In this document: positions 1 through 64,000 of the stretch, one piece after another | Numbering within the stretch: position 1 is the first letter of the stretch | How the letters are laid out: each line of letters starts with the position of its first letter | Program-made: the position numbers and the translations under genes | Assembly (NCBI RefSeq): GCF_014621695.1 | Contig: NZ_CP061281.1 | Coordinates: forward strand, 5,394,001 to 5,458,000 | Length of the DNA stretch: 64,000 nt | Direction of reading: 5' to 3' | DNA from: Streptomyces xanthii | GTDB taxonomy: Bacteria > Actinomycetota > Actinomycetes > Streptomycetales > Streptomycetaceae | Notes under the pieces: model-generated | The model's database searches: none | Told to the model about the DNA's origin: nothing | The model's input: only the letters and a program-made list of their open reading frames with translations

Positions 1-344
1 GGCTCGCCCAGGAACCGGTCTCGCTGCACGCCCCGGTCGGCGAGGAGGACGACGTCGCGCTCGGCGACCTCATCGAGGACGGCGACGCGGCGAGCCCCGT
101 CGAGTCCGCCGCGTTCCTCCTGCTCCGCGAACACCTCGAAGCGGTCCTCTCCACCCTCGGCGAACGCGAACGCAAGGTGGTCCAGCTCCGCTACGGCCTG
201 GCCGACGGCCGCCCCCGCACCCTGGAGGAGATAGGCCGCATCTTCGGCGTCACCCGCGAACGCATCCGCCAGATCGAGTCCAAGACCCTCAACAAGCTGA
301 GGGACCACGCCTTCGCGGACCAGCTGCGGGGCTACCTGGATTGA
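1..344 (+). CDS. hrdD: Primary-like (group 1/2) RNA polymerase sigma factor, C-terminal part
   Basis: Open from the window edge in the frame that starts at base 3 and stopping with TGA at 342-344, so only the last about 113 residues are present. They cover the end of region 3 and all of region 4. The block [20 protein letters not shown] is the region 4.2 helix-turn-helix that contacts the -35 element, and the protein ends in the usual ...LRGYLD tail of the Streptomyces Hrd family. The wording ([34 protein letters not shown]) resembles my recollection of HrdD more than HrdB, so the paralogue assignment is from memory and moderate. Function, by family: promoter recognition by RNA polymerase. 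A hairpin and a palindromic repeat follow the stop. Confidence 0.85.
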
Positions 345-345
345 T

Positions 346-400
346 GGAGGCGCCCCGAAGGGGCATGCCTCCAGGGGCGCGGGGAACTGCGCGACCAGCC
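346..400. repeat. Palindromic intergenic element, copy 1 (possible terminator)
   Basis: Directly after the sigma stop there is a hairpin (GGAGGCGCCCC / GGGCATGCCTCC, about 346-372), then the block CAGGGGCGCGGGGAACTGCG, continuing CGACCAGCC (374-400). The same block recurs at 37821-37855, 37967-38001 and 42805-42840, in both orientations. It sits between convergent genes (sigma and ABC exporter), where a bidirectional terminator or REP-like element is expected. Confidence 0.7.
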
Positions 401-445
401 ACGACGGACCGGTGGCCGACAGTTCCCCGCAACCCGCGACGGCGC

Positions 446-2374
446 CTAGTCGACCTCGGCGACAGCCTGCGCGAACTGAGCTTCGTACAGCCGCTGGTAC
501 GCCCCGCCCGCGGAGACGAGGTCCTCGTGCGAGCCCTGCTCCACGATCGACCCGTTCTCCATGACCAGAATCGTGTCGGCGTCGCGGATCGTCGAGAGAC
601 GGTGCGCGATGACGAACGAGGTCCGCCCCGAGGCGAGCCGCGCCATGGCCTTCTGGATGAGCACCTCGGTGCGGGTGTCGACGGAGGAGGTCGCCTCGTC
701 GAGCACGAGGATCACAGGGTCGGACAGGAACGCCCGGGCGATCGTGATGAGCTGCTTCTCGCCCGCGCTGACCCCCGTCCCCTCGTCGTCGATCACCGTG
801 TCGTACCCGTCGGGCAGCGTCCGGATGAACCGGTCCGCGTGCGCGGCCCGCGCCGCCCGCTCGACGTCCTCCCGGGTGACCTCCTTCGCCGCGCCGTACG
901 CGATGTTGTCCGCGATCGTCCCGCCGAACAGCCACGTGTCCTGGAGCACCATGCCGATCCCGGCCCGCAGCTCGTCCCGGGACATCTCCGCGATGTCGAC
1001 CCCGTCGAGCGTGATCCGTCCGCCGGTGACGTCGTAGAACCGCAGCAGCAGATTGACCAGCGTCGTCTTGCCCGCACCCGTCGGCCCCACGATGGCGACC
1101 GTGTGCCCGGGCTCCGCCGTCAGCGACAGGTCCTCGATGAGCGGCCGGTCCGGGTCGTAACGGAAGGCGACGTGCTCGAACTCGACGTGCCCGCGCAGCC
1201 GTTCCGGCTTCCGCGGGGTCCGCGGGTCCGGCGACTGCTCCTCGGCGTCGAGCAGTTCGAAGATCCGCTCGGCGGAGGCGACGCCCGACTGCACCAGGTT
1301 CGCCATCGACGCGACCTGCGTCAGCGGCATCGAGAACTGGCGCGAGTACTGGATGAACGCCTGCACGTCACCGATGGACAGCGAACCGGACGCCACCCGC
1401 AGACCGCCGACCACGGCCACGAGCACATAGTTCAGGTTCGACACGAAGAACATCAGCGGCTGCATGATCCCGCTGTTGAACTGCGCCTTGAACGAGGCCT
1501 CGTACAGCGCCTCGTTCTGCTCGGCGAACTGCTCCGCCGACTCCTTCTGCCGGCCGAACACCTTCACCAGCGTGTGGCCCGTGTACATCTCCTCGATGTG
1601 CGCGTTCAGCACACCCGTGGTCTTCCACTGCTGCACGAACTGCGGCTGCGACCGCTTGCCGACCTTCGCCGCGACGACCACCGAGAGCGGCACCGTCACC
1701 AGCGCGACCAGCGCGAGCAGCCACGAGATCCAGAACATCATCACCAGCACGCCGACGATGGTCAGCAGCGAGTTGAGCATCTGCCCCATCGTCTGCTGGA
1801 GCGTCTGCCCGATGTTGTCGATGTCGTTCGTCGCCCGGCTCAGCACCTCGCCGCGCTTCTGCTTGTCGTAGTACGACAGCGGCAGCCGCTGCAGCTTGGC
1901 CTGCATGTCGCCGCGCAGCCTGGCCACCGCCAGGTTGATCGCGCGGTTGGCGAGCCGCGTGCCGATCATCATCGAGAAGCCGGCCACCGCGAACACGGCG
2001 AGCGCGAGCAGCAGCACCTCCCCGATCGCGTCGAAGTCGACGCCCTGGCCGGGGGTGAAGTCGACGCCGCCGAGCATGTCGGCCATGCCGGTGTCACCCT
2101 TGGCCCGCAGGCCCTCGATGACCTGCTCCTTGGTCGCCCCGGGCTTCATCTGCCCGCCGACGATCCCGCCGAACAGCAGGTCGGTGGCGTGCCCGAGGAT
2201 CTTCGGCCCGACGACCGAGAGCCCCACGCTGATCACCACCGCGACCAGCACCCCGGCCACCGCCGCCCGGTGCTCCGCCAGCCGCTTGAGGAGCCGCTTC
2301 CCGGACCCCTTGAAGTCCATCGACCGCGAACCGGGCCCACCGGCCGCCATCCGCGCCGCCATCGGCCCACTCAT
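446..2374 (-). CDS. ABC exporter half-transporter (TMD-NBD), subunit 2
   Basis: A 642-residue ABC half-transporter. The N-terminal half carries about six membrane helices of the type I exporter fold (residues about 35-340). The C-terminal half has the ATPase: Walker A GPTGAGKTT, Q-loop VLQDTWLF, signature VSAGEKQL, Walker B ILVLDEATSSVD with the catalytic Glu, and the switch His in IAHRLSTI. The signature VSAGE departs from LSGGQ. Its ATG start overlaps the stop of the upstream partner by one base (TGATG), implying translational coupling and a heterodimer. Together they probably export a drug or lipid; the substrate cannot be read from sequence. Confidence 0.93.
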   Translation of the reverse strand: MSGPMAARMAAGGPGSRSMDFKGSGKRLLKRLAEHRAAVAGVLVAVVISVGLSVVGPKILGHATDLLFGGIVGGQMKPGATKEQVIEGLRAKGDTGMADMLGGVDFTPGQGVDFDAIGEVLLLALAVFAVAGFSMMIGTRLANRAINLAVARLRGDMQAKLQRLPLSYYDKQKRGEVLSRATNDIDNIGQTLQQTMGQMLNSLLTIVGVLVMMFWISWLLALVALVTVPLSVVVAAKVGKRSQPQFVQQWKTTGVLNAHIEEMYTGHTLVKVFGRQKESAEQFAEQNEALYEASFKAQFNSGIMQPLMFFVSNLNYVLVAVVGGLRVASGSLSIGDVQAFIQYSRQFSMPLTQVASMANLVQSGVASAERIFELLDAEEQSPDPRTPRKPERLRGHVEFEHVAFRYDPDRPLIEDLSLTAEPGHTVAIVGPTGAGKTTLVNLLLRFYDVTGGRITLDGVDIAEMSRDELRAGIGMVLQDTWLFGGTIADNIAYGAAKEVTREDVERAARAAHADRFIRTLPDGYDTVIDDEGTGVSAGEKQLITIARAFLSDPVILVLDEATSSVDTRTEVLIQKAMARLASGRTSFVIAHRLSTIRDADTILVMENGSIVEQGSHEDLVSAGGAYQRLYEAQFAQAVAEVD

Positions 2375-4113
2375 CAGGCCGCCTCCGCTTCCGTCAGCTG
2401 GGAGAGCACGATCTCCCGGTAGGTCTCGTTGTCGGCCATCAGCTCGTGGTGGCGCCCGCTGCCGACGACGCGGCCCTCGTCGAGGACGACGATGCGGTCG
2501 GCGTCACGGATCGTGGAGACCCGCTGCGCGACGATCACCACCGTCGACTCGGCCGTCTCGTCGCCCAGCGCGCGGCGCAGCGCCGCGTCCGTCGCGTAGT
2601 CGAGCGCGGAGAACGAGTCGTCGAAGAGGTAGATCTCCGGCCGCTGCACGAGCGTGCGCGCGATCGCGAGCCGCTGCCGCTGGCCACCCGACACGTTCGT
2701 GCCGCCCTGGGTGATCGGCGCGTTCAGGCCGCCCTCCAGCGCCGCCACGAACTCCCGGGCCTGCGCCACGCCGAGCGCGTGCCACAGCTCCTCGTCGGTC
2801 GCGTCCGGCCGCCCGTAGCGCAGGTTGGACGCCACCGTCCCGGAGAACAGGTACGGCTTCTGCGGTACGAGGCCCACGGTGCGGGCCATCAGCTCGGGGT
2901 CGATCTCCCGCACGTCCTCGCCGTCCACGAGCACGGCACCGGAAGTGGTGTCGTACAGGCGGGGCACGAGGCCGAGCAGCGTCGACTTGCCGCTGCCGGT
3001 CGAGCCGATGATCGCGGTGGTCTCGCCGGGCCGGGCGACCAGGTCGACGGCGCGCAGCACGGGCTCCTCGGCGCCCGGGTAGCCGAAGTCGGCGCCCCGG
3101 ATCTCCAGATGGCCGCGCTGGAGCAGCTCCCGCACCGAGGTCTCGGGCGCCGGCGGCACCACGCTGGACTCGGTGGCGAGGACCTCCTGGATGCGCTCGG
3201 CGCACACCTCGGCGCGCGGCACCTGCATGAACATGAAGGTGGCCATCATGACGCTCATCACGATCTGCATGAGGTACGCGAGGAACGCGGTCAGGTCGCC
3301 GATCTGCATGCCGCCGCTGTTGATCCGGTGGGCGCCGAACCAGACGACGGCGATCGAGGCGACGTTCACGATCGTCATGACGAACGGGAACATCAGCGCC
3401 ATGATCCGGCCGGTGGCCAGCGAGGTCTCCGTCAGATCCCAGTTGGCCTCGCCGAACCGGCCCTTCTCGAAGTCGTCGCGGACGAAGGCGCGGATCACCC
3501 GGTTGCCGGTGATCTGCTCGCGCAGCACCCGGTTCACCGTGTCCAGCTTGACCTGCATGGAGCGGAACAGCGGCCGCATCCTGCGGATGATCAGCGTGAG
3601 GACGATCGCCATCACGGGCAGCACGGCCAGCAGCACGCCGGACAGCGGCACGTCGAGGCCGAGCGCCATGACGACACCGCCGACGCACATGATCGGCGCC
3701 GACACCATCAGCGTGAACGCGAGCAGCACCAGCATCTGGACCTGCTGCACGTCGTTCGTCGTACGGGTGATCAGCGACGGCGCGCCGAACTGGCCGACCT
3801 CGCGGGCCGAGAAGGACTGCACCCGGTCGAAGACGGCGGCCCGCACGTCACGGCCGAGCGCCGCCGAGGTCCGGGCGCCGTAGAACACGGCGCCCGTGTT
3901 GCACACGACCTGGACGACGGTGACGCCGAGCATCAGGGCGCCGAAGGTCAGGATGTAGCCGGTGTCGCCCTCGACGACACCGTTGTCGATGATGTCCGCG
4001 TTCAGGGTGGGCAGGTACAGCGAGGCGCAGGTCTGCAGGAACTGCAGCAGCACCAGCAGCCCGATGGGTTTCTTGTACGGGCTCAGGTGGGCCCGCAGAA
4101 GTCTTATGAGCAC
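2374..4113 (-). CDS. ABC exporter half-transporter (TMD-NBD), subunit 1 with degenerate ATPase site
   Basis: A 579-residue half-transporter, first gene of the pair. It has membrane helices to about residue 310, then a nucleotide-binding domain with Walker A GSTGSGKST, canonical signature NVSGGQRQR and Walker B IYLFDDSFSALD. The residue after the Walker B Asp is Asp instead of the catalytic Glu, and the switch position is VAQRVST instead of a His. Both are hallmarks of the non-hydrolysing site of heterodimeric exporters (LmrCD/TM287-288 type), which supports pairing with the downstream subunit. The start is GTG at 4111-4113. The 171 bp upstream (4114-4284) should hold the operon promoter, but no clear -10/-35 pair was recognised. 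Confidence 0.93.
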   Translation of the reverse strand: MLIRLLRAHLSPYKKPIGLLVLLQFLQTCASLYLPTLNADIIDNGVVEGDTGYILTFGALMLGVTVVQVVCNTGAVFYGARTSAALGRDVRAAVFDRVQSFSAREVGQFGAPSLITRTTNDVQQVQMLVLLAFTLMVSAPIMCVGGVVMALGLDVPLSGVLLAVLPVMAIVLTLIIRRMRPLFRSMQVKLDTVNRVLREQITGNRVIRAFVRDDFEKGRFGEANWDLTETSLATGRIMALMFPFVMTIVNVASIAVVWFGAHRINSGGMQIGDLTAFLAYLMQIVMSVMMATFMFMQVPRAEVCAERIQEVLATESSVVPPAPETSVRELLQRGHLEIRGADFGYPGAEEPVLRAVDLVARPGETTAIIGSTGSGKSTLLGLVPRLYDTTSGAVLVDGEDVREIDPELMARTVGLVPQKPYLFSGTVASNLRYGRPDATDEELWHALGVAQAREFVAALEGGLNAPITQGGTNVSGGQRQRLAIARTLVQRPEIYLFDDSFSALDYATDAALRRALGDETAESTVVIVAQRVSTIRDADRIVVLDEGRVVGSGRHHELMADNETYREIVLSQLTEAEAA

Positions 4114-4284
4114 GCTCGGTCTCTCGGTGGTCGGCGATCAGGAGTGTGAGCGGTTGGGGAGTGGGGAGGTGCGCCGCCGCCGCAACGGTGACGCATGGAC
4201 CCCTATCGTCGGACACTCCACCCGCGTTACCTCAACCGAATAAGCCAAGAGCGTTCAAAGACCGCCCGCGGGACGGCGTCCGGG

Positions 4285-5715
4285 CTACGCGAAGGCGCCC
4301 GGGTGGATCTGCTCGCGCACCGCCCGGTACTGCTGCCGCACCGCCTGCCCCACGGCCAGCTCCTCGCCCGGCTCGAAGACCTGCGCGGCCGCGCCCTGCC
4401 ACAGCGGCAGCTGCCCGGTCAGCGCCCACGCGGCCTGCCGCGCGGCGCCGAGCGCCGCGTAGTCCGCGGGCTGCGGCACCACGACCTGCGTGCCGAACAG
4501 CATCGGGGCGACGGCCTGCACCGCGTGCAGCTCGGCGGCGGCGCCGAGCAGGAACACCCGGCGGATGTCGACGCCTCGCCCGCGCAGCACGTCCATCGCG
4601 TCGGCGAGCCCGCACAGCATGCCCTCGAACGCGGCCCGCGCCAGGTGCTCCGGCTTCATCGACTCGCGCCGCAGCCCGCTCAGAGTGCCCGCGGTGTGCG
4701 GCAGGTTCGGCGTCTTCTCGCCCTCCAGATACGGCAGGAGGACCAGCCCGTGGGCGCCCGGCGTGGACTTCACGGCCAGCTCGGACAGCTCCTCCGGGCC
4801 GCCGTCGAGCCCGAGCATCTCGGCGGTGCCGCGCAGCGCCCGTACCGCGTTGAGCGTGTGGACGACCGGCAGGTGCATGCCGGTGGCGTCGGCGAGCGAG
4901 GTGATGGCGCCGCTCGGGTCGACGAGCGCCTCGTGGTGCACGGCCATCACGGACCCGGACGCGCCGAGCGACACCACGGCGTCCCCGGTCTGCACGCCGA
5001 GGCCGAACGCGGCGGCCATGGTCTCCCCGGTGCCGGCCGAGATGATCAGGCCCTCGGGAGTGGTGCCCGCGGCGTCGCCGGGACCGAGCACCTCCGGAAG
5101 CATCGCCTGCTGCCCGAGGGCGAGTTCCACGAGGTCGGGCCGCCAGGAACCGGTGGCCGCCGACCAGTAGCCGGTGCCGGACGCGCCGCCGCGGTCGGTC
5201 GTACGGCGTGCCGGACGCCCGAGCAGCTGCCAGACGAGCCAGTCGTGGGCCTGCATGAGCGCGGCCACGCGCTGCGCGTTCTCCGGCTCGGTGCGGGCCA
5301 GCCAGCGCAGCTTCGTCACGGGCTGCGCCGACTGGGGGACGCTGCCGACGGCCTGCGCCCACGCCTCGCGCGAGCCGAGCCGGTCGACGAGGTCGGCGGC
5401 CGCGACCTGGGCCCGCTTGTCGTTGCCGACCAGGGCCGGGCGCACCGTGTTGCCCTGGTGGTCCAGCGGGACCAGCGCGTTGGCCTGCGCGGACACGCCG
5501 ATCGCCTGCACGCCTTCGAGGAGCCCTCCGCCGGCCGCCTCGCCGAGCGAGAGCAGCCAGGCCTGGGGGTCGACGTCCGTGGGGCGTCCGCCGCCCTCCA
5601 CCGGTTCCAGCGGATGGGGGGCGTACCCCTGCCGCAGTACGGCCCCGGTGTCGGAGTCACAGACCACAATGCGCGTGAAATCGGGCGAACTGTCCAGCCC
5701 GGCGACTATCCCCAT
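4285..5715 (-). CDS. FGGY-family carbohydrate kinase (xylulokinase-like)
   Basis: A 476-residue protein of normal FGGY kinase length. It opens with the phosphate-binding motif GIVAGLDSSPDFTRIVVCDS and later has the adenosine-binding region VFLLGAAAELHAVQAVAP and the strand-turn VVSLGASGSVMAVH. The family phosphorylates open-chain sugars such as xylulose, ribulose, glycerol or gluconate with ATP. The C-terminal FGGY signature region (AALGAARQAAWALTG) resembles xylulokinase, but no xylose isomerase or transporter is adjacent, so the substrate is unproven. It lies upstream of and codirectional with the ABC pair, separated by 171 bp. The start ATG is at 5713-5715, 45 bp after the previous gene's stop. 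Confidence 0.85.
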   Translation of the reverse strand: MGIVAGLDSSPDFTRIVVCDSDTGAVLRQGYAPHPLEPVEGGGRPTDVDPQAWLLSLGEAAGGGLLEGVQAIGVSAQANALVPLDHQGNTVRPALVGNDKRAQVAAADLVDRLGSREAWAQAVGSVPQSAQPVTKLRWLARTEPENAQRVAALMQAHDWLVWQLLGRPARRTTDRGGASGTGYWSAATGSWRPDLVELALGQQAMLPEVLGPGDAAGTTPEGLIISAGTGETMAAAFGLGVQTGDAVVSLGASGSVMAVHHEALVDPSGAITSLADATGMHLPVVHTLNAVRALRGTAEMLGLDGGPEELSELAVKSTPGAHGLVLLPYLEGEKTPNLPHTAGTLSGLRRESMKPEHLARAAFEGMLCGLADAMDVLRGRGVDIRRVFLLGAAAELHAVQAVAPMLFGTQVVVPQPADYAALGAARQAAWALTGQLPLWQGAAAQVFEPGEELAVGQAVRQQYRAVREQIHPGAFA

Positions 5716-5760
5716 GACGGAAATTCTGCCGTACCGCGCGGCCGTCCGGGACCGCGCCCG

Positions 5761-6063
5761 TCAGGTGTTGCTGGTGCCCCAGTCGTCGTCCTCGGCGCCC
5801 GCGCCGCGCTCGCGCAGCGAACGCACCCGGCCGGCCACGGAGTCGGGCACCTTGCCGCCGACCTTCTCGGTGACGGAGTGCAGGGCCTTGCCCGCGTACT
5901 GGCGGGTCTGCTGGGCGCCCGCCTCCGCCGTGTTCCGCACGGCCGGGTTCTGGGCGACCGAGCGGGCCGCCTTCTTCAGCTTCTCGTACTGGTCGCGTCC
6001 GGCCCGCGTCCCCAGTACGTAACCCAGGGCCAGACCGGCGAAGAATGTGAGCCGGTAGCGCAT
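5761..6063 (-). CDS. YtxH-like small membrane protein
   Basis: About 100 residues from the ATG at 6061-6063. An upstream extension in frame lacks a ribosome site, whereas GAAAGG lies 10 bases before this ATG. One N-terminal membrane helix (RLTFFAGLALGYVLGTRAGR, residues about 4-20) ends in the G-x-x-x-G-x-R-x-GR pattern typical of YtxH proteins. A basic, helix-rich cytoplasmic tail with no catalytic motif follows, with an acidic C-terminus. Family members are stress-associated in Bacillus, but function is generally unknown. It may be cotranscribed with the sugar kinase (45 bp apart). Confidence 0.75.
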   Translation of the reverse strand: MRYRLTFFAGLALGYVLGTRAGRDQYEKLKKAARSVAQNPAVRNTAEAGAQQTRQYAGKALHSVTEKVGGKVPDSVAGRVRSLRERGAGAEDDDWGTSNT

Positions 6064-6208
6064 GAGGGGCCACCCTTTCCGTAGCTCGGTGATCACCGGG
6101 GGGAACCGATTGGCGGAGCACCCCCCTGCTTGCGCTAATGTATGTGTCGCAGCGAGCGCACGCCGCCTGGCACTAGCCCAGGGGGACGCGTTCGAGGCGA
6201 CGAGACAT

Positions 6209-6281
6209 TCCCCTGTAGCTCAATTGGCAGAGCAGCCGGCTGTTAACCGGCAGGTTACTGGTTCGAGTCCAGTCGGGGGAG
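6209..6281 (+). tRNA. tRNA-Asn (anticodon GTT), copy 1
   Basis: A full cloverleaf can be folded. The acceptor TCCCCTG pairs with CGGGGGA, the anticodon loop is CTGTTAA with GTT at 6242-6244, the T-arm is CTGG-TTCGAGT-CCAG and the discriminator is G. The 3' CCA is not encoded. It is followed after 5 bases by a second, nearly identical gene. Confidence 0.97.
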
Positions 6282-6286
6282 CTCGA

Positions 6287-6359
6287 TCTCCTGTAGCTCA
6301 ATTGGCAGAGCAGCCGGCTGTTAACCGGCAGGTTACTGGTTCGAGTCCAGTCGGGAGAG
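6287..6359 (+). tRNA. tRNA-Asn (anticodon GTT), copy 2
   Basis: Same cloverleaf as the first copy with GTT at 6320-6322. The only differences within the 73 bases are the compensated acceptor pair C3:G70 to U3:A70 (TCTCCTG with CGGGAGA). CCA is not encoded. A T-rich hairpin terminator follows 10 bases later, so the two genes are probably one transcript. Confidence 0.97.
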
Positions 6360-6368
6360 CTGTCGGAC

Positions 6369-6404
6369 AAGCCCTTCGGAGTTCACTTCGGAGGGCTTTT
6401 TCGT
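6369..6404 (+). terminator. Rho-independent terminator after the tRNA-Asn pair
   Basis: AAGCCCTTCGGA pairs imperfectly with TTCGGAGGGCTT across a short loop and runs into TTTTTCG. This is a classic intrinsic terminator on the tRNA strand. Confidence 0.85.
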
Positions 6405-6504
6405 GCCTGGTGGAACCGCGTGCGCCGCACCGGAGTCCTCATGGTCGTGCAGAGCCGAACCATCCGAGGCAGGAGATCGTATGAGCGGCTATGCTGCGGC
6501 AGAC

Positions 6505-6526
6505 GGCGCGTACACATGTACGCGCC
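6505..6526. promoter_or_regulatory. Perfect 9-bp inverted repeat just upstream of the CAT tRNA
   Basis: GGCGCGTAC-ACAT-GTACGCGCC forms a perfect dyad with a 4-base centre and ends 10 bases before the tRNA. It could be an operator or part of a promoter/processing structure. The sequence gives no family assignment. Confidence 0.4.
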
Positions 6527-6536
6527 ACGCCGTGTA

Positions 6537-6613
6537 GGGGCGGTAGCTCAGCCGGTTAGAGCAGCGGACTCATAATCCGTCGGCCGTGGGTTCGAGTCCC
6601 ACCCGCCCCACCA
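6537..6613 (+). tRNA. tRNA with CAT anticodon (elongator tRNA-Met or tRNA-Ile2)
   Basis: Cloverleaf: acceptor GGGGCGG with CCGCCCC, anticodon stem GCGGA/TCCGT around loop CTCATAA (CAT at 6571-6573), T-arm GTGGG-TTCGAGT-CCCAC, discriminator A and an encoded CCA. It has a normal G1:C72 pair, so it is not an initiator tRNA. Whether C34 is modified to lysidine (reading AUA as Ile) or the tRNA is Met cannot be settled without covariance-model scoring. No strong terminator is seen in the 136 bp that follow. Confidence 0.95.
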
Positions 6614-6749
6614 AAGAAAAACGTTCTGAGCTGCGTGAACGCGCGGCTCGGGCGTGTTCGGGCTCGGGGGTGTGACACCGTGAAGATGCTTCCACGGCGA
6701 CCCCGCGGCTCTCACATGTGACGCGCCCCACATCACACCGAAGGCGCTC

Positions 6750-9491
6750 TCATTCGCCCCATTGGTCGAGCAGCGCGTCCGCCAGGTCGGTGTCGGGTTC
6801 CGTGGCGCCGAGGGCCTGTTCGGTCCAGATGATCTTTCCGCGGGTCGTGTAGCGGGTGCCCCAGCGGCGGGCGAACTGGGCGACCAGGAACAGTCCGCGG
6901 CCGCCCTCGTCGGTGGTCTTCGCGCGCCGCAGGTGCGGCGAGGTGCTGGAGCCGTCCGCGACCTCGCAGATCAGATGGTTCCGGTCGTGCAGCAGACGCA
7001 GCCGGATGGGCTGGCTGCCGTACCGGATCGAGTTGGTGACCAGCTCGCTGATGATCAGTTCGGTGGTGAAGCCGATCTCGTCCAGGCCCCAGGCCTCCAG
7101 CTGACGGGCCGCCTCGCCCCGGACCGTGGCGACCGCCGCCGGGTCGGAGGGGACGTCCCACTCGGCGACCCGCATCGGGTCGAGGAGGCGGGTGCGGGCG
7201 ACGAGCAGCGCCACGTCGTCGCGCGGGCGCTCCGACAGCAGCGCGTCGACCACCGCCCGGCAGATCTCCTCCGGCCCCCGGTCCGGGTGCCCCTCCAGCG
7301 TCGTGCGCAGCAGCTCGAGGCCGGTGTCGAGATCGCGGCCCCGGTCCTCGACGAGGCCGTCCGTGTACAGCACCAGCCGGGAGTCGGCGGGCAGTTGCAG
7401 CTCGGCCGTCTCGAACGGCGTGGTGGCGCCCAGACCCAGCGGCGGCGAGACGGGCAGCTCCGGGAACGTGACGGTGCCGTCCGGGTGGACCAGGGCCGGG
7501 CCCAGGTGCCCGGCCGTCGCGACGGCGGCGCGTCCGGTGCTCGGGTCGTAGATGGCGTACAGACAGGTGGCGCCGGTGACCGCCGGTCCGTCCTGGTCGG
7601 CGACCGTGCGGTCGCTGTCGATGTGGGCGACCAGCTCGTCCAGGTGCCCGAGCAGCTCGTCGGGGGACAGGTCCAGGGCGGAGAAGTTGTGCACCGCCGT
7701 GCGCAGCCGGCCCATGGTGGCGGCGGCGTGCAGACCGTGCCCGACCACGTCGCCGACGACCAGCGCCACCCGCGCGCCGGGCAGCGGAATGATGTCGAAC
7801 CAGTCGCCGCCCACCCCGTCGCGGGCCGGCAGATAGCGGTGGGCCACCTCCAGGGCCGACTGCTCGGGCAGGGCGCGGGGCAGCAGGCTGCGCTGGAGGG
7901 TGACGGCCATGCCGTGCTCGCGGGTGTAGCGGCGGGCGTTGTCGATCGCCAGCGCCGCCCGCGCCGCCAGCTCCTCCGCGGCCGACAGGTCGTCGCGCTC
8001 GAACGGCTCGTGCTCCGAACGCCAGAAGTCCGCCATGCCGAGGACCACGCCGCGGGCCCGCAGCGGCACCGAGATCAGGGAACGGATGCCGTAGTCGAGA
8101 ACCTGCCGCGCGCGCTCCGGATCCTGGGAGCGCCAGCACTCGGAGGCCGCCAGATCCGCCTCCAGGACCGCGCCGTCGTCCGCGATCGGGTGGTCGGGGG
8201 ACAGGAAGTGGATCAGCTCCCCGACGGGGTAGAGCGGCGCGTCCTCGCTGATGCCGCGGAAGGCGGCGCGGCGCATCTGCAGAGGCGCCCCGGCCGGCTC
8301 CTCGCCCCGCAGCACCGGGTCGAGCAGCTCGACGGTGACGAAGTCCGCGAACCGGGGGACCGCCACCTCCGCCAGCTCCTCGGCGGTGCGGGTGACGTCC
8401 AGCGTCGTACCGATCCGCACCCCGGCGTCGTAGAGCAGCCGCAGCCGCTCCCGGGCCACCTCGGCCCGGCCCGCAAGCGCCCGCAGTTCGGTGGTGTCGC
8501 GCAGGGTCGCCACGGTCCCGGGGCCGCCGCCGTGCGGCTCGGTGGGCCGGATGTTCACCGCGAGCAGCCGGTCCCCGGCCGGGTGGACCTCGTCGGTGGC
8601 CGTGCGCCCCGAGCCCAGCAGCTCGGCCGTCTCCGGCTCCAGACCCAGCTCGTCGATCCGGTGCCCCTCCGCGTCCGCCGGCAGGCCGAGCAGGCGCCGC
8701 GCCTCGTCGTTGGCGAGCACCAGCAGCCCGTCGCCGCCGACGATCAGGACGCCCTCCCGCACCGCGTGCAGCACCGCGGCGTGATGCTCGTACATCCGTG
8801 TCATCTCCGCCGGGCCCAGGCCGTGGGTCTGGCGGCCCAGCCTGCGGCCCACGAGGCCCGCCCCGACCGTGGCGATGACCAGCGCGGCGGCGGCGGAGCC
8901 GAACAGGACCGGCAGATGCCGGCCCAGGGCGTCGTTCAGCGTCTCGATCTTGACCCCGCCGGACACGATGCCGACGACGGTGCCGTCGGCACGGGTGATG
9001 GGGACGGCGGAGACCACGGAGGGGCCCTGGCTGCCCGAGAAGGTCTCCGTGACGGTCTGCCCGGCCAGCACGTCCTCTATGACGTCCTTCGGCCCGATGA
9101 CGTGCTTGCCGATCAGGGCCGGGTCGGGGTGGGTGAGGCGGGTCCCGGCCTTGTTCGACACGACGATGGCGTCGACTCCGGCGCCCTTGCGGGCCTCCTC
9201 CGTGAGCGGCTGCAGCACCGCCGTCGGGTGCGGGCTGTCGAGCGCCTGCACGATCCCGGGGGCGTGCGCGAAGGACTCGGCGGCGGCGAGCGACCGGTGG
9301 CGGGCGTCCTGCTCGGTGTCGTGCCGCACCTGCACCACCATCGCCACCACCGCGGCGGCCACCAGCAGCAGCACGGTCGCGACCTGGAGGAGGAACACCT
9401 GGCCGGCGACGGTGCGGGCGCTCAGCAGGGAGCCCAGGCGTCGCCCCGGCGACCGGTGCGGCGCCTTCCGCCGGTCTCCGGCCCGAGTCAC
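6750..9491 (-). CDS. Membrane sensor PP2C-type (SpoIIE) phosphatase with PAS, GAF and anti-sigma-type ATPase domains
   Basis: A 913-residue protein from a GTG at 9489-9491. A basic N-terminus leads into TM1 (about 31-52). An extracellular Cache/PAS-like sensor (about 55-190) and TM2 (about 192-214) follow. Then come a PAS domain (about 232-330), a GAF domain (about 370-520), a SpoIIE phosphatase domain (about 533-735, metal-binding GGDWFDIIPLPG and VVGDVVGHGL) and a HATPase_c domain of the RsbW/SpoIIAB type (about 785-905, ELVTNSIRYG and GGRGLFLVAQ). By family it dephosphorylates anti-sigma antagonists and may itself phosphorylate partners, linking an external signal to sigma factor release. 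This architecture is abundant in streptomycetes. It is divergent from the htpX-like gene. Confidence 0.9.
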   Translation of the reverse strand: MTRAGDRRKAPHRSPGRRLGSLLSARTVAGQVFLLQVATVLLLVAAAVVAMVVQVRHDTEQDARHRSLAAAESFAHAPGIVQALDSPHPTAVLQPLTEEARKGAGVDAIVVSNKAGTRLTHPDPALIGKHVIGPKDVIEDVLAGQTVTETFSGSQGPSVVSAVPITRADGTVVGIVSGGVKIETLNDALGRHLPVLFGSAAAALVIATVGAGLVGRRLGRQTHGLGPAEMTRMYEHHAAVLHAVREGVLIVGGDGLLVLANDEARRLLGLPADAEGHRIDELGLEPETAELLGSGRTATDEVHPAGDRLLAVNIRPTEPHGGGPGTVATLRDTTELRALAGRAEVARERLRLLYDAGVRIGTTLDVTRTAEELAEVAVPRFADFVTVELLDPVLRGEEPAGAPLQMRRAAFRGISEDAPLYPVGELIHFLSPDHPIADDGAVLEADLAASECWRSQDPERARQVLDYGIRSLISVPLRARGVVLGMADFWRSEHEPFERDDLSAAEELAARAALAIDNARRYTREHGMAVTLQRSLLPRALPEQSALEVAHRYLPARDGVGGDWFDIIPLPGARVALVVGDVVGHGLHAAATMGRLRTAVHNFSALDLSPDELLGHLDELVAHIDSDRTVADQDGPAVTGATCLYAIYDPSTGRAAVATAGHLGPALVHPDGTVTFPELPVSPPLGLGATTPFETAELQLPADSRLVLYTDGLVEDRGRDLDTGLELLRTTLEGHPDRGPEEICRAVVDALLSERPRDDVALLVARTRLLDPMRVAEWDVPSDPAAVATVRGEAARQLEAWGLDEIGFTTELIISELVTNSIRYGSQPIRLRLLHDRNHLICEVADGSSTSPHLRRAKTTDEGGRGLFLVAQFARRWGTRYTTRGKIIWTEQALGATEPDTDLADALLDQWGE

Positions 9492-9617
9492 GGCCCGGTT
9501 CCCGGATGCGGAACCTCACGCCGATGCATATCCATATGTTCCTCCATGTTCCCCGGCCTCGCCTCGGCGCCCGCCCGCCAGTGGGACGGCAGAGGGACAA
9601 TTGTTCCCAAGAGGAGA

Positions 9618-9647
9618 GGGATCACTCCGCGGGGGATCACTCCGTGG
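9618..9647 (+). repeat. Tandem 15-bp direct repeat upstream of the htpX-like gene
   Basis: GGGATCACTCCGCGG is followed immediately by GGGATCACTCCGTGG, one mismatch apart, in the 187-bp divergent promoter region. It lies about 30 bases before the protease start. The arrangement suits two adjacent activator or repressor sites. The dyad CATAT-CC-ATATG at 9527-9538 lies in the same region. Confidence 0.5.
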
Positions 9648-9678
9648 AGGACCGCCCCGCCGTTCTCGGGAGGCCTCG

Positions 9679-10578
9679 ATGGCACAGACCCGGTTCGCGC
9701 CCGACCGCGGGCTCACCTCACGCATGGTCGCCACGATGTTCTTCATCGGCCTGCTGTACGTGGTCGTGGTCGGCGTGCTCGTCGTGCTTCTCAAAGGGGC
9801 GTGGGCGTTCGTGCTCCTGTTCTCGGGCGCGCTGTTCATCGGCCAGTTCTGGTTCAGCGACCGCATCGCCGCCTTCAGCATGGGCGCGCGCGAGGTCACC
9901 CCGGAGCAGGCCCCCGAACTGCACGCCGCGGTCGACCGGCTCTGCGCGCTCGCCGACATGCCCAAGCCGCGCGTCGCCGTCGCCGACTCGGACGTACCCA
10001 ACGCGTTCGCGACCGGGCGCAACCGGAAGAACGCGATGGTGTGCGCCACCACCGGACTGCTGCGCCGCCTGGAACCGGAGGAGCTGGAGGGGGTGCTCGC
10101 GCACGAGATGTCGCACGTCGCGCACCGCGACGTCGCCGTGATGACCATCGCCTCCTTCCTCGGCGTGCTGGCCGGCCTCATCACCCGCTCGGCGATCTGG
10201 AGCGGCTTCGGCCGCAGCAACCGCGACAGCAACACGGCGGTCGCCGTCCTGATCGTCACCGCCGTCAGCGCCGTCGTATACGCCATCAGCTTCCTGCTCA
10301 CCCGGCTGCTGTCCCGCTACCGCGAGCTGTCCGCCGACCGGGCCGCGGCCCTGCTCACCGGCCGCCCCTCCGCCCTCGCCTCCGCGCTCACCAAGGTCAC
10401 CGGGCAGATCGCCCGTATCCCGACCCGGGACCTGCGCAAGGCCGAGCCGTTCAACGCGTTCTTCTTCGCGCCCGCCTTCAGCAAGGAGAGCGCCGCCCGG
10501 CTGCTCGCCTCGCACCCCACCCTCGAACAGCGCCTCGACCAGCTGAGCCGGATCTCGGCCCAGCTCGGCCGCCCGTGA
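9679..10578 (+). CDS. htpX: M48-family membrane metalloprotease, HtpX-like
   Basis: 299 residues from the ATG at 9679. Two N-terminal membrane helices (about 16-55) precede the zinc site HEMSHVAHRD (HExxH, about residue 139). Two further hydrophobic segments follow (about 150-210), then the third zinc ligand region ELSADRAAA. This layout is diagnostic for HtpX, a membrane protease that degrades damaged membrane proteins under envelope stress. The start is preceded by GGGAGG about 8 bases upstream. pspAB follows after 24 bp, and in actinobacteria this pair is regularly linked to the phage-shock response. Confidence 0.92.
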   Translation: MAQTRFAPDRGLTSRMVATMFFIGLLYVVVVGVLVVLLKGAWAFVLLFSGALFIGQFWFSDRIAAFSMGAREVTPEQAPELHAAVDRLCALADMPKPRVAVADSDVPNAFATGRNRKNAMVCATTGLLRRLEPEELEGVLAHEMSHVAHRDVAVMTIASFLGVLAGLITRSAIWSGFGRSNRDSNTAVAVLIVTAVSAVVYAISFLLTRLLSRYRELSADRAAALLTGRPSALASALTKVTGQIARIPTRDLRKAEPFNAFFFAPAFSKESAARLLASHPTLEQRLDQLSRISAQLGRP

Positions 10579-10602
10579 CCCTCCGGAAGAACAGGACGCC
10601 GC

Positions 10603-11172
10603 ATGGGATTCCTCGACGCCCTCCTCGGCCGGAGCAAGCCCGTCCGGCCCGACCTCGACCAGCTCTTCGCGCTGCCCTCGGCCGCCGTCACCCTCCAGGC
10701 CGCCGCCGGGCTGCTCCCCACCGGGGAGGGCTCGGTCTGCTTCGCGAGCGTGGAGGGCGGCGCCTTCGACCGGATCCAGGACGAGCTCGCCGAACTGCTC
10801 GACGGGCCCGTCGAGTTCACCGAGGACGGGCTCGGCTACACCTGGCTGCGCGTGCGCCACGCCCCGGACGACGTGGCCGGCCTGGTCAACGACCTCCACG
10901 CCGTCAACACCTCCCTGGAGGAAGGCGGCTTCGGGCCGCACCTGCTGTGCTCCCTGATCGCCTTCCGGGACCCGCGCGAGGCGCGCTCCGTGGCGCTCGT
11001 CTACCTCTACAAGCGCGGCACCTTCTACCCCTTCGCGCCCCGGCCCGGCCAGGCGCGGAAGCGGGACAACACGCTGGAGCTGGAGGTGCGGTCCGCGCTC
11101 GGCGACGACCTGCGTGTGGAGCCCGATCTGAGCCGCTGGTTCCCGGTCTGGGACGCCCCCGGACTGGCCTGA
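10603..11172 (+). CDS. pspAB: PspA-associated protein PspAB
   Basis: 189 residues starting MGFLDALLGRSKPVRPDLD. It is a soluble alpha/beta protein with no signal or membrane segment. The opening and the conserved core (CFASVEGGAFDRI, LYLYKRGTFYPFAP) match the actinobacterial PspAB family. Its role is inferred from genetic linkage with PspA and HtpX; a biochemical activity is not established. It is 24 bp downstream of the HtpX-like gene and almost certainly cotranscribed. Confidence 0.85.
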   Translation: MGFLDALLGRSKPVRPDLDQLFALPSAAVTLQAAAGLLPTGEGSVCFASVEGGAFDRIQDELAELLDGPVEFTEDGLGYTWLRVRHAPDDVAGLVNDLHAVNTSLEEGGFGPHLLCSLIAFRDPREARSVALVYLYKRGTFYPFAPRPGQARKRDNTLELEVRSALGDDLRVEPDLSRWFPVWDAPGLA

Positions 11173-11340
11173 GAAATACGTCCGAACAAAAGTCTCGATG
11201 CGCACAACCGTTTGGGTCTGCCGCGGGTCTACACCGCGAGTCAACCGAAGGCTCACTCGAATCACACGGTTTCTTCACCCTCGCGGGTCGCAAGGGCCTG
11301 CGGGGCGCGAGGGCCGTACTTCTCAACTGGAGAAGCATTC

Positions 11341-12222
11341 ATGCGCATTCGTGCCAGTCTGGTCGCTGCGACGATGTCCGGCGCCGCGGCTCTGACCGCC
11401 TTCGTCGTTCCCGCCGCACAGGCGGACGACGCCCCCTCCGCCCCGTCCGCCGCGGACGCCGTGGCGCCGCTGGTGGTCGGCGAGCAGAAGAGCACCTTCT
11501 CGGCGGCGGACGCCGGCGACATCAAGATCACCAAGGTCACCGTCAACGGCAACAAGGACGTCGTCGTCGGCGGCACCCTGGCCAAGTCGTTCAACATCTA
11601 CGTCACCGCCACCAACCCCGAGGGCATCGAAGGCGTCCAGGCCTTCCTGTGGCACGGCACCGACCTCACGAGCGAGGACGGCATCGACGGCGCCATCATC
11701 CCGGACCAGCCCGAGGACATCTCGCGCGACTGCGAGTACTGGAGCGAGACGACGGCCACCTGCAAGGTGACCCTGACCGCCACGCCGGGCGTGGACCTCT
11801 ACAAGAGCTCGCTCAACGGCAAGTGGAACGTGTACGCGGGCGCCGTGGGCAAGGACCTCGACGTCGCCGAGAGCGACGTCTACAAGAACCACTGGGTCAA
11901 GCGCGCCTCGCACTTCGCGTCGTTCAACGCCTCGCCCGAGCCGGTCGCCAAGGGCAAGCCGATCACGCTCTCCGGTGGCCTGAGCCGCATCAGCTGGACC
12001 TACCTCAAGTACTACGGCTACGCCGCCCAGCCGGTCCAGGTGCAGTTCAAGAAGGCCGGCAGCAGCAGCTACACCACGGTCAAGACCGTGAACAGCTCCT
12101 CCACCGGCCAGGTGAAGACCACCATCACGGCTTCCACCGACGGCACGTGGCGCCTGTACTACCCGGGCAACAGCGCGACGTCCACGGCGACGTCGTCCGC
12201 CGACTACGTCGACGTCCGCTGA
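11341..12222 (+). CDS. Secreted protein of unknown function with Ig-like/calcium-binding-type repeats
   Basis: 293 residues from the ATG at 11341, with GGAGAAG 6 bases upstream. It has a clear Sec signal peptide (MRIRASLVAATMSGAAALTA..., cleavage expected after AQA, residue 28). The mature part is Asp/Thr/Lys-rich with beta-sandwich-like segments (KITKVTVNGNKDVVVGGTLA; later WRLYYPGNSATSTATSSADYV), and resembles bacterial Ig-like domains. No enzymatic motif was found, and I do not recognise a characterised homologue. A very strong hairpin follows the stop. It is transcribed alone, with about 170 bp of promoter region upstream, including a CCCTCGCG...CGCGAGGG dyad at 11278-11313. Confidence 0.75.
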   Translation: MRIRASLVAATMSGAAALTAFVVPAAQADDAPSAPSAADAVAPLVVGEQKSTFSAADAGDIKITKVTVNGNKDVVVGGTLAKSFNIYVTATNPEGIEGVQAFLWHGTDLTSEDGIDGAIIPDQPEDISRDCEYWSETTATCKVTLTATPGVDLYKSSLNGKWNVYAGAVGKDLDVAESDVYKNHWVKRASHFASFNASPEPVAKGKPITLSGGLSRISWTYLKYYGYAAQPVQVQFKKAGSSSYTTVKTVNSSSTGQVKTTITASTDGTWRLYYPGNSATSTATSSADYVDVR

Positions 12223-12239
12223 TCGCCTGAGCCGACGCG

Positions 12240-12274
12240 AACGGCCCGGAACCTCCTGGAGGTTCCGGGCCGTT
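12240..12274. terminator. Long perfect hairpin, bidirectional terminator
   Basis: AACGGCCCGGAACCTCC and its exact reverse complement flank a single T, giving 17 paired positions. It lies between the convergent secreted-protein gene and galU, 18 bases from each stop, and ends in TT-rich sequence on both strands. Confidence 0.9.
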
Positions 12275-12292
12275 CGTCTGTGCCGGGGGAGG

Positions 12293-13192
12293 TCAGCCCT
12301 GGAGCTCCTCGGCCACGTACGCGCTCAGCCAGGTCCGGAAGTCGGGGCCCAGGTCCTCGCGTTCGCAGGCGAGGCGCACGATCGCCTTGAGGTAGTCGCC
12401 GCGGTCGCCGGTGTCGTAGCGGCGTCCCTTGAAGACGACGCCGTGGACGGGGCCGCCGACCTTCTCGTCCGCGGCGAGCTGCTGGAGGGCGTCGGTGAGC
12501 TGGATCTCGCCGCCGCGGCCGGGCTCGGTCTTGCGCAGTATGTCGAAGACGTGGGGGTCCAGGACGTAGCGGCCGATGATCGCGTAGTTGGACGGGGCGT
12601 CGGCCGGTTCGGGCTTCTCCACGAGGTCGGTGACCTTCACGACGTCACCGTCGCCGGTGGGCTCGACCGCGGCGCAGCCGTAGAGGTGGATCTGGGACGG
12701 CTCGACCTCCATGAGGGCGATGACGCTGCCGCCGTGCCGTTCCTGGACCTCGACCATGCGGGCGAGGAGCGGGTCGCGGGGGTCGATGAGGTCGTCACCG
12801 AGCAGGACCGCGAAGGGCTCGTCGCCCACGTGCGGGGCGGCGCACAGGACGGCGTGGCCCAGGCCCTTGGGGTCGCCCTGGCGGACGTAGTGCATGGTGG
12901 CCAGGTCGCTGGACTCCTGGACCTTGGCCAGGCGGCCCGCGTCGCCCTTCTTCTGGAGGGCGGACTCCAGTTCGTAGTTGCGGTCGAAGTGGTCCTCGAG
13001 CGGGCGCTTGTTGCGGCCCGTGATCATGAGCACGTCGTCGAGACCCGCGGAGGCGGCCTCTTCGACCACGTACTGGATCGCCGGCTTGTCCACCACCGGG
13101 AGCATCTCCTTGGGAGTCGCCTTGGTGGCGGGCAGGAACCGGGTGCCGAGGCCCGCGGCCGGAATGACCGCTTTCGAGATCCGTGACGTCAT
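12293..13192 (-). CDS. galU: UTP-glucose-1-phosphate uridylyltransferase
   Basis: 299 residues from the ATG at 13190-13192; the open frame extends further upstream, but homology begins here. It has the nucleotide-binding motif AVIPAAGLGTRFLPATKATP near the start, then EMLPVVDKPAIQYVVEEA, LGDDLIDP, LVEKPEPADAPSNYAIIGRY and the C-terminal FKGRRYDTGDRGDYLKA. These are all hallmarks of GalU. The enzyme makes UDP-glucose for cell-wall polymers, trehalose and glycogen-related metabolism. It follows a teichoic-acid-type polymerase gene by 65 bp on the same strand, consistent with wall polymer synthesis. Confidence 0.96.
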   Translation of the reverse strand: MTSRISKAVIPAAGLGTRFLPATKATPKEMLPVVDKPAIQYVVEEAASAGLDDVLMITGRNKRPLEDHFDRNYELESALQKKGDAGRLAKVQESSDLATMHYVRQGDPKGLGHAVLCAAPHVGDEPFAVLLGDDLIDPRDPLLARMVEVQERHGGSVIALMEVEPSQIHLYGCAAVEPTGDGDVVKVTDLVEKPEPADAPSNYAIIGRYVLDPHVFDILRKTEPGRGGEIQLTDALQQLAADEKVGGPVHGVVFKGRRYDTGDRGDYLKAIVRLACEREDLGPDFRTWLSAYVAEELQG

Positions 13193-13257
13193 GGTGGTGC
13201 GTTCCCCCGTTGCGTGTGATGCGTCGTGCGTCGTGCGTGTGGTCGGTCGGCGGTCGG

Positions 13258-15564
13258 TCAGGCGCCGACGAGGTCGGCGTCGCCCGCGGTGCCGCCCGTG
13301 GTCACGCCGGCCCGGTCGGTGGCCTGCGCGGGACGGGGCGCCGGGGTCCGCTCGGCGAGCGGCAGGACGGCCGGCGTCGCCTCCTGGTTCAGGAAGATGC
13401 GGCGCACGACGCGCTCGGCCGCGTGGCCGTCGTCGTACTGGACGAAGCGCTCGCGGAACGCCTGGCGCAGGGCCGCGGCCCGCTCGCCGTTCCAGGCGCC
13501 GCTGCGGAACACCTCGATCAGCTCGTCCTCGGAGGTCGCGGTCGCGCCGGGGGTCTGGCCGGGCTCCTGCGACAGGAGGTCGAAGTACACGCCGCGCGCC
13601 TTGCTGTAGACGTCCCAGTCGTCCACGTAGGACACGATCGGCCGGTCCAGGCAGGCGTAGTCGAACATGATCGACGAGTAGTCCGTGATCAGGACGTCGG
13701 AGGCCAGGCACAGGTCCTCGACGACCGGGTAGCGGGAGACGTCCTTGATCAGACCCCGCTCCTGGAGGGCGGCGAGCTGCGGGTCGGCGCCGTAGAAGTA
13801 GTGGGCGCGCACCAGCACGACGTGGTCCGGGCCGAGCTCACGGCACAGCCGCTCCAGGTCCAGACGGGGGATGAAGCCCTTCTGGTAGTCGCGGACCGTG
13901 GGGCAGTACAGGATCGCGGTCTGCCCGTCCTGGATGCCCAGTTCGGCGCGGATGCGGGCGACGTCTGCCGAAGTGGCCTGGAAGTAGACGTCGTTGCGCG
14001 GGTAGCCCGAGTCGATGTTCTCGAAGGCGCAGGGGTAGACGCGCTCCCAGATCTCCGTCGAGTGCTGGTTCGAGGAGAGGCTGAAGTCCCACTTGTCGAC
14101 GCGCTCGAGCATCTTGTGGAAGCTCATGTTCTTCGCGGCGGCCGGGAAGCGCTGCTGGTCGATGCCCATCTGCTTGAGCGGCGTGCCGTGGTGCGTCTGC
14201 AGGTGGACCTGGCCGGGGCGCTTGACGATCTCGTTGGGGAAGTTGACGTTGTTGACGAGGTACTTGGCGCGGGCCATGACCTCCCAGTAGCGCGGGGAGC
14301 GGCTGACGACGTAGTCGACGCCCGCCGGCACGTTCTCCTCGTCGCCCGCGCGCACCACCCACACGCCGTGGACGTGCGGGGCCAGCTCCTTGGCCTTGTG
14401 GTAGATCGCCGCGGGGTTGCAGGCCACGCCGCGGTTCCAGTACGCGCTGTAGACCGCGAGGTTCTCGTCGATCGGGCGGCGCTGGTACATGCGGTACAGC
14501 TGGTCGTACGCCTTGCGGCCCAGCACGTTCTTGGTCTTCAGCGCGCGCTTGCGCAGCTTCGACTTGGTCGCGCCGGCCAGCTCGAAGGCCTGGTACGCCG
14601 GGTAGGAGCCGCGCTCCAGGAGCTCGAACCGTACGCCGGTCATGCCCTCGGGGCGGGTGAAGCCGGCCGGCTTGAAGCGGCGGTACTGCTGGGCGGAGCG
14701 CTTGAAGAAGGAGGCGCGGTCCGACGGCACGATGCGGTCCGGGCGGACCAGCGTGAAGAGGAAGTGGCTCACCATGCGCTCGAACATCAGGGCGCGCACG
14801 GGCTCCAGGTGCGGGCGCTCGTCGAGGAACGCGAAGAGCCGGGCGTACTGCTCGAAGATGCCGAAGTGCTTGCGGCCGGGGGTGCGCATCGAGTTGCCCT
14901 GGCGGCGCTGGCGGTACTCCACGCAGACCTGCTCCAGGCAGGCGATGCGCTCCGCGGTCAGCATGGTCTTGTAGACCATGAGAGCGTCCTCGTAGATGCC
15001 GTCGGTGAACGTGAACTCGTTGCCGACGTAGAACTCGCGGCGGTACACCCTGTTCCACACCACGGCGAACATCGTGAGGTACTCGGGGCGCTCCAGCGCC
15101 GTGAAGACGTCCTTGCCCGCGGCGGCGAGCATCTCGCCGGCGGCGCTGGCCTGCACCCGGTTCGTCCAGTACGTGCGGACGTGGTTGAGGAGCAGGATGT
15201 CCGGGTCGGCGGTGAGGTCGAGACGGTCGGCGACGGCCTGCAGGGCGCCCTCGGCCAGGGTGTCGTCGCTGTCCAGGAAGAAGATGTAGTCGCCGCGCGC
15301 CCGCAGCGCGCCGAGGTCGCGGGCCTTGCCGATGCCCTGGTTCTCGGTCAGGTGGACCGGTACGACGCGCTCGTCGCGGGCCGCGTACTCGTCGAGGATC
15401 CGGCCGCACGCGTCGGGGGAGGCGTCGTCGATCGCGACGATCTCGAAGTCCGTGAAGGACTGGTCGAGGATCGAGTCCAGGCAGGCACGCAGATATCCCT
15501 GAACCCGGTAGACCGGCACAACGAGGCTTATTCGAGGGGCGATCGCGTTCTCTGCGTGACTCAT
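13258..15564 (-). CDS. Bifunctional GT2 glycosyltransferase / CDP-glycerol glycerophosphotransferase
   Basis: 768 residues. The N-terminal GT2 domain (about 10-230) begins RISLVVPVYRVQGYLRACLD and has the metal-binding DxD region FFLDSDDTL. The C-terminal half (about 390-740) is a TagB/TagF-type glycerophosphotransferase, with HHGTPLKQMG, LYCPTVRD and DVLITDYSSIMFDYACL. By family it transfers polyol-phosphate units onto a lipid-linked or glycosylated acceptor, as in wall teichoic acid synthesis on the inner membrane face. It is the first gene of a likely pair with galU. The 227 bp upstream (15565-15791) contain an AT-richer stretch (about 15640-15710) that probably holds the promoter. Confidence 0.9.
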   Translation of the reverse strand: MSHAENAIAPRISLVVPVYRVQGYLRACLDSILDQSFTDFEIVAIDDASPDACGRILDEYAARDERVVPVHLTENQGIGKARDLGALRARGDYIFFLDSDDTLAEGALQAVADRLDLTADPDILLLNHVRTYWTNRVQASAAGEMLAAAGKDVFTALERPEYLTMFAVVWNRVYRREFYVGNEFTFTDGIYEDALMVYKTMLTAERIACLEQVCVEYRQRRQGNSMRTPGRKHFGIFEQYARLFAFLDERPHLEPVRALMFERMVSHFLFTLVRPDRIVPSDRASFFKRSAQQYRRFKPAGFTRPEGMTGVRFELLERGSYPAYQAFELAGATKSKLRKRALKTKNVLGRKAYDQLYRMYQRRPIDENLAVYSAYWNRGVACNPAAIYHKAKELAPHVHGVWVVRAGDEENVPAGVDYVVSRSPRYWEVMARAKYLVNNVNFPNEIVKRPGQVHLQTHHGTPLKQMGIDQQRFPAAAKNMSFHKMLERVDKWDFSLSSNQHSTEIWERVYPCAFENIDSGYPRNDVYFQATSADVARIRAELGIQDGQTAILYCPTVRDYQKGFIPRLDLERLCRELGPDHVVLVRAHYFYGADPQLAALQERGLIKDVSRYPVVEDLCLASDVLITDYSSIMFDYACLDRPIVSYVDDWDVYSKARGVYFDLLSQEPGQTPGATATSEDELIEVFRSGAWNGERAAALRQAFRERFVQYDDGHAAERVVRRIFLNQEATPAVLPLAERTPAPRPAQATDRAGVTTGGTAGDADLVGA

Positions 15565-15791
15565 CTGGCTTCCCTGGTCGTGGGGTCCCGGTGTCCGCCC
15601 AGCACACGACTCTGTGAAGGATGTGAAGAGCGCGGGTGAATATTACATGAGGGTCCGACATCTACTGTTTCGGGCGTATATCCATCCAAACACCCTTACG
15701 TTTCCCACCCGCTTGTGCTAGACCCGCGACGGGCCGGCACGGTTGCGATGCGCGCGTGGATTGTGACCCAGCGCACATTGACCCCGGCGCT

Positions 15792-17258
15792 CTAGCGGGG
15801 TGCCTGCCAGATCACCGGCGACGCCTGCGCGCCTTCGTCCGGAGCCCCGTCGTCCGTCACCGTCAGACGGACGCCCGGGCGGCCGTCGGGCAGGGTGGCC
15901 CGCGCGTCGACCGAGACGTCGATCCGGGACACGCCCGCACGCCGCGAGGCCGTGGCCAGGGCGCGGCGCAACGCCGCGAGGAGATGGGTCTGGGCCTGGT
16001 CCGGCACCGCGGACTCCACGGCGCCGGTGAAGTGGACGGACGGGCTGAAGCCGAGGACCGCCGCCGCGCCCGCCGTCTCCCGCAGCACCTTGCCGCGGAA
16101 CGTCGACGGGGCGTCCGACGGCGGCTGCTGCAGCGCGAAGATCGTCGTACGGACCTCCTGGACCGTCGACTCCAGCTCGTCCACGGCCTGCGCCAGCATC
16201 GTGCGCACCTCCGCGGCCTGCGCCCGGCGCGCCGCCGTCTCCAGCATCATCCCCGTCGCGAACAGCCGCTGGATCACGAGATCGTGCAGGTCACGGGCGA
16301 TCCGGTCACGGTCCTCGAACACGGCGAGCCGCTCCCGGCCGGCCTGCGCGTCGGCGAGGACCAGCGCGAGCGCCGCCTGCGAGGCGAACTGGGTCGCCAG
16401 CCGGTGGTCCACCGGCGTGTAGGGGCGGGCGCCGGGGGAGCGGGGCAGGGCCAGGGTGCCGATCAGCTTCCCCGCCGCCCGCAGCGGCAGCATCATGCTC
16501 GGCCCGAACAGGCTCCGTACCCGCGTCGTCATCCGCGGGTCGGTCGCCGAGTCGTCGATGAACACCGGCTCACCGGCCAGGAGTTGATCGAGGACCGCCG
16601 TGCCAGGACGGATCGTGGCCCCGAGCAGCACAGCCGGGTCGTCCGTCGTGGCCGCCGCGACGATCTCCATGCCGCCCTCTTCGGTCGGCTGGAGCACCAC
16701 CCCGGCCGCCGCGTCCGCGAGCAGCCGCGCCTGCTCGGCGACCGTCGTCAGGGCGTCCCCCGGGGCGCCGGTGAGCAGCGCCGTCGTCACCGCCGCCGCG
16801 CCCTCGATCCAGCGCTCGCGCTGCCGCGCGCTCTCGTACAGGCGCGCGTTGCCCAGCGCGATGCCCGCCTGGCCCGCCAGAACCCGCAGTACTTCCAGGT
16901 CGGCGCCCGTGAACCCCTCGGGCGCGCGCCGCCCGGTCAGCCGCAGCCGGCCGCACACCGCGCCCTGCACCAGGACCGGCACCGCGAGCAGCCCCGGCTC
17001 GTGCAGCACCGCGTCGTACGGCTCGCCGGGCGGCAGCTCGGGCCGGGCGCCCTCGCTGGTCACCACCTCGACCAGCCGGCCGTGATCGGGGTCGAGGACG
17101 CCGAGCACACCGTGCCGGGCGCCGGTCAGCGCGGTCGCGCTGTCCACCAGCTGCCGCAGCGTGGCCCGCGGTTCGAGGTCGGTGCCGATGGTCAGGACCG
17201 CTTCCAGGAGGACGGACAGGCCGGACGGAGCGCCGGGCTCCGGCCCGCTCGGGCTCAT
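15792..17258 (-). CDS. GAF-GAF histidine-kinase-like protein with truncated ATPase domain
   Basis: 488 residues from the ATG at 17256-17258 (GGAG 11 bases upstream; a GTG seven codons earlier lacks a site). Two GAF domains (about 15-165 and 180-325) are followed by a HisKA_3 dimerisation helix with intact phospho-acceptor His (DRDRIARDLHDLVIQRLF), as in DevS/NarL-partner kinases. The C-terminal ATPase region is badly degenerate. The N-box reads RALATASRRAG with no Asn, the G1 box is TDDGAP, and the chain ends about 20 residues later with no G2 box. It probably cannot bind ATP normally. It lies 24 bp after the MreB-like gene. Confidence 0.8.
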   Translation of the reverse strand: MSPSGPEPGAPSGLSVLLEAVLTIGTDLEPRATLRQLVDSATALTGARHGVLGVLDPDHGRLVEVVTSEGARPELPPGEPYDAVLHEPGLLAVPVLVQGAVCGRLRLTGRRAPEGFTGADLEVLRVLAGQAGIALGNARLYESARQRERWIEGAAAVTTALLTGAPGDALTTVAEQARLLADAAAGVVLQPTEEGGMEIVAAATTDDPAVLLGATIRPGTAVLDQLLAGEPVFIDDSATDPRMTTRVRSLFGPSMMLPLRAAGKLIGTLALPRSPGARPYTPVDHRLATQFASQAALALVLADAQAGRERLAVFEDRDRIARDLHDLVIQRLFATGMMLETAARRAQAAEVRTMLAQAVDELESTVQEVRTTIFALQQPPSDAPSTFRGKVLRETAGAAAVLGFSPSVHFTGAVESAVPDQAQTHLLAALRRALATASRRAGVSRIDVSVDARATLPDGRPGVRLTVTDDGAPDEGAQASPVIWQAPR

Positions 17259-17282
17259 CGTGAGGGTCGCTCCGTACACCGG

Positions 17283-18320
17283 TCAGTCGGCCAGCGGGTC
17301 CAGGACCATCGGCTGGATCTTGCCCTCCATCATCGCGCCGAGCCCCTGCACCGCGCACACGTCGGGCCGTTCGGCGATGTGCACGGGCATGCCCGTGGCG
17401 TCCCGCAGCATCTGGTCCAGGCCCGGCAGCAGCGCCGAACCGCCGACCATCATGATCCCGCGGTCCGCGAGGTCGGCCACCAGGTCCGGCGGGCAGTCGC
17501 GCAGCACCTTGCCGATGCCGTCCAGGACCGCCGTCAGCGGGGTGTGGATGGCGCGCCGCACCGCCGAGGTGTCGACGTGCACCGAGCGGGCCAGGCCCGT
17601 CGCCACGTCCCGGCCGTGGATCTCGGTCTGCTCGGGGCCGCTCGGCGTGAGCCCGTTGCCGCTCAGCGCGAGCTGCAGGGGGCGTACGGACTGGGAGGGC
17701 AGCATCAGCTCATGGTGCTGGCGCAGGTGCTGCACCACGGCGTGGTCGATGGCGTCGCCGCCGACCGGGATCCGCTCCGCCGTCACGATCGCGCCGAGCG
17801 ACAGCACCGCGATCTGCGTCGTCGCCGCCCCGCACACCATGATCATGGTGGCCTCGGGCTGCTCGACGGGCAGGCCGCAGCCGACCGCCGCCGCGATCAG
17901 CGTGTCGACCAGCTCGACCCGTCTCGCGCCGAGCCCGACGAGGGTCTCCACGGCGGCCCGCTGGGCGAGCGGGTCCGCGTCGTGCGGGGTGCACGCCGCC
18001 GCGCGCAGCCGGGGCTTGCGGCGCAGGGCGCGGCGCAGCTTCTCGCCCAGCAGGTGACGCAGCATCCGCTGCGCCATCTCGATGTCGACGACGGTGCCGC
18101 CGGAGACGGGACGCACGACCCGGATGTAGTCGGGGGTCCGCCCGGTCATCTTCTCGGCGAACTCACCGACCGCGATCAGGGCGCCGGTACGGGTGTTGAC
18201 CGCGGCCGCGCTCGGCTCGTCGACGACGAGACCCGCGCCCTTCACGTACACGCGGGTGCGGGCGGCGCCCAGGTCGACGGCGAAGTGGCAGCGGCGCAGC
18301 TGCTCCAGACTGACGGTCAT
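17283..18320 (-). CDS. Degenerate MreB/Mbl-like actin-family protein
   Basis: 345 residues from the ATG at 18318-18320 with GGGAGG 8 bases upstream; the longer frame to 18401 lacks a site. The overall MreB fold is recognisable: phosphate-1 strand HFAVDLGAARTRVYVKG, later GDAIDHAVVQHLRQHH, and C-terminal GIMMVGGSALLPGLDQML. The phosphate-2 motif normally reading DIGGGTT is VCGAATT, and the usual IEEP block is VDTL, so nucleotide binding or hydrolysis is doubtful. MreB proteins normally polymerise under the membrane to direct wall synthesis. S. coelicolor has a divergent third MreB homologue (SCO6166); correspondence here is only a guess. Confidence 0.82.
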   Translation of the reverse strand: MTVSLEQLRRCHFAVDLGAARTRVYVKGAGLVVDEPSAAAVNTRTGALIAVGEFAEKMTGRTPDYIRVVRPVSGGTVVDIEMAQRMLRHLLGEKLRRALRRKPRLRAAACTPHDADPLAQRAAVETLVGLGARRVELVDTLIAAAVGCGLPVEQPEATMIMVCGAATTQIAVLSLGAIVTAERIPVGGDAIDHAVVQHLRQHHELMLPSQSVRPLQLALSGNGLTPSGPEQTEIHGRDVATGLARSVHVDTSAVRRAIHTPLTAVLDGIGKVLRDCPPDLVADLADRGIMMVGGSALLPGLDQMLRDATGMPVHIAERPDVCAVQGLGAMMEGKIQPMVLDPLAD

Positions 18321-18435
18321 GGCAGTTCCTCCCGAGAGCGCAGACCGTGGGCGGGCCGTCGGAATGCGGCCCACTAGAAATCGTGCGTCCGTGGCGGGCA
18401 TCGCGCGCGCTGGAGTGGGCCGGGTGGGGCTGGGC

Positions 18436-21400
18436 TCAATGGGGGTTGCGCGTGCGCACGATGTCGGTCAGCCGGGCCAGGTCCCGGAAGACGTGACGGG
18501 CTCCGGCGCGCTCCAGTGCCTGCTCGGCCTGCGGGGACGCCGCGTAGCCGATGAACGGCAGGCTGAGCTGCCGGGCCGCCTCCAGCTCGGCGGGCTGAGA
18601 GCCGATCACCAGGCCGCGGGGTGTGGGTGATCCGGGCTGGTGCAGGGACCGGAGCAGCGCGTCCGGGTGCGGCAGCAGCCTGGGCGGATCCCCGACACGG
18701 CCCTGCACCGCCCGTCTCACGGGCAGGGCGCGACTGTCCACGTACTCCCTGACGACGTGTGAGGAGACGTCGGAGAACACGGCGACGGGCAGCCCCGCCG
18801 CGTCGAGGGCGCGGACCAGGCCGTCCGCGCCCTCGACACGGCGGGCGGTGCGCAGCGCGCGGGACTCGACGGCGTCGAGCCGCTCGCGCAGGGGGCGGCT
18901 CAGGCGAGGGTGGCGGGCGAAGGCGCGCAGGACGTCGAGAGGATGCGGCTCGGCGCCCGGGTGCGGGTCGAGCGGGGCGCCGCTCAGCGCCTCCTCCGGA
19001 TCGCGCAGCTCCGCCACCAGCCCGGTCAGTTCCAGTGCGGCGCGGCGGGCGTCCCCCTGGCGGGGATACAGGTGCACGAGCAGGCCGTCGAAGCCGACGA
19101 GCGCGCACTCGGCGGAGTCGATCAGGCGGGCCACGTCGTCGCGCGCCGGCTTCTGCGGGGACGGCGGGCGGGCGGTCTCCGGGGCGGGCGCGGCCTGCGC
19201 GTCGGGGAGCACCCAGCGCACGGTGTGCCCGGGGATCGGGCGGACGCGCGCCGGATCGGCCGGGGGGACGCCCAGCCGGAGATTCCAGGCCAGCCGGGCC
19301 GGCAGGTCCGGGCCCCGGGACCGGCGTGCGGCGGCCTCGACAGGATCGGTGATCTGCACGACGGCGCGGGCGCCGGGCAGCACCTCGTCCAGGGGGTACG
19401 TGTACGCGCGCAGGTCGACCTCGTAGCACTCCACGTACGCCTCGCGCGGGCCGGGCGGGTCGAGGGTGCGGACGCCGTCCGGGCGGACGTAGACCAGGGT
19501 CGTGCCCGGGGCGGGCGGGACGCCTTCGGCCGGGAGGTCGAGGGGGCCCCGGACGAGGGACTCGGGCGGCGGCCCGGCGGGCTCGTCCGGCGCGTCGGGG
19601 GCGGTCGTCGGGACCGGACGGCCGATCAGGCGGAGCAGTGCCTCGGTGTCGTAGCGGTTCGAGAGGGCGGCGTGGGCCAGGGCGAGGGCGTCGGTGCGCA
19701 GGTCGGTGCCGGGCAGGACGACGGCGTCGCTCGTGGCGTCGGCGAGGACCCGGCCGAGGTACTGGCGCAGGGCCGGGTCGCCCATGGCCTCGTACGCGAC
19801 CAGGGAGTCGGCCACCTGGAAGAGCCGGTCGAGCCGTCCCGGGACGGTCTCCATCAGGGGGAGCCGGTCCGGGGGGACCAGTTCGTTGAGGCGGTCCGCC
19901 GCGTCCGGCCCCTCCGTGTAGCGGATCAGCTGGGCCAGGACCCGGAGCCCGTCCTCGTGGCCGAGTGCGGCCCGGGCCACCTCCTCCAGGGCGTGCCGGC
20001 TGCTGCCGCCCAGGTGGATCGTGCAGTCGAGCCGGTCGGCCAGGATCGAGGCGCACAGGGCGCGGTGGCCGCGGTGGCGCTGGACGGCGAGGCCTTGCAG
20101 GGCGGCGACGACGTCGGACACGTCGAGGCCCTGGTCTTCCGCTCTGTCGAGTGCCTCACCGGCGGTGCTCACGGCGTCCGGGGCGTGGCGGCCCAGGGAG
20201 CCGATCAGGGCGCGCCGGCCCCGGGGCATGCTCAGTACGGCGGCGGCGATCTCCAAGGACGGGGGGCGGGAGCCCAGTGCGGGTGACAGGCCGCTGCGGC
20301 GCAGTTCGGCGTTGAGGTCGGCGACCAGCGCGGAGCGCGCCTGCTCCCGGTGGCGCAGCGACTCGTCGAGCACCCACGCCAGTTGGCGTTCCACCGACGC
20401 CGAGAGGTGCTGGTGGATCCAGTGGGTGGGAGGGTCCCCTACGGGGCGAAGGCCCAGGACGCGAGCCCGGTCCGCCGTGACGAGCCGTGCGGAGACCGCC
20501 ACTTCCAGCGGGGCGGGGGAGAAGCCGGGAGTGACCTTGGGGATGCGGACGCCCTTCGGCCAGAAGGTCACGGAGAGGTCGCCCGTGAGCTGGAGGTCGG
20601 CGGCCGTCCCGGCGAGCCGGGTGACGACGGCTTCGAGGAGGCGGTCCAGTGCCTCGGGCGTGGCGATGAGCTCTTCGTGCAGATGCGGGGAGGAGGTGGC
20701 CGCCGTGTGGTCCGCCTCGGCGAGGTCGGCGCTCGCGGCCAACCGGCCGGCCAGAACGGACAGTTGATTGCTCCGGCCGTCGGGGGCACTGAACAGCACG
20801 GAGGCGTGGCTCGGCGCGCTCACGGCCGGCTCGGGCTCCGAGGGCGTCTTCGCCGACGGGGCGGGGACTAGCGGCACCCGGGACTCCCGGTCCAGGTCGG
20901 CCCGCAGCGCGAGCAACGTCAGGCGCAGTTCGGTGAGTTCGGCGCGGGCCGCCTCCGCGCCGGGGCCCGGGACGCCGTCCAGTGGGGTGCCTTCGTACAG
21001 GTCGAGGACGCGCTGGACGAGGGCGCGGGTGGAGCCGAGGGTCAGGGGCGTGCGGTTCGTGTAGGCGGTGTCCGCGGTCCGCGCCGCGTTCAGGAGCTCC
21101 GTCACGTCGAGCAGGTCGGCGCTCGTGTGCACCGCGTACCCGTCGTCGACCTCCGCGATCAGACCGGCGCCGGCCCCGCGCAGCCGGGACACGCAGGCGG
21201 CGAGCGCCGCGTCCGGGTCCTCGGGGCGGTCCTCGGGGTCCCATACGGCGTCGGCCAGTTCGGCGCGGGTCAGCGGGTGGCCGGTGCGCAGGAGCAGGGC
21301 GCACAGCACGGCCGCGTCGACGGGGGAGTAGAGCGGGATCTCGGGGGCGTCGTCGCCGTCGTTCGGGAGGACCTTGAGCGGGCCGAGCAGGCTGTAGACG

Positions 21401-23781
21401 AGCGGGGGGCGGATCGTGGCGCCGTCGTCGACGAGCGCGAGCCGTGCGTGGCCGTCGGCGAGGCCGCGCAGATTGCTCTCCATCTGCCCGGCGCCGCCCG
21501 AGAGCAGGGTCTGCGTGAACCCGGGCGCGCAGCCCAACTGGCGGCACAGTGCGGCCAGTTGTTCAGTGTCGCGGTCGAAGGCGCCGGTCTGGCCGGCGCT
21601 CGCGGGGGCGAACTGGACGAGCTTCACCGTGCCGTCGGGCAGCAGCATCGCCCGCGATCCGCGCACCCCGCCATGGGCGAACCCGGCGTCGTGGACCGCC
21701 ACCAGAGCGCCGCCCAGGCCCGCGGCCACCCGGGTCAGCAGGGAACCGGGCAGCCGCCCCGGGGTGAGGGAACCGAGCGGGACGCCGTCCAGGTACTCCA
21801 TCACCAGATAGGGGACCGGAGCCTCCGTGTCGGCGTCGGACACGGCGACGACGTTCGGATGCCGCAACTGCCGCAGCCGCTCGGCCATGTGACGGAACGC
21901 GGGGCGCCCCCGCGCGGGCAGCGACGGGTACAGCTTCACCGCCACGGCCGCCCCGGACCCCGTGTCCCGCGCCCGCCACACCGAGCCGCCGGGCCGCACC
22001 TGCCGCACGAGCCGGTAACGCCCGCCGAGCAGCACCCCCGGGGCGGGGACGGCCGGCGCCGCGGAGCCGCCCATGCGCTCCAGCGTCTCGGCGCTGACCT
22101 CCGCCACCGCCCCGTCCCCGCCGGGGTCCGCCCCCGGCGACGTCGTCACGGGCAGTTCCGGCGGCACCGTGTCGACCAGCGCTTCGATCAACGCGCCGCG
22201 CTCCGCGAGGAGTCGGGCCGTGCGTCCGCGTTCGCTGCGCGGCAGGGAGCGCAGCAGCAGCTCCCGGACGCCGGGGCGGAACGCGTAGGAGCCGGGCGGA
22301 CCGGGGACCTCCACGAGCATGCCCGAGACGATGATCTCGGCGAGGTGCGCCGGGCGCGGATCGGGTTCCAGGACGGAGTGGACGAGCCGCATCACCGGCA
22401 GGTGCGGCACTCCGAGCGCCAGATGCCCGGCGAGCCGGAACGCCTCCGGCGAGGCGGATCCCCGGAAGCCGAGCACGAGCCGCTCGGCGTCGGTCATCGG
22501 GTCCGGATCGTCGTCCGGGCCGGCCGTCCCGTAGGGGTCGACGGTCCCGTACCGCTCGACCGTCCTGTACTGGTCCACCGTCCCGGACCGGTCCGTCGCG
22601 CCGTACCGGCCCGCCTCCGACAGGTCCGGGCCCGGGTCCGGGGCCGTCGCGTCGGCGGGCCCCGCGGGGGTCAGCCAGGCCGCCGCGCCCGGCACCCGCG
22701 CGCCGCCCGGCGCGGCCGTCAGCCGGGCCCAGTGGGACAGCCAGCGGGGGTCCGCCTCCAGGACCGGGAGCGCGAGCGCGTCCGGGGCGTCCTCGGGCCG
22801 TGGCCAGGCGTCGGGATCGTACGGGGCGAAACCCAGCGCGGACGCGGGCGCCGCCGGGTGCGGGGCGGTGAGGCGGCCCGGTACGGCGGGCAGGGCGGTG
22901 CCGGGCCACAGGCGTTCGGGGAGCGGCTGGAGCACCGCGAGCGGGACGCGCCGGGCCAGGGCGTGCAGGGTGCCGTACCAGCGGGCGCCCGCCTCCCCGG
23001 AGTGCCACTGCGGGCCGGAGCAGTCGCTGAGGACCAGCACGGCGGTCCGGCCGTCGGGCGGCACGACCAGGCCGTGGATCCGGCCGTCCGGCGACGCCTC
23101 GTGGACGGCGATCGTACGGAAGACGCCCGACTGCCCGAAGAGTCCGTGCAGTTCGCGCAGGAGGGGGCGCCAGACCGGCATGGTCGGCCCGTTGTCGTGG
23201 ACCAGCACGAGCCGCAGCCAGCGCTCGGGCGCCGGGCGCAGTACGGGCAGCCAGGCGTCGGGTCCGCCGCCGAGCCGGGCGATGCGGTCGGCGGTGGCGT
23301 GCTCGTCGAGCTCCGGCACGCCCGTCGGCGACGGCACCCGGCGCTTGAGGGGCCGCAGCGCGCGCTGCAGGGGCAGCGGGTGCCGCAGCATCGGCGGCGT
23401 GGGGGCCAGCGGCCCGGCCGGACCGGCGGCCTGGTCCTCGGCCACGTAGAGGGTGACCCGGGGCGGCTCCGGCATGAGCGGCCGGGGCTCGGGCGGTGCC
23501 GGCGCGGGCTGGTCGACGGGGGCCGGTGGCGTGCGCGGGCCGGGCGGCGGGTGCGGCGGACCCGCCGGTGCCGTGGATCCGTCGCCGGACCCCGCGCCAC
23601 CGGAAGCGCCACCGGGAGCGGAAGCGCCGGAGGGCCCCGCGTCGCCCGTGCCCGTGGCGCTCTCCGCGCGGTCCAACGCCCGGGCCAGCCACAGCAGTTC
23701 CGCCAGCTCGGCCGGGGTGGGCCGCTCGCCGTCCGCCGCCGCGGCCAGCGCCGCCGCGAGCCGGTCGAGGTCACCTGCCAT
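18436..23781 (-). CDS. Giant SAV_2336-type scaffold: vWA-like, pseudokinase, wHTH-BTAD, helical region, degenerate HAD
   Basis: 1781 residues from the ATG at 23779-23781, 5 bp after the MoxR stop. Visible layout: a short helical N-terminus and Pro-rich linker; a vWA-like domain (about 185-300) with LVLVHDNGPTMPVW and VLVLSDCSGPQW; a helical block (about 425-560). A pseudokinase follows (about 583-790): VAVKLY keeps the Lys, but the HRD loop reads HGGVRGSRAMLL and DFG reads VQFAP. Next are a winged helix plus BTAD-like TPR (about 794-963), a mixed alpha/beta and helical region (about 990-1390) and a C-terminal HAD-like domain (about 1556-1781). In the HAD domain the nucleophile Asp is replaced (LVGFDGLL) and motif IV is IGSQPAE. 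Probably a cytoplasmic signalling platform. Confidence 0.85.
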   Translation of the reverse strand: MAGDLDRLAAALAAAADGERPTPAELAELLWLARALDRAESATGTGDAGPSGASAPGGASGGAGSGDGSTAPAGPPHPPPGPRTPPAPVDQPAPAPPEPRPLMPEPPRVTLYVAEDQAAGPAGPLAPTPPMLRHPLPLQRALRPLKRRVPSPTGVPELDEHATADRIARLGGGPDAWLPVLRPAPERWLRLVLVHDNGPTMPVWRPLLRELHGLFGQSGVFRTIAVHEASPDGRIHGLVVPPDGRTAVLVLSDCSGPQWHSGEAGARWYGTLHALARRVPLAVLQPLPERLWPGTALPAVPGRLTAPHPAAPASALGFAPYDPDAWPRPEDAPDALALPVLEADPRWLSHWARLTAAPGGARVPGAAAWLTPAGPADATAPDPGPDLSEAGRYGATDRSGTVDQYRTVERYGTVDPYGTAGPDDDPDPMTDAERLVLGFRGSASPEAFRLAGHLALGVPHLPVMRLVHSVLEPDPRPAHLAEIIVSGMLVEVPGPPGSYAFRPGVRELLLRSLPRSERGRTARLLAERGALIEALVDTVPPELPVTTSPGADPGGDGAVAEVSAETLERMGGSAAPAVPAPGVLLGGRYRLVRQVRPGGSVWRARDTGSGAAVAVKLYPSLPARGRPAFRHMAERLRQLRHPNVVAVSDADTEAPVPYLVMEYLDGVPLGSLTPGRLPGSLLTRVAAGLGGALVAVHDAGFAHGGVRGSRAMLLPDGTVKLVQFAPASAGQTGAFDRDTEQLAALCRQLGCAPGFTQTLLSGGAGQMESNLRGLADGHARLALVDDGATIRPPLVYSLLGPLKVLPNDGDDAPEIPLYSPVDAAVLCALLLRTGHPLTRAELADAVWDPEDRPEDPDAALAACVSRLRGAGAGLIAEVDDGYAVHTSADLLDVTELLNAARTADTAYTNRTPLTLGSTRALVQRVLDLYEGTPLDGVPGPGAEAARAELTELRLTLLALRADLDRESRVPLVPAPSAKTPSEPEPAVSAPSHASVLFSAPDGRSNQLSVLAGRLAASADLAEADHTAATSSPHLHEELIATPEALDRLLEAVVTRLAGTAADLQLTGDLSVTFWPKGVRIPKVTPGFSPAPLEVAVSARLVTADRARVLGLRPVGDPPTHWIHQHLSASVERQLAWVLDESLRHREQARSALVADLNAELRRSGLSPALGSRPPSLEIAAAVLSMPRGRRALIGSLGRHAPDAVSTAGEALDRAEDQGLDVSDVVAALQGLAVQRHRGHRALCASILADRLDCTIHLGGSSRHALEEVARAALGHEDGLRVLAQLIRYTEGPDAADRLNELVPPDRLPLMETVPGRLDRLFQVADSLVAYEAMGDPALRQYLGRVLADATSDAVVLPGTDLRTDALALAHAALSNRYDTEALLRLIGRPVPTTAPDAPDEPAGPPPESLVRGPLDLPAEGVPPAPGTTLVYVRPDGVRTLDPPGPREAYVECYEVDLRAYTYPLDEVLPGARAVVQITDPVEAAARRSRGPDLPARLAWNLRLGVPPADPARVRPIPGHTVRWVLPDAQAAPAPETARPPSPQKPARDDVARLIDSAECALVGFDGLLVHLYPRQGDARRAALELTGLVAELRDPEEALSGAPLDPHPGAEPHPLDVLRAFARHPRLSRPLRERLDAVESRALRTARRVEGADGLVRALDAAGLPVAVFSDVSSHVVREYVDSRALPVRRAVQGRVGDPPRLLPHPDALLRSLHQPGSPTPRGLVIGSQPAELEAARQLSLPFIGYAASPQAEQALERAGARHVFRDLARLTDIVRTRNPH

Positions 23782-23786
23782 CGTCG

Positions 23787-24788
23787 TCAGCCGCCGTCGT
23801 CGGGACGCGCGCCGAGCCCCGGCAGGAGCTGCTGGGCGAGCTCCTCGCGGGACGCCGCGTCCAGGCCCGCCGCGCCCGTGAGGTACAGCGCGTTGAGCAA
23901 CTGGTCCGTGGCCAGCTCGCCCGCGTCGGCGCGCCGCAGGAACCGGCCGATCAGCTCCTCGGCGTACCCGTCGGTCTCGCCCAGGTGCGCGTCGACGATC
24001 GCGGCCAGCTGGTCCCGGCCCGGGCGGCGCAGCCGCAGCCGGACGCAGCGGCGCAGGAACGCGGGCGGGAACTCCCGCTCCCCGTTGCTGGTCAGCACCA
24101 CGAACGGGAACGCGCGGCAGCGCACCCGGCCGGCCGCGACCGGCACCGTCTCGTCCGTACCGTCGGCCCGCACCCGCGCCTCGGTGCCCGCGCGCAGCAG
24201 TTCGGGAATCTCGTACTGGCCCTCCTCCAGCACGTTCAGCAGGTCGTTCGGCAGGTCGAGGTCGCCCTTGTCGATCTCGTCGACGAGCAGCGCCCGCGGC
24301 CGCTCGTGCGGCAGGAGCGCGGTGCCGAGGGGGCCGAGCCGCAGGTGGTCGGCGACGTCCGCCACGCCTTCCGCGGGCGGACGCCGCTCTCCGCGGGCCG
24401 CGTACAGGCGGGAGAGCGGGTCGTAGCGGTACAGGCCGTCCGCGAGCGTCGAGCGGCTCGTCACGTTCCAGCGCAGGACCGGGCCGAGCCGCAGCTCGCG
24501 GGCGACGGCGTAGGCGAGGGAGGACTTGCCGGTGCCGGGCGGCCCGGTGACCAGGAGCGGACGGCGCAGGTACAGCGCCGCGTTCACCAGGTCGACGCTC
24601 TCCGGCGTCGGCCGGTAGGTGTGGGCGCGGTGCAGCCGGTCGGGCGAGACCGCCGCCGTGTCCGCGTCCTCGGCAGGCGGCGGCAGGACCGGGCCGCCGT
24701 CGAACGCGCGCCAGGGCGGCGGGGCGGGCAGCCGGTCGATGCCGTCGTGCGGCGCGGACGCTCCCGTGTACACGGACCACTGCGGCAT
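23787..24788 (-). CDS. MoxR-family AAA+ ATPase
   Basis: 333 residues from the ATG at 24786-24788 (GGAG 11 bases upstream). A 50-residue Pro-rich N-terminal tail precedes the AAA+ core: Walker A GPPGTGKSS (about 81), Walker B ALLVDEIDKGD (about 165), the MoxR-specific insert DLPNDLLNVLEEGQYEIPEL, sensor 1 VLTSNGEREFPPAFLRRC (about 232) and a helical lid. MoxR ATPases act as chaperones that remodel or load vWA-domain partners. The downstream gene, 5 bp away, encodes a vWA-like domain, and the upstream gene a VMAP-C-like protein, so the three probably form one complex. Confidence 0.93.
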   Translation of the reverse strand: MPQWSVYTGASAPHDGIDRLPAPPPWRAFDGGPVLPPPAEDADTAAVSPDRLHRAHTYRPTPESVDLVNAALYLRRPLLVTGPPGTGKSSLAYAVARELRLGPVLRWNVTSRSTLADGLYRYDPLSRLYAARGERRPPAEGVADVADHLRLGPLGTALLPHERPRALLVDEIDKGDLDLPNDLLNVLEEGQYEIPELLRAGTEARVRADGTDETVPVAAGRVRCRAFPFVVLTSNGEREFPPAFLRRCVRLRLRRPGRDQLAAIVDAHLGETDGYAEELIGRFLRRADAGELATDQLLNALYLTGAAGLDAASREELAQQLLPGLGARPDDGG

Positions 24789-24847
24789 GTTCGGCTCGTC
24801 TCCGTACGTCGTTCGATTCGTCGTCGTTCGTGGATGATGCGGGTCGA

Positions 24848-26500
24848 TCAGGCGACCGGGCAGTGGCGGTGCAGTGCCTCCCGGTCCGGGGCCGGGAAGC
24901 AGCGCGGGGAGTCCCACAGCAGCTGGATGTCGTGCGCCCAGTGCTGCTCCTGCGCGCTCGCCCGCTCCCGCAACGCCATGATGTGCTGCGGGAGTTCGTC
25001 GAGCGGCAGACCGGACACGTACGTGCCGAGGGCGTCGAGGAACGCCGTGCCCGGGCACGGCGTGCCGTCCTCGTGGCCGCCCGCGCAGCCGGTGCGCGGC
25101 CACAGCAGCACCGGGACCGGCTTGGCGAGCGCCGTGTCGAAGTGCGGCCGCGGACCGGGACCCGGCGGCGCGGCGAAGCCCACCACGTCGGCCCGGGCCA
25201 GGTCCGACTGGCTGGGCGGCGGACCGTCGGAGCAGTCGACGCGGTGCACCCCGGACGCCGGCCGGTCCCCGCGCGCCCGCCAGCTCTTCGCGAGCCGGCG
25301 CCGCCGGCCACCCTCGCGCCGGCTGTGCGCGGTGACCACCACCGGGTAGGCGCAGCCCAGCGGCGTCGGGTCGCCGTCGCCCGCGGGCCAGCGGTCCACC
25401 GGCCAGTTGAGGAACGGCCGGGGCAGCTCGAAGGCCACCAACTCGTCGGTGTCGTCCGGGAGATGGTCGATCGCGGTGTCGATGACCGACTCGACGTAGC
25501 CGGGCACCTCCGAGCTCGGCAGCGTGCGCGGCTCCTCGACCAGATGCGGATGGCCCTCGTGGTACGCCGACACGGTCACCCGCACCTCGTCCTCGCCGGC
25601 CCCGCTGTGCTCCACGGTGAACACCACCGGCGTCCAGGCCGCCGGGGCCCGGCCCGGCCGCTCCCGCGCGCTCTCGCCGAGCAGCTCCTCGAGCCGGTCC
25701 GCGAACCGCTCGGCGACCTCCGGCTCCGGCGCGTTCAGCGCGTGCCACGCCGCCATCGGCAGGGAGCGCAGCTCGTGCGAGGGGACGGGCGGCGCCCAGG
25801 GGCCCGCCGCCTGCCGGTACAGCCGCTCCGGACGGCAGTCGAGCCCAGTCCGCAGCGCCTTCTCCACCAGCGCGTTCAGCCGGGCCGGGCCCGGCAGGTA
25901 CAGGACGAGGTCCTCCCAGTACCGGACCATGACCGACAGGGGCATCATCCGGCCCGTCATCGTGCCCGCGCCGCCCGTCACGCTCGTGACGATGCCGACG
26001 ACCCGGTTCGTGCCCGCGACGGTGAGGGCCGCGCCGCTGAACCCGGAGCGCAGCGGCTGCCCGTGCGCGAGGTCCGCGACCAGCTCGACCCACTCGTCGC
26101 GGACCCGGGTCGGGCTCACGGTCCGGTACGCGGCCTGCGTGCCCTCGTCGAAGCTCTTCGGGAAGCCGTACGCGTGCAGGGTCGGCGCCCGGCCGTCGGC
26201 GCCCGCGTACGCCTCGCTCTCCGTGCCGAACCGGGCCGGTGCCACGTCGACCTCCCGGGCCAGCTCCAGCACCGCCAGGTCACCCGGCGCGGTCGCGTCG
26301 CCGTGCCAGCCCGCGCCCACCAGGACCCGGGCCTCCACCGGGCGTTCGGACCGGCGGTTGGGGAACGTCACCGTCAGTGGCCCGTCCGCGCCGGCGACGA
26401 CGTGCGCGCAGGTCAGCACGGTCCGTCCGGCGATCAGGAAGCCGGACCCGAGAATGCGCCCGGCCCGCTCGATGCGGGCCTGCCACTGGCAGTCGTTCAT
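24848..26500 (-). CDS. Trypsin-like serine protease fused to a VMAP-C-like domain
   Basis: 550 residues. The N-terminal chymotrypsin-fold domain (about 10-215) has an apparently complete catalytic triad: His33 in LTCAHVV, Asp about 74 in PGDLAVLEL, and Ser about 155 in RSGFSGAALTV. There is no signal peptide, so it should act in the cytoplasm. The C-terminal half (about 270-550) has the pattern LVAFELPRPFLNWPVDRW and conserved Trp/His residues. This matches what I know of the vWA-MoxR-associated protein C-terminal domain, a proposed regulated module of conflict systems. Its ATG overlaps the stop of the Trypco1 gene by 4 bases, and the MoxR gene follows after 59 bp. Confidence 0.85.
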   Translation of the reverse strand: MNDCQWQARIERAGRILGSGFLIAGRTVLTCAHVVAGADGPLTVTFPNRRSERPVEARVLVGAGWHGDATAPGDLAVLELAREVDVAPARFGTESEAYAGADGRAPTLHAYGFPKSFDEGTQAAYRTVSPTRVRDEWVELVADLAHGQPLRSGFSGAALTVAGTNRVVGIVTSVTGGAGTMTGRMMPLSVMVRYWEDLVLYLPGPARLNALVEKALRTGLDCRPERLYRQAAGPWAPPVPSHELRSLPMAAWHALNAPEPEVAERFADRLEELLGESARERPGRAPAAWTPVVFTVEHSGAGEDEVRVTVSAYHEGHPHLVEEPRTLPSSEVPGYVESVIDTAIDHLPDDTDELVAFELPRPFLNWPVDRWPAGDGDPTPLGCAYPVVVTAHSRREGGRRRRLAKSWRARGDRPASGVHRVDCSDGPPPSQSDLARADVVGFAAPPGPGPRPHFDTALAKPVPVLLWPRTGCAGGHEDGTPCPGTAFLDALGTYVSGLPLDELPQHIMALRERASAQEQHWAHDIQLLWDSPRCFPAPDREALHRHCPVA

Positions 26501-26853
26501 CGGCCGGCCGTGTCCTCCTCCGCCGGGCCGGGGCCGGAGGACCAGCTGAGCTTGACCACCAGATGCCCCTCGGCGGCGCCCTTCGTGATGACGGCCCCGA
26601 CCTCCGCCGACATCTTCACGCCGAACTCGATCTCCACCGCGTCCGGCTTCAGCGCGCCGTCCCGCAGCACGCGCAGCGCCGACTCGGCCGCCGAGCGGAC
26701 CGCGCCGAGGGACTGCTCGAAGGTGCGGGAGGCCCGCACCGCGTCGTTGTCCCGGTTCACATGCCGGGCGCCGTCCGGCTCCGCGTCCTCGCCGACCGCC
26801 TCGAACAGCACCGGCGCACCCTCGGTGACCTCGAACTCCACCAACCCGTCCAC
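26497..26853 (-). CDS. Trypsin-co-occurring domain 1 (CU044_2847-like) protein
   Basis: 118 residues from a GTG at 26851-26853 with an AGGGGGGA ribosome site 7 bases upstream; in-frame codons further upstream have no site. It is a small beta-rich protein beginning VEFEVTEGAPVLFEAV, with the family signature AVEIEFGVKMSAEVGAVI and a following hydrophobic strand HLVVKLSW. This domain is known from comparative genomics to sit next to trypsin-like proteases in NTP-dependent conflict loci, and its biochemical function is unproven. Its stop overlaps the protease start (ATGA), so the two are translationally coupled. It is the first gene of the leftward set; the promoter must lie within 26854-27027, shared with the divergent subtilisin. 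Confidence 0.82.
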   Translation of the reverse strand: MDGLVEFEVTEGAPVLFEAVGEDAEPDGARHVNRDNDAVRASRTFEQSLGAVRSAAESALRVLRDGALKPDAVEIEFGVKMSAEVGAVITKGAAEGHLVVKLSWSSGPGPAEEDTAGR

Positions 26854-27027
26854 GACTTCGTCCCCCCTCAGCCTCGTCCCTGCCTCCCCGCCATTGTGCC
26901 CTGGCGGGAAGGTGTCACGGCGGTCATCCGCCACCACAGTTCAACTCCGCTGACGCAGAAGGTCGTTCACACTCCTCCTAGCACTCTGGCACCACCCCCG
27001 ATCGGAAGCCTGCAAAGAGAGGCCAAG
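26854..27027. promoter_or_regulatory. Divergent promoter region between the VMAP-type operon and the subtilisin gene
   Basis: 174 bp between divergent starts. It is less GC-rich near the subtilisin end. No convincing -10/-35 hexamers or dyads were recognised, so promoter content is inferred from gene orientation only. Confidence 0.5.
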
Positions 27028-30000
27028 ATGACCAGAGGACCAGTAGCGAGACGTACCGCGGCGCTGTTGTCGGCAGGGCTCACCCTCGCCCTGCTGCCGT
27101 TGGCGGGAGCGCACGCCGCACCGGACGGCACCGGCCCGACCGGCCCGGACACCCCGGCGCGGCAGACCACCAAGGCCGCCCGCGCCGCCCACACGGTGAC
27201 GCTGGTCACCGGCGACAAGGTCACCGTCACCGACCTCGGCGGCGGCAGGAAGACCGTCGACGTGAAACGGCCCCAGGGAGCCGACGGCACCGTGCGCACC
27301 CAGGTGAGCGACGGACGGATCACCGTCGTACCCGAGGAGGCGCAGCCCTACCTGGCCGCCAAGACCCTCGACCCCCGGCTCTTCGACGTCAGCGCCCTGA
27401 TCGAGCAGGGCCTCGCCGACAACAAGGCCGACGCGACCCCGCTCATCGTCACCTACAAGGGCAAGAGCGCGCGCTCCGCCGCACTCACCCCCAAGGGCTC
27501 CGAGCGCACCCGGAAGCTGTCCAGTGTCGGTGGCGCCGCACTCGCCGCCGCCAAGGGCCGCACCTTCTGGAACGCGGCCACGGAGAAGGACGCGTTCGCC
27601 GACGGCATCGCCAAGGTGTGGCTCGACGGCCGGGTGAAGGCCGACATGGAGCAGTCCAACGCGCAGATCGGGACGCCGAAGGCGTGGGAGGCCGGGCTCA
27701 CCGGCAAGGGCGTCAAGGTCGCCGTCCTCGACACCGGCTACGACACGACGCACCCGGACCTCGCCTCGCGCGTGAGCGAGTCGAAGTCGTTCATCGCCGG
27801 TCAGGAGGTCGCCGACCGTCAGGGCCACGGCACGCACGTCACCTCGACCGTCGGCGGCTCCGGCGCCGCCTCCGACGGCAAGGAGAAGGGCGTCGCCCCG
27901 GACGCCACGCTCGCCGTCGGCAAGGTGCTCAGCGACGACGGCTTCGGCACCGAGTCCGAGATCATCGCCGGCATGGAGTGGGCCGCCAAGGACATCAAGG
28001 CGAAGGTCGTCTCCATGAGCCTCGGCTCCTCGGAGGGCAGCGACGGCACCGACCCGATGGCCGCCGCCGTCGATTCCCTGTCCGCCGAGACCGGCGCCCT
28101 GTTCGTGATCGCGGCCGGCAACGCCTACGGGCCCGGCACGATCGGCTCGCCCGGCGCCGCCGACTCCGCCCTCACCGTCGGCGCCGTCGACAGCCAGGAC
28201 GAGCGGGCCGAGTTCTCCAGCCAGGGCCCGCGCTACGGCGACCAGGGGCTGAAGCCCGATGTGTCGGCCCCGGGTGTGGGCATCCTCGCCGCCCGCTCCT
28301 CCCTCGTCGCCGGCTCCGGCTCGTACACGACCATGAGCGGTACGTCGATGGCGACGCCGCACGTCGCGGGTGTCGCCGCGCTGCTCGCCCAGGCCCACCC
28401 GGACTGGACGGGCGCGCAGCTCAAGGACGCCCTGATGTCGACCTCGAAGCAGCTCGACGACTCGGCGTACGCCATCGGCGCGGGCCGTGTCTCGGTTCCC
28501 GACGCCGTCGCCGCGAAGATCACCGCGACCGGCAGCGCCGACCTGGGCTTCTTCAAGTGGCCCTACGAGAGCAATGAGCCGGTCACCAAGAAGGTCACCT
28601 ACTCCAACTCCTCCGATCAGTCGGTGGAGTTGAGCCTCGCGGCGGAGGGCGCCTCCGACGGGGTCGTGGCGCTCGCCGACGACAAGCTGACCGTGCCCGC
28701 GCACGGCACCGCCTCCACCACCGTCACCGGCGACGGCAGCAAGGCCGCCGTCGGCAACGTGAGCGGGCGGATCGTGGCGAGCGCCGCCGGGACCCCCGTC
28801 GCGCACACGGCGTTCGGCCTGGTCAAGGAGGAGGAGCGGTACACGCTCACCGTCCACGTGAAGGACCGGGACGGCGAGCCGACCCCCGCGAACATCGTCT
28901 TCCAGGAGCTCGCCGAGGGCACCGACCCGGGCATCGTCGCCGTCGGTGACTCCGGCACCGTCCAACTGCGCCTGAAGCCGGGCACGTACACCGCGGACAC
29001 CTTCCTCGACGTGCGCGGCGCGAGCGGTCCCGACTCGCTCGGCCTCGCCTACCTCTCGAACCCCGAGATCACCCTCGACCAGGACCGCGAGATCACCCTC
29101 GACGGACGCACCCTGCGCGAGACCGGGCTCCGGCTGCCCAAGGACACCGACCCGCGCCAGCGCCTCATGGAGTACGACCGCAAGGCGAACGGCGCCGACG
29201 TCCTCGGCATCGTCCAGGTCCCGATCAAGTACGACTCGCTGTTCGCCGCGCCGACGAAGAAGGTCACCGGCGGCAGCTTCGAGTACCGCACCGTCTGGCG
29301 GCACGGACAGCCTCGCGTCGCCGTGGACGGCATCGGCGAGACCTTCGAGCAGCCCGGCTCCACGCTGCTCCAGGGCCGCACCAGGCTCGGCCTCGTCGAC
29401 GCGGGCAACGGCGCGCCCGGCGCGTACGCGGACAAGGACGTGCGGGGCAAGGCCGTCCTCGTGCACGCCGACGGCACCCTCACCCCGGCGCAGATCGCGC
29501 AGGCCGCCCAGGACGCGGGCGCCAAGGCCTTGTTCATCGGCGACGACGCGCCCGGCCGTCTCAACACCGTCTTCTACGACGAGAACTACGAGGACCGCCC
29601 GCTGCAGATCGCGAGCGTGAACAAGGAGGACTTCGCCCGGCTCCAGACCCGCGCCCGCGACGGCCGCCCGCTCGACATGACCGGCACCAAGGACGCCTCG
29701 TACATGTATGACGTGTCGAACGGCTACACGGGCGCCGTGCCCGACCGCGGCCTCCTCTACGCCCCGGACGGCAAGGACCTCGCCACCGTCGACACCACGT
29801 ACTACGGCGGCGACCGGAAGGCCGACGGCGGTGAGTTCCGTTTCTCGATCACCGACACCTTCAAGGTCGGCGTCGGATTCCTGGAGCGCCACACCTTCCC
29901 TGACCGGCGCACCGACTACGTGTCCATGGAGCCGGGCCAGAAGTGGCACGAGTCCGTCATCGTGCCGGGCCTGGAGGAGCGCTCCGGACTGGTCACCTAC

Positions 30001-30717
30001 AAGGCCGGCCGGCACACGGAGCTCAACTGGTTCAAGCCGGTCTGGCACCCGTGGCTCGGCACCGGGCTCGGCTGGGGCCAGGAGCGCGTCGCCGACCAGA
30101 TCCAGTTCAACGTGCCGGGCTGGGGCGACTCGGGTCCCGACCACACCGGGTTCGGTGACGCGTACGACCCCGAGAGCGGGATGAAGCAGTACACCGAGGT
30201 GTTCGCCGACGGCGTCAGCCAGGGCCGCAGGACCAGCTCCGCAGGGTACGTGTGGAACGCGGCCCCGGAAGAGAAGACGTACAAGGTCGTCACCGACACG
30301 GCGCTCGACCCCGAGAAGTGGAGCCTCGGCACCACCGGGCACACCGAGTGGACGGTCCGCTCGGCGCGGCCGGCCGACGACGAGTGGCACTTCCTTCCGA
30401 TGATCAACCTCGGCTTCGACGTCGACACCGACCTCACCGGAAAGGTCCGCGCGGGCGCCTCGCTGCCCGTCGGCCTGTACGCCGAGTACATCAAGGGCGC
30501 GACCGGCACCGGCACCCTGGGCGGCGGCAGGCTGGAGGTCTCCTACGACGACGGCAAGACCTGGAAGTCCGTCGCCCTCGACGGCACCGGGGCGTCCTGG
30601 ACCGGCGAGCTGCGGATCCCCGAGGACGCGGCGTCCGTCTCGCTGCGGGCCTCCGCCCACGACGACAAGGGCGCGACCGTCACGCAGGAGATCGTCCGGG
30701 CGATCGGCGTGAAGTAA
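27028..30717 (+). CDS. Large secreted subtilisin-family (S8) serine protease
   Basis: 1229 residues from the ATG at 27028 (AGAGAGG 7 bases upstream). A twin-Arg/Sec-like signal peptide (about 1-31, ending AHAAPDG) precedes an inhibitor-like propeptide to about 210. The S8 catalytic domain follows, with Asp about 235 (VAVLDTGYDTTHPDL), His about 268 (GHGTHVTSTVGG), oxyanion Asn about 365 (AAGNAYG) and Ser about 438 (SGTSMATPHVAG). The triad is complete. A long C-terminal part (about 510-1229) has beta-sandwich modules and a PA-like insert (GKAVLVHADGTLTPAQIAQA). It is presumably an extracellular scavenging or morphogenetic protease, transcribed alone and followed by a strong hairpin. Confidence 0.94.
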   Translation: MTRGPVARRTAALLSAGLTLALLPLAGAHAAPDGTGPTGPDTPARQTTKAARAAHTVTLVTGDKVTVTDLGGGRKTVDVKRPQGADGTVRTQVSDGRITVVPEEAQPYLAAKTLDPRLFDVSALIEQGLADNKADATPLIVTYKGKSARSAALTPKGSERTRKLSSVGGAALAAAKGRTFWNAATEKDAFADGIAKVWLDGRVKADMEQSNAQIGTPKAWEAGLTGKGVKVAVLDTGYDTTHPDLASRVSESKSFIAGQEVADRQGHGTHVTSTVGGSGAASDGKEKGVAPDATLAVGKVLSDDGFGTESEIIAGMEWAAKDIKAKVVSMSLGSSEGSDGTDPMAAAVDSLSAETGALFVIAAGNAYGPGTIGSPGAADSALTVGAVDSQDERAEFSSQGPRYGDQGLKPDVSAPGVGILAARSSLVAGSGSYTTMSGTSMATPHVAGVAALLAQAHPDWTGAQLKDALMSTSKQLDDSAYAIGAGRVSVPDAVAAKITATGSADLGFFKWPYESNEPVTKKVTYSNSSDQSVELSLAAEGASDGVVALADDKLTVPAHGTASTTVTGDGSKAAVGNVSGRIVASAAGTPVAHTAFGLVKEEERYTLTVHVKDRDGEPTPANIVFQELAEGTDPGIVAVGDSGTVQLRLKPGTYTADTFLDVRGASGPDSLGLAYLSNPEITLDQDREITLDGRTLRETGLRLPKDTDPRQRLMEYDRKANGADVLGIVQVPIKYDSLFAAPTKKVTGGSFEYRTVWRHGQPRVAVDGIGETFEQPGSTLLQGRTRLGLVDAGNGAPGAYADKDVRGKAVLVHADGTLTPAQIAQAAQDAGAKALFIGDDAPGRLNTVFYDENYEDRPLQIASVNKEDFARLQTRARDGRPLDMTGTKDASYMYDVSNGYTGAVPDRGLLYAPDGKDLATVDTTYYGGDRKADGGEFRFSITDTFKVGVGFLERHTFPDRRTDYVSMEPGQKWHESVIVPGLEERSGLVTYKAGRHTELNWFKPVWHPWLGTGLGWGQERVADQIQFNVPGWGDSGPDHTGFGDAYDPESGMKQYTEVFADGVSQGRRTSSAGYVWNAAPEEKTYKVVTDTALDPEKWSLGTTGHTEWTVRSARPADDEWHFLPMINLGFDVDTDLTGKVRAGASLPVGLYAEYIKGATGTGTLGGGRLEVSYDDGKTWKSVALDGTGASWTGELRIPEDAASVSLRASAHDDKGATVTQEIVRAIGVK

Positions 30718-30740
30718 CCCTCTGAAAAAATGAGTTCGAG

Positions 30741-30786
30741 GCCGGGGCACGGCGCGGAGCACCTCCGCGCCGGGCCCCGGCTGTTT
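30741..30786 (+). terminator. Intrinsic terminator of the subtilisin gene
   Basis: GCCGGGGCACGGCGCGGAG pairs with CTCCGCGCCGGGCCCCGGC (one mismatch) around a 3-base loop, followed by TGTTT. It starts 24 bases after the protease stop. Confidence 0.85.
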
Positions 30787-30861
30787 CGTATGCCGGTACG
30801 CAACCGCCCGCCATGTGGACATGTCTTGTGGCGGCGGCGTGTTCGCGGCAAGGATGGGTGC

Positions 30862-30960
30862 ATGGCCCCTGTACTCGTCTCGCGTCGTCACGTGGATCTG
30901 CTGCGTGTCTCCACGATGCTGTGTCGGGCCATCTGTCTGCGCGCTCCGTCCGGCTGCTGA
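30862..30960 (+). CDS. Cysteine-containing leader peptide upstream of the sulfonate operon
   Basis: A 32-residue ORF (MAPVLVSRRHVDLLRVSTML, then CRAICLRAPSGC) with an AAGGATGGGTGC ribosome site. The pattern SRRHVDLLRVS-x-x-LC is one I recognise from short leader peptides found before sulfur-metabolism operons in streptomycetes. It contains three Cys codons, with the last Cys codon directly before the stop, and a terminator-like hairpin starts 24 bases later. That arrangement suits attenuation: ribosome stalling at Cys codons when charged tRNA-Cys is low would prevent terminator formation and allow ssu expression. The regulatory mechanism is inferred. Confidence 0.8.
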   Translation: MAPVLVSRRHVDLLRVSTMLCRAICLRAPSGC

Positions 30961-30984
30961 AGCAGCCCCGTAGGCGGCGTCGCC

Positions 30985-31016
30985 GGGCCTTCCCTCGCTG
31001 AAGGCCCCTTCTTCTT
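30985..31016 (+). terminator. Attenuator hairpin between leader peptide and ssuD
   Basis: GGGCCTTC-cctcgct-GAAGGCCC, a perfect 8-bp stem, is followed by the T-rich run CTTCTTCTT. Upstream, GCAGCCCC and GGCGGCGTCGCCGG segments (30961-30987) can pair alternatively and overlap the left arm, as an anti-terminator would. Confidence 0.75.
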
Positions 31017-31136
31017 CCCTGTTCTCACCTGTCCGACGTGCTCCCGCGCGCCGCCCCGCCCGTGTCCGTGCCCGCGTCCCGGGCCGTCCGGCGGCCGGCG
31101 CCGGCACGTCATCACGCCATGAGCCCGAGGTGCCCC

Positions 31137-32231
31137 ATGCCCGAAAACCGCCCGCTGCTGCACTGGTTCCTGCCCACCGGAGGCGACGGACGCGATCCCG
31201 GCGGCGTCACGTCCGTGCAGGGCAGGACCGGCGCCGCGACCCGGCGGCGGGCCGACATCGGCTACCTCGCGCAGGTGGCGCGCGCCGCCGAGCAGGCCGG
31301 TTTCACCTCCCTGCTCACCCCGGTCGGGCTCGGCTGTGTGGACCCGTGGATCCTCACCTCGGCCCTCTCCCAGCACACCGAACGCATCGGCTTCCTCGTC
31401 GCCTTCCGGGCCGGCTTCAGCAGCCCCACCCTGCTCGCCCAACAGGCCGACGCCTTCCGCAGATTCACCGGAGGGCGCCTGCGCCTGAACGTCGTCACCG
31501 GCGGCGACTCCGTCGAACAGCGCTCCTACGGGGACCAGTTGGCGCACGACCAGCGGTACGGCCGCACCGACGAGGTCATGGCCGTGCTCCGCGACCTCCT
31601 CGACGGCAAGCGCATCGACTTCCAGGGCCGGCACGTCCAGGTCGAGGGCGCCCAACTGACCGACCCCGCCGTCGAGTTCAAGGTCCCGCTGTACTTCGGC
31701 GGGGCGTCCGGCGCCGCCGAGGACGTCGCCGCGCGCCGCGCCGACGTCCAGCTCCTGTGGGGCGAACCGCCCGCCGCCGTCGCCGAGCGCGTCGAGCGGC
31801 TCCGCAGCCGCAACCCGTCGCTGCGCTTCGGCCTGCGCCTGCACGTCATCAGCCGCGACACCGCCGCCGAGGCCTGGGCCGAGGCCGACCGGATCCTCGC
31901 CGCGATGGACCCCGAGGCGATCCGCGCCAGCCAGGAACGCTTCGCCCGCATGGACTCCACCGGCCAGGCCCGGATGACGGCCCTGCACGGCGGCAGCGCC
32001 GACGGCCTCACCGTCGCGCCCAACCTCTGGGCGGGCATCGGCCTGGTCCGCGAGGGCGCCGGCACCGCCCTCGTCGGCAGCCACGACGAGGTGGCCCGAC
32101 GCCTCCACGAGTACACCGAACTGGGCATCTCCGAGTTCATCCTCTCCGGCTACCCGCACCTGGAGGAGGCGTTCCGCGTCGGCGAGGAGGTCGCCCCGAG
32201 GCTGCGGCGCCTGGTGGGTGCCCAGGCATGA
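31137..32231 (+). CDS. ssuD: Alkanesulfonate monooxygenase (FMNH2-dependent)
   Basis: 364 residues from the ATG at 31137 (GAGG 6 bases upstream; an ATG six codons earlier is less well placed). It aligns by eye along its whole length with E. coli SsuD: WFLPTGGDG, LRLNVVTGGDS, YFGGASGAAEDVAA, RFGLRLHVISR, PNLWAGIGLVREGAGTALVG and SGYPHLEEAFRVGE. It is a luciferase-fold enzyme that releases sulfite from alkanesulfonates using O2 and reduced FMN. No ssuE-type flavin reductase is adjacent, so the reductant must come from elsewhere. It is first in the ssuD-C-A-B operon, and its stop overlaps the ssuC start (ATGA). Confidence 0.95.
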   Translation: MPENRPLLHWFLPTGGDGRDPGGVTSVQGRTGAATRRRADIGYLAQVARAAEQAGFTSLLTPVGLGCVDPWILTSALSQHTERIGFLVAFRAGFSSPTLLAQQADAFRRFTGGRLRLNVVTGGDSVEQRSYGDQLAHDQRYGRTDEVMAVLRDLLDGKRIDFQGRHVQVEGAQLTDPAVEFKVPLYFGGASGAAEDVAARRADVQLLWGEPPAAVAERVERLRSRNPSLRFGLRLHVISRDTAAEAWAEADRILAAMDPEAIRASQERFARMDSTGQARMTALHGGSADGLTVAPNLWAGIGLVREGAGTALVGSHDEVARRLHEYTELGISEFILSGYPHLEEAFRVGEEVAPRLRRLVGAQA

Positions 32232-33091
32232 GCACCGCACAGCTGAAGACCCGGGCCCCGGACACCGGGCCAGGGACGCGCCCGGCCGCCGCGCGTGTCC
32301 CGCGCCCGGCACGACCCGGCCGGGAGGCCGCACAGTGGCTGGCCCTGCGGCTGATCGCCCTCGCCGTCCTGCTCGCCGCCTGGCAGGCGGCCGTCGCCGC
32401 CGAACTGTGGCCCCGCGTCCTCGTCCCGTCCCCCGGCGACGTCGGGCACGCCTTCGCCGTCGGGATGACCGACGGCTACAGCGGCCACCTCCTCACCGAG
32501 CACCTGGCCGTCAGCCTGCGCCGGATCGGCATCGGCACCGGTTACGCGGCCCTGGTCGGCGTCCCGCTCGGCCTGGTCATCGGCGCGGTGCGGCCCGTCG
32601 CCGTCGTCCTCGAACCGGCGGTCACCTTCCTGCGGACGCTGCCGCCGCTCGCGTACCTGTCCCTGCTCGTCATCTGGTTCGGCATCGACGAGTCGCCGAA
32701 GATCTGGCTCCTGGTCGTCGCCGCGCTGCCGCCGATCGCCGCCGCGACCGCAGCCGCCGTCCGTGACGTGCCCGGCGATCTCGTCGAGGCCGCGCGGGCC
32801 CTCGGCTCCGGGCCGGCGACCCTGCTGCTCGCCGTGCGGCTGCCCGCGGCGCTGCCCGAGATCCTCACCGGCGTCCGGATCGCGGTCGGCGTCGCCTACA
32901 CCTCCGTCGTCGCCGCCGAGACCGTCAACGGCGTGCCCGGCATCGGCGGCATGATCCGCGACGCCCAGCGCTACAACCAGACCGCCGTCGTCATCGCGGG
33001 CATCCTCGCCATCGGCGTCTCCGGCATCGTGCTCGACGCACTGCTGAAGGCCGTCGAACGGGCCGCCGTCCCCTGGCGCGGACGCGCCTGA
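32228..33091 (+). CDS. ssuC: Alkanesulfonate ABC transporter permease
   Basis: 287 residues from the ATG at 32228, overlapping the ssuD stop by 4 bases. It has a basic Pro-rich N-terminus, then about six membrane helices. The cytoplasmic EAA loop that docks the ATPase reads EAARALGSGPATLLLAVRLP. Features such as LPSPGDV-like PSPGDVGHAF and FLRTLPPLAYLSLLVIWFGI are typical of the SsuC/TauC/nitrate permease family. It forms the membrane channel for aliphatic sulfonates together with SsuA and SsuB. A 79-bp gap separates it from ssuA. Confidence 0.94.
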   Translation: MSTAQLKTRAPDTGPGTRPAAARVPRPARPGREAAQWLALRLIALAVLLAAWQAAVAAELWPRVLVPSPGDVGHAFAVGMTDGYSGHLLTEHLAVSLRRIGIGTGYAALVGVPLGLVIGAVRPVAVVLEPAVTFLRTLPPLAYLSLLVIWFGIDESPKIWLLVVAALPPIAAATAAAVRDVPGDLVEAARALGSGPATLLLAVRLPAALPEILTGVRIAVGVAYTSVVAAETVNGVPGIGGMIRDAQRYNQTAVVIAGILAIGVSGIVLDALLKAVERAAVPWRGRA

Positions 33092-33170
33092 ACACCCCTG
33101 CCCCTTCCGCATCCGACCTCCCTTTCCCGCCTGTTGCCGCCCCTGTCCTGTCTGCTTCTGGAGATCCGTC

Positions 33171-34208
33171 ATGCCCTCCCACCGCCGTACGCTCCTCGCG
33201 GCCGCCGCCGCGCTCACCCTCGCCGCCACCGCGACCGCCTGCGGCACCGGCGGTTCCGACAGCGCCTCGGGCCGGACCCAGGTGCGCATCGCCTACCAGG
33301 CGATCCCCAACGCCGACCTCGTCGTCAAGCACGAGCGGCTCCTCGAGAAGGCGCTGCCCGACGCCGACGTGAAGTGGGTGAGGTTCGACTCGGGCGGCGA
33401 CGTGAACACCGCCGTGATCTCCGGCGCAGTCGACCTCGGACTCGCCGGCTCCAGCCCCGTCGCCAAGGGCCTGTCCGCCCCGCTCGACATCCCGTACAAG
33501 GTGCTCTGGATCCACGACGTCATCGGCGACAACGAGGCCCTCGTCGCGAAGAAGGGCACGGGCGTCAAGGCGGTGAAGGACCTCAAGGGGAAGAAGATCG
33601 CCGCGCCGTTCGGCTCCACCTCGCACTACTCGCTGCTCGCCGCGCTCGACGACGCCGGGCTGAAGACCTCCGACGTGACGCTCGTCGACCTCCAGCCGCA
33701 GGACGCGCTCGCCGCCTGGCAGCGCGGCGACATCGACGCCGCGTACGTGTGGACGCCGACGCTCGGCGAACTGGAGAAGGACGGCACCGTCCTCACCACC
33801 AGCCGGAAGATCGCGGCGGCCGGCAAGCCCACCGCCGACCTGGGCGTCGTCACTGACGACTTCGCGGCCGAGCACCCCGAGATCGTCACCGCCTGGCTGA
33901 AGGCCGAGGACCGGGCCGTCGCCCGCGCGAAGAACCAGCCGGACAAGGCCGCCGCGTCGATCGGCGCCGAGCTCGGCATCCCCGCCGGCGAGGCGAAGCG
34001 CCAGCTGAGGCAGCTCGTGCTGCTCAGCGCCGAGGAGCAGCGGGGCGCACAGTACCTGGGCCGGCCGGGCGCACCCGGCGCCCTCGCCGCGAACCTGCGG
34101 GACGCCGCCGTGTTCCTCAAGGGGCAGAAGGCCGTGGACGCGGTGCCGGGGCGCCCGGTGTTCGAGCGGGCCCTCGCCGTGAAGGAGCTGAACCGTGCCG
34201 CGAAGTGA
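33171..34208 (+). CDS. ssuA: Sulfonate-binding lipoprotein of the ABC transporter
   Basis: 345 residues with a lipoprotein signal peptide (lipobox TATAC, lipidated Cys24). It has the periplasmic-binding fold of the SsuA/TauA/NMT1 family: VRIAYQAIPNADLVVKHERL, then DLKGKKIAAPFGSTSHYSLL and AAWQRGDIDAAYVWTPTL. It captures aliphatic sulfonates (or taurine) outside the membrane and delivers them to SsuC. The 3' end overlaps the ssuB start by 14 bases. Confidence 0.94.
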   Translation: MPSHRRTLLAAAAALTLAATATACGTGGSDSASGRTQVRIAYQAIPNADLVVKHERLLEKALPDADVKWVRFDSGGDVNTAVISGAVDLGLAGSSPVAKGLSAPLDIPYKVLWIHDVIGDNEALVAKKGTGVKAVKDLKGKKIAAPFGSTSHYSLLAALDDAGLKTSDVTLVDLQPQDALAAWQRGDIDAAYVWTPTLGELEKDGTVLTTSRKIAAAGKPTADLGVVTDDFAAEHPEIVTAWLKAEDRAVARAKNQPDKAAASIGAELGIPAGEAKRQLRQLVLLSAEEQRGAQYLGRPGAPGALAANLRDAAVFLKGQKAVDAVPGRPVFERALAVKELNRAAK

Positions 34209-34986
34209 GACGGCGGAGAAGGACACCGGCCGCGACCCCGCGGACATCGTGCTCGACGGGGTCGGCGTCCGGTACGGCGGCAAGGGCTCCGGGGCCGTGA
34301 CCGCCGTCTCCGAGGTGTCCCTGAGCGTCGGCGCGGGCGAGTTCGTGGTCCTGGTCGGCCCCTCGGGCTGCGGCAAGACGACGCTGCTGCGCCTGGTCGC
34401 GGGCTTCGAGCGGCCCGCGACGGGCGGCGTCGACGTGCGGCGCACGGTCGGGGTCGTCTTCCAGCAGCCCCGTCTGTTCCCCTGGCGCACCGTCGGCGGG
34501 AACATCGCGTTCGCGCTGGCCCGGCACGGGGTGCCCCGGGGGCAACGGGCGGAGAGGGTCGCGGAGTTGCTGGAGCGGGTCGGGCTCGCCGGTACGGCAC
34601 GGAGGCGCACCTGGCAGCTGTCCGGCGGTCAGCAGCAGCGGGTCGCCCTCGCGCGGGCGCTCGCGGCCGAGCCCCAAGTCCTGCTGATGGACGAGCCGTT
34701 CGCCGCGCTGGACGCGCTGACCCGGGAACGGCTCCAGGAGGAGGTGCGGGACCTGGCGGACACCACGGGCACGACCGTCCTGTTCGTCACGCACTCCGTC
34801 GACGAGGCGGTGCTGCTCGGCTCGCGGGTCCTCGTCATGGCCGCGGGTCCGGGCCGGGTCGTCGCGGAGGTCCCGGTCGCGCTCGCGCGCGGCGCCGCCG
34901 ATGTGGCGGGCCTGCGGACGACCCCCGAATTCTCCCGGTTGCGGGGCGAGTTGGCGGAGGTGATGCGCGCGGCGGCGCAGGACTGA
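34195..34986 (+). CDS. ssuB: Sulfonate ABC transporter ATPase
   Basis: 263 residues from a GTG at 34195, with a GAAGGAG-like site inside the end of ssuA. Walker A GPSGCGKTT, Q-loop VFQQPRLFPWRT, signature LSGGQQQR, Walker B LLMDEPFAALDALTR and switch THSVDEAV are all intact. The FQQ-x-x-LFPW pattern is typical of the nitrate/sulfonate/taurine importer ATPases. It powers SsuC. It is the last gene of the operon, and a hairpin follows 34 bases after the stop. Confidence 0.95.
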   Translation: MPRSETAEKDTGRDPADIVLDGVGVRYGGKGSGAVTAVSEVSLSVGAGEFVVLVGPSGCGKTTLLRLVAGFERPATGGVDVRRTVGVVFQQPRLFPWRTVGGNIAFALARHGVPRGQRAERVAELLERVGLAGTARRRTWQLSGGQQQRVALARALAAEPQVLLMDEPFAALDALTRERLQEEVRDLADTTGTTVLFVTHSVDEAVLLGSRVLVMAAGPGRVVAEVPVALARGAADVAGLRTTPEFSRLRGELAEVMRAAAQD

Positions 34987-35020
34987 CCGGGCCCCGAGGA
35001 GACACCCGAAGAACGCGGAA

Positions 35021-35057
35021 GGCGCCGCCTCCCCGTGGGACCGGGGGAGACGGCGCC
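35021..35057. terminator. Hairpin terminator after ssuB
   Basis: GGCGCCGCCTCCCC pairs with GGGGAGACGGCGCC (one mismatch) around a 9-base loop. There is no clear T-run. It lies between ssuB and the opposing micropeptide gene, so it can serve both strands. Confidence 0.7.
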
Positions 35058-35081
35058 GCATGCGTGCGCCCGACAGGCGTG

Positions 35082-35141
35082 TTACACGAGCCAGCCGACG
35101 AAGTTGAAGACGCCGGCGAGGATGTCGGTAAGCAGGTTCAT
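35082..35141 (-). CDS. 19-residue hydrophobic micropeptide
   Basis: ATG at 35139-35141 opens MNLLTDILAGVFNFVGWLV, then TAA. An AGGAG ribosome site lies 11 bases upstream on the minus strand. The peptide is almost entirely hydrophobic with one Asp and two Asn, fits a single amphipathic or membrane helix, and has no signal cleavage site. It stands alone between the ssu operon and the carboxyltransferase gene. About 190 bp of upstream DNA (35142-35334) is notably AT-richer than its surroundings and contains palindromes. TAA is a rare stop in this genome. I do not recognise the family; a membrane-active or signalling peptide is speculation. Confidence 0.55.
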   Translation of the reverse strand: MNLLTDILAGVFNFVGWLV

Positions 35142-35182
35142 GGTGTCGCGTTCTCCTAGAGGTGTTGCATGTGTGTGGGACT

Positions 35183-35201
35183 TGCACGTGCATCGCGATG
35201 C
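35183..35201. promoter_or_regulatory. Two overlapping perfect palindromes upstream of the micropeptide
   Basis: TGCACGTGCA (35183-35192) and GCATCGCGATGC (35190-35201) are both perfect dyads sharing three bases. They sit about 45 bases before the micropeptide start, as operator sites would. Confidence 0.4.
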
Positions 35202-35334
35202 GTTTCGCTACGGTCTGCAGCCCGTTGCTTGCGCTCCGTAAGCATCGTTGTTCACCTGGGTCACATGCAAACTCTGAGGCGACGATCACCTGTTCAAGGG
35301 AACAACTGCTCGCCTGTTCGGTTGCGGGGTCATG

Positions 35335-36696
35335 TCAGGCGATGCCCCGCACCACCCCCAGATCCACCAAGTCCTGCGGGCGAAGCCGCAGTTGAGCGGC
35401 GGTCTCGTGGACCTGGTCGACCGGCCGCTTGAGGATCGCGGCCGCGAGCTCGGGGGCGATCACCGAGAAGTACGCGTCCGGGGTCACCCAGGTGTTCCCC
35501 GGCGCCGCGAGCGCCAGCGCCCCGCCCGAACCGCCCTCGCCGATCACCAGCGTCGTCACCGGCACCGGACACTCCGCGACCGCGACGAACAGCTCCGCGA
35601 TCGCGGGACCCGCGCCCGCCCGCTCGGCCTCCGCGCCGTTCGCGGCGCCCGGGGTGTCGACCAGGGTCAGCACCGGGATGCCGAGCCGGCCCGCGAGCCG
35701 GATCAGCCGCGTCGCGGTCCGGTAGCCCGCCGGGGTCGTCGCCGTGCCGCACTGCGCCACGTACGCGACCGTCCGCCCCGGATCCCCGTACGCGGGCCGG
35801 GGCGCCCCGAAGCCGCACAGGATGCCGTCGTCCACGCCGCCCGCCCGGTCGCCGCGCAGTTCCTCGCGGTACGTGAAGCAGGCGTCCAAGTAGGCGGGTG
35901 CGTGCGGCCGTTCGGGGGCTCGCGCGCGCAGCACCGCGTCCCAGCCGGTGGCCGGCAGGTCGGTGCGGCCCAGCGCGGCGGGCACCGGGGCCGGTTCCGG
36001 GTCCGGGGTGCGGGCCGTGAGCAGCCGTAGCCGGCGCCCGACGTCCTCGCGCAGCACGTCCGGCGCCACGACCGCGTCGACCGCGCCCGCCGCCCGCTGC
36101 CCCTCCGCCGTGTACGCCGCCGGGTCCGCGTCCGCCGGGCGCACCCGGGACCCCGCGAAGCCGATCTGCGCGCCGGGCAGCGCCAGGGTGACGTCCGCGC
36201 CCGCGCCGAGCGTCGCCCAGCCGCCCCCGGTCGTCGGGTCGCAGGCCACCGCGATCTGCGGCAGCCCGGCGGCCCGGGTCAGCGCGCACTGCCGGGCCGC
36301 GCGCTGGAGCTGGGTCAGCGCGAGCATGCCCTCCTGCATCCGGCTGCCGCCCGTGGCGACCAGGGAGACGACCGGCAGGCCGTGCGCGCGGGCGTGCGCG
36401 TGCGCGGCCTCGATCCGGTCGCCGGTGGCCCGGCCGAGCGAACCGCCCAGGTGCCCGAAGGCGAAGGCCAGGACGACCGCCGGGACACCGCACACCGTCG
36501 CCGTGCCGGCCACCACCGACTCGGACGCACCACTGCGCGCGACGGCCCGCGCCTTCGACTCCGCGTACCCGGGCCAGCCCAGCGGATTCGGTTCGGCGGG
36601 CGGCGCGGGGTCCGGCAGCGGCCGGAAGGTACCGGGGTCGCACACCAGCTCGGGGTGCGCGGCGCCCCGCGGATCGGACTTCGGAAGGGTTGGCAC
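35335..36696 (-). CDS. Acyl-CoA carboxylase carboxyltransferase-like protein (beta and alpha halves fused)
   Basis: 453 residues from a GTG at 36694-36696 (GGAG 5 bases upstream). It contains two crotonase-fold halves. The beta-like half has VSLVATGGSRMQEGMLALTQ and DPTTGGGWATLGAGADV. The alpha-like half has LVDTPGAANGAEAERAG and VIGEGGSGGALALA. These match the carboxyltransferase components that move CO2 from carboxy-biotin to acetyl-CoA or a related acyl-CoA. The zinc finger of classic AccD is not evident. No biotin carboxylase or BCCP gene is adjacent, so it must use partners encoded elsewhere. Divergent from the ATP-grasp gene, with 182 bp between them. Confidence 0.88.
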   Translation of the reverse strand: MPTLPKSDPRGAAHPELVCDPGTFRPLPDPAPPAEPNPLGWPGYAESKARAVARSGASESVVAGTATVCGVPAVVLAFAFGHLGGSLGRATGDRIEAAHAHARAHGLPVVSLVATGGSRMQEGMLALTQLQRAARQCALTRAAGLPQIAVACDPTTGGGWATLGAGADVTLALPGAQIGFAGSRVRPADADPAAYTAEGQRAAGAVDAVVAPDVLREDVGRRLRLLTARTPDPEPAPVPAALGRTDLPATGWDAVLRARAPERPHAPAYLDACFTYREELRGDRAGGVDDGILCGFGAPRPAYGDPGRTVAYVAQCGTATTPAGYRTATRLIRLAGRLGIPVLTLVDTPGAANGAEAERAGAGPAIAELFVAVAECPVPVTTLVIGEGGSGGALALAAPGNTWVTPDAYFSVIAPELAAAILKRPVDQVHETAAQLRLRPQDLVDLGVVRGIA

Positions 36697-36878
36697 GTGC
36701 GCTCCTGAGGGGTGACGGGGCCGGTCCCGGTCCAGCATGCGGGGCGCCGGTCGCGGGGTGGTGGACGGCACGAACCTGAGGGCCGCCGATCCGGTCGACG
36801 ACGGCCTTCGACCGCCTCGGGATCACCTTGAGAGGATGAGCCCGGCCCGACCCGGGCGGACAAGGTGAGGAGAAGGCG

Positions 36879-37754
36879 TTGGCACGGATAGCACTGGTCA
36901 CGTATCGGGTCGGCGAGGACGGTGGGCCCGTGGACGCGGACCTGCCGCTGCTCGTCGAGGGGATCGAGCGGCTCGGCGCCCGCGCCGACGTCGTCGTCTG
37001 GGACGACCCCGACGTCGACTGGAGCGCGTACGACCTCGCTGTCGTCCGCTCGACCTGGGACTACAGCTGGCGCCGCGACGAGTTCATCGCCTGGACCGAG
37101 CGCTGCGCCGCCGCGACCCGCCTCGCCAACCCGCCCGGCGTGATCCGCTGGAGCACCGACAAGCGCTACCTCGGCGAACTCGCCGGGGCCGGCGTGCCCG
37201 TCGTCCCGACGACGTACGTGCCGCCGGGCGCCGCCCCCGAGCTGCCCGCCGACCGCGCCTTCGTGATCAAGCCGACCTCCAGCGCCGGCGCCCGCTACGC
37301 GGCCCGCTACACCCCGGCCGAACAGGACGTCGCGCTGCGGCAGTTGGCGCGGATGCACGACGAGGGGCTGACCGCCATGGTGCAGCCCTACGTCGACGGG
37401 ATCGACGTCAGTGGGGAGCGCGCCGTGCTCTTCTACGGCGGCCGGTTCCTGCACGCGATCCGCAAGGGCGCGGTGCTCTCCGCCGGGGTCGCGTTCGACG
37501 CGCGCAAGGTCCCGCACCCCTCCCTCGAACCGTGGGAGCCGACCGAGGCCGAGTTCGCCGTCGCCGAGCGGGCCCTCGCGGCCGTGCCCGGTGGGCCCGA
37601 GCAGTTGCTCTACGCGCGCGTGGATCTTGTCGACGGGGCCGATGGGCGGCCGTGTGTCATGGAGCTGGAGCTCGTCGAGCCGAACCTGTTCCTGAGCGCG
37701 GTGCATCCGGGGTCCGTGGACGCGGTCGCCGAGGCGATCGTGAAGTCGGCGTAG
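36879..37754 (+). CDS. ATP-grasp domain protein
   Basis: 291 residues from a TTG at 36879 (GGAGAA 5 bases upstream). Its pattern is that of a three-domain ATP-grasp ligase. A nucleotide-fold N-terminus (ARIALVTYRVGEDGGPVDAD) leads to the central ATP-binding Lys in RAFVIKPTSSAGARYAARY and hinge residues MVQPYVDGID. Metal-ligand acidic residues follow in VMELELVEPNLFL. It resembles RimK/glutathione synthetase-like actinobacterial proteins of unknown substrate (KPTSSAG rather than KP-x-x-G). It is likely to make an amide or peptide-like bond at ATP expense. It is transcribed alone, and a palindromic repeat element follows. Confidence 0.85.
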   Translation: MARIALVTYRVGEDGGPVDADLPLLVEGIERLGARADVVVWDDPDVDWSAYDLAVVRSTWDYSWRRDEFIAWTERCAAATRLANPPGVIRWSTDKRYLGELAGAGVPVVPTTYVPPGAAPELPADRAFVIKPTSSAGARYAARYTPAEQDVALRQLARMHDEGLTAMVQPYVDGIDVSGERAVLFYGGRFLHAIRKGAVLSAGVAFDARKVPHPSLEPWEPTEAEFAVAERALAAVPGGPEQLLYARVDLVDGADGRPCVMELELVEPNLFLSAVHPGSVDAVAEAIVKSA

Positions 37755-37820
37755 CGCTGCGCTGAGCTTGAACCGGGGGGCGTCTGCGTGGCTGCGGTCT
37801 CGTCGCCGGGTGCGGGTGCG

Positions 37821-38001
37821 TGGGGGCTGGTCGCGCAGTTCCCCGCGCCCCTGGAAGGCATGCGGCTTCGCCGCGCCTTCCCCAGATCACAGGCACCCCG
37901 CACCTTGATCGGGGGAATCAGGCCCCCGTACCTCTATCGGGGAAATGCGGCGCGTAGCGCCTGCATTTCAGGGGCGCGGGGAACTGCGCGACCAGCCCCC
38001 A
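37821..38001. repeat. Large inverted repeat built from two copies of the palindromic element
   Basis: The left arm TGGGGGCTGGTCGCGCAGTT-CCCCGCGCCCCTGGA (37821-37855) matches the reverse complement of the right arm at 37967-38001; with flanks the arms approach 45 bp. The about 110 bp between them hold shorter imperfect repeats (CTTGATCGGGG and CTCTATCGGGG). The 300 bp between the ATP-grasp gene and the next gene contain nothing else recognisable. Copies also occur at 346-400 and 42805-42840. Confidence 0.85.
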
Positions 38002-38054
38002 CCGGGCCCGCACCCGAAGACCAGCCCCCACCTACCGCACCGGGCGACGAGACT

Positions 38055-38687
38055 TCAGCCGCGCAGACGTTCCGGCGTGATCTCCGTCCAGCGCTGGAGC
38101 AGGCCCCAGGTGAACTCGGCCCGGATCCGGCGCGGGGTGCCGTCCTCGTCCGGGGCCGTGAACTCCAGGCCCCAGCGGGTCGGGGCCGAGCCCTCCAGAG
38201 GGCGGGCCGGGGCGAAGGCGTGGGCCGCCTCGTCGACCGTGCAGGACCAGGGGGTCAGGTCGGCGAGGGTGCGCAGGGCGGGGCCCGGGGCGCCGGGGGC
38301 GCGGGTCAGCCATTCGTTCCAGACCGCGCCCGTGGGCGCGAGCAGCACCTCGAAGCGGAGCGTGGGCCACAGCGGCACCTGCCACTGGAGCGCGGTGCAG
38401 GTCAGGTCGCCCAGGCGGCGGGGGCGTTCCGACGCGGGGGCGCCGAGCACCGAGCGGTACCGCGACGCCGCCGCGCGGGAGCGCGGGGCGTGCAGCATCG
38501 CCTGCCAGCGCCGGTTCGCCTCCCGCATGTCCGCCACCGAGACGCCGAGGTCCGCGCGGGCCGTCTCGACCAGCTCCGGATTGTGGTCCGCCATCCGGCG
38601 CAGCAGGACGAGCTGGAACTCGAGCGGGCCGAAGGGGTCAGCGGGACCGGTGGGCGGGGTGCGTCGCGCGGGTGCCATGTCTTTCAT
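38055..38687 (-). CDS. Uncharacterised protein, 210 residues
   Basis: Starts at the ATG 38685-38687 (or at a second ATG, 38676-38678, three codons in); neither has a strong ribosome site. It is soluble, with no signal. The N-terminal part is helical (FGPLEFQLVLLRRMADHNPEL). The C-terminal half is beta-rich (TALQWQVPLWPTLRFEVLLA; EFTAPDEDGTPRRIRAEFTW) with many Trp. I do not recognise the family. Its 5' end overlaps the 3' end of the FkbM methyltransferase gene by 50 bases, so it is likely translated from the same leftward transcript. Codon bias is normal, supporting a real gene. Confidence 0.65.
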   Translation of the reverse strand: MKDMAPARRTPPTGPADPFGPLEFQLVLLRRMADHNPELVETARADLGVSVADMREANRRWQAMLHAPRSRAAASRYRSVLGAPASERPRRLGDLTCTALQWQVPLWPTLRFEVLLAPTGAVWNEWLTRAPGAPGPALRTLADLTPWSCTVDEAAHAFAPARPLEGSAPTRWGLEFTAPDEDGTPRRIRAEFTWGLLQRWTEITPERLRG

Positions 38688-39486
38688 GGTCGCGCACGGA
38701 GCCCGGGGTGCGGCCGTCCGGCAGGAACAGCACCGAGTTGACGTAGCGCGGGCGGCGGGCCGCCGGGGTCAGGGCCCGGCGCAGCAGGCCCTGCGAGGCG
38801 ATGTGCGCGGTGCCGCGCTGGTGCGCCGCCAGATCGAACGAGGGCAGCGGCAGCCAGTCGGCGCCGGGCAGCACCCAGCCCTCGTATCCCCGCGCGCGCA
38901 GATGCCGTACCACCGGGGTGATCGGCTGGATGCGGGTCTCCAGCTCGATGAAGAGCGCCGGGCGGTCCCGGGCGAGGAGGGCTTCGGCGCCGCGCAGAAC
39001 GGCGAGTTCCGCCCCGTCCACGTCGATCTTCACGAACTCGACCTCGTCCAAGGCGAGTTCGTCGAGGGTGACACAGTCCACGGACTGGCCTGTCGTGGCG
39101 TGCAGACCGTCGCGGCGGACCAGCGAGGACACCCCGCGGTCCCCGCGCGCGTCGTGCGGCGGCTGCCACAGCGGGGCGGTGCCGGGCCGGTCGCTGGCCG
39201 CCGCCCGCACCACCCGTACGTTCGCGGGCGCCGTCGCGGCGAGCGTACGGGCCAGGTGCGGTACGGGTTCCAGGGTGACCACGCGCCGGGCGCGGGCGGC
39301 GAGGCGGTGGGTCCAGGGCCCGTACCAGCCGCCGACGTCCACCGCGGTGGCGCACCCGGAGCCGCCGGGGACCATGTCGGACAGGCGGGCCAGCTCCGGT
39401 TCGAAGCGCGGGTAGAGAGCGCGGGCCGTGGCCGCGGTGAGGCGGGCGGGCAGCCAGGGGGCGAGGCGGGCGGCGATCGTGGTCAC
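38638..39486 (-). CDS. FkbM-family SAM-dependent methyltransferase
   Basis: 282 residues from a GTG that overlaps the Trm112 stop (GTGA). The glycine-rich SAM site is AVDVGGWYGPWTHRLAARAR (about 48-67), followed by the acidic ribose-binding residue in VVTLEPVPHLA. The FkbM signature reads VDCVTLDELALDEVEFVKID-VDGAE. The family O-methylates sugars, polyketides or lipids. In this operon, with glycosyltransferase-type and acyltransferase-type genes, a surface glycan or glycolipid is a plausible substrate. The last about 20 residues are Arg/His-rich, unlike the family core. Confidence 0.88.
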   Translation of the reverse strand: MTTIAARLAPWLPARLTAATARALYPRFEPELARLSDMVPGGSGCATAVDVGGWYGPWTHRLAARARRVVTLEPVPHLARTLAATAPANVRVVRAAASDRPGTAPLWQPPHDARGDRGVSSLVRRDGLHATTGQSVDCVTLDELALDEVEFVKIDVDGAELAVLRGAEALLARDRPALFIELETRIQPITPVVRHLRARGYEGWVLPGADWLPLPSFDLAAHQRGTAHIASQGLLRRALTPAARRPRYVNSVLFLPDGRTPGSVRDHERHGTRATHPAHRSR

Positions 39487-39704
39487 GTCACACCGCCTCC
39501 CTCGAACTGTTTCAGGAGGCGTTCGTGCTCGTCCTCCGCGAGCTGCTCGCCGGACGAGGGCAGCAGCTGCGGCACCCCGTCGACGATCGGATAGCGGCGC
39601 TGGAGACGCGGGTTGTAGAGCGCGTCGCCGTCCGGCAGGAGGCGCAGCGGCCCCTTGTCCAGCGGACAGGCGAGCAGGGTGAGCAGCGGGTCGTCAGGCT
39701 TCAT
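39483..39704 (-). CDS. Trm112-family small zinc-ribbon-like protein
   Basis: 73 residues: LLTLLACPLDKGPLRLLPDG, then YNPRLQRRYPIVDGVPQLLP. This is the classic Trm112 core, although only one Cys of the zinc sites is left, as is common in bacterial members. Trm112 proteins activate or stabilise methyltransferase partners. Here two methyltransferase genes (FkbM immediately downstream, class I MT two genes upstream) are close by. It overlaps FkbM by 4 bases and the EamA gene by 11 bases. Confidence 0.88.
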   Translation of the reverse strand: MKPDDPLLTLLACPLDKGPLRLLPDGDALYNPRLQRRYPIVDGVPQLLPSSGEQLAEDEHERLLKQFEGGGVT

Positions 39705-40629
39705 GGGACAGCAACTCCTTCGGAGGTTCCATGGACGGTGTCGTCGTGGCCGGGGGCGGGTCGTGCTTGGGCATGAGCAGCAGGACGGCGACGGCGAGCG
39801 CGGTGCCCGCGACGCGCAGCGCGAGCAGCAGCGGCTCGGAGGGCAGTGACTCGCCGAACGCGAGCGTGCCGAGCACGACCGTGAACAGGCAGGTCACCGT
39901 CGTGCACACCGGGACGATCAGCGAGGCCCGGCAGCGCTGCAGCGCCGCCTGCGACATGACGAGCCCGCACGCGCCCGTGCACAGCAGCAAGTACGGGTAC
40001 GGGGAGGCGAGCAGCCGGGGCACATCCCACAGGAGCCCCGACACTCCCTTGATGGCGAGCGAGCTGACGCCGTAGAGCAGGCCGACCGCGACGCCGTACT
40101 CGACGCCCGCGCTCGGCATCCGGTGCCGGCGCCGCGCCCGCCGCTCCGCGCCCGCGTACAGGTACAGGCCGGCGGCGAGCGAGGGCACGCACACGAGGAG
40201 GATGAGCGGCGCGGGGGCGGCCCCGCCGACCGCGTCCGGGTCCCGGCCGGTGTCGCGCAGCGAGAGCACCACCATGACGAGGGCGGCCAGGATCGCGCCG
40301 ATCGCGTACCGCTCGCGGCCCGAGGTGCGCTCGCCGAGCAGCCGCGCGGACAGCAGGAGCAGCAGCACGAGACCCGACACGAAGATGCCCTGCGCGGCGG
40401 CGATGGGCAGCGTCCGGTACACGGCGAGCTGGGCGCCGAACCCGCCCGCCAGCGCCAGCGAACCCGCCAGCCACAGCGGACTGCCCACCAGGTGCCGCAG
40501 CAGCCGCGCGGGGCGGCGGACGCTGATCGCCGGCAGCCGCCCCAGCGCCCGCTTCTCCAGCACGAAGCCGACGCTGTACAGGGTGTTCGCGAGCAGCGCC
40601 GAGGCCACGCCCCACACCACGGCCGGCAC
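39694..40629 (-). CDS. EamA/DMT-family membrane transporter
   Basis: 311 residues from a GTG at 40627-40629. About ten hydrophobic helices are arranged as two EamA repeats, each with a Gly/Ala-rich start (VVWGVASALLANTLYSVGFV; VEYGVAVGLLYGVSSLAIKG). The C-terminal tail is short, charged and Pro-rich. DMT proteins export metabolites, or flip lipid-linked sugars (ArnE/F-like). Within this methyltransferase/acyltransferase operon a lipid or precursor flipping role is possible but unproven. It starts 6 bases after the preceding methyltransferase stop. Confidence 0.85.
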   Translation of the reverse strand: MPAVVWGVASALLANTLYSVGFVLEKRALGRLPAISVRRPARLLRHLVGSPLWLAGSLALAGGFGAQLAVYRTLPIAAAQGIFVSGLVLLLLLSARLLGERTSGRERYAIGAILAALVMVVLSLRDTGRDPDAVGGAAPAPLILLVCVPSLAAGLYLYAGAERRARRRHRMPSAGVEYGVAVGLLYGVSSLAIKGVSGLLWDVPRLLASPYPYLLLCTGACGLVMSQAALQRCRASLIVPVCTTVTCLFTVVLGTLAFGESLPSEPLLLALRVAGTALAVAVLLLMPKHDPPPATTTPSMEPPKELLSHEA

Positions 40630-40635
40630 CGCCGC

Positions 40636-41421
40636 TCACGCCTTCCGCGCGTGCAGCAGCAGGATCGAGGAGAGCGAGGGGGCAGCGCAGGCCAGCCGGT
40701 CCAGCGGGCGCAGCGGGCCCGGCACCCCGTGGAACGGCGCCCCGGAGACACCGACCACCCGGTACCCGGACGCGGCAACGAACGAGCGCAGCGCACGGGC
40801 CGTGTACAGGCGCAGGTGCCCCACGACCTCCCGGCCCGGCCTGCCGTGCACCCCGCGCAGACTCACCTCGGAGAACACCGGCTGCACCCCGGCCAGCAGC
40901 AGCCCCCGGTTGTACCAGGCGGCAAGGTTCGGCGTGGACAGCATCAGATGGCCGCCGGGCCGCAGCACCCGGCGGATCTCGTCCAGCGCGGAGTCGGGGT
41001 CCACGAGGTGCTCGATCACCTCGGAGAACAGCACCGCGTCGGCGGCCCCGTCCGCGAACGGCAGCCCGTGGTCGGACAGTTCGCCCCGCACCACGTACGG
41101 GATCCGGGTCGCCGCCCGCCGCAGCGCGTCCTGCGACCAGTCGACGCCGACCAGCCGGTGGCCTGGCAGCAGCGCGGCGGCCGTCGCGGCGGCCGAGCCG
41201 TCGCCGCAGCCCAGGTCGAGGACGGTCGCGCCCGGGGTGTCCGCGAGGGCCCGCGCGAGGATCCGGGTCTGGCGGACGGTGCGCGGGGTGCCGGAGGCGA
41301 CCGGCACGTCCGGGTTCTCGTAGAAGTCGCGCAGGCCGGGCGTGCGGGCCTTCGGCGGGGTGAGATGCGGAGGTGTGAGGTTCGGTGGCGTGAGGTTCGG
41401 TGGCGTGGAGGGTGCCGTCAT
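40636..41421 (-). CDS. Class I SAM-dependent methyltransferase
   Basis: 261 residues. The SAM-binding motif I is ATVLDLGCGDGSAAATAAAL (about 63-82), followed by RLVGVDWSQDAL, the post-motif DAVLFSEVIEHLVDP and VLRPGGHLMLSTPN. This is the UbiE/Coq5-like Methyltransf_11/23 layout. The first 25 residues contain a tandem PPNLTPPNLTPPHLTPP repeat encoded by near-identical 15-base units (about 41361-41405). Its ATG overlaps the upstream acyltransferase stop (ATGA). The substrate is unknown, with a surface lipid or glycan likely from context. Confidence 0.88.
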   Translation of the reverse strand: MTAPSTPPNLTPPNLTPPHLTPPKARTPGLRDFYENPDVPVASGTPRTVRQTRILARALADTPGATVLDLGCGDGSAAATAAALLPGHRLVGVDWSQDALRRAATRIPYVVRGELSDHGLPFADGAADAVLFSEVIEHLVDPDSALDEIRRVLRPGGHLMLSTPNLAAWYNRGLLLAGVQPVFSEVSLRGVHGRPGREVVGHLRLYTARALRSFVAASGYRVVGVSGAPFHGVPGPLRPLDRLACAAPSLSSILLLHARKA

Positions 41422-42733
41422 CGTGCCTCCTCGTGGGTCGCGCGCAGATGTTCCTCGAACAGGTCGCGCAGCCGGACGCCGTCACCGGGGCCCAGCAGCG
41501 TCCGCGACCAGCGCAGGGCCAGATGGAGCCGGCCCGCGGTGGACGCCGTCGTCACGGTCAGGCCGCGCGGGGTGCGGGCGGGCGCCGAGAACCAGACGGC
41601 GCTCGCCCGGATCCCGTCGCCGAAGTCCAGCGGGTACGGGACGCGCCCGATGTTGCTGAGCAGCGTCGTCGAGGTCCAGGGCGCGGCGGCCCGGCGCAAC
41701 ACCCTCGTGGCGGCGGCCCGCCAGGCGACGGGGGCGTACGGAGCGGTCAACAGGGCGGCACCGTGACCGAGTTGGGGACGCGGCATGCTCTTGAGCGCGG
41801 CGGTGCGCGCCGCGACCACTTGGAGCAGCTCGCTCGTGGGACGGGACAACTCGGTGGCGCTGAAGGCGACTTCGACGAGGCGCGTGCCGTTCCCGATCGG
41901 CATCGAGACGTCCCGGGGGCGGTCGTCCACCGGCATGGTGATGCGCAGCGGGCGGCGCGGATCGTGCGCGCCGCGCGCCGTGTTCCAGTCGACGAGTGTG
42001 CGAGCGGTGGCGGTCATCAACTGGTCGTTCACCGTGTACGGGGCGCCCTTCGGGCGGCGCGGCACGGGCAGTTCGCACACCAGCAGGCCGTTGCCCGGGG
42101 ACGTCTCGGGGCGGGCGCCCGGGGCGACCCGGGCGGGGGGCCGCCAAGGTGACGGCATGGGCGGGTGGGCCGGGGGTGTGCGGCGGGCGGGGGCGGTGCC
42201 GTGGTGGTGGGCGGGGTGTTGTCGGGGCCGCCGTACTCCTGAGCGGCGGTGGCCAGGACCCGCAGGCAGGCCGGGCCGTCCAGGGCCGTGTGGTTGACCG
42301 TGAGGAACAGCACCGTGTCGCCCGTGGCCGGGTGCGGGACGGCTTCCAGACGGACGGGGGGTGCGCTGGTCAGTGCCGGGGCGTGGGCGAGGGAGCGGGT
42401 GCGGGCCGCCTCCAGGGCGTCGGGGGCCGGGGGCGGGAACGAGACGGGCGGCACGTCCGGGGCGCCGGTCAGCTCCCACTCGTACCGACGCGCGTACCAG
42501 CGGCGCGGGGCCTCCCGCATCAGGATCCGGGGGTGCCGGGCGAGGGCCCGCGCGAACGCTCCGGTCAGCCGCTCGTTGTCCAGGCGCCCGCTCAGGTGCA
42601 CCTCGATGTGTACGGTCTCCGGCTCGTCGTCCTGCAGACAGTGCCGGGCGACTTCGTCGACGACGGGGAACGCGATGCGGTGGCGCTCCGCTGGGTTGAC
42701 CTGGCCCTGGTGTCGGCCCTCGACTGTCGTCAT
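41418..42733 (-). pseudogene. Condensation/PapA-type acyltransferase with an apparent frameshift
   Basis: Two overlapping frames encode one protein. Frame A from the ATG 42731-42733 (GGAGG 8 bases upstream) gives the N-terminal half through LFLTVNHTALDGPACL, which carries the HxxxDG catalytic motif, and then drifts into a meaningless Pro-rich tail. Frame B (stop at 41418) resumes with GNGLLVCELPVPRRPKGAPY and TLLSNIGRVPYPLDFGDGIR up to FEEHLRATHEEAR. The whole span is 1316 bases, not a multiple of three. The shift needed equals one missing base (or two extra) inside about 42130-42235, rich in G/C runs. If corrected, it would be an about 438-residue acyl- or aminoacyl-condensing enzyme of the WES/PapA/NRPS-C superfamily. 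Confidence 0.75.
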
Positions 42734-42804
42734 CGGGTCCCCCTCCGGTGGGGGCGGGGGGCCGCCGTAGGTGCGGGGCGTCGCTGCCGGGTGCCGCGCC
42801 GTCG

Positions 42805-42840
42805 TGGCTGGTCGCGCAGTTCCCCGCGCCCCTTACGGGG
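42805..42840. repeat. Palindromic intergenic element, copy 4
   Basis: GGCTGGTCGCGCAGTTCCCC-GCGCCCCTTACGGGGCGC lies in the 202-bp gap between the AftD-like gene and the acyltransferase gene. It shares the GGTCGCGCAGTTCCCCGCGC core of the other copies. The GCGCCCC-TTAC-GGGGCGC part is itself a hairpin that may terminate or attenuate the long upstream transcript. Confidence 0.75.
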
Positions 42841-42935
42841 CGCGTCTGATCCTGCGTCGAACTTGTCGCGCCCCGCGGCGGAGCCGCTGTTGGGTACGGC
42901 CCCGCGCCCCGCGGTGGAGCCGCTGATCGGGTTGG

Positions 42936-45900
42936 TCATCGTCGCGCCTCCCCGTCCGAACCCGGGGACTCTCCGCCCGTTGTCACCAGGGCCGCGAACA
43001 CCGCCAGCAGGGCCAGGAGTTGGGCCGGGGCGCTGAAGGGGCCCTCGCCCGCGCGGACCGGTTCGCCGGCTCCCGTTGCCGCGAGTACGCCCGCCGCCGC
43101 CATCGCCAGGAACGCCAGCGGGACCAGCAGGGCTCGGCGCCATCGGGCCAGGAGGGCCAGGGCCGGGACCAGGGCCGCCCAGGGGCCCGCGATCACCACG
43201 GCGACCAGGGTCAGGGCGAGCGTGCCGAGGATCCAGCCGGGGGCCGGAGGAGCCGGTGACGGTGGCGCGGAGTCGGGGGCGCGCCTGCGCCACAGGGCCA
43301 GGGCGATCAGGGCCACGATGCCCGCCCCGCCCGCGAACAGGCCCGCCTGATAGGTGGTCGCCGGCTCGTAGGAGAGCTCGACCGTGCCGCTCGCCCCCTG
43401 CGGGACCAGCCACGCCTGCTGCCAGCCGTCCAGCCGCAGCGGCGTGAGCTTCTTGCCGTTCAGCGTGGCCTGCCAGCCGTCGTTCGCGTTCTCGTACGTG
43501 GTCAGGTACGCGGCCGCGCCCGCCTCGACCCGCACGCTGCGCCGGTCGCCGAGCCAGTCCCGTACGGTCATGCCGCGGGTGGCGGTCTCGGCGGTCGCGG
43601 TCGTGTCCGCGCGGGTCAGGGTGAGGTCCGTGACGGTCAGGGCGCCCTTGCCGCTCGTGGTGAGCGTGTGCTCGCCGGCGGGAAGGTCGAGGGGGCCGCA
43701 CAGGGTGACGTCCACGGGCCTGCGCTCGGTGAGGTCGGCGACCGTGCCGCGTACGGAGGTGCGGTGACGGGTGCCGTCGACGGTCACCGAGGGTCCCTTG
43801 CCGCACGGCAGCTTGAACTGCCACTCGGGGTCGGGCTGTTGGACGCGGTAGCGGTCGAGTCCGGGGACGTACGCCTCGGTCAGGCCGACCGGCAGCTGCA
43901 TGTCCTCGTCGGCGACCGGGTTGTGGACGGTCAGCGGGGCCGTCTTCGTGACGGTGATGTCGAGGCGGTCCGTGGTGATGGTGTCGAAGCGGGCCATGCC
44001 GTTGACGTCGACGCCCGCGACGGCCGCCCCGTCCGGGCTGCTGATCTCGATCTGCTCGGGCCGGGTGGACAGGCCGCCCGCGGGGGCCAGGACGAGCGAC
44101 GACACGGGCTGCTTGTCCGGCCAGCGGAGGCGGATCGTGGGACGGTCGCCCGCGATCCAGGCCGTGGTCAGATCACCGTCGGTGAGATTGCGCGCGGAGG
44201 TGTTCGTGCCGAGCGCCGCCGTGGAGTCGGCGGTGGCGGTGATCTTCCGTTTCTGGCTGGGTGCCACGTCGTAGAGGAGCCGGTCGAGGGCGTCACCGGC
44301 CGTGGGGGTCGCGGTCGCTCCGAACGTGTAGCGGCCCGAGCCGGAGCTGGTGAACACCCGGTTCAGGGAGGGCTCGGTGTCGGTGAGCGTGAGCCCGCCG
44401 CCGCTCACCGCGCGGTGGAAACTGAACCGGTCGGCGCCCGCCGAGTCCGCGGGCAGCCGCAGCGCGCGGTGCGCCCGCACCCCCGGCACGTCGATGTCAC
44501 GGAACCCGGCGCCGGTGAGCCCCGGCTTGGCGCGCTGTGTCTCCAGGATCGTGACGCGCAGCCAACGGGCCTCGCCCGCAGGCGCGTTCACGGTCTGCCG
44601 GGTGCCGTCGGGCTGGATCTCGGCGGTGGTGCTGCCCCGGTCGGTCTCGATCCGGATCCGGGTGGGCGCGGCCCGCACCCCCTCCTGCGGCAGTGGCGTG
44701 AGCCTCAGCCGGCCGGGGATGTCGGTGGGCCCGGAGAAGTCGATGCGCAGCCACTCGCCGCGCGCCGAGTCGGGGGCGCCCTCGGCCCAGGCGGTGTCGG
44801 GGTCGCCGTCGAAGGCGTTCACGGGGTCGAACTGGGGCAGGTGCAGCAGCCAGTTGCCGCTGGAGGACGCGCTGACGGCGCGGGCTCCCTCGATCCGGGC
44901 CGTGGTCTGCCGCTCGACGCCCCGCGTCGGCAGGATCTGCTTGGGCTCCTCGCCCGGGTTCTCCGCCGCCTTCGGGCTGTTGCGCTCCGTCGGCGTGTAC
45001 GGGTACGAGGTGTTGGTGTTGACCAGGCCGAAGCGCGTGTCGGCGCGGCGCAGCCCGTCCGCCGCGATCCGCAGCGCCGGGTCGCCGATCCCCGGATGGT
45101 TGTCCCCGGTGAGCACGGCGGGCCGGTCGCGGAACTCCGGATCGGCGGACAGCCGCAGCAGCGCCTCGGGCCCGCCGCTGACCTCGGCCGTGTTCCGCAC
45201 CGGCAACAGCCCCGCCTGGCCGGGACGTCGGGCCTTGTCGTCCGGCGCGTAGATCTCGACGGAGCGCTGGCGCGGGTACAGGCCCTCGATGGCGATGGGG
45301 GTGTCCTCGGCGATGCGCCCGCCGGTGACGACGGGGCCGAAGCCGGTGACGCGGTGGAAGCCGGACTCGGTCAGCGTGCGCTTCACGGTCGCGGTCGGTA
45401 CGTAGCCGAACTGGTCGGGGTCGAGGTCGTTGCGGACCACGACGTAGTGCAGGCCCGCCCGGGAGACGAAGTCCTGGAGGCCCGGCACCCGGCCGCCCGA
45501 CATGAGGGCCTGCTCGACGGCGTCGAGGGCGCGCCGGTTGCCCGCGGTGCCGAACGGCACGTAGTCGCGCTGCGCCCACCGGGACTCGGCGAGCACGTCG
45601 AGCGGCTGGTCGATGGGGGAGCCCCAGGTGTAGACGCCGTGCGCGGTCGCGGGCACGACGAGGGCGCGCGAGTCGGGGGAGTACTTGTGGAGCCAGTCGG
45701 CGGTCGCCTTCCAGTACGTGGGCAGCTTCTGGAAGGAGCCCGGCTGGAGGATCGACCCGTTCAAGTAGGGCCAGGCGAGGCCCGGCAGGACCAGCACGGC
45801 CGCGAGCAGCGGCGCGTACCGGCGGACCCGCAGCGGCCGGGCGCCGCGCGGATCGGCGGCCACGCCCACGAGATGGGTGAGGCCGAGCGTGAGCGCGAGG

Positions 45901-47036
45901 GCGAGCCCGGTCTGGAACTTGTAGATGTTGCGGAACGGGGCGAGCCCGCCGTCCAGCCAGCCCTGCACGGTGCCCGCGAAGGGGGCGCCGAGCGCGCCCC
46001 CGTACCCGGCGAGGGTGATGAGCAGCGCGGCGAGCACGGTGAGCAGCAGCCAGCGCCGCTCGGGCAGATCGCGCCGGGCCAGGCCCGCGAGGCCGAGCCC
46101 CGCGGCGAGCGCCGATCCGACGACGGCGACCGCGGCCGTCGCCACGGTCCAGCCCGCGGGCAGCCAGGCCTCGCCGAGATGCAGGTACGCGACCCAGTTC
46201 CCGGCGCCGCGCAGCACCTCCGTCGCCGCCATCGGATCGGTCGTGGTCCGTGAACTCTCCACGTAGGGAAGGAAGTTCTCGCCGTACGTCCCGAGGAGGA
46301 GCAGCGGCACGATCCACCAGGCGGTGGCCAGCACGACGCCGGGGATCCACCAGGCGATCTGGCGCCGCTTGCGCGGCCCGGCCGGCCGGGACAGCAGGTA
46401 CAGGCCCACGGGCAGCAGCGAGGCGAGCGTCGACGCCGCGTTGACGCCGCCCATGAACGGGATCAGCAGGGCCGAGCGCATCGCCGAGACCCGCGCCGAG
46501 GTGCGCGGGTTCGCGAGGGGCAGCAGCACCCAGGGCAGGAACGCTCCGGGCAGCGCCGCCGCCGAGGTCGACCCGACGACGATGGTGAACGTCGGCCACA
46601 GCGCGTACGCGGTCGCGCCCAGCAGCCGGCTGCGCGGGCCGCCGACGCCGAGCCGCTCCGCGAGCCGCAGCGCGCCCCAGAAGGCGACGCTCACCACGAT
46701 CGACATCCACAGGCGTTCCGCCAGCCACACCGGGACGTGCAGCAGATCGGTCAGGCCGTAGTACGGCAGCATCGGGAAGGCGTAGCCGATGTACTGGTCG
46801 GCGATGCCGCCGAAGCCCGCCCGGTCGTGCCACAGCTGCCCGAGATCCGCGAGGAACTGCCACGGGTCCTGGGCCACGCCGAGCTTCGTCTCGAACGTGG
46901 CCCGGCCCGGGCGCACCGCGCAGAACGCGACGAACAGCACGGCCCAGAAGGTCAGCAGCCGGCGGCGCGGGCACGGGCCCGGTCCGGGCTCGGGGGGCGC
47001 CGGGGCGGCCGGTGGGGCCTGGACCGTGGTCGTCAT
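42936..47036 (-). CDS. AftD-like alpha-(1->3)-arabinofuranosyltransferase family protein
   Basis: 1366 residues from the ATG at 47034-47036, overlapping the upstream methyltransferase stop (ATGA). The N-terminal half (about 25-450) has about ten membrane helices and is a GT-C fold, with acidic residues in the first large loop (FETKLGVAQDPWQFLADLGQ). The central part contains F5/8 type C-like carbohydrate-binding modules (AFDGDPDTAWAEGAPDSARG; NLTDGDLTTAWIAGDRPTIR). The C-terminus has more helices (about 1230-1350). This matches mycobacterial AftD, which adds arabinofuranose to cell-wall arabinan using decaprenyl-phosphoarabinose. Streptomyces are not known for mycobacterial-type arabinogalactan, so the polymer here is uncertain. 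Confidence 0.85.
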   Translation of the reverse strand: MTTTVQAPPAAPAPPEPGPGPCPRRRLLTFWAVLFVAFCAVRPGRATFETKLGVAQDPWQFLADLGQLWHDRAGFGGIADQYIGYAFPMLPYYGLTDLLHVPVWLAERLWMSIVVSVAFWGALRLAERLGVGGPRSRLLGATAYALWPTFTIVVGSTSAAALPGAFLPWVLLPLANPRTSARVSAMRSALLIPFMGGVNAASTLASLLPVGLYLLSRPAGPRKRRQIAWWIPGVVLATAWWIVPLLLLGTYGENFLPYVESSRTTTDPMAATEVLRGAGNWVAYLHLGEAWLPAGWTVATAAVAVVGSALAAGLGLAGLARRDLPERRWLLLTVLAALLITLAGYGGALGAPFAGTVQGWLDGGLAPFRNIYKFQTGLALALTLGLTHLVGVAADPRGARPLRVRRYAPLLAAVLVLPGLAWPYLNGSILQPGSFQKLPTYWKATADWLHKYSPDSRALVVPATAHGVYTWGSPIDQPLDVLAESRWAQRDYVPFGTAGNRRALDAVEQALMSGGRVPGLQDFVSRAGLHYVVVRNDLDPDQFGYVPTATVKRTLTESGFHRVTGFGPVVTGGRIAEDTPIAIEGLYPRQRSVEIYAPDDKARRPGQAGLLPVRNTAEVSGGPEALLRLSADPEFRDRPAVLTGDNHPGIGDPALRIAADGLRRADTRFGLVNTNTSYPYTPTERNSPKAAENPGEEPKQILPTRGVERQTTARIEGARAVSASSSGNWLLHLPQFDPVNAFDGDPDTAWAEGAPDSARGEWLRIDFSGPTDIPGRLRLTPLPQEGVRAAPTRIRIETDRGSTTAEIQPDGTRQTVNAPAGEARWLRVTILETQRAKPGLTGAGFRDIDVPGVRAHRALRLPADSAGADRFSFHRAVSGGGLTLTDTEPSLNRVFTSSGSGRYTFGATATPTAGDALDRLLYDVAPSQKRKITATADSTAALGTNTSARNLTDGDLTTAWIAGDRPTIRLRWPDKQPVSSLVLAPAGGLSTRPEQIEISSPDGAAVAGVDVNGMARFDTITTDRLDITVTKTAPLTVHNPVADEDMQLPVGLTEAYVPGLDRYRVQQPDPEWQFKLPCGKGPSVTVDGTRHRTSVRGTVADLTERRPVDVTLCGPLDLPAGEHTLTTSGKGALTVTDLTLTRADTTATAETATRGMTVRDWLGDRRSVRVEAGAAAYLTTYENANDGWQATLNGKKLTPLRLDGWQQAWLVPQGASGTVELSYEPATTYQAGLFAGGAGIVALIALALWRRRAPDSAPPSPAPPAPGWILGTLALTLVAVVIAGPWAALVPALALLARWRRALLVPLAFLAMAAAGVLAATGAGEPVRAGEGPFSAPAQLLALLAVFAALVTTGGESPGSDGEARR

Positions 47037-47770
47037 GGGGGACACCGCCTGAGGATGAGGAGAAGGTTCCACGTCGCGAACTCGCGCAGGCCCGGCACCC
47101 GCGTCACCGTCTCGGTGAGGAACGGCCAGTAGCGCGAGCGCGCGGTGAGGACCGAGACGTCGTCGCGGGCCCGCACATGGCGCAGCGTGGACCCGACGTG
47201 GTGCCGGAAGAGGTTCTCGCCGAGGGTGTGCTTGGGCGGCCGGCCGGTGCGCCGCCGGTAGCGCTCCTGGGCGCGGCCCGCGCCCAGGTAGTGCCAGGGC
47301 GCCCACTCGTGACCGCCCCACGGGGACAGCCAGTTGGTGAACGAGACGTAGACGAGGCCGCCGGGCCGGGTGACCCGGACCAGCTCGCTCAGGAACGTGT
47401 CGCGGTCGGCGACGTGCTCCAGGACGTTCGACGTGAACGTCACGTCGGCGCAGCCGTCGGGCAGCGGCAGCAGATAGCCGTCGGCGACCACGGTGGAACT
47501 CGGCGGCGCGCCGCCGAGCTCCCGGGTGTCCGGCTCGAACAGGACGCCCTGGGCGCCGCGCGCCCGGAACTCCCGCGTGAAGTGACCGCTGCCGCCGCCC
47601 ACGTCCACGACGACCTTGCCCGCGACCTTCCCGTACGCCTCGACCTGGTCGGCGGCGTCCCGGGCGAGCAGCCGGTAGCAGGCCTCCGGGTCGCGCTGCT
47701 CGGCCATGAACGCCTTGAACAGGGCGAGCGAGCGGCGCGGCGACGGGTCCCTGAATCCCGTACCCGTCAT
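47033..47770 (-). CDS. Class I SAM-dependent methyltransferase
   Basis: 245 residues from the ATG at 47768-47770. Motif I reads KVVVDVGGGSGHFTREFRAR, then GVLFEPDTREL, post-motif DVTFTSNVLEHVADRDTFLS and TRPGGLVYVSFTNWLSPWGG. The last motif (NWLSPWGGHEW) is frequent in methyltransferases encoded next to AftD-type genes in actinobacteria, as far as I recall. It overlaps both neighbours by 4 bases, so GT4, MT and AftD form one translationally coupled unit. It is likely to modify the lipid carrier or the glycan. Confidence 0.88.
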   Translation of the reverse strand: MTGTGFRDPSPRRSLALFKAFMAEQRDPEACYRLLARDAADQVEAYGKVAGKVVVDVGGGSGHFTREFRARGAQGVLFEPDTRELGGAPPSSTVVADGYLLPLPDGCADVTFTSNVLEHVADRDTFLSELVRVTRPGGLVYVSFTNWLSPWGGHEWAPWHYLGAGRAQERYRRRTGRPPKHTLGENLFRHHVGSTLRHVRARDDVSVLTARSRYWPFLTETVTRVPGLREFATWNLLLILRRCPP

Positions 47771-48921
47771 GGCGTCCAGCCCCGCACCGCCTCCGCCGCG
47801 ACCGACTGGAAGCGGCGGACGGAGTGCGCCCAGCGGTAGCCGGCGGCCCGTTCCTCGGCGGCCTTGCCCATCAGTTCGCGGCGCCGCGCGGACAGGGCGA
47901 GCGTGCACCAGGCGGCGGCGAACCCGGACGGGCCGCGGGCCAGCAGCCCGGTCACCCCGTCCTCGACGGAGTCGCGCACCCCGGGCACGTCGAAGCCGAC
48001 GGCGGGCGTGCCGCGCGCGGCCGCCTCGGTGATCACCAGGCCCCAGCCCTCGACGGCCGAGGGATGCAGCAGCATCCACGCCTCGCACAGCAGCCGGTGC
48101 TTGTCCGCCTCGGAGACATGACCGGCGAACTCGACGCCGGGCCCGGCGAGTTCGCGCAGGCGCGGGGCCTCGGGTCCGTCGCCGACGATGACGAGCCGGC
48201 CGCCGGTCACCGGCCGGACCCGCTCCCACAGGCGCAGGAGCATGTCGATCCGCTTGTACTCCACGAGCCGGCCCATCGCGAGGAACAGCGGCTCGGGGGA
48301 TCGGCCGGCGCGCGGGCCCGGCTCCTCGACCCCGTTGGGGACGAGACGGATCCGCGCCGGGTCGACGCCGATCCCGTGCAGGGCCTGCGCCGTCGACGGC
48401 GAGACGGCGACGAGCAGATTGCGGCGCTGGGCGACCCCGGACAGGGCCCAGTGCTCCAGCCTGCGGCCCAGGTGGGCGGCGGGCGCGAGCGGGCCGCGCA
48501 GCCGCATCCGCCACAGGTCGGTGTGCACGTGGTTGACGAGGCAGAGCGTGGGCCCGTCGTGCCACAGCGGTGCCAGGTACGGCATGCCGTTGCAGACCTC
48601 GACGAGCAGGTCGCAGGCGCCCACCTGACGGGCGAACGCCGAGCGGGCGCGCAGGTAGTGGGCGGTCTGGCCGCCCGCGGAGACGACCCGGTAGTCGCGC
48701 TCGGCGGCGGGGCCGCCGCACAGCAGGGTCACCTCGTGGCCCGCGCGGGTGAGCCCGTCGGCGAGCCGGTCGATGAGCAGTTCGGAGCCGCCCGCGTTCG
48801 GATTGCCGAGATCGCGGTGGGCGAGGAACACGATCCGGCGTGGTGCGGGCGGTGCGGCCGGAGGGTGCTGCGCGCCCGGTGGGGACGCGACGCGCAGGGG
48901 GGACGGCACGTGCTGGGGCAT
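47767..48921 (-). CDS. GT4-family glycosyltransferase
   Basis: 384 residues. The N-terminal Rossmann domain opens RRIVFLAHRDLGNPNAGGSE with the nucleotide-sugar enzyme loop AGGSELLIDRLADGL. The C-terminal domain has LFLAMGRLVEYKRIDMLLRL and the GT-B EX7E element HPSAVEGWGLVITEAAARGT. It is a retaining GT-B enzyme of the GT4 family that would extend a lipid-linked or surface glycan in the cytoplasm. It is first in the GT4-MT-AftD unit. Its start is preceded by an unusual array of GTAC-containing repeats. Confidence 0.92.
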   Translation of the reverse strand: MPQHVPSPLRVASPPGAQHPPAAPPAPRRIVFLAHRDLGNPNAGGSELLIDRLADGLTRAGHEVTLLCGGPAAERDYRVVSAGGQTAHYLRARSAFARQVGACDLLVEVCNGMPYLAPLWHDGPTLCLVNHVHTDLWRMRLRGPLAPAAHLGRRLEHWALSGVAQRRNLLVAVSPSTAQALHGIGVDPARIRLVPNGVEEPGPRAGRSPEPLFLAMGRLVEYKRIDMLLRLWERVRPVTGGRLVIVGDGPEAPRLRELAGPGVEFAGHVSEADKHRLLCEAWMLLHPSAVEGWGLVITEAAARGTPAVGFDVPGVRDSVEDGVTGLLARGPSGFAAAWCTLALSARRRELMGKAAEERAAGYRWAHSVRRFQSVAAEAVRGWTP

Positions 48922-49003
48922 CCTTGCTCCAACTCGTCTCGGGGTGCGGAGCTCTGTGGGGGCATTTGCGAGAGGTGCGCGGCGCTGGTCGGGGGCCGCG
49001 ACC

Positions 49004-49088
49004 GGTCCGTACGGGGAGTGCGCTGGGTCCGTACGGGGGGCGTGCTGGGTCCGTACTCGGGTCGGTACTGGTCCGTACCGGTGGGTAC
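49004..49088. repeat. Array of GGTCCGTAC repeats in the GT4 upstream region
   Basis: GGTCCGTAC occurs at 49004-49012, 49026-49034, 49048-49056 and 49070-49078, spaced exactly 22 bases apart. Variants GGTCGGTAC (49060-49068) and GGGTAC (49083-49088) lie between and after. On the minus strand the motif reads GTACGGACC. About 22-base, two-turn periodicity upstream of the GT4 operon start (48921) suggests cooperative regulator binding. A separate perfect dyad TGACG-TAC-CGTCA (49197-49209) overlaps the DUF3068 stop. Confidence 0.65.
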
Positions 49089-49206
49089 TGTGGCGGGGCT
49101 GTGCGGGGACTGTGCACGGGGTGGGGTGGCACAGTTTTCGCCGCGGGGTTCGCCGCGGCTACTCACCCGCGTGACAAGTTTCGGGCTTTCGCGGCCTGAC
49201 GTACCG

Positions 49207-50265
49207 TCACATCGTGGACGTTTCCAGGGCCGTCGGGGACGTATCGGGATCAGGCCGCCGAAGCCCCTCGGGTCGCCGCCCGCCACCCGTTCCCCGCCCG
49301 CCCCGCACCGCGAGCAGCACCGCGCCGGCCGCCAGGGCGAGGAGCCCGGCGCCGCCCGCGACCAGCGGGACCGTCGTGCCGAGCAGCGTCAGCCGGTCGT
49401 TGTCGTCCTGCGCCAGCGCCACCTGCGCGCGCTGCGTCGCCGGGGTGAACGCGATCTTCCGGCTGTCCAGGAGCACCGCCGCGTCCCGGTCCGTGCCGGG
49501 CGCGCGCAGCGTCTTGCGCGGGCCGATCGCCGCGTACAGGACGCGGCCCGTGCGCCGGTCGACGACCAGCTCGACGCCGTGGTTGGCGTACCACTCCTCG
49601 GCGAGGACCTGGCCGCGCTTCGGCTGCCCGACGAGCTTTCCGGGCACCAGGCGGGAGCCCGTCCTGGCCGGGGCGACGGTGCCGGTGAACCGGTAGCCCT
49701 CGTAGCCCTGGACCTTCGTCGTGCCGCGGAAGCGGAGCGGGATCGTCGCGCCCAGTGTGTTGTCCCACCAGGTGTACGTCCGCCGCTCCACCCGGAACGG
49801 GAACTTCAGGTAGGCCTCGCCCCTGAAGGCGGGGCTCTCTCCGCAGCAGTGCACCGGGAGGTTGGTCTTCCGGTCCGTGACCCAGCGCTCCTGGGTCCAC
49901 TGAAGGGCGTCGTGGGGATCCGCGGCCGGCAGCGAGGCGTCCGTGTCGACCGAGGTCGTCACGTCCCACACCGCCGTCCCGCCGCGCTCTCCGTCCGCGA
50001 CGTCGCCGCGCACCTGGCGGGTGATCGTGATCCGCTTGTCGTGCACGGTCCGGATCTTTCCGGTGTCGAAATAGCTGCCGGTTCCGGTGAACACCGTGGT
50101 GGTGTCGGTGTTCAGCGGAGTGCGTTCGGCGCGCGGTTCGACGTACCACGCGAGCAGCCCGGCGAGCACCAGAAGGAACGCGCCCACACCTATGGCCACC
50201 AGCGGAAACGTCCGGGACGCGGCCCGGGTCGAGGTCGGGGAAGCATGCGAGGCACTGCGACTCAT
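49207..50265 (-). CDS. DUF3068 (PorA-family-like) membrane protein
   Basis: 352 residues from the ATG at 50263-50265 (AGGAG 6 bases upstream). One N-terminal membrane helix (about 20-43, FPLVAIGVGAFLLVLAGLLA) is followed by a large extracytoplasmic domain with a Cys pair (HCCGES). A second helix lies near the C-terminus (about 305-330), with a short basic tail. The extracellular part contains YTWWDNTLGATIPLRFRG and YEGYRFTG, typical of DUF3068. The family is common in mycolate actinobacteria and streptomycetes near glycan genes, and its molecular function is unknown. It is codirectional with the GT4-AftD unit but separated by 285 bp with its own repeats. Confidence 0.82.
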   Translation of the reverse strand: MSRSASHASPTSTRAASRTFPLVAIGVGAFLLVLAGLLAWYVEPRAERTPLNTDTTTVFTGTGSYFDTGKIRTVHDKRITITRQVRGDVADGERGGTAVWDVTTSVDTDASLPAADPHDALQWTQERWVTDRKTNLPVHCCGESPAFRGEAYLKFPFRVERRTYTWWDNTLGATIPLRFRGTTKVQGYEGYRFTGTVAPARTGSRLVPGKLVGQPKRGQVLAEEWYANHGVELVVDRRTGRVLYAAIGPRKTLRAPGTDRDAAVLLDSRKIAFTPATQRAQVALAQDDNDRLTLLGTTVPLVAGGAGLLALAAGAVLLAVRGGRGTGGGRRPEGLRRPDPDTSPTALETSTM

Positions 50266-50447
50266 GGGGCGCTCCTGGGGGGTAGGGCGCCACGGCATGG
50301 CCGTGGTCGGCCGGTCATGGGCCGGGAACCGTAGACCCGCTCTTGACGCAGTGTCAATCTCCTGACAACACTGGGGACTTGCCGGAACACACAGGGTGGG
50401 GACCGACCTCAGAACTCCGAGAACTTGGACGAGAGGCTGACCCTGCG

Positions 50448-50600
50448 ATGAACCGACTGCTTGCCGCGGCGCTGTCCGTGGCCGCCGGTGCGGCCCTCGC
50501 CGTCGCCGCGGCCTTCGGCGTGCTCGCGCTGATCGACGCGACCCCCGAGCAGCCCAACACGCCGCTGCTCACCTATGAGACACCCGGATCGGGGCGCTGA
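50448..50600 (+). CDS. DUF2613-type small membrane protein
   Basis: 50 residues from the ATG at 50448: MNRLLAAALSVAAGAALAVA... forms one N-terminal membrane helix, followed by a short polar tail (DATPEQPNTPLLTYETPGSG). This matches the short DUF2613 family of actinobacterial membrane peptides of unknown function. A longer in-frame reading from 50343 lacks a ribosome site. It ends 3 bases before the PucR-type gene, so cotranscription is likely. Confidence 0.75.
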   Translation: MNRLLAAALSVAAGAALAVAAAFGVLALIDATPEQPNTPLLTYETPGSGR

Positions 50601-50603
50601 CCC

Positions 50604-51845
50604 GTGCCCACGACCACCACCCGCTCCGCCTGGTGCGACGTGCCGCGCCCGCAGGTGCGGCAGTTCTCGGCGCTCTCCCTGGAGGAGGCGCCGCGGCTCG
50701 CCGAGGACATCCTGCGGGAGATCCGCCGCGAGTTCCCCCAGCTGCCCCTCGTCCTCGACGCGTCGGGCGAACCCATGGCGCTCGTCGGCATCCGGCGCGC
50801 CATCGAGGGCTTCGTCCGCCACCTCGCCACCGTCTCCGGCGCCAACGGCGACACACAGGGCGCCGACCAGCTCCCGTCCATGTTCCAGGAGTTCGGACGC
50901 GGCCAGAGTCTGCACGGGCAGAGCCTCGACGCCCTCCAGGCCATGTACCGGCTCGGCGTCAAACTCGCCTGGCGCCGCCTCGCCGACATCGGCCAGCGCC
51001 TGCGCATCCCGCCCCCCGCCATGTACGAACTCGCCGAGTCCGGCTACGAGTACCTCGACAGCCTCGTCGACCAGTCCGTCCGCGGCTACGCCGAGGCCGC
51101 CGCCCGGCAGGCCGGGGAACGCCTGCGCCAGCAGCGCAAACTCATGGACCTGCTGCTCGACGGGCACGCCGTCGCACCGCCCGACCCCGTCAAGGCCCTC
51201 ACCGAACGCGCCGCCCGCATCGGCTGGCCCGTCCCCGACCAGGTCGCCGTCGGCGTCCTGCTGCGCCCCGCGCGCGACGCCGTCGCCCCCGCCGTCGGCC
51301 CCGACGTCCTCCTCGACATGGAGACCGAACGGCCCCGGCTCGTCGTCCCCGACCCCGACACCGGCGGCCGGCCCGACCTGCTGCGCCGCGCCCTCACCGG
51401 CTGGTCCGGCGCGATCGGCCCGCCCGTCGCACCGGCCGACGCCGCGAAGTCGCTGCGCTGGGCCGAGTCCGCCGTCGCCCTCATGGAACGCGGCCTGCTC
51501 CCCGCCACCGAGGTCCTGCGCTGCACCGAGCACACTCAGGCCCTCGTCCTCCTCCAGCCCGAGGAACTCGTCGACGACCTCGCCCGCCGCGCCCTCGCCC
51601 CCCTCACCCACTGCGGCCCCGCCCACGCCCGCCGCCTCGCCGAGACCCTCCTCGCCTGGCTGGAGACGCGAGGCGGCGCCCCCGAGGTCGCCACCCGCCT
51701 CGGCGTCCACCCCCAGACCGTCCGCTACCGCCTGCGCCAGATCCGCGAACTCTGGGGCGACGAGGTCGACGACCCGGACCGCCGCTTCGAACTCGAACTG
51801 GTCCTGAGGGCCCGCCGCTTACGGGGAGAACTCGGGCCGCCGTAG
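50604..51845 (+). CDS. PucR/CdaR-type transcriptional regulator
   Basis: 413 residues from a GTG at 50604. A long helical N-terminal sensor region (RsbR-like, about 20-180) is followed by a weakly conserved GGDEF-like middle. The C-terminal PucR helix-turn-helix is EVATRLGVHPQTVRYRLRQI (about 365-384), then RELWGDEVDD. These proteins bind DNA as dimers to control catabolic or developmental genes. The target is unknown; the gene immediately upstream (DUF2613) shares its transcript, and no catabolic operon is directly adjacent. Confidence 0.88.
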   Translation: MPTTTTRSAWCDVPRPQVRQFSALSLEEAPRLAEDILREIRREFPQLPLVLDASGEPMALVGIRRAIEGFVRHLATVSGANGDTQGADQLPSMFQEFGRGQSLHGQSLDALQAMYRLGVKLAWRRLADIGQRLRIPPPAMYELAESGYEYLDSLVDQSVRGYAEAAARQAGERLRQQRKLMDLLLDGHAVAPPDPVKALTERAARIGWPVPDQVAVGVLLRPARDAVAPAVGPDVLLDMETERPRLVVPDPDTGGRPDLLRRALTGWSGAIGPPVAPADAAKSLRWAESAVALMERGLLPATEVLRCTEHTQALVLLQPEELVDDLARRALAPLTHCGPAHARRLAETLLAWLETRGGAPEVATRLGVHPQTVRYRLRQIRELWGDEVDDPDRRFELELVLRARRLRGELGPP

Positions 51846-51927
51846 TCCCCGCGCGGGACCGGCGCCGACGATCCATTGCCCCCGAGGAGAGCCTGTACGT
51901 ACCCTGTGTTCGCGATGCCGAATGATG

Positions 51928-51942
51928 GTTGAAATTTCGAAC
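51928..51942. promoter_or_regulatory. Probable IclR operator (autoregulatory)
   Basis: GTTGAAATTTCGAAC has a near-palindromic GAAATTTC core and ends 14 bases before the IclR start. Its 9-base part ATTTCGAAC is the exact complement of GTTCGAAAT at 62151-62159 in front of the dehydratase operon, suggesting one regulator controls both. Confidence 0.55.
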
Positions 51943-51956
51943 AAGGGAGGGGGTCG

Positions 51957-52733
51957 GTGATGGGACGCCTCGTGCCGGCCGTGACCCGGGCTCTGGACAT
52001 CCTCGAGCTCTTCCTGGACGGGGACGGCACGCTGACCGCCCCCGACATCGTCCGCAAGCTGCAGCTGCCCCGCACCACCGTGCACGAGCTGGTCTCCACG
52101 CTCGCCGCGCGGCAGTACCTGGTGCAGGAGCCCGGTCAGCCCGGCCGCTACCGGCTGGGCGTGCGCCCCTACCAGCTCGGCAGCCGCTACGCGGAGCAGC
52201 TCGACCTCGCCGCCGAGGGACGGGAGGTGGCCCGCGCCGTCGCCGAGACCTGCGACGAGACCGTCCACGTCGCGATCCTCGAGGACACCGACGTCATCTA
52301 CATCGCCAAGGTCGACTCCACGCACGCCGTACGCATGGTCTCCGCCGCCGGCCGCCGGCTGCCCGCCCACTGCACGTCCGTCGGCAAGATGCTGCTCGCC
52401 TCGCTGCCCGAGCCGGAGCTGGACGCCCGCATCCCGGACGACGCCGAGCTGGCCGGCATGACGGAGAACTCGATCACCGACCCGGCCGCCCTGCGCGCCC
52501 ACCTCGCCGCGATCCGCGCGCGCGGGGTCGCCGTCGAGAGCCGCGAGTCCAACCCGGACGTGTCCTGCGTCGCCGCCCCCGTGCGTGACCGCACCAACCG
52601 GGTCGTCGCTGCGCTCTCCGTCTCCGTACCGATGGTCCGCTGGAGCGAGGCCCGCGAGGCCGAGCTCGCCGAGCTGGTCGTGAAGGGCGCCGCCGACCTG
52701 TCGGAGCGGCTCGGCCACCGGGGCCGGCCGTGA
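51957..52733 (+). CDS. IclR-family transcriptional regulator
   Basis: 258 residues from GTG 51957 (GGAGG 6 bases upstream; ATG at 51960 is a possible alternative). The N-terminal winged helix-turn-helix is TAPDIVRKLQLPRTTVHELV (about 25-45). The C-terminal IclR effector domain (about 75-250) has DETVHVAILEDTDVIYIAKV, RRLPAHCTSVGKMLLA and SCVAAPVRDRTNRVVAALSV. IclR proteins respond to small organic acids or sugars. It lies in front of, and coupled to (GTGA overlap), the SMP-30 gene, next to a sugar/aldonate operon that it probably controls. Confidence 0.93.
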   Translation: MMGRLVPAVTRALDILELFLDGDGTLTAPDIVRKLQLPRTTVHELVSTLAARQYLVQEPGQPGRYRLGVRPYQLGSRYAEQLDLAAEGREVARAVAETCDETVHVAILEDTDVIYIAKVDSTHAVRMVSAAGRRLPAHCTSVGKMLLASLPEPELDARIPDDAELAGMTENSITDPAALRAHLAAIRARGVAVESRESNPDVSCVAAPVRDRTNRVVAALSVSVPMVRWSEAREAELAELVVKGAADLSERLGHRGRP

Positions 52734-53575
52734 GGGCCGAGCAGGCCGTCGCCGCCCACGCCGAGCTGGGCGAGGGTCCCACCTGGGACCCGGCCGGCGG
52801 CCGGCTGATCTGGGTCGACATCCTCGGCTCCCGCGTCCACACCTACGAGCCCGCCACCGGTCGCCGCACGGTCCGCGCCACCGAGCAGCACGTGGGCGCC
52901 GCCAAGCCGCGCACCGACGGCGGCATCGTGCTCAACCTCCGCGACGGCGTGGCGAGTTGGTCCCCGCAAGGTGACTTCTCCTGGCTGCACCGGGACCCGG
53001 TGGCGGGCCGGCGCGGCAACGACGCGGCCGTCGCCCCCGACGGCGCGCTCTGGGCCGGGTCCATGCGCTACGACGAGGCACCCGGGGGCGGTCATCTGAT
53101 CCGCGTCGCCCCCGACGGCACGACCGCCGAGATCCTCACCGGCGTCGCCGTCTCCAACGGCACGGGCTGGAGCCCCGACGGCCGCCTCATGTACTACGTG
53201 GATTCCCCGACCCGCCGCGTCGACGTCTTCGACGTACGCGGTGAACACCTCGGCGAGCGGCGGGAGTTCGCGCGGATCCAGGAAGGCGCGGGCTTTCCCG
53301 ACGGGCTCACCGTGGACGCCGACGGCTGCGTCTGGGTCGCCCTGTGGGACGGCGGCGCCCTCCACCGCTACACCCCGTCCGGCACCCTCGACCGCGTGGT
53401 CCCGCTCCCGGTCCGCCGCCCCACCTCCTGCGCCTTCGGCGGCCCCGGCCTGACCGACCTCTACGTGACGACGGCCCGCGTCGGGCTCGCCGCGGCGGCC
53501 CCTCTGGAGGGCTCCCTCCTCGTGCTCCCGGACGCGGGGCAAGGCCTTCCGCAACCGGCCTACGGCGAGCGGTAG
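52730..53575 (+). CDS. SMP-30/gluconolactonase-family protein
   Basis: 281 residues from a GTG overlapping the IclR stop. It is a six-bladed beta-propeller with the metal-site motifs LGEGPTWDPAGGRLIWVDI (first Glu), SNGTGWSPDGRLMYYVDS (Asn/Asp) and FPDGLTVDADGCVWVALW. By family it is a lactonase that opens sugar lactones to aldonic acids. That fits the neighbouring alcohol dehydrogenase (lactone-forming) and dehydratase (aldonic-acid consuming) of the 53.6-62.1 kb operon. A strong hairpin lies between it and the convergent epimerase. Confidence 0.93.
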   Translation: MRAEQAVAAHAELGEGPTWDPAGGRLIWVDILGSRVHTYEPATGRRTVRATEQHVGAAKPRTDGGIVLNLRDGVASWSPQGDFSWLHRDPVAGRRGNDAAVAPDGALWAGSMRYDEAPGGGHLIRVAPDGTTAEILTGVAVSNGTGWSPDGRLMYYVDSPTRRVDVFDVRGEHLGERREFARIQEGAGFPDGLTVDADGCVWVALWDGGALHRYTPSGTLDRVVPLPVRRPTSCAFGGPGLTDLYVTTARVGLAAAAPLEGSLLVLPDAGQGLPQPAYGER

Positions 53576-53588
53576 TTCGTCAAGCGCT

Positions 53589-53624
53589 CCGGCCCCGCCC
53601 GTGGTGGAAACAGGGCGGGGCCGG
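53589..53624. terminator. Bidirectional hairpin terminator
   Basis: CCGGCCCCGCCC and its exact complement GGGCGGGGCCGG flank a 12-base loop. It is between the convergent SMP-30 and aldose epimerase genes. Confidence 0.85.
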
Positions 53625-53642
53625 GGGCTCGCGGGACGGGAC

Positions 53643-54797
53643 TCAGGCACTGAAGGAGTGCACCGTCGTGGTCCGGTACGTCTCGCCGGGACGCAGCACC
53701 GTGGACGGGAACGACGGCTGGTTCGGGGAGTCCGGGAAGTGCTGGGTCTCCAGGCAGAGCCCGTCGCCCTGCCGATAGGTCCGGCCGGAGGGGCCGGCGA
53801 GGGTGCCGTCGAGGAAGTTGCCGGAGTAGAACTGCACGCCCGGCTGGTCGGTGGCGATCTTCAGGGCGCGGCCGGAACCCGGGTCGCGCAGCGTCGCGAA
53901 GGGCACCGGCCGGTCCGTGACGCCCTTGTCCAGAACCCAGTTGTGGTCGAAGCCCTTCGCGGTGACCAGCTGCGGGTGCGCGGTGCGGATGTCCCGGCCG
54001 ACCGGCTTGGCGCGGCGGAAGTCGAAGGGCGTGCCCGCGACCTTCGCCAGCTCACCGGTCGGGATGAGCCCGGAGTCGGTGGGCGTGAACCGGGAGGCGT
54101 CCAGGGTGAGTTCGTGGTCGTAGACGCCGCCGCTGCCCTCGCCCGCGAGGTTGTAGTAGGTGTGGTTGGTGAGGTTGACGACGGTCGCCTTGTCCGTCAC
54201 CGCCGCGTAGTCGATGCGCCAGTCGCCACGCGCGGTCAGCGTGTAGGTGACCCGCACCCGCAGCGTGCCCGGGTAGCCCATCTCGCCGTCGGGCGACGTG
54301 TAGTGGAGCCGCAGCCCCACGTCGGAGCCGGAGACGAAGCCCTCCACGTCCCAGACCCGGGTGTTGAAGCCCCTGGCGCCGCCGTGCAGGGAGTTCTCCC
54401 CGTCGTTCACGGACAGCTGGTACGTCCTGCCGTCGAGCGTGAACCGGCCCTTCGCGATGCGGTTGCCGTAGCGTCCGATCGTGGCGCCGAAGAAGGTGGT
54501 CCCGGTGACGTACCCCTCGATGTGGTCGTAGCCGAGGGACACGTTCGCGTACCGGCCGTGCCGGTCCGGGAGTTCGAGGGACTGGACGATGCCGCCGTAG
54601 GACAGGACCTTGAGACGGGTCCCGCCGTTCTCCAGGGACCAGCGGTCGATCCGTGTCCCGTCGGCGAGCCTGCCGAACTCCTCCCGCACCGGCTTTCGCC
54701 CCTGGGCGGGAGAGGCGTGCGCCGTGCTGCCGAGGGCCGTGGCGGCCACACCGGCCGCCGCGGCCGACGCGATGACCGTTCGTCTGCTCGGTTCCAT
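53643..54797 (-). CDS. galM: Secreted aldose 1-epimerase
   Basis: 384 residues. A twin-arginine signal peptide (MEPSRRTVIASAAAAGVAAT, cleavage near residue 28, AHA) indicates export. The epimerase domain shows GATIGRYGNRIAKGRF, NLTNHTYYNLAGEG (catalytic His region), FDHNWVLDKG and VQFYSGNFLDG. It interconverts alpha and beta anomers of aldoses. It is the last gene of the ABC import operon (permease 51 bp upstream), so it presumably prepares the sugar outside the cell for uptake. Confidence 0.93.
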   Translation of the reverse strand: MEPSRRTVIASAAAAGVAATALGSTAHASPAQGRKPVREEFGRLADGTRIDRWSLENGGTRLKVLSYGGIVQSLELPDRHGRYANVSLGYDHIEGYVTGTTFFGATIGRYGNRIAKGRFTLDGRTYQLSVNDGENSLHGGARGFNTRVWDVEGFVSGSDVGLRLHYTSPDGEMGYPGTLRVRVTYTLTARGDWRIDYAAVTDKATVVNLTNHTYYNLAGEGSGGVYDHELTLDASRFTPTDSGLIPTGELAKVAGTPFDFRRAKPVGRDIRTAHPQLVTAKGFDHNWVLDKGVTDRPVPFATLRDPGSGRALKIATDQPGVQFYSGNFLDGTLAGPSGRTYRQGDGLCLETQHFPDSPNQPSFPSTVLRPGETYRTTTVHSFSA

Positions 54798-54848
54798 CTG
54801 TGACTCCCTTTTCTCGTGAGAAATCGTGAGGGCGTACGTGAGGGAGGC

Positions 54849-56081
54849 CTACGAGCCCGACCGGCGCTTGTTCCACACGTCGAAGCCGACCGCCGCCAGC
54901 AGGGCGAGGCCCTTGATGACCTGCTGCCAGTCGGTGCCGACGCTCAGCAGGTTCATGCCGTTGTTCAGGACGCCGAGGACGAGGCCGCCGATGATCGCGC
55001 CGAGGACCGTGCCGACGCCGCCGCTCATGGACGCGCCGCCGATGAACGACGAGGCGATGGCCTCGAGTTCGAAGTTCAGGCCCGCCTTCGGCGACGCCGC
55101 GTTCAGGCGCGCCGCGACCACCAGACCGGCCAGCGCCGCGAGGACGCCCATGTTCAGGAAGACCAGGAAGGTGACCTTCTTGTCCTTGACGCCGGACAGC
55201 TTCGCCGCGGGCAGGTTGCCGCCGATCGCGTAGATGTGGCGGCCGAACACGGCGTTGCGCATCACATAGCCGTAGCCGACGATCAGCGCGCCGAGGATGA
55301 GCAGCACGATCGGCGCGCCCTTGTAGCTGGCGAGCAGCAGCGTGACGACGAGGATCGCCGCGACGATCGCGACCAGCTTCAGCAGGAAGATGTTGCGCGG
55401 CAGCACCTGGAGCGAGAACTCCTGCTCCCGCCGGCGGTCGCGGACCTCCTGGAGCACCGCGAACACGATCAGGGCGAGCCCGAGCAGCAGGGTGATGTTG
55501 TGGTAGTTGGTCTCCGGGCCGGTCTCCGGGAGGAAGCCGTTGCCCATCTTCTGGAGCCCGTCGGGGAACGGGCCGAGCGTCTGCCCCTTCAGCAGGATCT
55601 CCGTGAGCCCGCGGAAGAGCAGCATGCCCGCGAGCGTCACGATGAAGGAGGGGATGCCCAGTTGGGCGATGAGGAAGCCCTGCAGCGCCCCCGCCACCGC
55701 GCCGACCAGCAGGCACAGGACGAGCGCGAGCGGCCACGCCACACCGTGCTGCACCGTGAGCACGGCCGCGAACGCGCCGGTGAACGCGGTGAGCGAGCCG
55801 ACCGACAGGTCGATGTGGCCCGCGATGATCACCAGCATCATGCCGATCGCGAGGATCAGGATGTAGCTGTTCTGGAGGACCAGGTTGGAGACGTTGCGCG
55901 GCAGCAGCAGGTCCCCGTCGGTCCACACGGCGAAGAGCGCGATGATCAGGCCGAGCGCGATCAGCATGCCGTACTGGCGCATGTTGCGGCGCAGGCCGTC
56001 GAGCACGAGAGGCAGCAGCCCGCCGGCCGAGGCCCCCGGCGGCGCGGCCGCCGGGCTCTTGTCGGTCACTTCGGTGCTCAT
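54849..56081 (-). CDS. Sugar ABC transporter permease (CUT2 family, XylH/MmsB-like)
   Basis: 410 residues with about ten hydrophobic helices. The family motif [20 protein letters not shown] (about 78-97) is present, as is the second conserved loop [20 protein letters not shown] [23 protein letters not shown]2 permeases import pentoses, hexoses or aldoses with a single duplicated ATPase. Its start overlaps the ATPase stop by 4 bases. It resembles the xylose and multiple-sugar (MmsB) permeases; the substrate is inferred only as a monosaccharide. Confidence 0.94.
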
Positions 56082-57628
56082 CCCGTTACCTCTTTGTCCT
56101 TCGTCATCTGGCGCATCAGCACTTCCTGCGTGGCCTCGGCCCGCGCGAACTCACCGGTCAGCCGCCCGGCGGCCATGGTGTAGATCCGGTCGCACATGCC
56201 GAGCAGTTCGGGCAGTTCGGAGGAGATGAAGACGACCGCCCTGCCCTCGGCGGCCAGCCGGTCGATCACCGTGTAGATCTCGTACTTGGCGCCGACGTCG
56301 ATGCCGCGCGTCGGCTCGTCGAGGATCAGCACGTCGGGCCCCGCGAAGATCCACTTGCTGAGGACGACCTTCTGCTGGTTGCCGCCCGACAACTTGCCGA
56401 CCGGCTCGAACACGGTGGGCGCCTTGATGTTCATCGACGTCCGGTACCCCTCGGCGACCTGCCGCTCGTCGTGCTCGTCGACGATCCCGCGCCGGGCCAC
56501 CTTGCCGAGCGCGGTCAGCGAGATGTTCCGGTTGATCGTGTCGATGAGGTTGAGGCCGTAGTGCTTGCGGTCCTCGGTGACGTACGCGATCCCGTGCCCG
56601 ATCGCCTCCGCGACGGTGCGCGTACGGATCTCCCGGCCGTCCTTGAGGACGGTGCCGCTCGCGTGCCGCCCGTACGAGCGGCCGAACACGCTCATCGCGA
56701 GCTCGGTGCGGCCCGCACCCATCAGCCCGGCGATCCCGACGATCTCCCCGCGCCGCACCCGCACCGACACGTCGTCGACGACCTTGCGCTGCTGGTCGAT
56801 CGGGTGGTGCACGGTCCAGTCGCGGATCTCCAGGGCGGGCGGGACCCCCTCCTCGGGCTGGTGCGGGGTGCGTTCGGGGAAGCGGTGGTCGAGATCGCGC
56901 CCGACCATGCCCGAGATGATCCGGTCCTCGGTCGTCCCCGGGTCCTTGACGTCGAGCGTCTCGATGGACCGGCCGTCGCGGATGATCGTCACCGAGTCGG
57001 CGACCTTGCGGATCTCGCCCAGCTTGTGGGAGATGATGATCGAGGTGATGCCCTGCTGCTTCAACTCCAGGATGAGGTCCAGGAGTTTGCCGCTGTCCTC
57101 GTCGTTGAGCGCCGCCGTCGGCTCGTCGAGGATGAGCAGCTTCACCTCCTTGGAGAGCGCCTTGGCGATCTCCACGAGCTGCTGCTTTCCGACCCCGATG
57201 TCGCACACCCGGGTCTCCGGGTGGTCGTCGAGGCCGACCCGGCGCAGCAGCGCGCTCGCGTGCCGCAGCGTCTCGCGCCAGTCGACGAGCCCGCGCCGGG
57301 CGTGCTCGTTGCCGAGGAAGATGTTCTCGGCGAGGGAGAGGAACGGCACGAGGGCCAGCTCCTGGTGGATGATGACGACGCCGTGCTGCTCGCTCGCGCG
57401 GATGTCCTTGAAGCGGCAGACCTCTCCGTCGAAGAGGATCTCGCCTCCGTACGTGCCGTGCGGGTGGACGCCGGAGAGGACCTTCATCAGGGTCGACTTG
57501 CCGGCGCCGTTCTCCCCGCAGACGGCGTGGACCTCGCCCCTGCGGACGGTCAGGCTGACGTCCGACAGCGCCTTGACGCCGGGAAAGGTCTTGACGATCG
57601 AGCGCATTTCCAGGACGGGTCCCGCCAT
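56078..57628 (-). CDS. Sugar ABC transporter ATPase (CUT2, two NBDs; XylG/MmsA-like)
   Basis: 516 residues from the ATG at 57626-57628. Two fused nucleotide-binding domains are present. The first has Walker [10 protein letters not shown], signature IGVGKQQL and Walker [13 protein letters not shown]. The second has a degenerate Walker A (GLMGAGRTE) with signature LSGGNQQKV and Walker [13 protein letters not shown]. This is the standard CUT2 pattern of one degenerate and one canonical site. It overlaps the permease by 4 bases and lies 62 bp downstream of the binding-protein gene. Confidence 0.95.
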
Positions 57629-57690
57629 GGTCCTGCCTTCCGGTGAGAGTGGGGTGGGGCGGTCGGTGGGTCCGGTCGGACCGCCGCGCG

Positions 57691-58797
57691 CTACTTGAGC
57701 TGGCCCTCGGTGTAGTAGCCGCCGTCCACCAGCACCGACTGGTAGTTCGCCTTGTCCACGCTCACCGGCTGGAGCAGATAGGCCGGGACGACCTTCGTGC
57801 CGTTGTCGTACGACTTGGTGTCGTTGACCTCGGGCTTCTTGCCCTTGAGGGCGTCGTCCACCATGTTCGTGGCGACCTCGGCGAGCTTGCGGAGGTCCTT
57901 GTAGACGGTCATCGTCTGCTGGCCCGCGATGATCGACTTCACGGAGGCCAGCTCGGCGTCCTGCCCCGTGATCACCGGGAGCGGCTTCGACGAGGAGCCG
58001 TAGTTGTCGGACTTCAGCGCCGACAGGATGCCGATCGAGATGCCGTCGTACGGGGACAGGACCGCGTCGACCTTGGCGCTCTTGTACGACTTGGTGAGGA
58101 TGTCGTCCATGCGCTTCTGCGCGGTCGCGCCGTCCCAGCGCAGGGTGGTGACCTTGTTGAGCGCGGTCTGCCCGGAGCGGACGACGAGCTTCTTGTCGTC
58201 GATGTACGGCTTGAGCACGCTCATCGCGCCGTTGAAGAAGTACCGCGTGTTGTTGTCGTCGTTCGACCCGGCGAACAGCTCGATGTTGAAGGGGCCCTTG
58301 CCCTTCTTCAGGCCCAGCCGGTCGACGATGTAGTTCGCCTGCAGCTCGCCGACCTTCGCGTTGTCGAACGAGGCGTAGTAGTCGACGTTCTCCGTGCCGA
58401 GGATCAGGCGGTCGTAGGAGATGACGGGGATCTTCGCGTCGGCGGCCTGCTGCAGCACGTTGCCGAGGGACTTGTTGTCGATCGCGGCGACGATCAGCGC
58501 CTTGACGCCCTGCGTGATGAGGTTCTCGATCTGCGAGACCTGCTGGTCGGGGTCGTCCTCGCCGAAGACGAGCTTGGTCTTGTACCCCTTCGCCTTGAGG
58601 TCCTTCTCCACGTTCTTGCCGTCGGTGATCCAGCGCTCGGAGGACTTGGTCGGCATCGCGATGCCGATCGTGCCGCCCTCGGCGCCGCCCGCCTTCTCCT
58701 CGCTGCCGCCCTCGCCGCTCTGGCCGCAGGCGGTGAGGGTGAGGGCGAGGGCCGCTCCTGCGGCGGTCGCGGCGAATGCGGCTCGGCGGTGTGCCAT
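57691..58797 (-). CDS. Sugar-binding lipoprotein of the CUT2 ABC importer
   Basis: 368 residues from the third of three nearby ATGs (58795-58797), chosen because AAGG lies 9 bases upstream. It has a lipoprotein signal (Cys24 in LTACGQ). The type I periplasmic-binding fold shows [20 protein letters not shown], then [40 protein letters not shown] and a conserved [20 protein letters not shown]. This is close to xylose/multiple-sugar binding proteins (XylF/ChvE). First gene of the transporter set; triple 16-17 bp repeats lie just upstream. Confidence 0.93.
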
Positions 58798-58815
58798 GGT
58801 CATCATCCTTGGGTC

Positions 58816-58865
58816 GGGTACGGATTTCGGTCGGGGTACGGCTTCGATCGGGTACGGCTTCGATC
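58816..58865. repeat. Three tandem repeats upstream of the sugar-binding-protein gene
   Basis: GGGTACGGCTTCGATC occurs twice exactly and back to back (58834-58849, 58850-58865), preceded by a diverged copy (58816-58832). It lies 20-70 bases before the lipoprotein start, in the 93-bp gap after the U32-like gene, as clustered operator sites or a slipped-strand repeat. Confidence 0.55.
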
Positions 58866-58890
58866 GGGCTGAGCGAGGGGGCGTCAGGCG

Positions 58891-59847
58891 TCAGGAGGCC
58901 ATGTCGAAACGCCGGAGGGAGCCGGGCAGCCGGGTGCCCAGGGGCGACATGCCGCCCCCGGCGCCGTGCCGTTCGAGCAGGTCGAGCGCGAGCCGGCCGC
59001 GCCGCACCCGCTCCCGGGCGGTGGCCAGCGTGACGTCGCGCAGATGGGCGCCGTAGGGGTAGATCGAGGGCGCCTTGGCGAGGCCGAACTTCAGGTACAA
59101 CGGGGCGCCGCGGCGCACCAGTTCGGCGATCTCGTACATCCGGACGTACCCGCCGAGGTCGTCCGGAGCCTCCACGTACATGTCCATCGGGGCGGCCGAG
59201 ACCCGGCGGATCTCGGTCAGATGGGCCAGGGTCAGGTCGCTCGGCACGTTGAGGGAGTCGGCGCCGAGGCGCTCGTAGACGGCGTACGCGGCCGGGTTCA
59301 CGGGGCCGATGAGCGCGGACACCTTGAGCGTGGTGTCGGCGGGGATCACGCCCGTCGTACGGGCCCGGTGCAGGGTCCACAGCACGCCCTCGTCCGCGAC
59401 GAGCAGGCACTTCACACCCAGTTCGGTGGCGCGGACGGCGTCCTCGACGCAGCCGGCGACGGCGTCGTGGCCCCGGGAGCGCAGACCCGCGCCGCCCGAG
59501 TCGGTGCGCACGGAACCGCCGGTGTCCCAGGTGCCGCGGGGGCCGGTGAACAGGCAGAGCTCGATGCCGCGTGCGGCGGTCGCCTCGGCCATCTCGGTGA
59601 TCTCGGCGTCCCGCAGCATCCAGACGCCGCTGCCCTGGCTGACGCGGTGCACGGGCACGTCGAGGCGGGCCGACTCGGCCAGTACGGCGGAGAGGGCCTC
59701 CGGGCCTTCCACGGACGGTATCTCGACGCGCCAGGTGCCGCCGTCGGGGAAGGTGTGGGGGCTGGTGTCGCCGGGGTCGGCGGGTGGGGCGTGCAGGCCC
59801 AGGGCGGACAGTGCGGGTTCGCCGGGGCGGCGGGGTGTGTCGGTCAC
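58891..59847 (-). CDS. Peptidase U32-like TIM-barrel protein
   Basis: 318 residues. Without a signal peptide. It contains beta-alpha barrel-type segments ([66 protein letters not shown]). The pattern resembles actinobacterial proteins annotated as peptidase U32 or U32-like, although the classic U32 signature (E-x-F-x-H-G) is not seen. Peptidase activity is therefore doubtful; a role in metabolising the imported sugar derivative is suggested only by operon position. It lies between the dehydrogenase (106 bp upstream) and the binding-protein gene (93 bp downstream). Confidence 0.6.
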
Positions 59848-59953
59848 GCGGGGCCCTTCTTGTGCGGTTCGGTGTTTCCGTTGTTCGGTATCTCGAACGT
59901 GGTTCGGATCGGTGGGCGGGACGGGGGCCCAGGCGGGGCCCGCGGCCCAGGCC

Positions 59954-60958
59954 CTAGGGGCGCAGCAGCACCTTGCCCACCTTCGGATCGCCGGAGACGG
60001 TCAGGTCCATCGCCTTCTCGAAGCCGTCCAGGGGGAGTTCATGGGTCACCAGGGGGCGCGGCCGGAGCAGGCCGGCCGCGAACAGGCGGACCGCGTGGGC
60101 CCAGGCGGCCGGCGTCGCACCGAACACGGTGCGCACCTCCAGCTGCCGTACGACGAGGTCCGTCGGGTCGAGACCGTCCGCGCCCGGCGCCGGGATCCCG
60201 GTGAGCACGAGCCGTCCGCCGCGCCGCGGCAGCGAGGCCGCGGTCCGGGCGGCCGAGGCGGACCCGGCCGCCTCGACGACGACCTCGCGGTCGTCCGGCA
60301 GCCGCTCGTCGCACAGCCGGAAGTCCGTCGCCCCGAACTCCCGTGCCAGGCGCTCCCGTTCGCGGTCGAGGCCGACGACGAGGAGGTCCGAGGGCGAGCC
60401 GGCCGCGAGGATCTGCACGGCCAGCAGCCCGAGCGTCCCCGCCCCCACGACGGCGACGCGCGCGCCCGGCGGCGCGGCGGCCTTGAGCGCGGCGGCGGCG
60501 ACGCACGCCGCCGGTTCCAGGAGGGCCGCGGCGGTCAGGTCGGCGTCGTCGGGCAGGACGTGCAGCAGCCGGGCCGGCAGCGTCAGCGTCGCGGCCATCG
60601 CCCCGGGCCGGGTGAAGCCCGTCTCCTCGTACCCGGCGGAGCACAGCGTCGTGTCACCGGCGTGGCACCGCTCGCAGACCTGGCAGTTGCGGAAGCCCTC
60701 GCCGGCGGTCTTGCGGCCCACGAGCGCGACCGGCACCCCCTCGCCCACGGCCTCCACGACCCCGGACCACTCGTGCCCCGGCGTCACCGGGTAACGCACG
60801 TACGGGGCGGGCCGGTTGCCCTGGAAGAGCTCCCGGTCGCTGCCGCACACGCCCACCGCGTGCACCCGCACCCGCGCCTCCCCGGGCCCGGGCGCGGCGG
60901 GCGCGTGCGGGACGAGGCGGTGGCGGCCCGGCTCCTCGACGACGACGGCGTGGCTCAC
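59954..60958 (-). CDS. Zinc-dependent alcohol/sugar dehydrogenase (MDR family)
   Basis: 334 residues from a GTG overlapping the dehydratase stop (GTGA). The catalytic zinc site is VGVCGSDRELF (Cys) with GHEWSGVVEAVG (His-Glu). A partial structural-zinc loop is CQVCERCHAGDTTLC, and the NAD-binding loop VAVVGAGTLGLLAVQILA. These motifs belong to the sorbitol/threonine dehydrogenase branch. It probably oxidises a sugar or polyol in the operon's pathway, upstream of the lactonase and dehydratase steps. Cofactor NAD versus NADP is not determined. Confidence 0.9.
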   Translation of the reverse strand: MSHAVVVEEPGRHRLVPHAPAAPGPGEARVRVHAVGVCGSDRELFQGNRPAPYVRYPVTPGHEWSGVVEAVGEGVPVALVGRKTAGEGFRNCQVCERCHAGDTTLCSAGYEETGFTRPGAMAATLTLPARLLHVLPDDADLTAAALLEPAACVAAAALKAAAPPGARVAVVGAGTLGLLAVQILAAGSPSDLLVVGLDRERERLAREFGATDFRLCDERLPDDREVVVEAAGSASAARTAASLPRRGGRLVLTGIPAPGADGLDPTDLVVRQLEVRTVFGATPAAWAHAVRLFAAGLLRPRPLVTHELPLDGFEKAMDLTVSGDPKVGKVLLRP

Positions 60959-62112
60959 GCGCTCCCCTTCGGGTCGCGCTTCTCCCAGCCCTCGGCCCAC
61001 AGGTCGAACCGGGCCTGCTGCTGCGGGAACTCGGCCGCCGCGTCCACGTCGAGCTCCACACCGAGCCCGGGTGCGTGCGACAGCTCGAAGTAGCCGTCCA
61101 CGACCTCCGGCGCGCCCTTGACGACGTGCTTGATCCCGGCGTCCGCGAAGTCGTTGAAGTGCTCCAGGATCTTGAAGTTCGGTGCGCTGAAGCCCACTTG
61201 GAGCGAGGCGGCGGTCAGCACCGGGCCGCCCACGTTGTGCGGTGCGACCAGCATGTAGTGGGTCTCGGCGGTGGCGGCCAGCTTCCGGGTCTCCCAGATG
61301 CCGCCGATGTGGCCCACGTCGGGCTGCAGGACGTCTGCCGCCTGGCTCTCGAACAGCTCCCGGAATTCGATCCGGTCGTGGATCCGCTCGCCCGTCGCCA
61401 CCGGGATGTCCACCTTGGCAGCGACCTTCTCCAGCGCCTTCAGGTTCTCCGGTGGCACCGGCTCCTCCAGCCAGGCCGGAGCGAAGGGCGCGAGCTCCTT
61501 CGCGAGCCGGATCGCGGTCGCGGGGGAGAAGCGGCCGTGCATCTCCAGCATCAGCTCGGCGTCGGGGCCGATGGCGTCCCGCACGGCCTCGATCAGCGAC
61601 ACCGCGTACAGGGACTCCTCGTGGCCCAGCTCGAAGTGCCCGGTCCCGAACGGGTCGATCTTCAGGGCCCGGTAGCCGCGCTCCATGACGCGCTTCGCCG
61701 CGTCGTGGTACGCCTCGGGCGTCCGCTCGGTCGTGTACCAGCCGTTCGCGTAGGCCTTCACGCGGTCGGTGACCTTGCCGCCGAGCAGCTGCCAGACGGG
61801 GACGCCGAGCGCCTTGCCCTTGATGTCCCAGCAGGCCATCTCGATCACGGCGATGCCCGACATCACGATCTCGCCGGCCCGCCCGTAGTCCCCGTACTTC
61901 ATCCGGCGCACGAGGTCCTCGATCGCGAACGGGTCGGAGCCCAGGATGTGGTTGGCCTGAGCCTCCTTCAGATAGCCGATCAGTGCGTCCGTGCGGCCCA
62001 GCATCCGGGTCTCGCCGACACCCGTGACGCCCTCGTCGGTGTGCACCTGGACATAGGTCAGGTTCCGCCACGGCGTGCCGACCACATGCGTGCTGATTCC
62101 CGTGATGCGCAA
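60955..62112 (-). CDS. Enolase-superfamily sugar-acid dehydratase (mandelate racemase/galactonate dehydratase-like)
   Basis: 385 residues if it starts at the TTG 62110-62112, chosen because GGGGG lies 8 bases upstream and homology begins LRITGISTHVVGTPWRNLTY. A GTG at 62148 would add 12 residues but has no site and overlaps the putative operator. The mandelate racemase fold is clear: IEMACWDIKGKALGVPVWQL, metal ligands in LMLEMHGRF, EEPVPPEN and GERIHDR, then QPDVGHIGG and the catalytic His in LVAPHNVGGP. It resembles DgoD-type dehydratases that convert aldonic acids to 2-keto-3-deoxy acids. First gene of the leftward catabolic operon. Confidence 0.9.
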   Translation of the reverse strand: MRITGISTHVVGTPWRNLTYVQVHTDEGVTGVGETRMLGRTDALIGYLKEAQANHILGSDPFAIEDLVRRMKYGDYGRAGEIVMSGIAVIEMACWDIKGKALGVPVWQLLGGKVTDRVKAYANGWYTTERTPEAYHDAAKRVMERGYRALKIDPFGTGHFELGHEESLYAVSLIEAVRDAIGPDAELMLEMHGRFSPATAIRLAKELAPFAPAWLEEPVPPENLKALEKVAAKVDIPVATGERIHDRIEFRELFESQAADVLQPDVGHIGGIWETRKLAATAETHYMLVAPHNVGGPVLTAASLQVGFSAPNFKILEHFNDFADAGIKHVVKGAPEVVDGYFELSHAPGLGVELDVDAAAEFPQQQARFDLWAEGWEKRDPKGSA

Positions 62113-62130
62113 GGCGATTGCCCCCAGTGA

Positions 62131-62160
62131 TGTTCGATATTTCGTCACGCGTTCGAAATC
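62131..62160. promoter_or_regulatory. Probable IclR operator cluster in the dehydratase promoter
   Basis: TGTTCGATATTTCG (62131-62144) and GTTCGAAATC (62151-62160) are two TTCGA-containing half sites 6 bases apart. GTTCGAAAT is shared exactly with the IclR upstream region (51934-51942, other strand). The sites lie 19-48 bases before the preferred dehydratase start. Confidence 0.55.
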
Positions 62161-62301
62161 GTGGCGAGACAGTAAGGACGGCCCTGTGGGGGTGTCAATG
62201 GGTCTGCGTGGATCGGCTCACGACGGAAGGGCGTGTTCCGCACAGAAGATTCACAGTGTCGTCGTCCTGCCTCACCGCGTGGCGCCTAGCCTCCCTACGT
62301 C

Positions 62302-62961
62302 ATGGACTACTGCCACCCCTGCCGACGCCACCTCAACGGCGCTGTGACCTGCCCCGGTTGCGGCACACCCGCCGAGGCCGTGCGCGCCTACGCCGAGGCG
62401 CTCGCCGCGGAGGAGGCGGTCGAGGAGACCGCGCCGGAACCCGAGGACGCGCCGGTCCGCCCGCGCGGCCGGCGGCGCCGGTCCTCCCGGGCCCGGACCC
62501 AGCGGCGCAGGCGCCGTCGCGTGCTGCTCGTGGCGGCGGGCCTCGCCCTCGCGGCGGGCGGCCTCGGCGTCGCCGAGCTCTCCGAGTCCGGGGCGCCGGC
62601 CGGCAACCAGGCCGCCCCCGACGTCACGGGCGCGGACGAGACCGGCGCCGCCGCGACGCCCTCCGCCGAGCCGAGCCAGGGCTCGACGCCGCCCGCCTCG
62701 TACACCGGCAGCCCGACGGCCTCCGCGTCCCCGAGCGCGACCCGCGACGCCGCCGACGCCGAGAAGTCCCCGTCGAAGGAGCGGGAGAAGAAGGAGAGCC
62801 CGAGCCCGGACGGCGCGGACACCCCCGCCGCGAGCACACCGCCGGACCGCCCCTCGACCTCCCGGCCCACGACGAGCGCCCCGCGCCCCACCTCCCCGCC
62901 GCCCGCCCCGGCCCCGGCGCCGACGGAGACCTGCGACCGCTTCCTGTGGTGGTGCACCTGA
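62302..62961 (+). CDS. Zinc-ribbon, single-pass membrane protein with Ser/Pro/Thr-rich tail
   Basis: 219 residues. A zinc-ribbon-like CxxC...CxxC pair sits at the very N-terminus (MDYCHPCRRHLNGAVTCPGC, residues 4/7 and 17/20). An acidic stretch, an Arg-rich stop-transfer segment (about 55-70) and one membrane helix (VLLVAAGLALAAGGLG, about 74-90) follow. The outer region is low-complexity Ser/Pro/Thr, ending TETCDRFLWWCT with two Cys. Such proteins are widespread in Streptomyces as SCO2400-like hypothetical proteins. The topology suggests a cytoplasmic metal or partner sensor and a wall-spanning tail. Function unknown. It is divergent from the dehydratase operon. Confidence 0.72.
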   Translation: MDYCHPCRRHLNGAVTCPGCGTPAEAVRAYAEALAAEEAVEETAPEPEDAPVRPRGRRRRSSRARTQRRRRRRVLLVAAGLALAAGGLGVAELSESGAPAGNQAAPDVTGADETGAAATPSAEPSQGSTPPASYTGSPTASASPSATRDAADAEKSPSKEREKKESPSPDGADTPAASTPPDRPSTSRPTTSAPRPTSPPPAPAPAPTETCDRFLWWCT

Positions 62962-63013
62962 CGGCTGCCGCCGCACCTGGGCGAGCCGGTCGCCAGGCCG
63001 CGCGTCCGGCGGC

Positions 63014-63451
63014 TCAGGCGGTGCCGGTCATCCGCCGCAGCATGTCCCGGAACACGAGCCGCTCCTCGTGCGACAGCCCGGCCAGCGGCTCCCGGGCGAA
63101 GTCCAGCGAGTCCCGCAGGCTCCGCGCGACCCGCACGCCCTCCTCGGTCGGCGCGGCCACCTTCACCCGCCGGTCCCCGGGCGAGGGCCGCCGCTCCACC
63201 AGGCCCCGGGTCTCCAGCCGGTCCACGATCCCCGTGATGTTCGACGGCTCGCACTTCAGGCGCTGGGCGATCTGCCGCATCGGCAGCGGGTCGAGCGAGA
63301 GCAGCCCGAGGACCCGCGCCTGCGCCCCCGTGAGGCGGTGCCGCGCGGCGGCCTCCTCGTACTCCTGGTGGTAGCGCGCGACGACGGCTCCGATCAGCTC
63401 GACGACTTCGAGCGTGAGGGGGTCGGTGCGGCGCGAACGGGTGGCGGTCAT
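63014..63451 (-). CDS. MarR-family transcriptional regulator
   Basis: 145 residues with the MarR winged helix: PMRQIAQRLKCEPSNITGIV (recognition helices, about 75-95) and the wing RRPSPGDRRVKVAAPTEEGV. Long dimerisation helices lie at both ends. MarR dimers repress neighbouring genes until they bind a phenolic or oxidative ligand. It is divergent from an NADP-dependent oxidoreductase, and two perfect dyads lie between them, so it most likely represses itself and that gene. Confidence 0.93.
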   Translation of the reverse strand: MTATRSRRTDPLTLEVVELIGAVVARYHQEYEEAAARHRLTGAQARVLGLLSLDPLPMRQIAQRLKCEPSNITGIVDRLETRGLVERRPSPGDRRVKVAAPTEEGVRVARSLRDSLDFAREPLAGLSHEERLVFRDMLRRMTGTA

Positions 63452-63473
63452 GCCGTCCAGGGTACCCAGATAC

Positions 63474-63521
63474 TTGACATTCTGAAATATTCAGACGCAT
63501 GGTTGTTTCAGGTAGTGAAAC
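63474..63521. promoter_or_regulatory. Divergent promoter with two MarR-type operators
   Basis: A consensus -35 TTGACA (63474-63479) is followed by TCTGAA-ATA-TTCAGA (63481-63495) and GTTTCA-GGTAG-TGAAAC (63505-63521), both perfect dyads. Placement between divergent marR and oxidoreductase genes, overlapping the likely -10, suits ligand-relieved repression of both. Confidence 0.7.
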
Positions 63522-63570
63522 ATTCGGAGCAACCGTCCGAGCCGTACCCCCAGCCGCGAAGGATCAGCGC

Positions 63571-64000
63571 ATGTCCGCCGACACCCCTCAGATTCCCGCC
63601 ACCGGCCGCGAGTGGGCCCTGATCAGCCGCCCGGTCGGCTGGCCGAAGCCCGAGGACTTCGAGCTGCGCGAGGCCCCCGTCGAGGCGCCCGCCGCCGGCC
63701 AGGTCCTGGTCAAGAACCTGTACCTGTCGGTCGACCCGTACATGCGCGGCCGGATGAGCGCCGCGAAGTCGTACGTCGCCCCGTACGAGCTGGGCAAGGC
63801 CATGCAGGGCGGCGCGGTCGGCGTCGTCATCGCCTCGAACGACGAGGGCGTCGCGGTCGGCGACCACGTCCTGCACTTCTTCGGCTGGCGCGAGTACGCG
63901 ACCTTCGACGCCAAGCAGGCCGTCAAGGTCGACCCGGACGCCGCGCCCCTGTCCACCTACCTCGGCGTCCTCGGCATGACCGGCCTCACCGCCTACGCGG
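63571..64000 (+). CDS. NADP-dependent oxidoreductase (MDR family, leukotriene/curcumin reductase-like), 5' part
   Basis: The first about 143 residues, running off the window. It starts at the ATG 63571 with AAGGATC about 8 bases upstream. The N-terminus REWALISRPVGWPKPEDFEL, then LYLSVDPYMRGRM and the end GVLGMTGLTAYA are characteristic of zinc-independent double-bond reductases of the MDR superfamily (LTB4DH/CurA-like), which reduce alpha,beta-unsaturated carbonyls with NADPH. It is probably induced through the divergent MarR regulator. Confidence 0.9.
   Translation, partial: MSADTPQIPATGREWALISRPVGWPKPEDFELREAPVEAPAAGQVLVKNLYLSVDPYMRGRMSAAKSYVAPYELGKAMQGGAVGVVIASNDEGVAVGDHVLHFFGWREYATFDAKQAVKVDPDAAPLSTYLGVLGMTGLTAYA

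Follow-up and report, generated by a model that had tools for sequence, protein, structure and literature searches.

The four-gene locus described here is almost certainly a VMAP ternary system of the trypsin/Trypco1 subtype. The kind has been known since 2020, when Kaur et al. (eLife; PMC7159879) set out the VMAP ternary systems, and this locus is a further copy of it. In the open-licence PubMed Central literature we found comparative genomics of VMAP systems, and no experiment on any of them. Three things are added here: a vWA-protein tail that looks enzymatically dead across relatives, a series of natural deletions in which Trypco1 stands alone, and a rare tandem insert of EAD2 domains inside the vWA protein.

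The genome measures 8.35 Mb, and the window (the whole 64,000-nucleotide stretch analysed) is taken from its main contig, at positions 5394001-5458000. All four genes lie on the minus strand, in the order Trypco1, trypsin/VMAP, MoxR and a giant vWA-type protein, and direct reading and translation bear out the coordinates and the tight packing that an earlier note on this DNA had given them (Table 1). Trypco1 starts with GTG at 26853, behind a purine-rich stretch that resembles a ribosome-binding site. The start of the trypsin/VMAP gene overlaps the Trypco1 stop in a common ATGA; 59 bp then separate trypsin/VMAP from MoxR, and 5 bp separate MoxR from the vWA gene. On the plus strand, a divergent S8 subtilase gene starts at 27028. 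A long minus-strand open reading frame, 26941-31107, was read as antisense to this subtilase and set aside as no gene. Beyond the vWA gene, an MreB-like gene occupies 17283-18401.

Table 1. Features of the locus, in window positions
Feature	Position	Strand	Remarks
Trypco1 (trypsin-co-occurring domain 1; NCBIfam CU044_2847 family)	26497..26853	-	118 aa; PF19493, NF041216
VMAP component, N-terminal trypsin-like peptidase and C-terminal VMAP-C	24848..26500	-	550 aa
Trypsin-like peptidase domain of VMAP	25991..26449	-	residues 18-170; PF13365
VMAP-C domain	24905..25591	-	residues 304-532; PF20028
MoxR-type AAA+ ATPase	23787..24788	-	333 aa; PF07728; family-specific N-terminal motifs
vWA component, SAV_2336 family	18436..23781	-	1,781 aa; NF041121
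SAV_2336 N-terminal region (helical extension, vWA-like core, C-terminal extension)	22198..23715	-	residues 23-528
Pseudokinase domain	21427..22038	-	
SARP-like winged helix and BTAD-like region	20884..21417	-	AfsR model 3.6e-26, residues 789-966
Alpha/beta domain of unknown fold, common to most relatives	20407..20805	-	
EAD2 copy A, probable, weak	20164..20349	-	16.6 bits, under cut-off 23.8
EAD2 copy B	19876..20109	-	37.2 bits, above cut-off; Pfam 6.5e-7
EAD2 copy C	19621..19809	-	16.5 bits, under cut-off
Degenerate HAD domain	18439..19137	-	

Three of the identifications proposed in the earlier note, Trypco1, VMAP-C and MoxR, are each confirmed by a direct profile match. It had hung its reading in particular on the first two, and both were found: Trypco1 matches PF19493 with an E-value of 1.9e-25 (89.8 bits against a cut-off of 24.6; Pfam) and NF041216 (CU044_2847; NCBIfam) with 1.1e-21, and the C-terminal part of VMAP matches PF20028 with 9.2e-39 (134.1 bits against a cut-off of 27; Pfam). 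The N-terminal part of VMAP matches Trypsin_2 (PF13365, 8.4e-12; Pfam) and carries the triad residues H33, D74 and S155. MoxR matches AAA_5 (PF07728, 1.1e-7; Pfam), and contains WSVYTG and PPWRAF, followed by GPPGTGKS and LLVDE. The first two of these correspond to the motifs WxhapG and PsWRxa which, like the pairing of trypsin with Trypco1, are given in passages of PMC7159879. Both marks of the subtype occur here, a trypsin on VMAP and an adjoining Trypco1 gene. The gene order, VMAP, MoxR, vWA from 5' to 3', is that of VMAP ternary systems and recurs in the relatives. PADLOC returned partial matches, in which portions of other systems (kinases, ATPases and proteases) were recognized; it returned none for Trypco1.

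The giant protein was called vWA-like in the earlier note, and this call stands on its motifs, its gene position and its predicted fold; a Pfam vWA match is lacking, and the support is indirect. Its residues 23-528 match the SAV_2336 N-terminal domain (NF041121; NCBIfam) with an E-value of 2.8e-116. No Pfam vWA model matched the protein at E<=1, and 22 aligned rows covering the vWA-like region stayed without a match even at E<=10. The aspartates expected after vWA strands 1 and 4, D196 and D253, are invariant in all 22 rows, and strands and helices alternate in the vWA-like region of a predicted model (mean pLDDT 61; 60-84 by ten-residue block across residues 191-290). A profile of this region found no match among PDB sequences, profile comparison with ViaA was uninformative, and a fold search with the model was uninformative on vWA, since the matches listed were all kinases and a single domain filled the list. 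Taken together, position, the SAV_2336 model, the invariant aspartates and the predicted pattern of strands and helices make a vWA fold likely. The motif printed in PMC7159879 for the N-terminal extension of vWA proteins is [D/E]xxx[D/E]xxxa; at that spacing it has no match in residues 1-120 of the vWA protein here, and it occurs in just 8 of 205 relatives (197 are without it). This protein has E25xxE28xxW31, and ExxExxW is found in 192/205 relatives.

Behind the N-terminal region lies a long tail of several domains. Inactive kinases, winged helices (wHTH) and derived, possibly inactive HAD domains on vWA proteins are given in passages of PMC7159879, and the tail here is of this kind. The SARP-like region matches the AfsR model with 3.6e-26, far under that model's own cut-off, and Trans_reg_C with 1.7e-4, also under cut-off (Pfam). 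An iterated profile of the alpha/beta domain (residues 993-1125) matches 189/205 vWA proteins, in part by drift into the HAD domain. The best PDB profile matches of the domain were to TALE repeats, which we judged to be composition artefacts and rejected. A degenerate cNMP cyclase or Band-7 domain had been suspected; nothing in this analysis shows either. Among the 205 vWA proteins (189 distinct), none retains the kinase catalytic loop and one, L091, keeps the HAD motif DxDGT; an NB-ARC match occurs in one of 53 scanned tails. Judged by these motifs, the tail looks enzymatically dead across the relatives, which is new here. It is also changeable. Where the vWA gene lies by the MreB-like gene, complete proteins range in length from about 967 aa (L117) to 1,723 aa (L099), and in eight pairs with 85-89% identity in the N-terminal region, inner stretches of 223-400 residues are left uncovered. 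L139 is a member of every one of these eight pairs; more such pairs occur at 70-82% N-terminal identity.

This tail also has an insert of ~270 residues that carries EAD2 domains in tandem, with the common alpha/beta domain before it and the beta-rich stretch and HAD domain after it. Copies B and C find each other in profile comparison (probability 92, E 5.7e-7), whereas for copy A this comparison gives no support. Two copies are therefore supported by sequence, and the third is probable. A profile built from this vWA protein and three relatives finds EAD2 in 9 of 205 rows, which amount to eight distinct proteins (L062 and P0020 are identical); four proteins, P0007 among them, have it in tandem. 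By this profile count the tandem insert is rare among relatives, and it is new here. A search of the same genome for an EAD2 partner gave nothing above cut-off and three weaker matches, L004, L005 and L008. On reading, the first two resemble a short-chain reductase and a glycosyltransferase, and they were rejected.

How constant the rest of the system is can be seen from the best 80 of at least 320 relative loci found with MoxR as query. Co-occurrence, the other point on which the earlier note had rested its reading, is nearly complete in this set: VMAP is present in 80/80 and Trypco1 in 78/80 (the exceptions are L089 and L122). The trypsin triad is kept, with H in 76, D in 76 (four gaps each) and S in 80 of the 80 relatives; the gap in L089 stems from the chosen start position. 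MoxR residues G9, W26, R27, K88, D170, E171, R246 and R247 are present in all 80, and W4 in 76. With triad and motifs nearly invariant, both enzymes are apparently competent, as far as sequence can tell. Mean identity to this copy is lowest in VMAP-M, at 0.41, against 0.49 for the trypsin and 0.47 for VMAP-C. One locus, L076 of S. mexicanus, has Trypco1, VMAP and MoxR with no vWA match in reach; several other loci are cut by contig ends. Distance matrices of VMAP and MoxR correlate with r = 0.88 (n = 75), and those of two flanking genes with each other at r = 0.32; correlations with the flanks are 0.31-0.60 for MoxR and 0.40-0.53 for VMAP. This coevolution lends support to the earlier suggestion that the products form one complex, which is still inferred. 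The same note had thought the domain set unusual for a streptomycete operon. In this it was mistaken: of 121 sampled Streptomyces genomes, 101 have VMAP-C and 96 have Trypco1 (E<=1e-5), and the set was described in 2020. With VMAP as query, 37/121 genomes match at E<=1e-10, many of them by the trypsin part alone.

Why this clade matters for function is that passages of two papers give the system opposite wirings. In PMC7159879, VMAP is argued to be the sensor and its peptidase to free effectors; in PMC10907252, which contrasts the two wirings, a path from a sensing vWA tail through MoxR to the protease is proposed for copies linked to diversity-generating retroelements (DGRs). A clade that has kept the triad, and in which nearly all recognizable tail enzymes are dead, is well suited to deciding between them. 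We favour the second direction because the tail has no recognizable live enzyme while protease and ATPase are kept. In this scheme the vWA protein would be scaffold and sensor, its exchangeable tail binding a protein derived from an invader or from stress. MoxR, probably a hexamer, would then use ATP to remodel the vWA-VMAP complex, and this remodelling would activate the VMAP trypsin as terminal effector, to cleave proteins of the host or the invader. The tandem EAD2 of this copy might aid oligomerization of the vWA protein, and Trypco1 might hold or tune the protease. We give the whole scheme—tail sensing, MoxR remodelling, trypsin output—a probability of about one half, and the direction from sensor to protease is its uncertain part. 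The fixed gene order, the correlation of 0.88 against 0.32, the competent enzymes and the dead and changing tail speak for it. Against it, the least-conserved VMAP-M fits VMAP as the sensor, and pseudoenzymes may be decoys; the locus of S. mexicanus sits badly with a vWA protein that is required; the NB-ARC tail and the DxDGT of L091 mean that not every tail is plainly dead; the vWA fold itself is likely and no more; and EAD2 has no partner above cut-off elsewhere in the genome.

The reverse wiring is possible, though we consider it somewhat unlikely. VMAP would be the sensor, MoxR and the vWA protein would remodel, and the VMAP trypsin would cut the vWA protein and free its C-terminal domains as effectors; in this copy the freed parts would be non-catalytic decoys and a SARP-like DNA-binding module. 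Besides having been stated in passages of PMC7159879, this explanation gives the variable VMAP-M a task, in that it could bind a ligand; a freed SARP-like winged helix could act as a transcription factor, and the dead kinase and HAD domains fit decoy pseudoenzymes. However, it needs an effector to be freed, and the tails of this clade are mostly without a recognizable active enzyme. Nor does it sit well with whole stretches of tail that differ between otherwise similar vWA proteins.

The system occupies, for the most part, one chromosomal site. Among 20 regions with a VMAP match, 16 have the system adjoining the MreB-like gene and two are cut by contig ends; L057 has the system without the flanks of the MreB site, and L058 has VMAP pieces only. 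The L060 system, too, lies away from the site. The MreB-like gene is present in 120/121 genomes whether the system is present or absent, so adjacency may be a matter of position only, and the gene as a functional partner is unsupported. We compared this site in 79 further genomes, leaving out 22 whose MreB is more distant or partial and dropping L221, a second stretch from one genome that has no marker gene on it. At five of the 79 sites (L162, L169, L188, L200 and L213) the contig stops within 1.5 kb; the system is absent from all 74 that can be read. An outer flank gene is kept at 26/79 sites (the carboxyltransferase-like gene at 23, the subtilase alone at 3), and eight of these 26 hold scars. 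Five scars consist of a lone Trypco1 gene (L151, L157, L161, L182 and L211) and three retain the 3' end of the vWA gene as sole remnant (L143, L184 and L193); the count leaves out L145, where a weak kinase match lies on the opposite strand. In L182 the start of the trypsin also survives, with 35 similar residues and a stop after about 50, and in L184, by our reading, the VMAP leader continues into the HAD end. The pattern speaks more for repeated losses from one fixed place than for a mobile island. An origin in mobile elements or phages was rejected as well: phage records contain no VMAP or Trypco1 match at E<=0.01, plasmid records yield two weak matches to the trypsin part, Trypco1-like genes on 47 plasmid records are all <60% identical, and the one MoxR match on a viral contig is distant.

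The fixed chromosomal place beside the MreB-like gene and the empty phage records would suit a system that has no part in immunity and regulates housekeeping or development in the mycelium, cell-wall growth for instance. We consider this improbable: the MreB-like gene is there with or without the system, the system has been deleted repeatedly, and tail stretches differ between similar proteins.

The deletion series yields a concrete hypothesis for the Trypco1 domain family. None of the five lone genes has an internal stop, and all score above the Pfam cut-off. L151 and L211 probably represent one event, because the same open reading frame follows both; counted so, lone Trypco1 arose four times or more. 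L151 and L211 are 96.6% identical in the coding part, 83% in the 150 bp upstream, and 67% of aligned positions in the 200 bp downstream; of the 11 changes in Trypco1, 7 are synonymous and 4 are non-synonymous (Fisher p = 0.013, from this one pair). In the genome of L182 (G116) this gene is the sole Trypco1 match and no VMAP-C was found; the other four genomes have VMAP-C elsewhere. Intact lone genes suggest a protective or separate role, and the sequences hint that Trypco1 may restrain the VMAP protease. Retention may also be chance: a position at the operon edge favours survival, and three scars keep the opposite edge. As an obligate antidote in cis Trypco1 is weakened by L051, L052, L089 and L122, which have no Trypco1 at the locus and keep the trypsin catalytic motifs; the genomes of the first two (G103 and G007) have Trypco1 matches elsewhere. 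That the locus is a selfish relic kept by addiction, with the protease as toxin, Trypco1 as antidote and no benefit to the host, is very unlikely, for despite the intact Trypco1 without protease at five scars, those Trypco1-less loci stand against it, and the system is inherited with its flanks about as well as the two flanks follow each other. An extended form of the favoured scheme is, on balance, doubtful. It would have Trypco1 restrain a VMAP trypsin that kills as the effector, with MoxR as its gate and the vWA tail as its sensor; lone Trypco1 would be selected as protease immunity or anti-protease, and the EAD2 insert would make the vWA protein a self-assembling activation platform.

Several known systems resemble this one. 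RavA-ViaA and other MoxR-vWA chaperone pairs likewise join a MoxR AAA+ protein to a vWA partner; we know of no VMAP or protease in the RavA-ViaA pair. The VMAP ternary systems of PMC7159879 share the VMAP-MoxR-vWA order, the N-terminal motifs of MoxR and trypsin-VMAP with neighbouring Trypco1, and their vWA proteins, too, may carry an inactive kinase, a wHTH and a derived HAD. As a rule, EADs in those systems sit on VMAP or terminally on a core component, whereas here the tandem EAD2 is internal to the vWA protein. The DGR-linked VMAP systems of Thiohalocapsa, as described in passages of PMC10907252, also combine MoxR, a vWA protein, trypsin-VMAP and Trypco1; their vWA proteins bear hypermutated C-type lectin domains, whereas none was matched here (Pfam). 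The same genome contains a second VMAP system, L059, with trypsin and VMAP-C, MoxR, a SAV_2336-like protein and, directly before the trypsin, a match to Trypco1. Unlike the present locus, it has no EAD2 match among its scanned proteins, and it is linked to a YxD-tail cyclophane peptide, an FxsB-family maturase and an FxSxx-system TPR protein.

The MreB-like gene next to the operon (see table) is a core gene and marks the site at which the operon resides, being present in 120 of the 121 sampled Streptomyces genomes whether or not the operon is there. The sensor kinase adjoins it in many relatives too, and the subtilase persists next to the site in several relatives, including some that have lost the operon. 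The fusion gene further along would, from its family name, belong to synthesis of a teichoic-acid-type wall polymer.

Genes flanking the operon, in window coordinates
Feature	Coordinates	Placement
Large subtilase (Peptidase_S8 and PA domain)	27028-30717	Divergent from the operon
MreB-like gene	17283-18401	Immediately downstream of the operon
Sensor kinase (GAF and HisKA_3)	15792-17279	Adjoins the MreB-like gene
Glycosyltransferase fused to CDP-glycerol glycerophosphotransferase	13258-15564	

At two deletion scars that keep an intact, lone Trypco1 gene, an ORF of ~505 aa lies in the operon's place (12802-14319 in locus L151; 7200-8711 in L211). Its start, read by eye, is TAT-like.

In Streptomyces mexicanus (locus L076), Trypco1, VMAP and MoxR are present and no vWA match was found downstream; this is possibly a natural system that uses a different third partner. 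Among the 205 relatives scanned, a single one, at locus L091, keeps the HAD DxDGT motif in its tail; that locus has none of the three flanks (MreB, subtilase and carboxyltransferase). A contig from a viral collection (L222) encodes a MoxR with 39% identity to that of the window, and may be a host contig wrongly labelled as viral.

The source genome carries a second VMAP system beyond the window (1010-14178 within locus L059, G000:C1:2531000-2550900), with a VMAP-C profile match of 1.1e-28. It is linked to two copies of a YxD-tail cyclophane RiPP precursor (2.4e-29) and to a radical SAM maturase of the FxsB family (1.5e-129), and likewise to an FxSxx-system TPR protein (7.4e-231).
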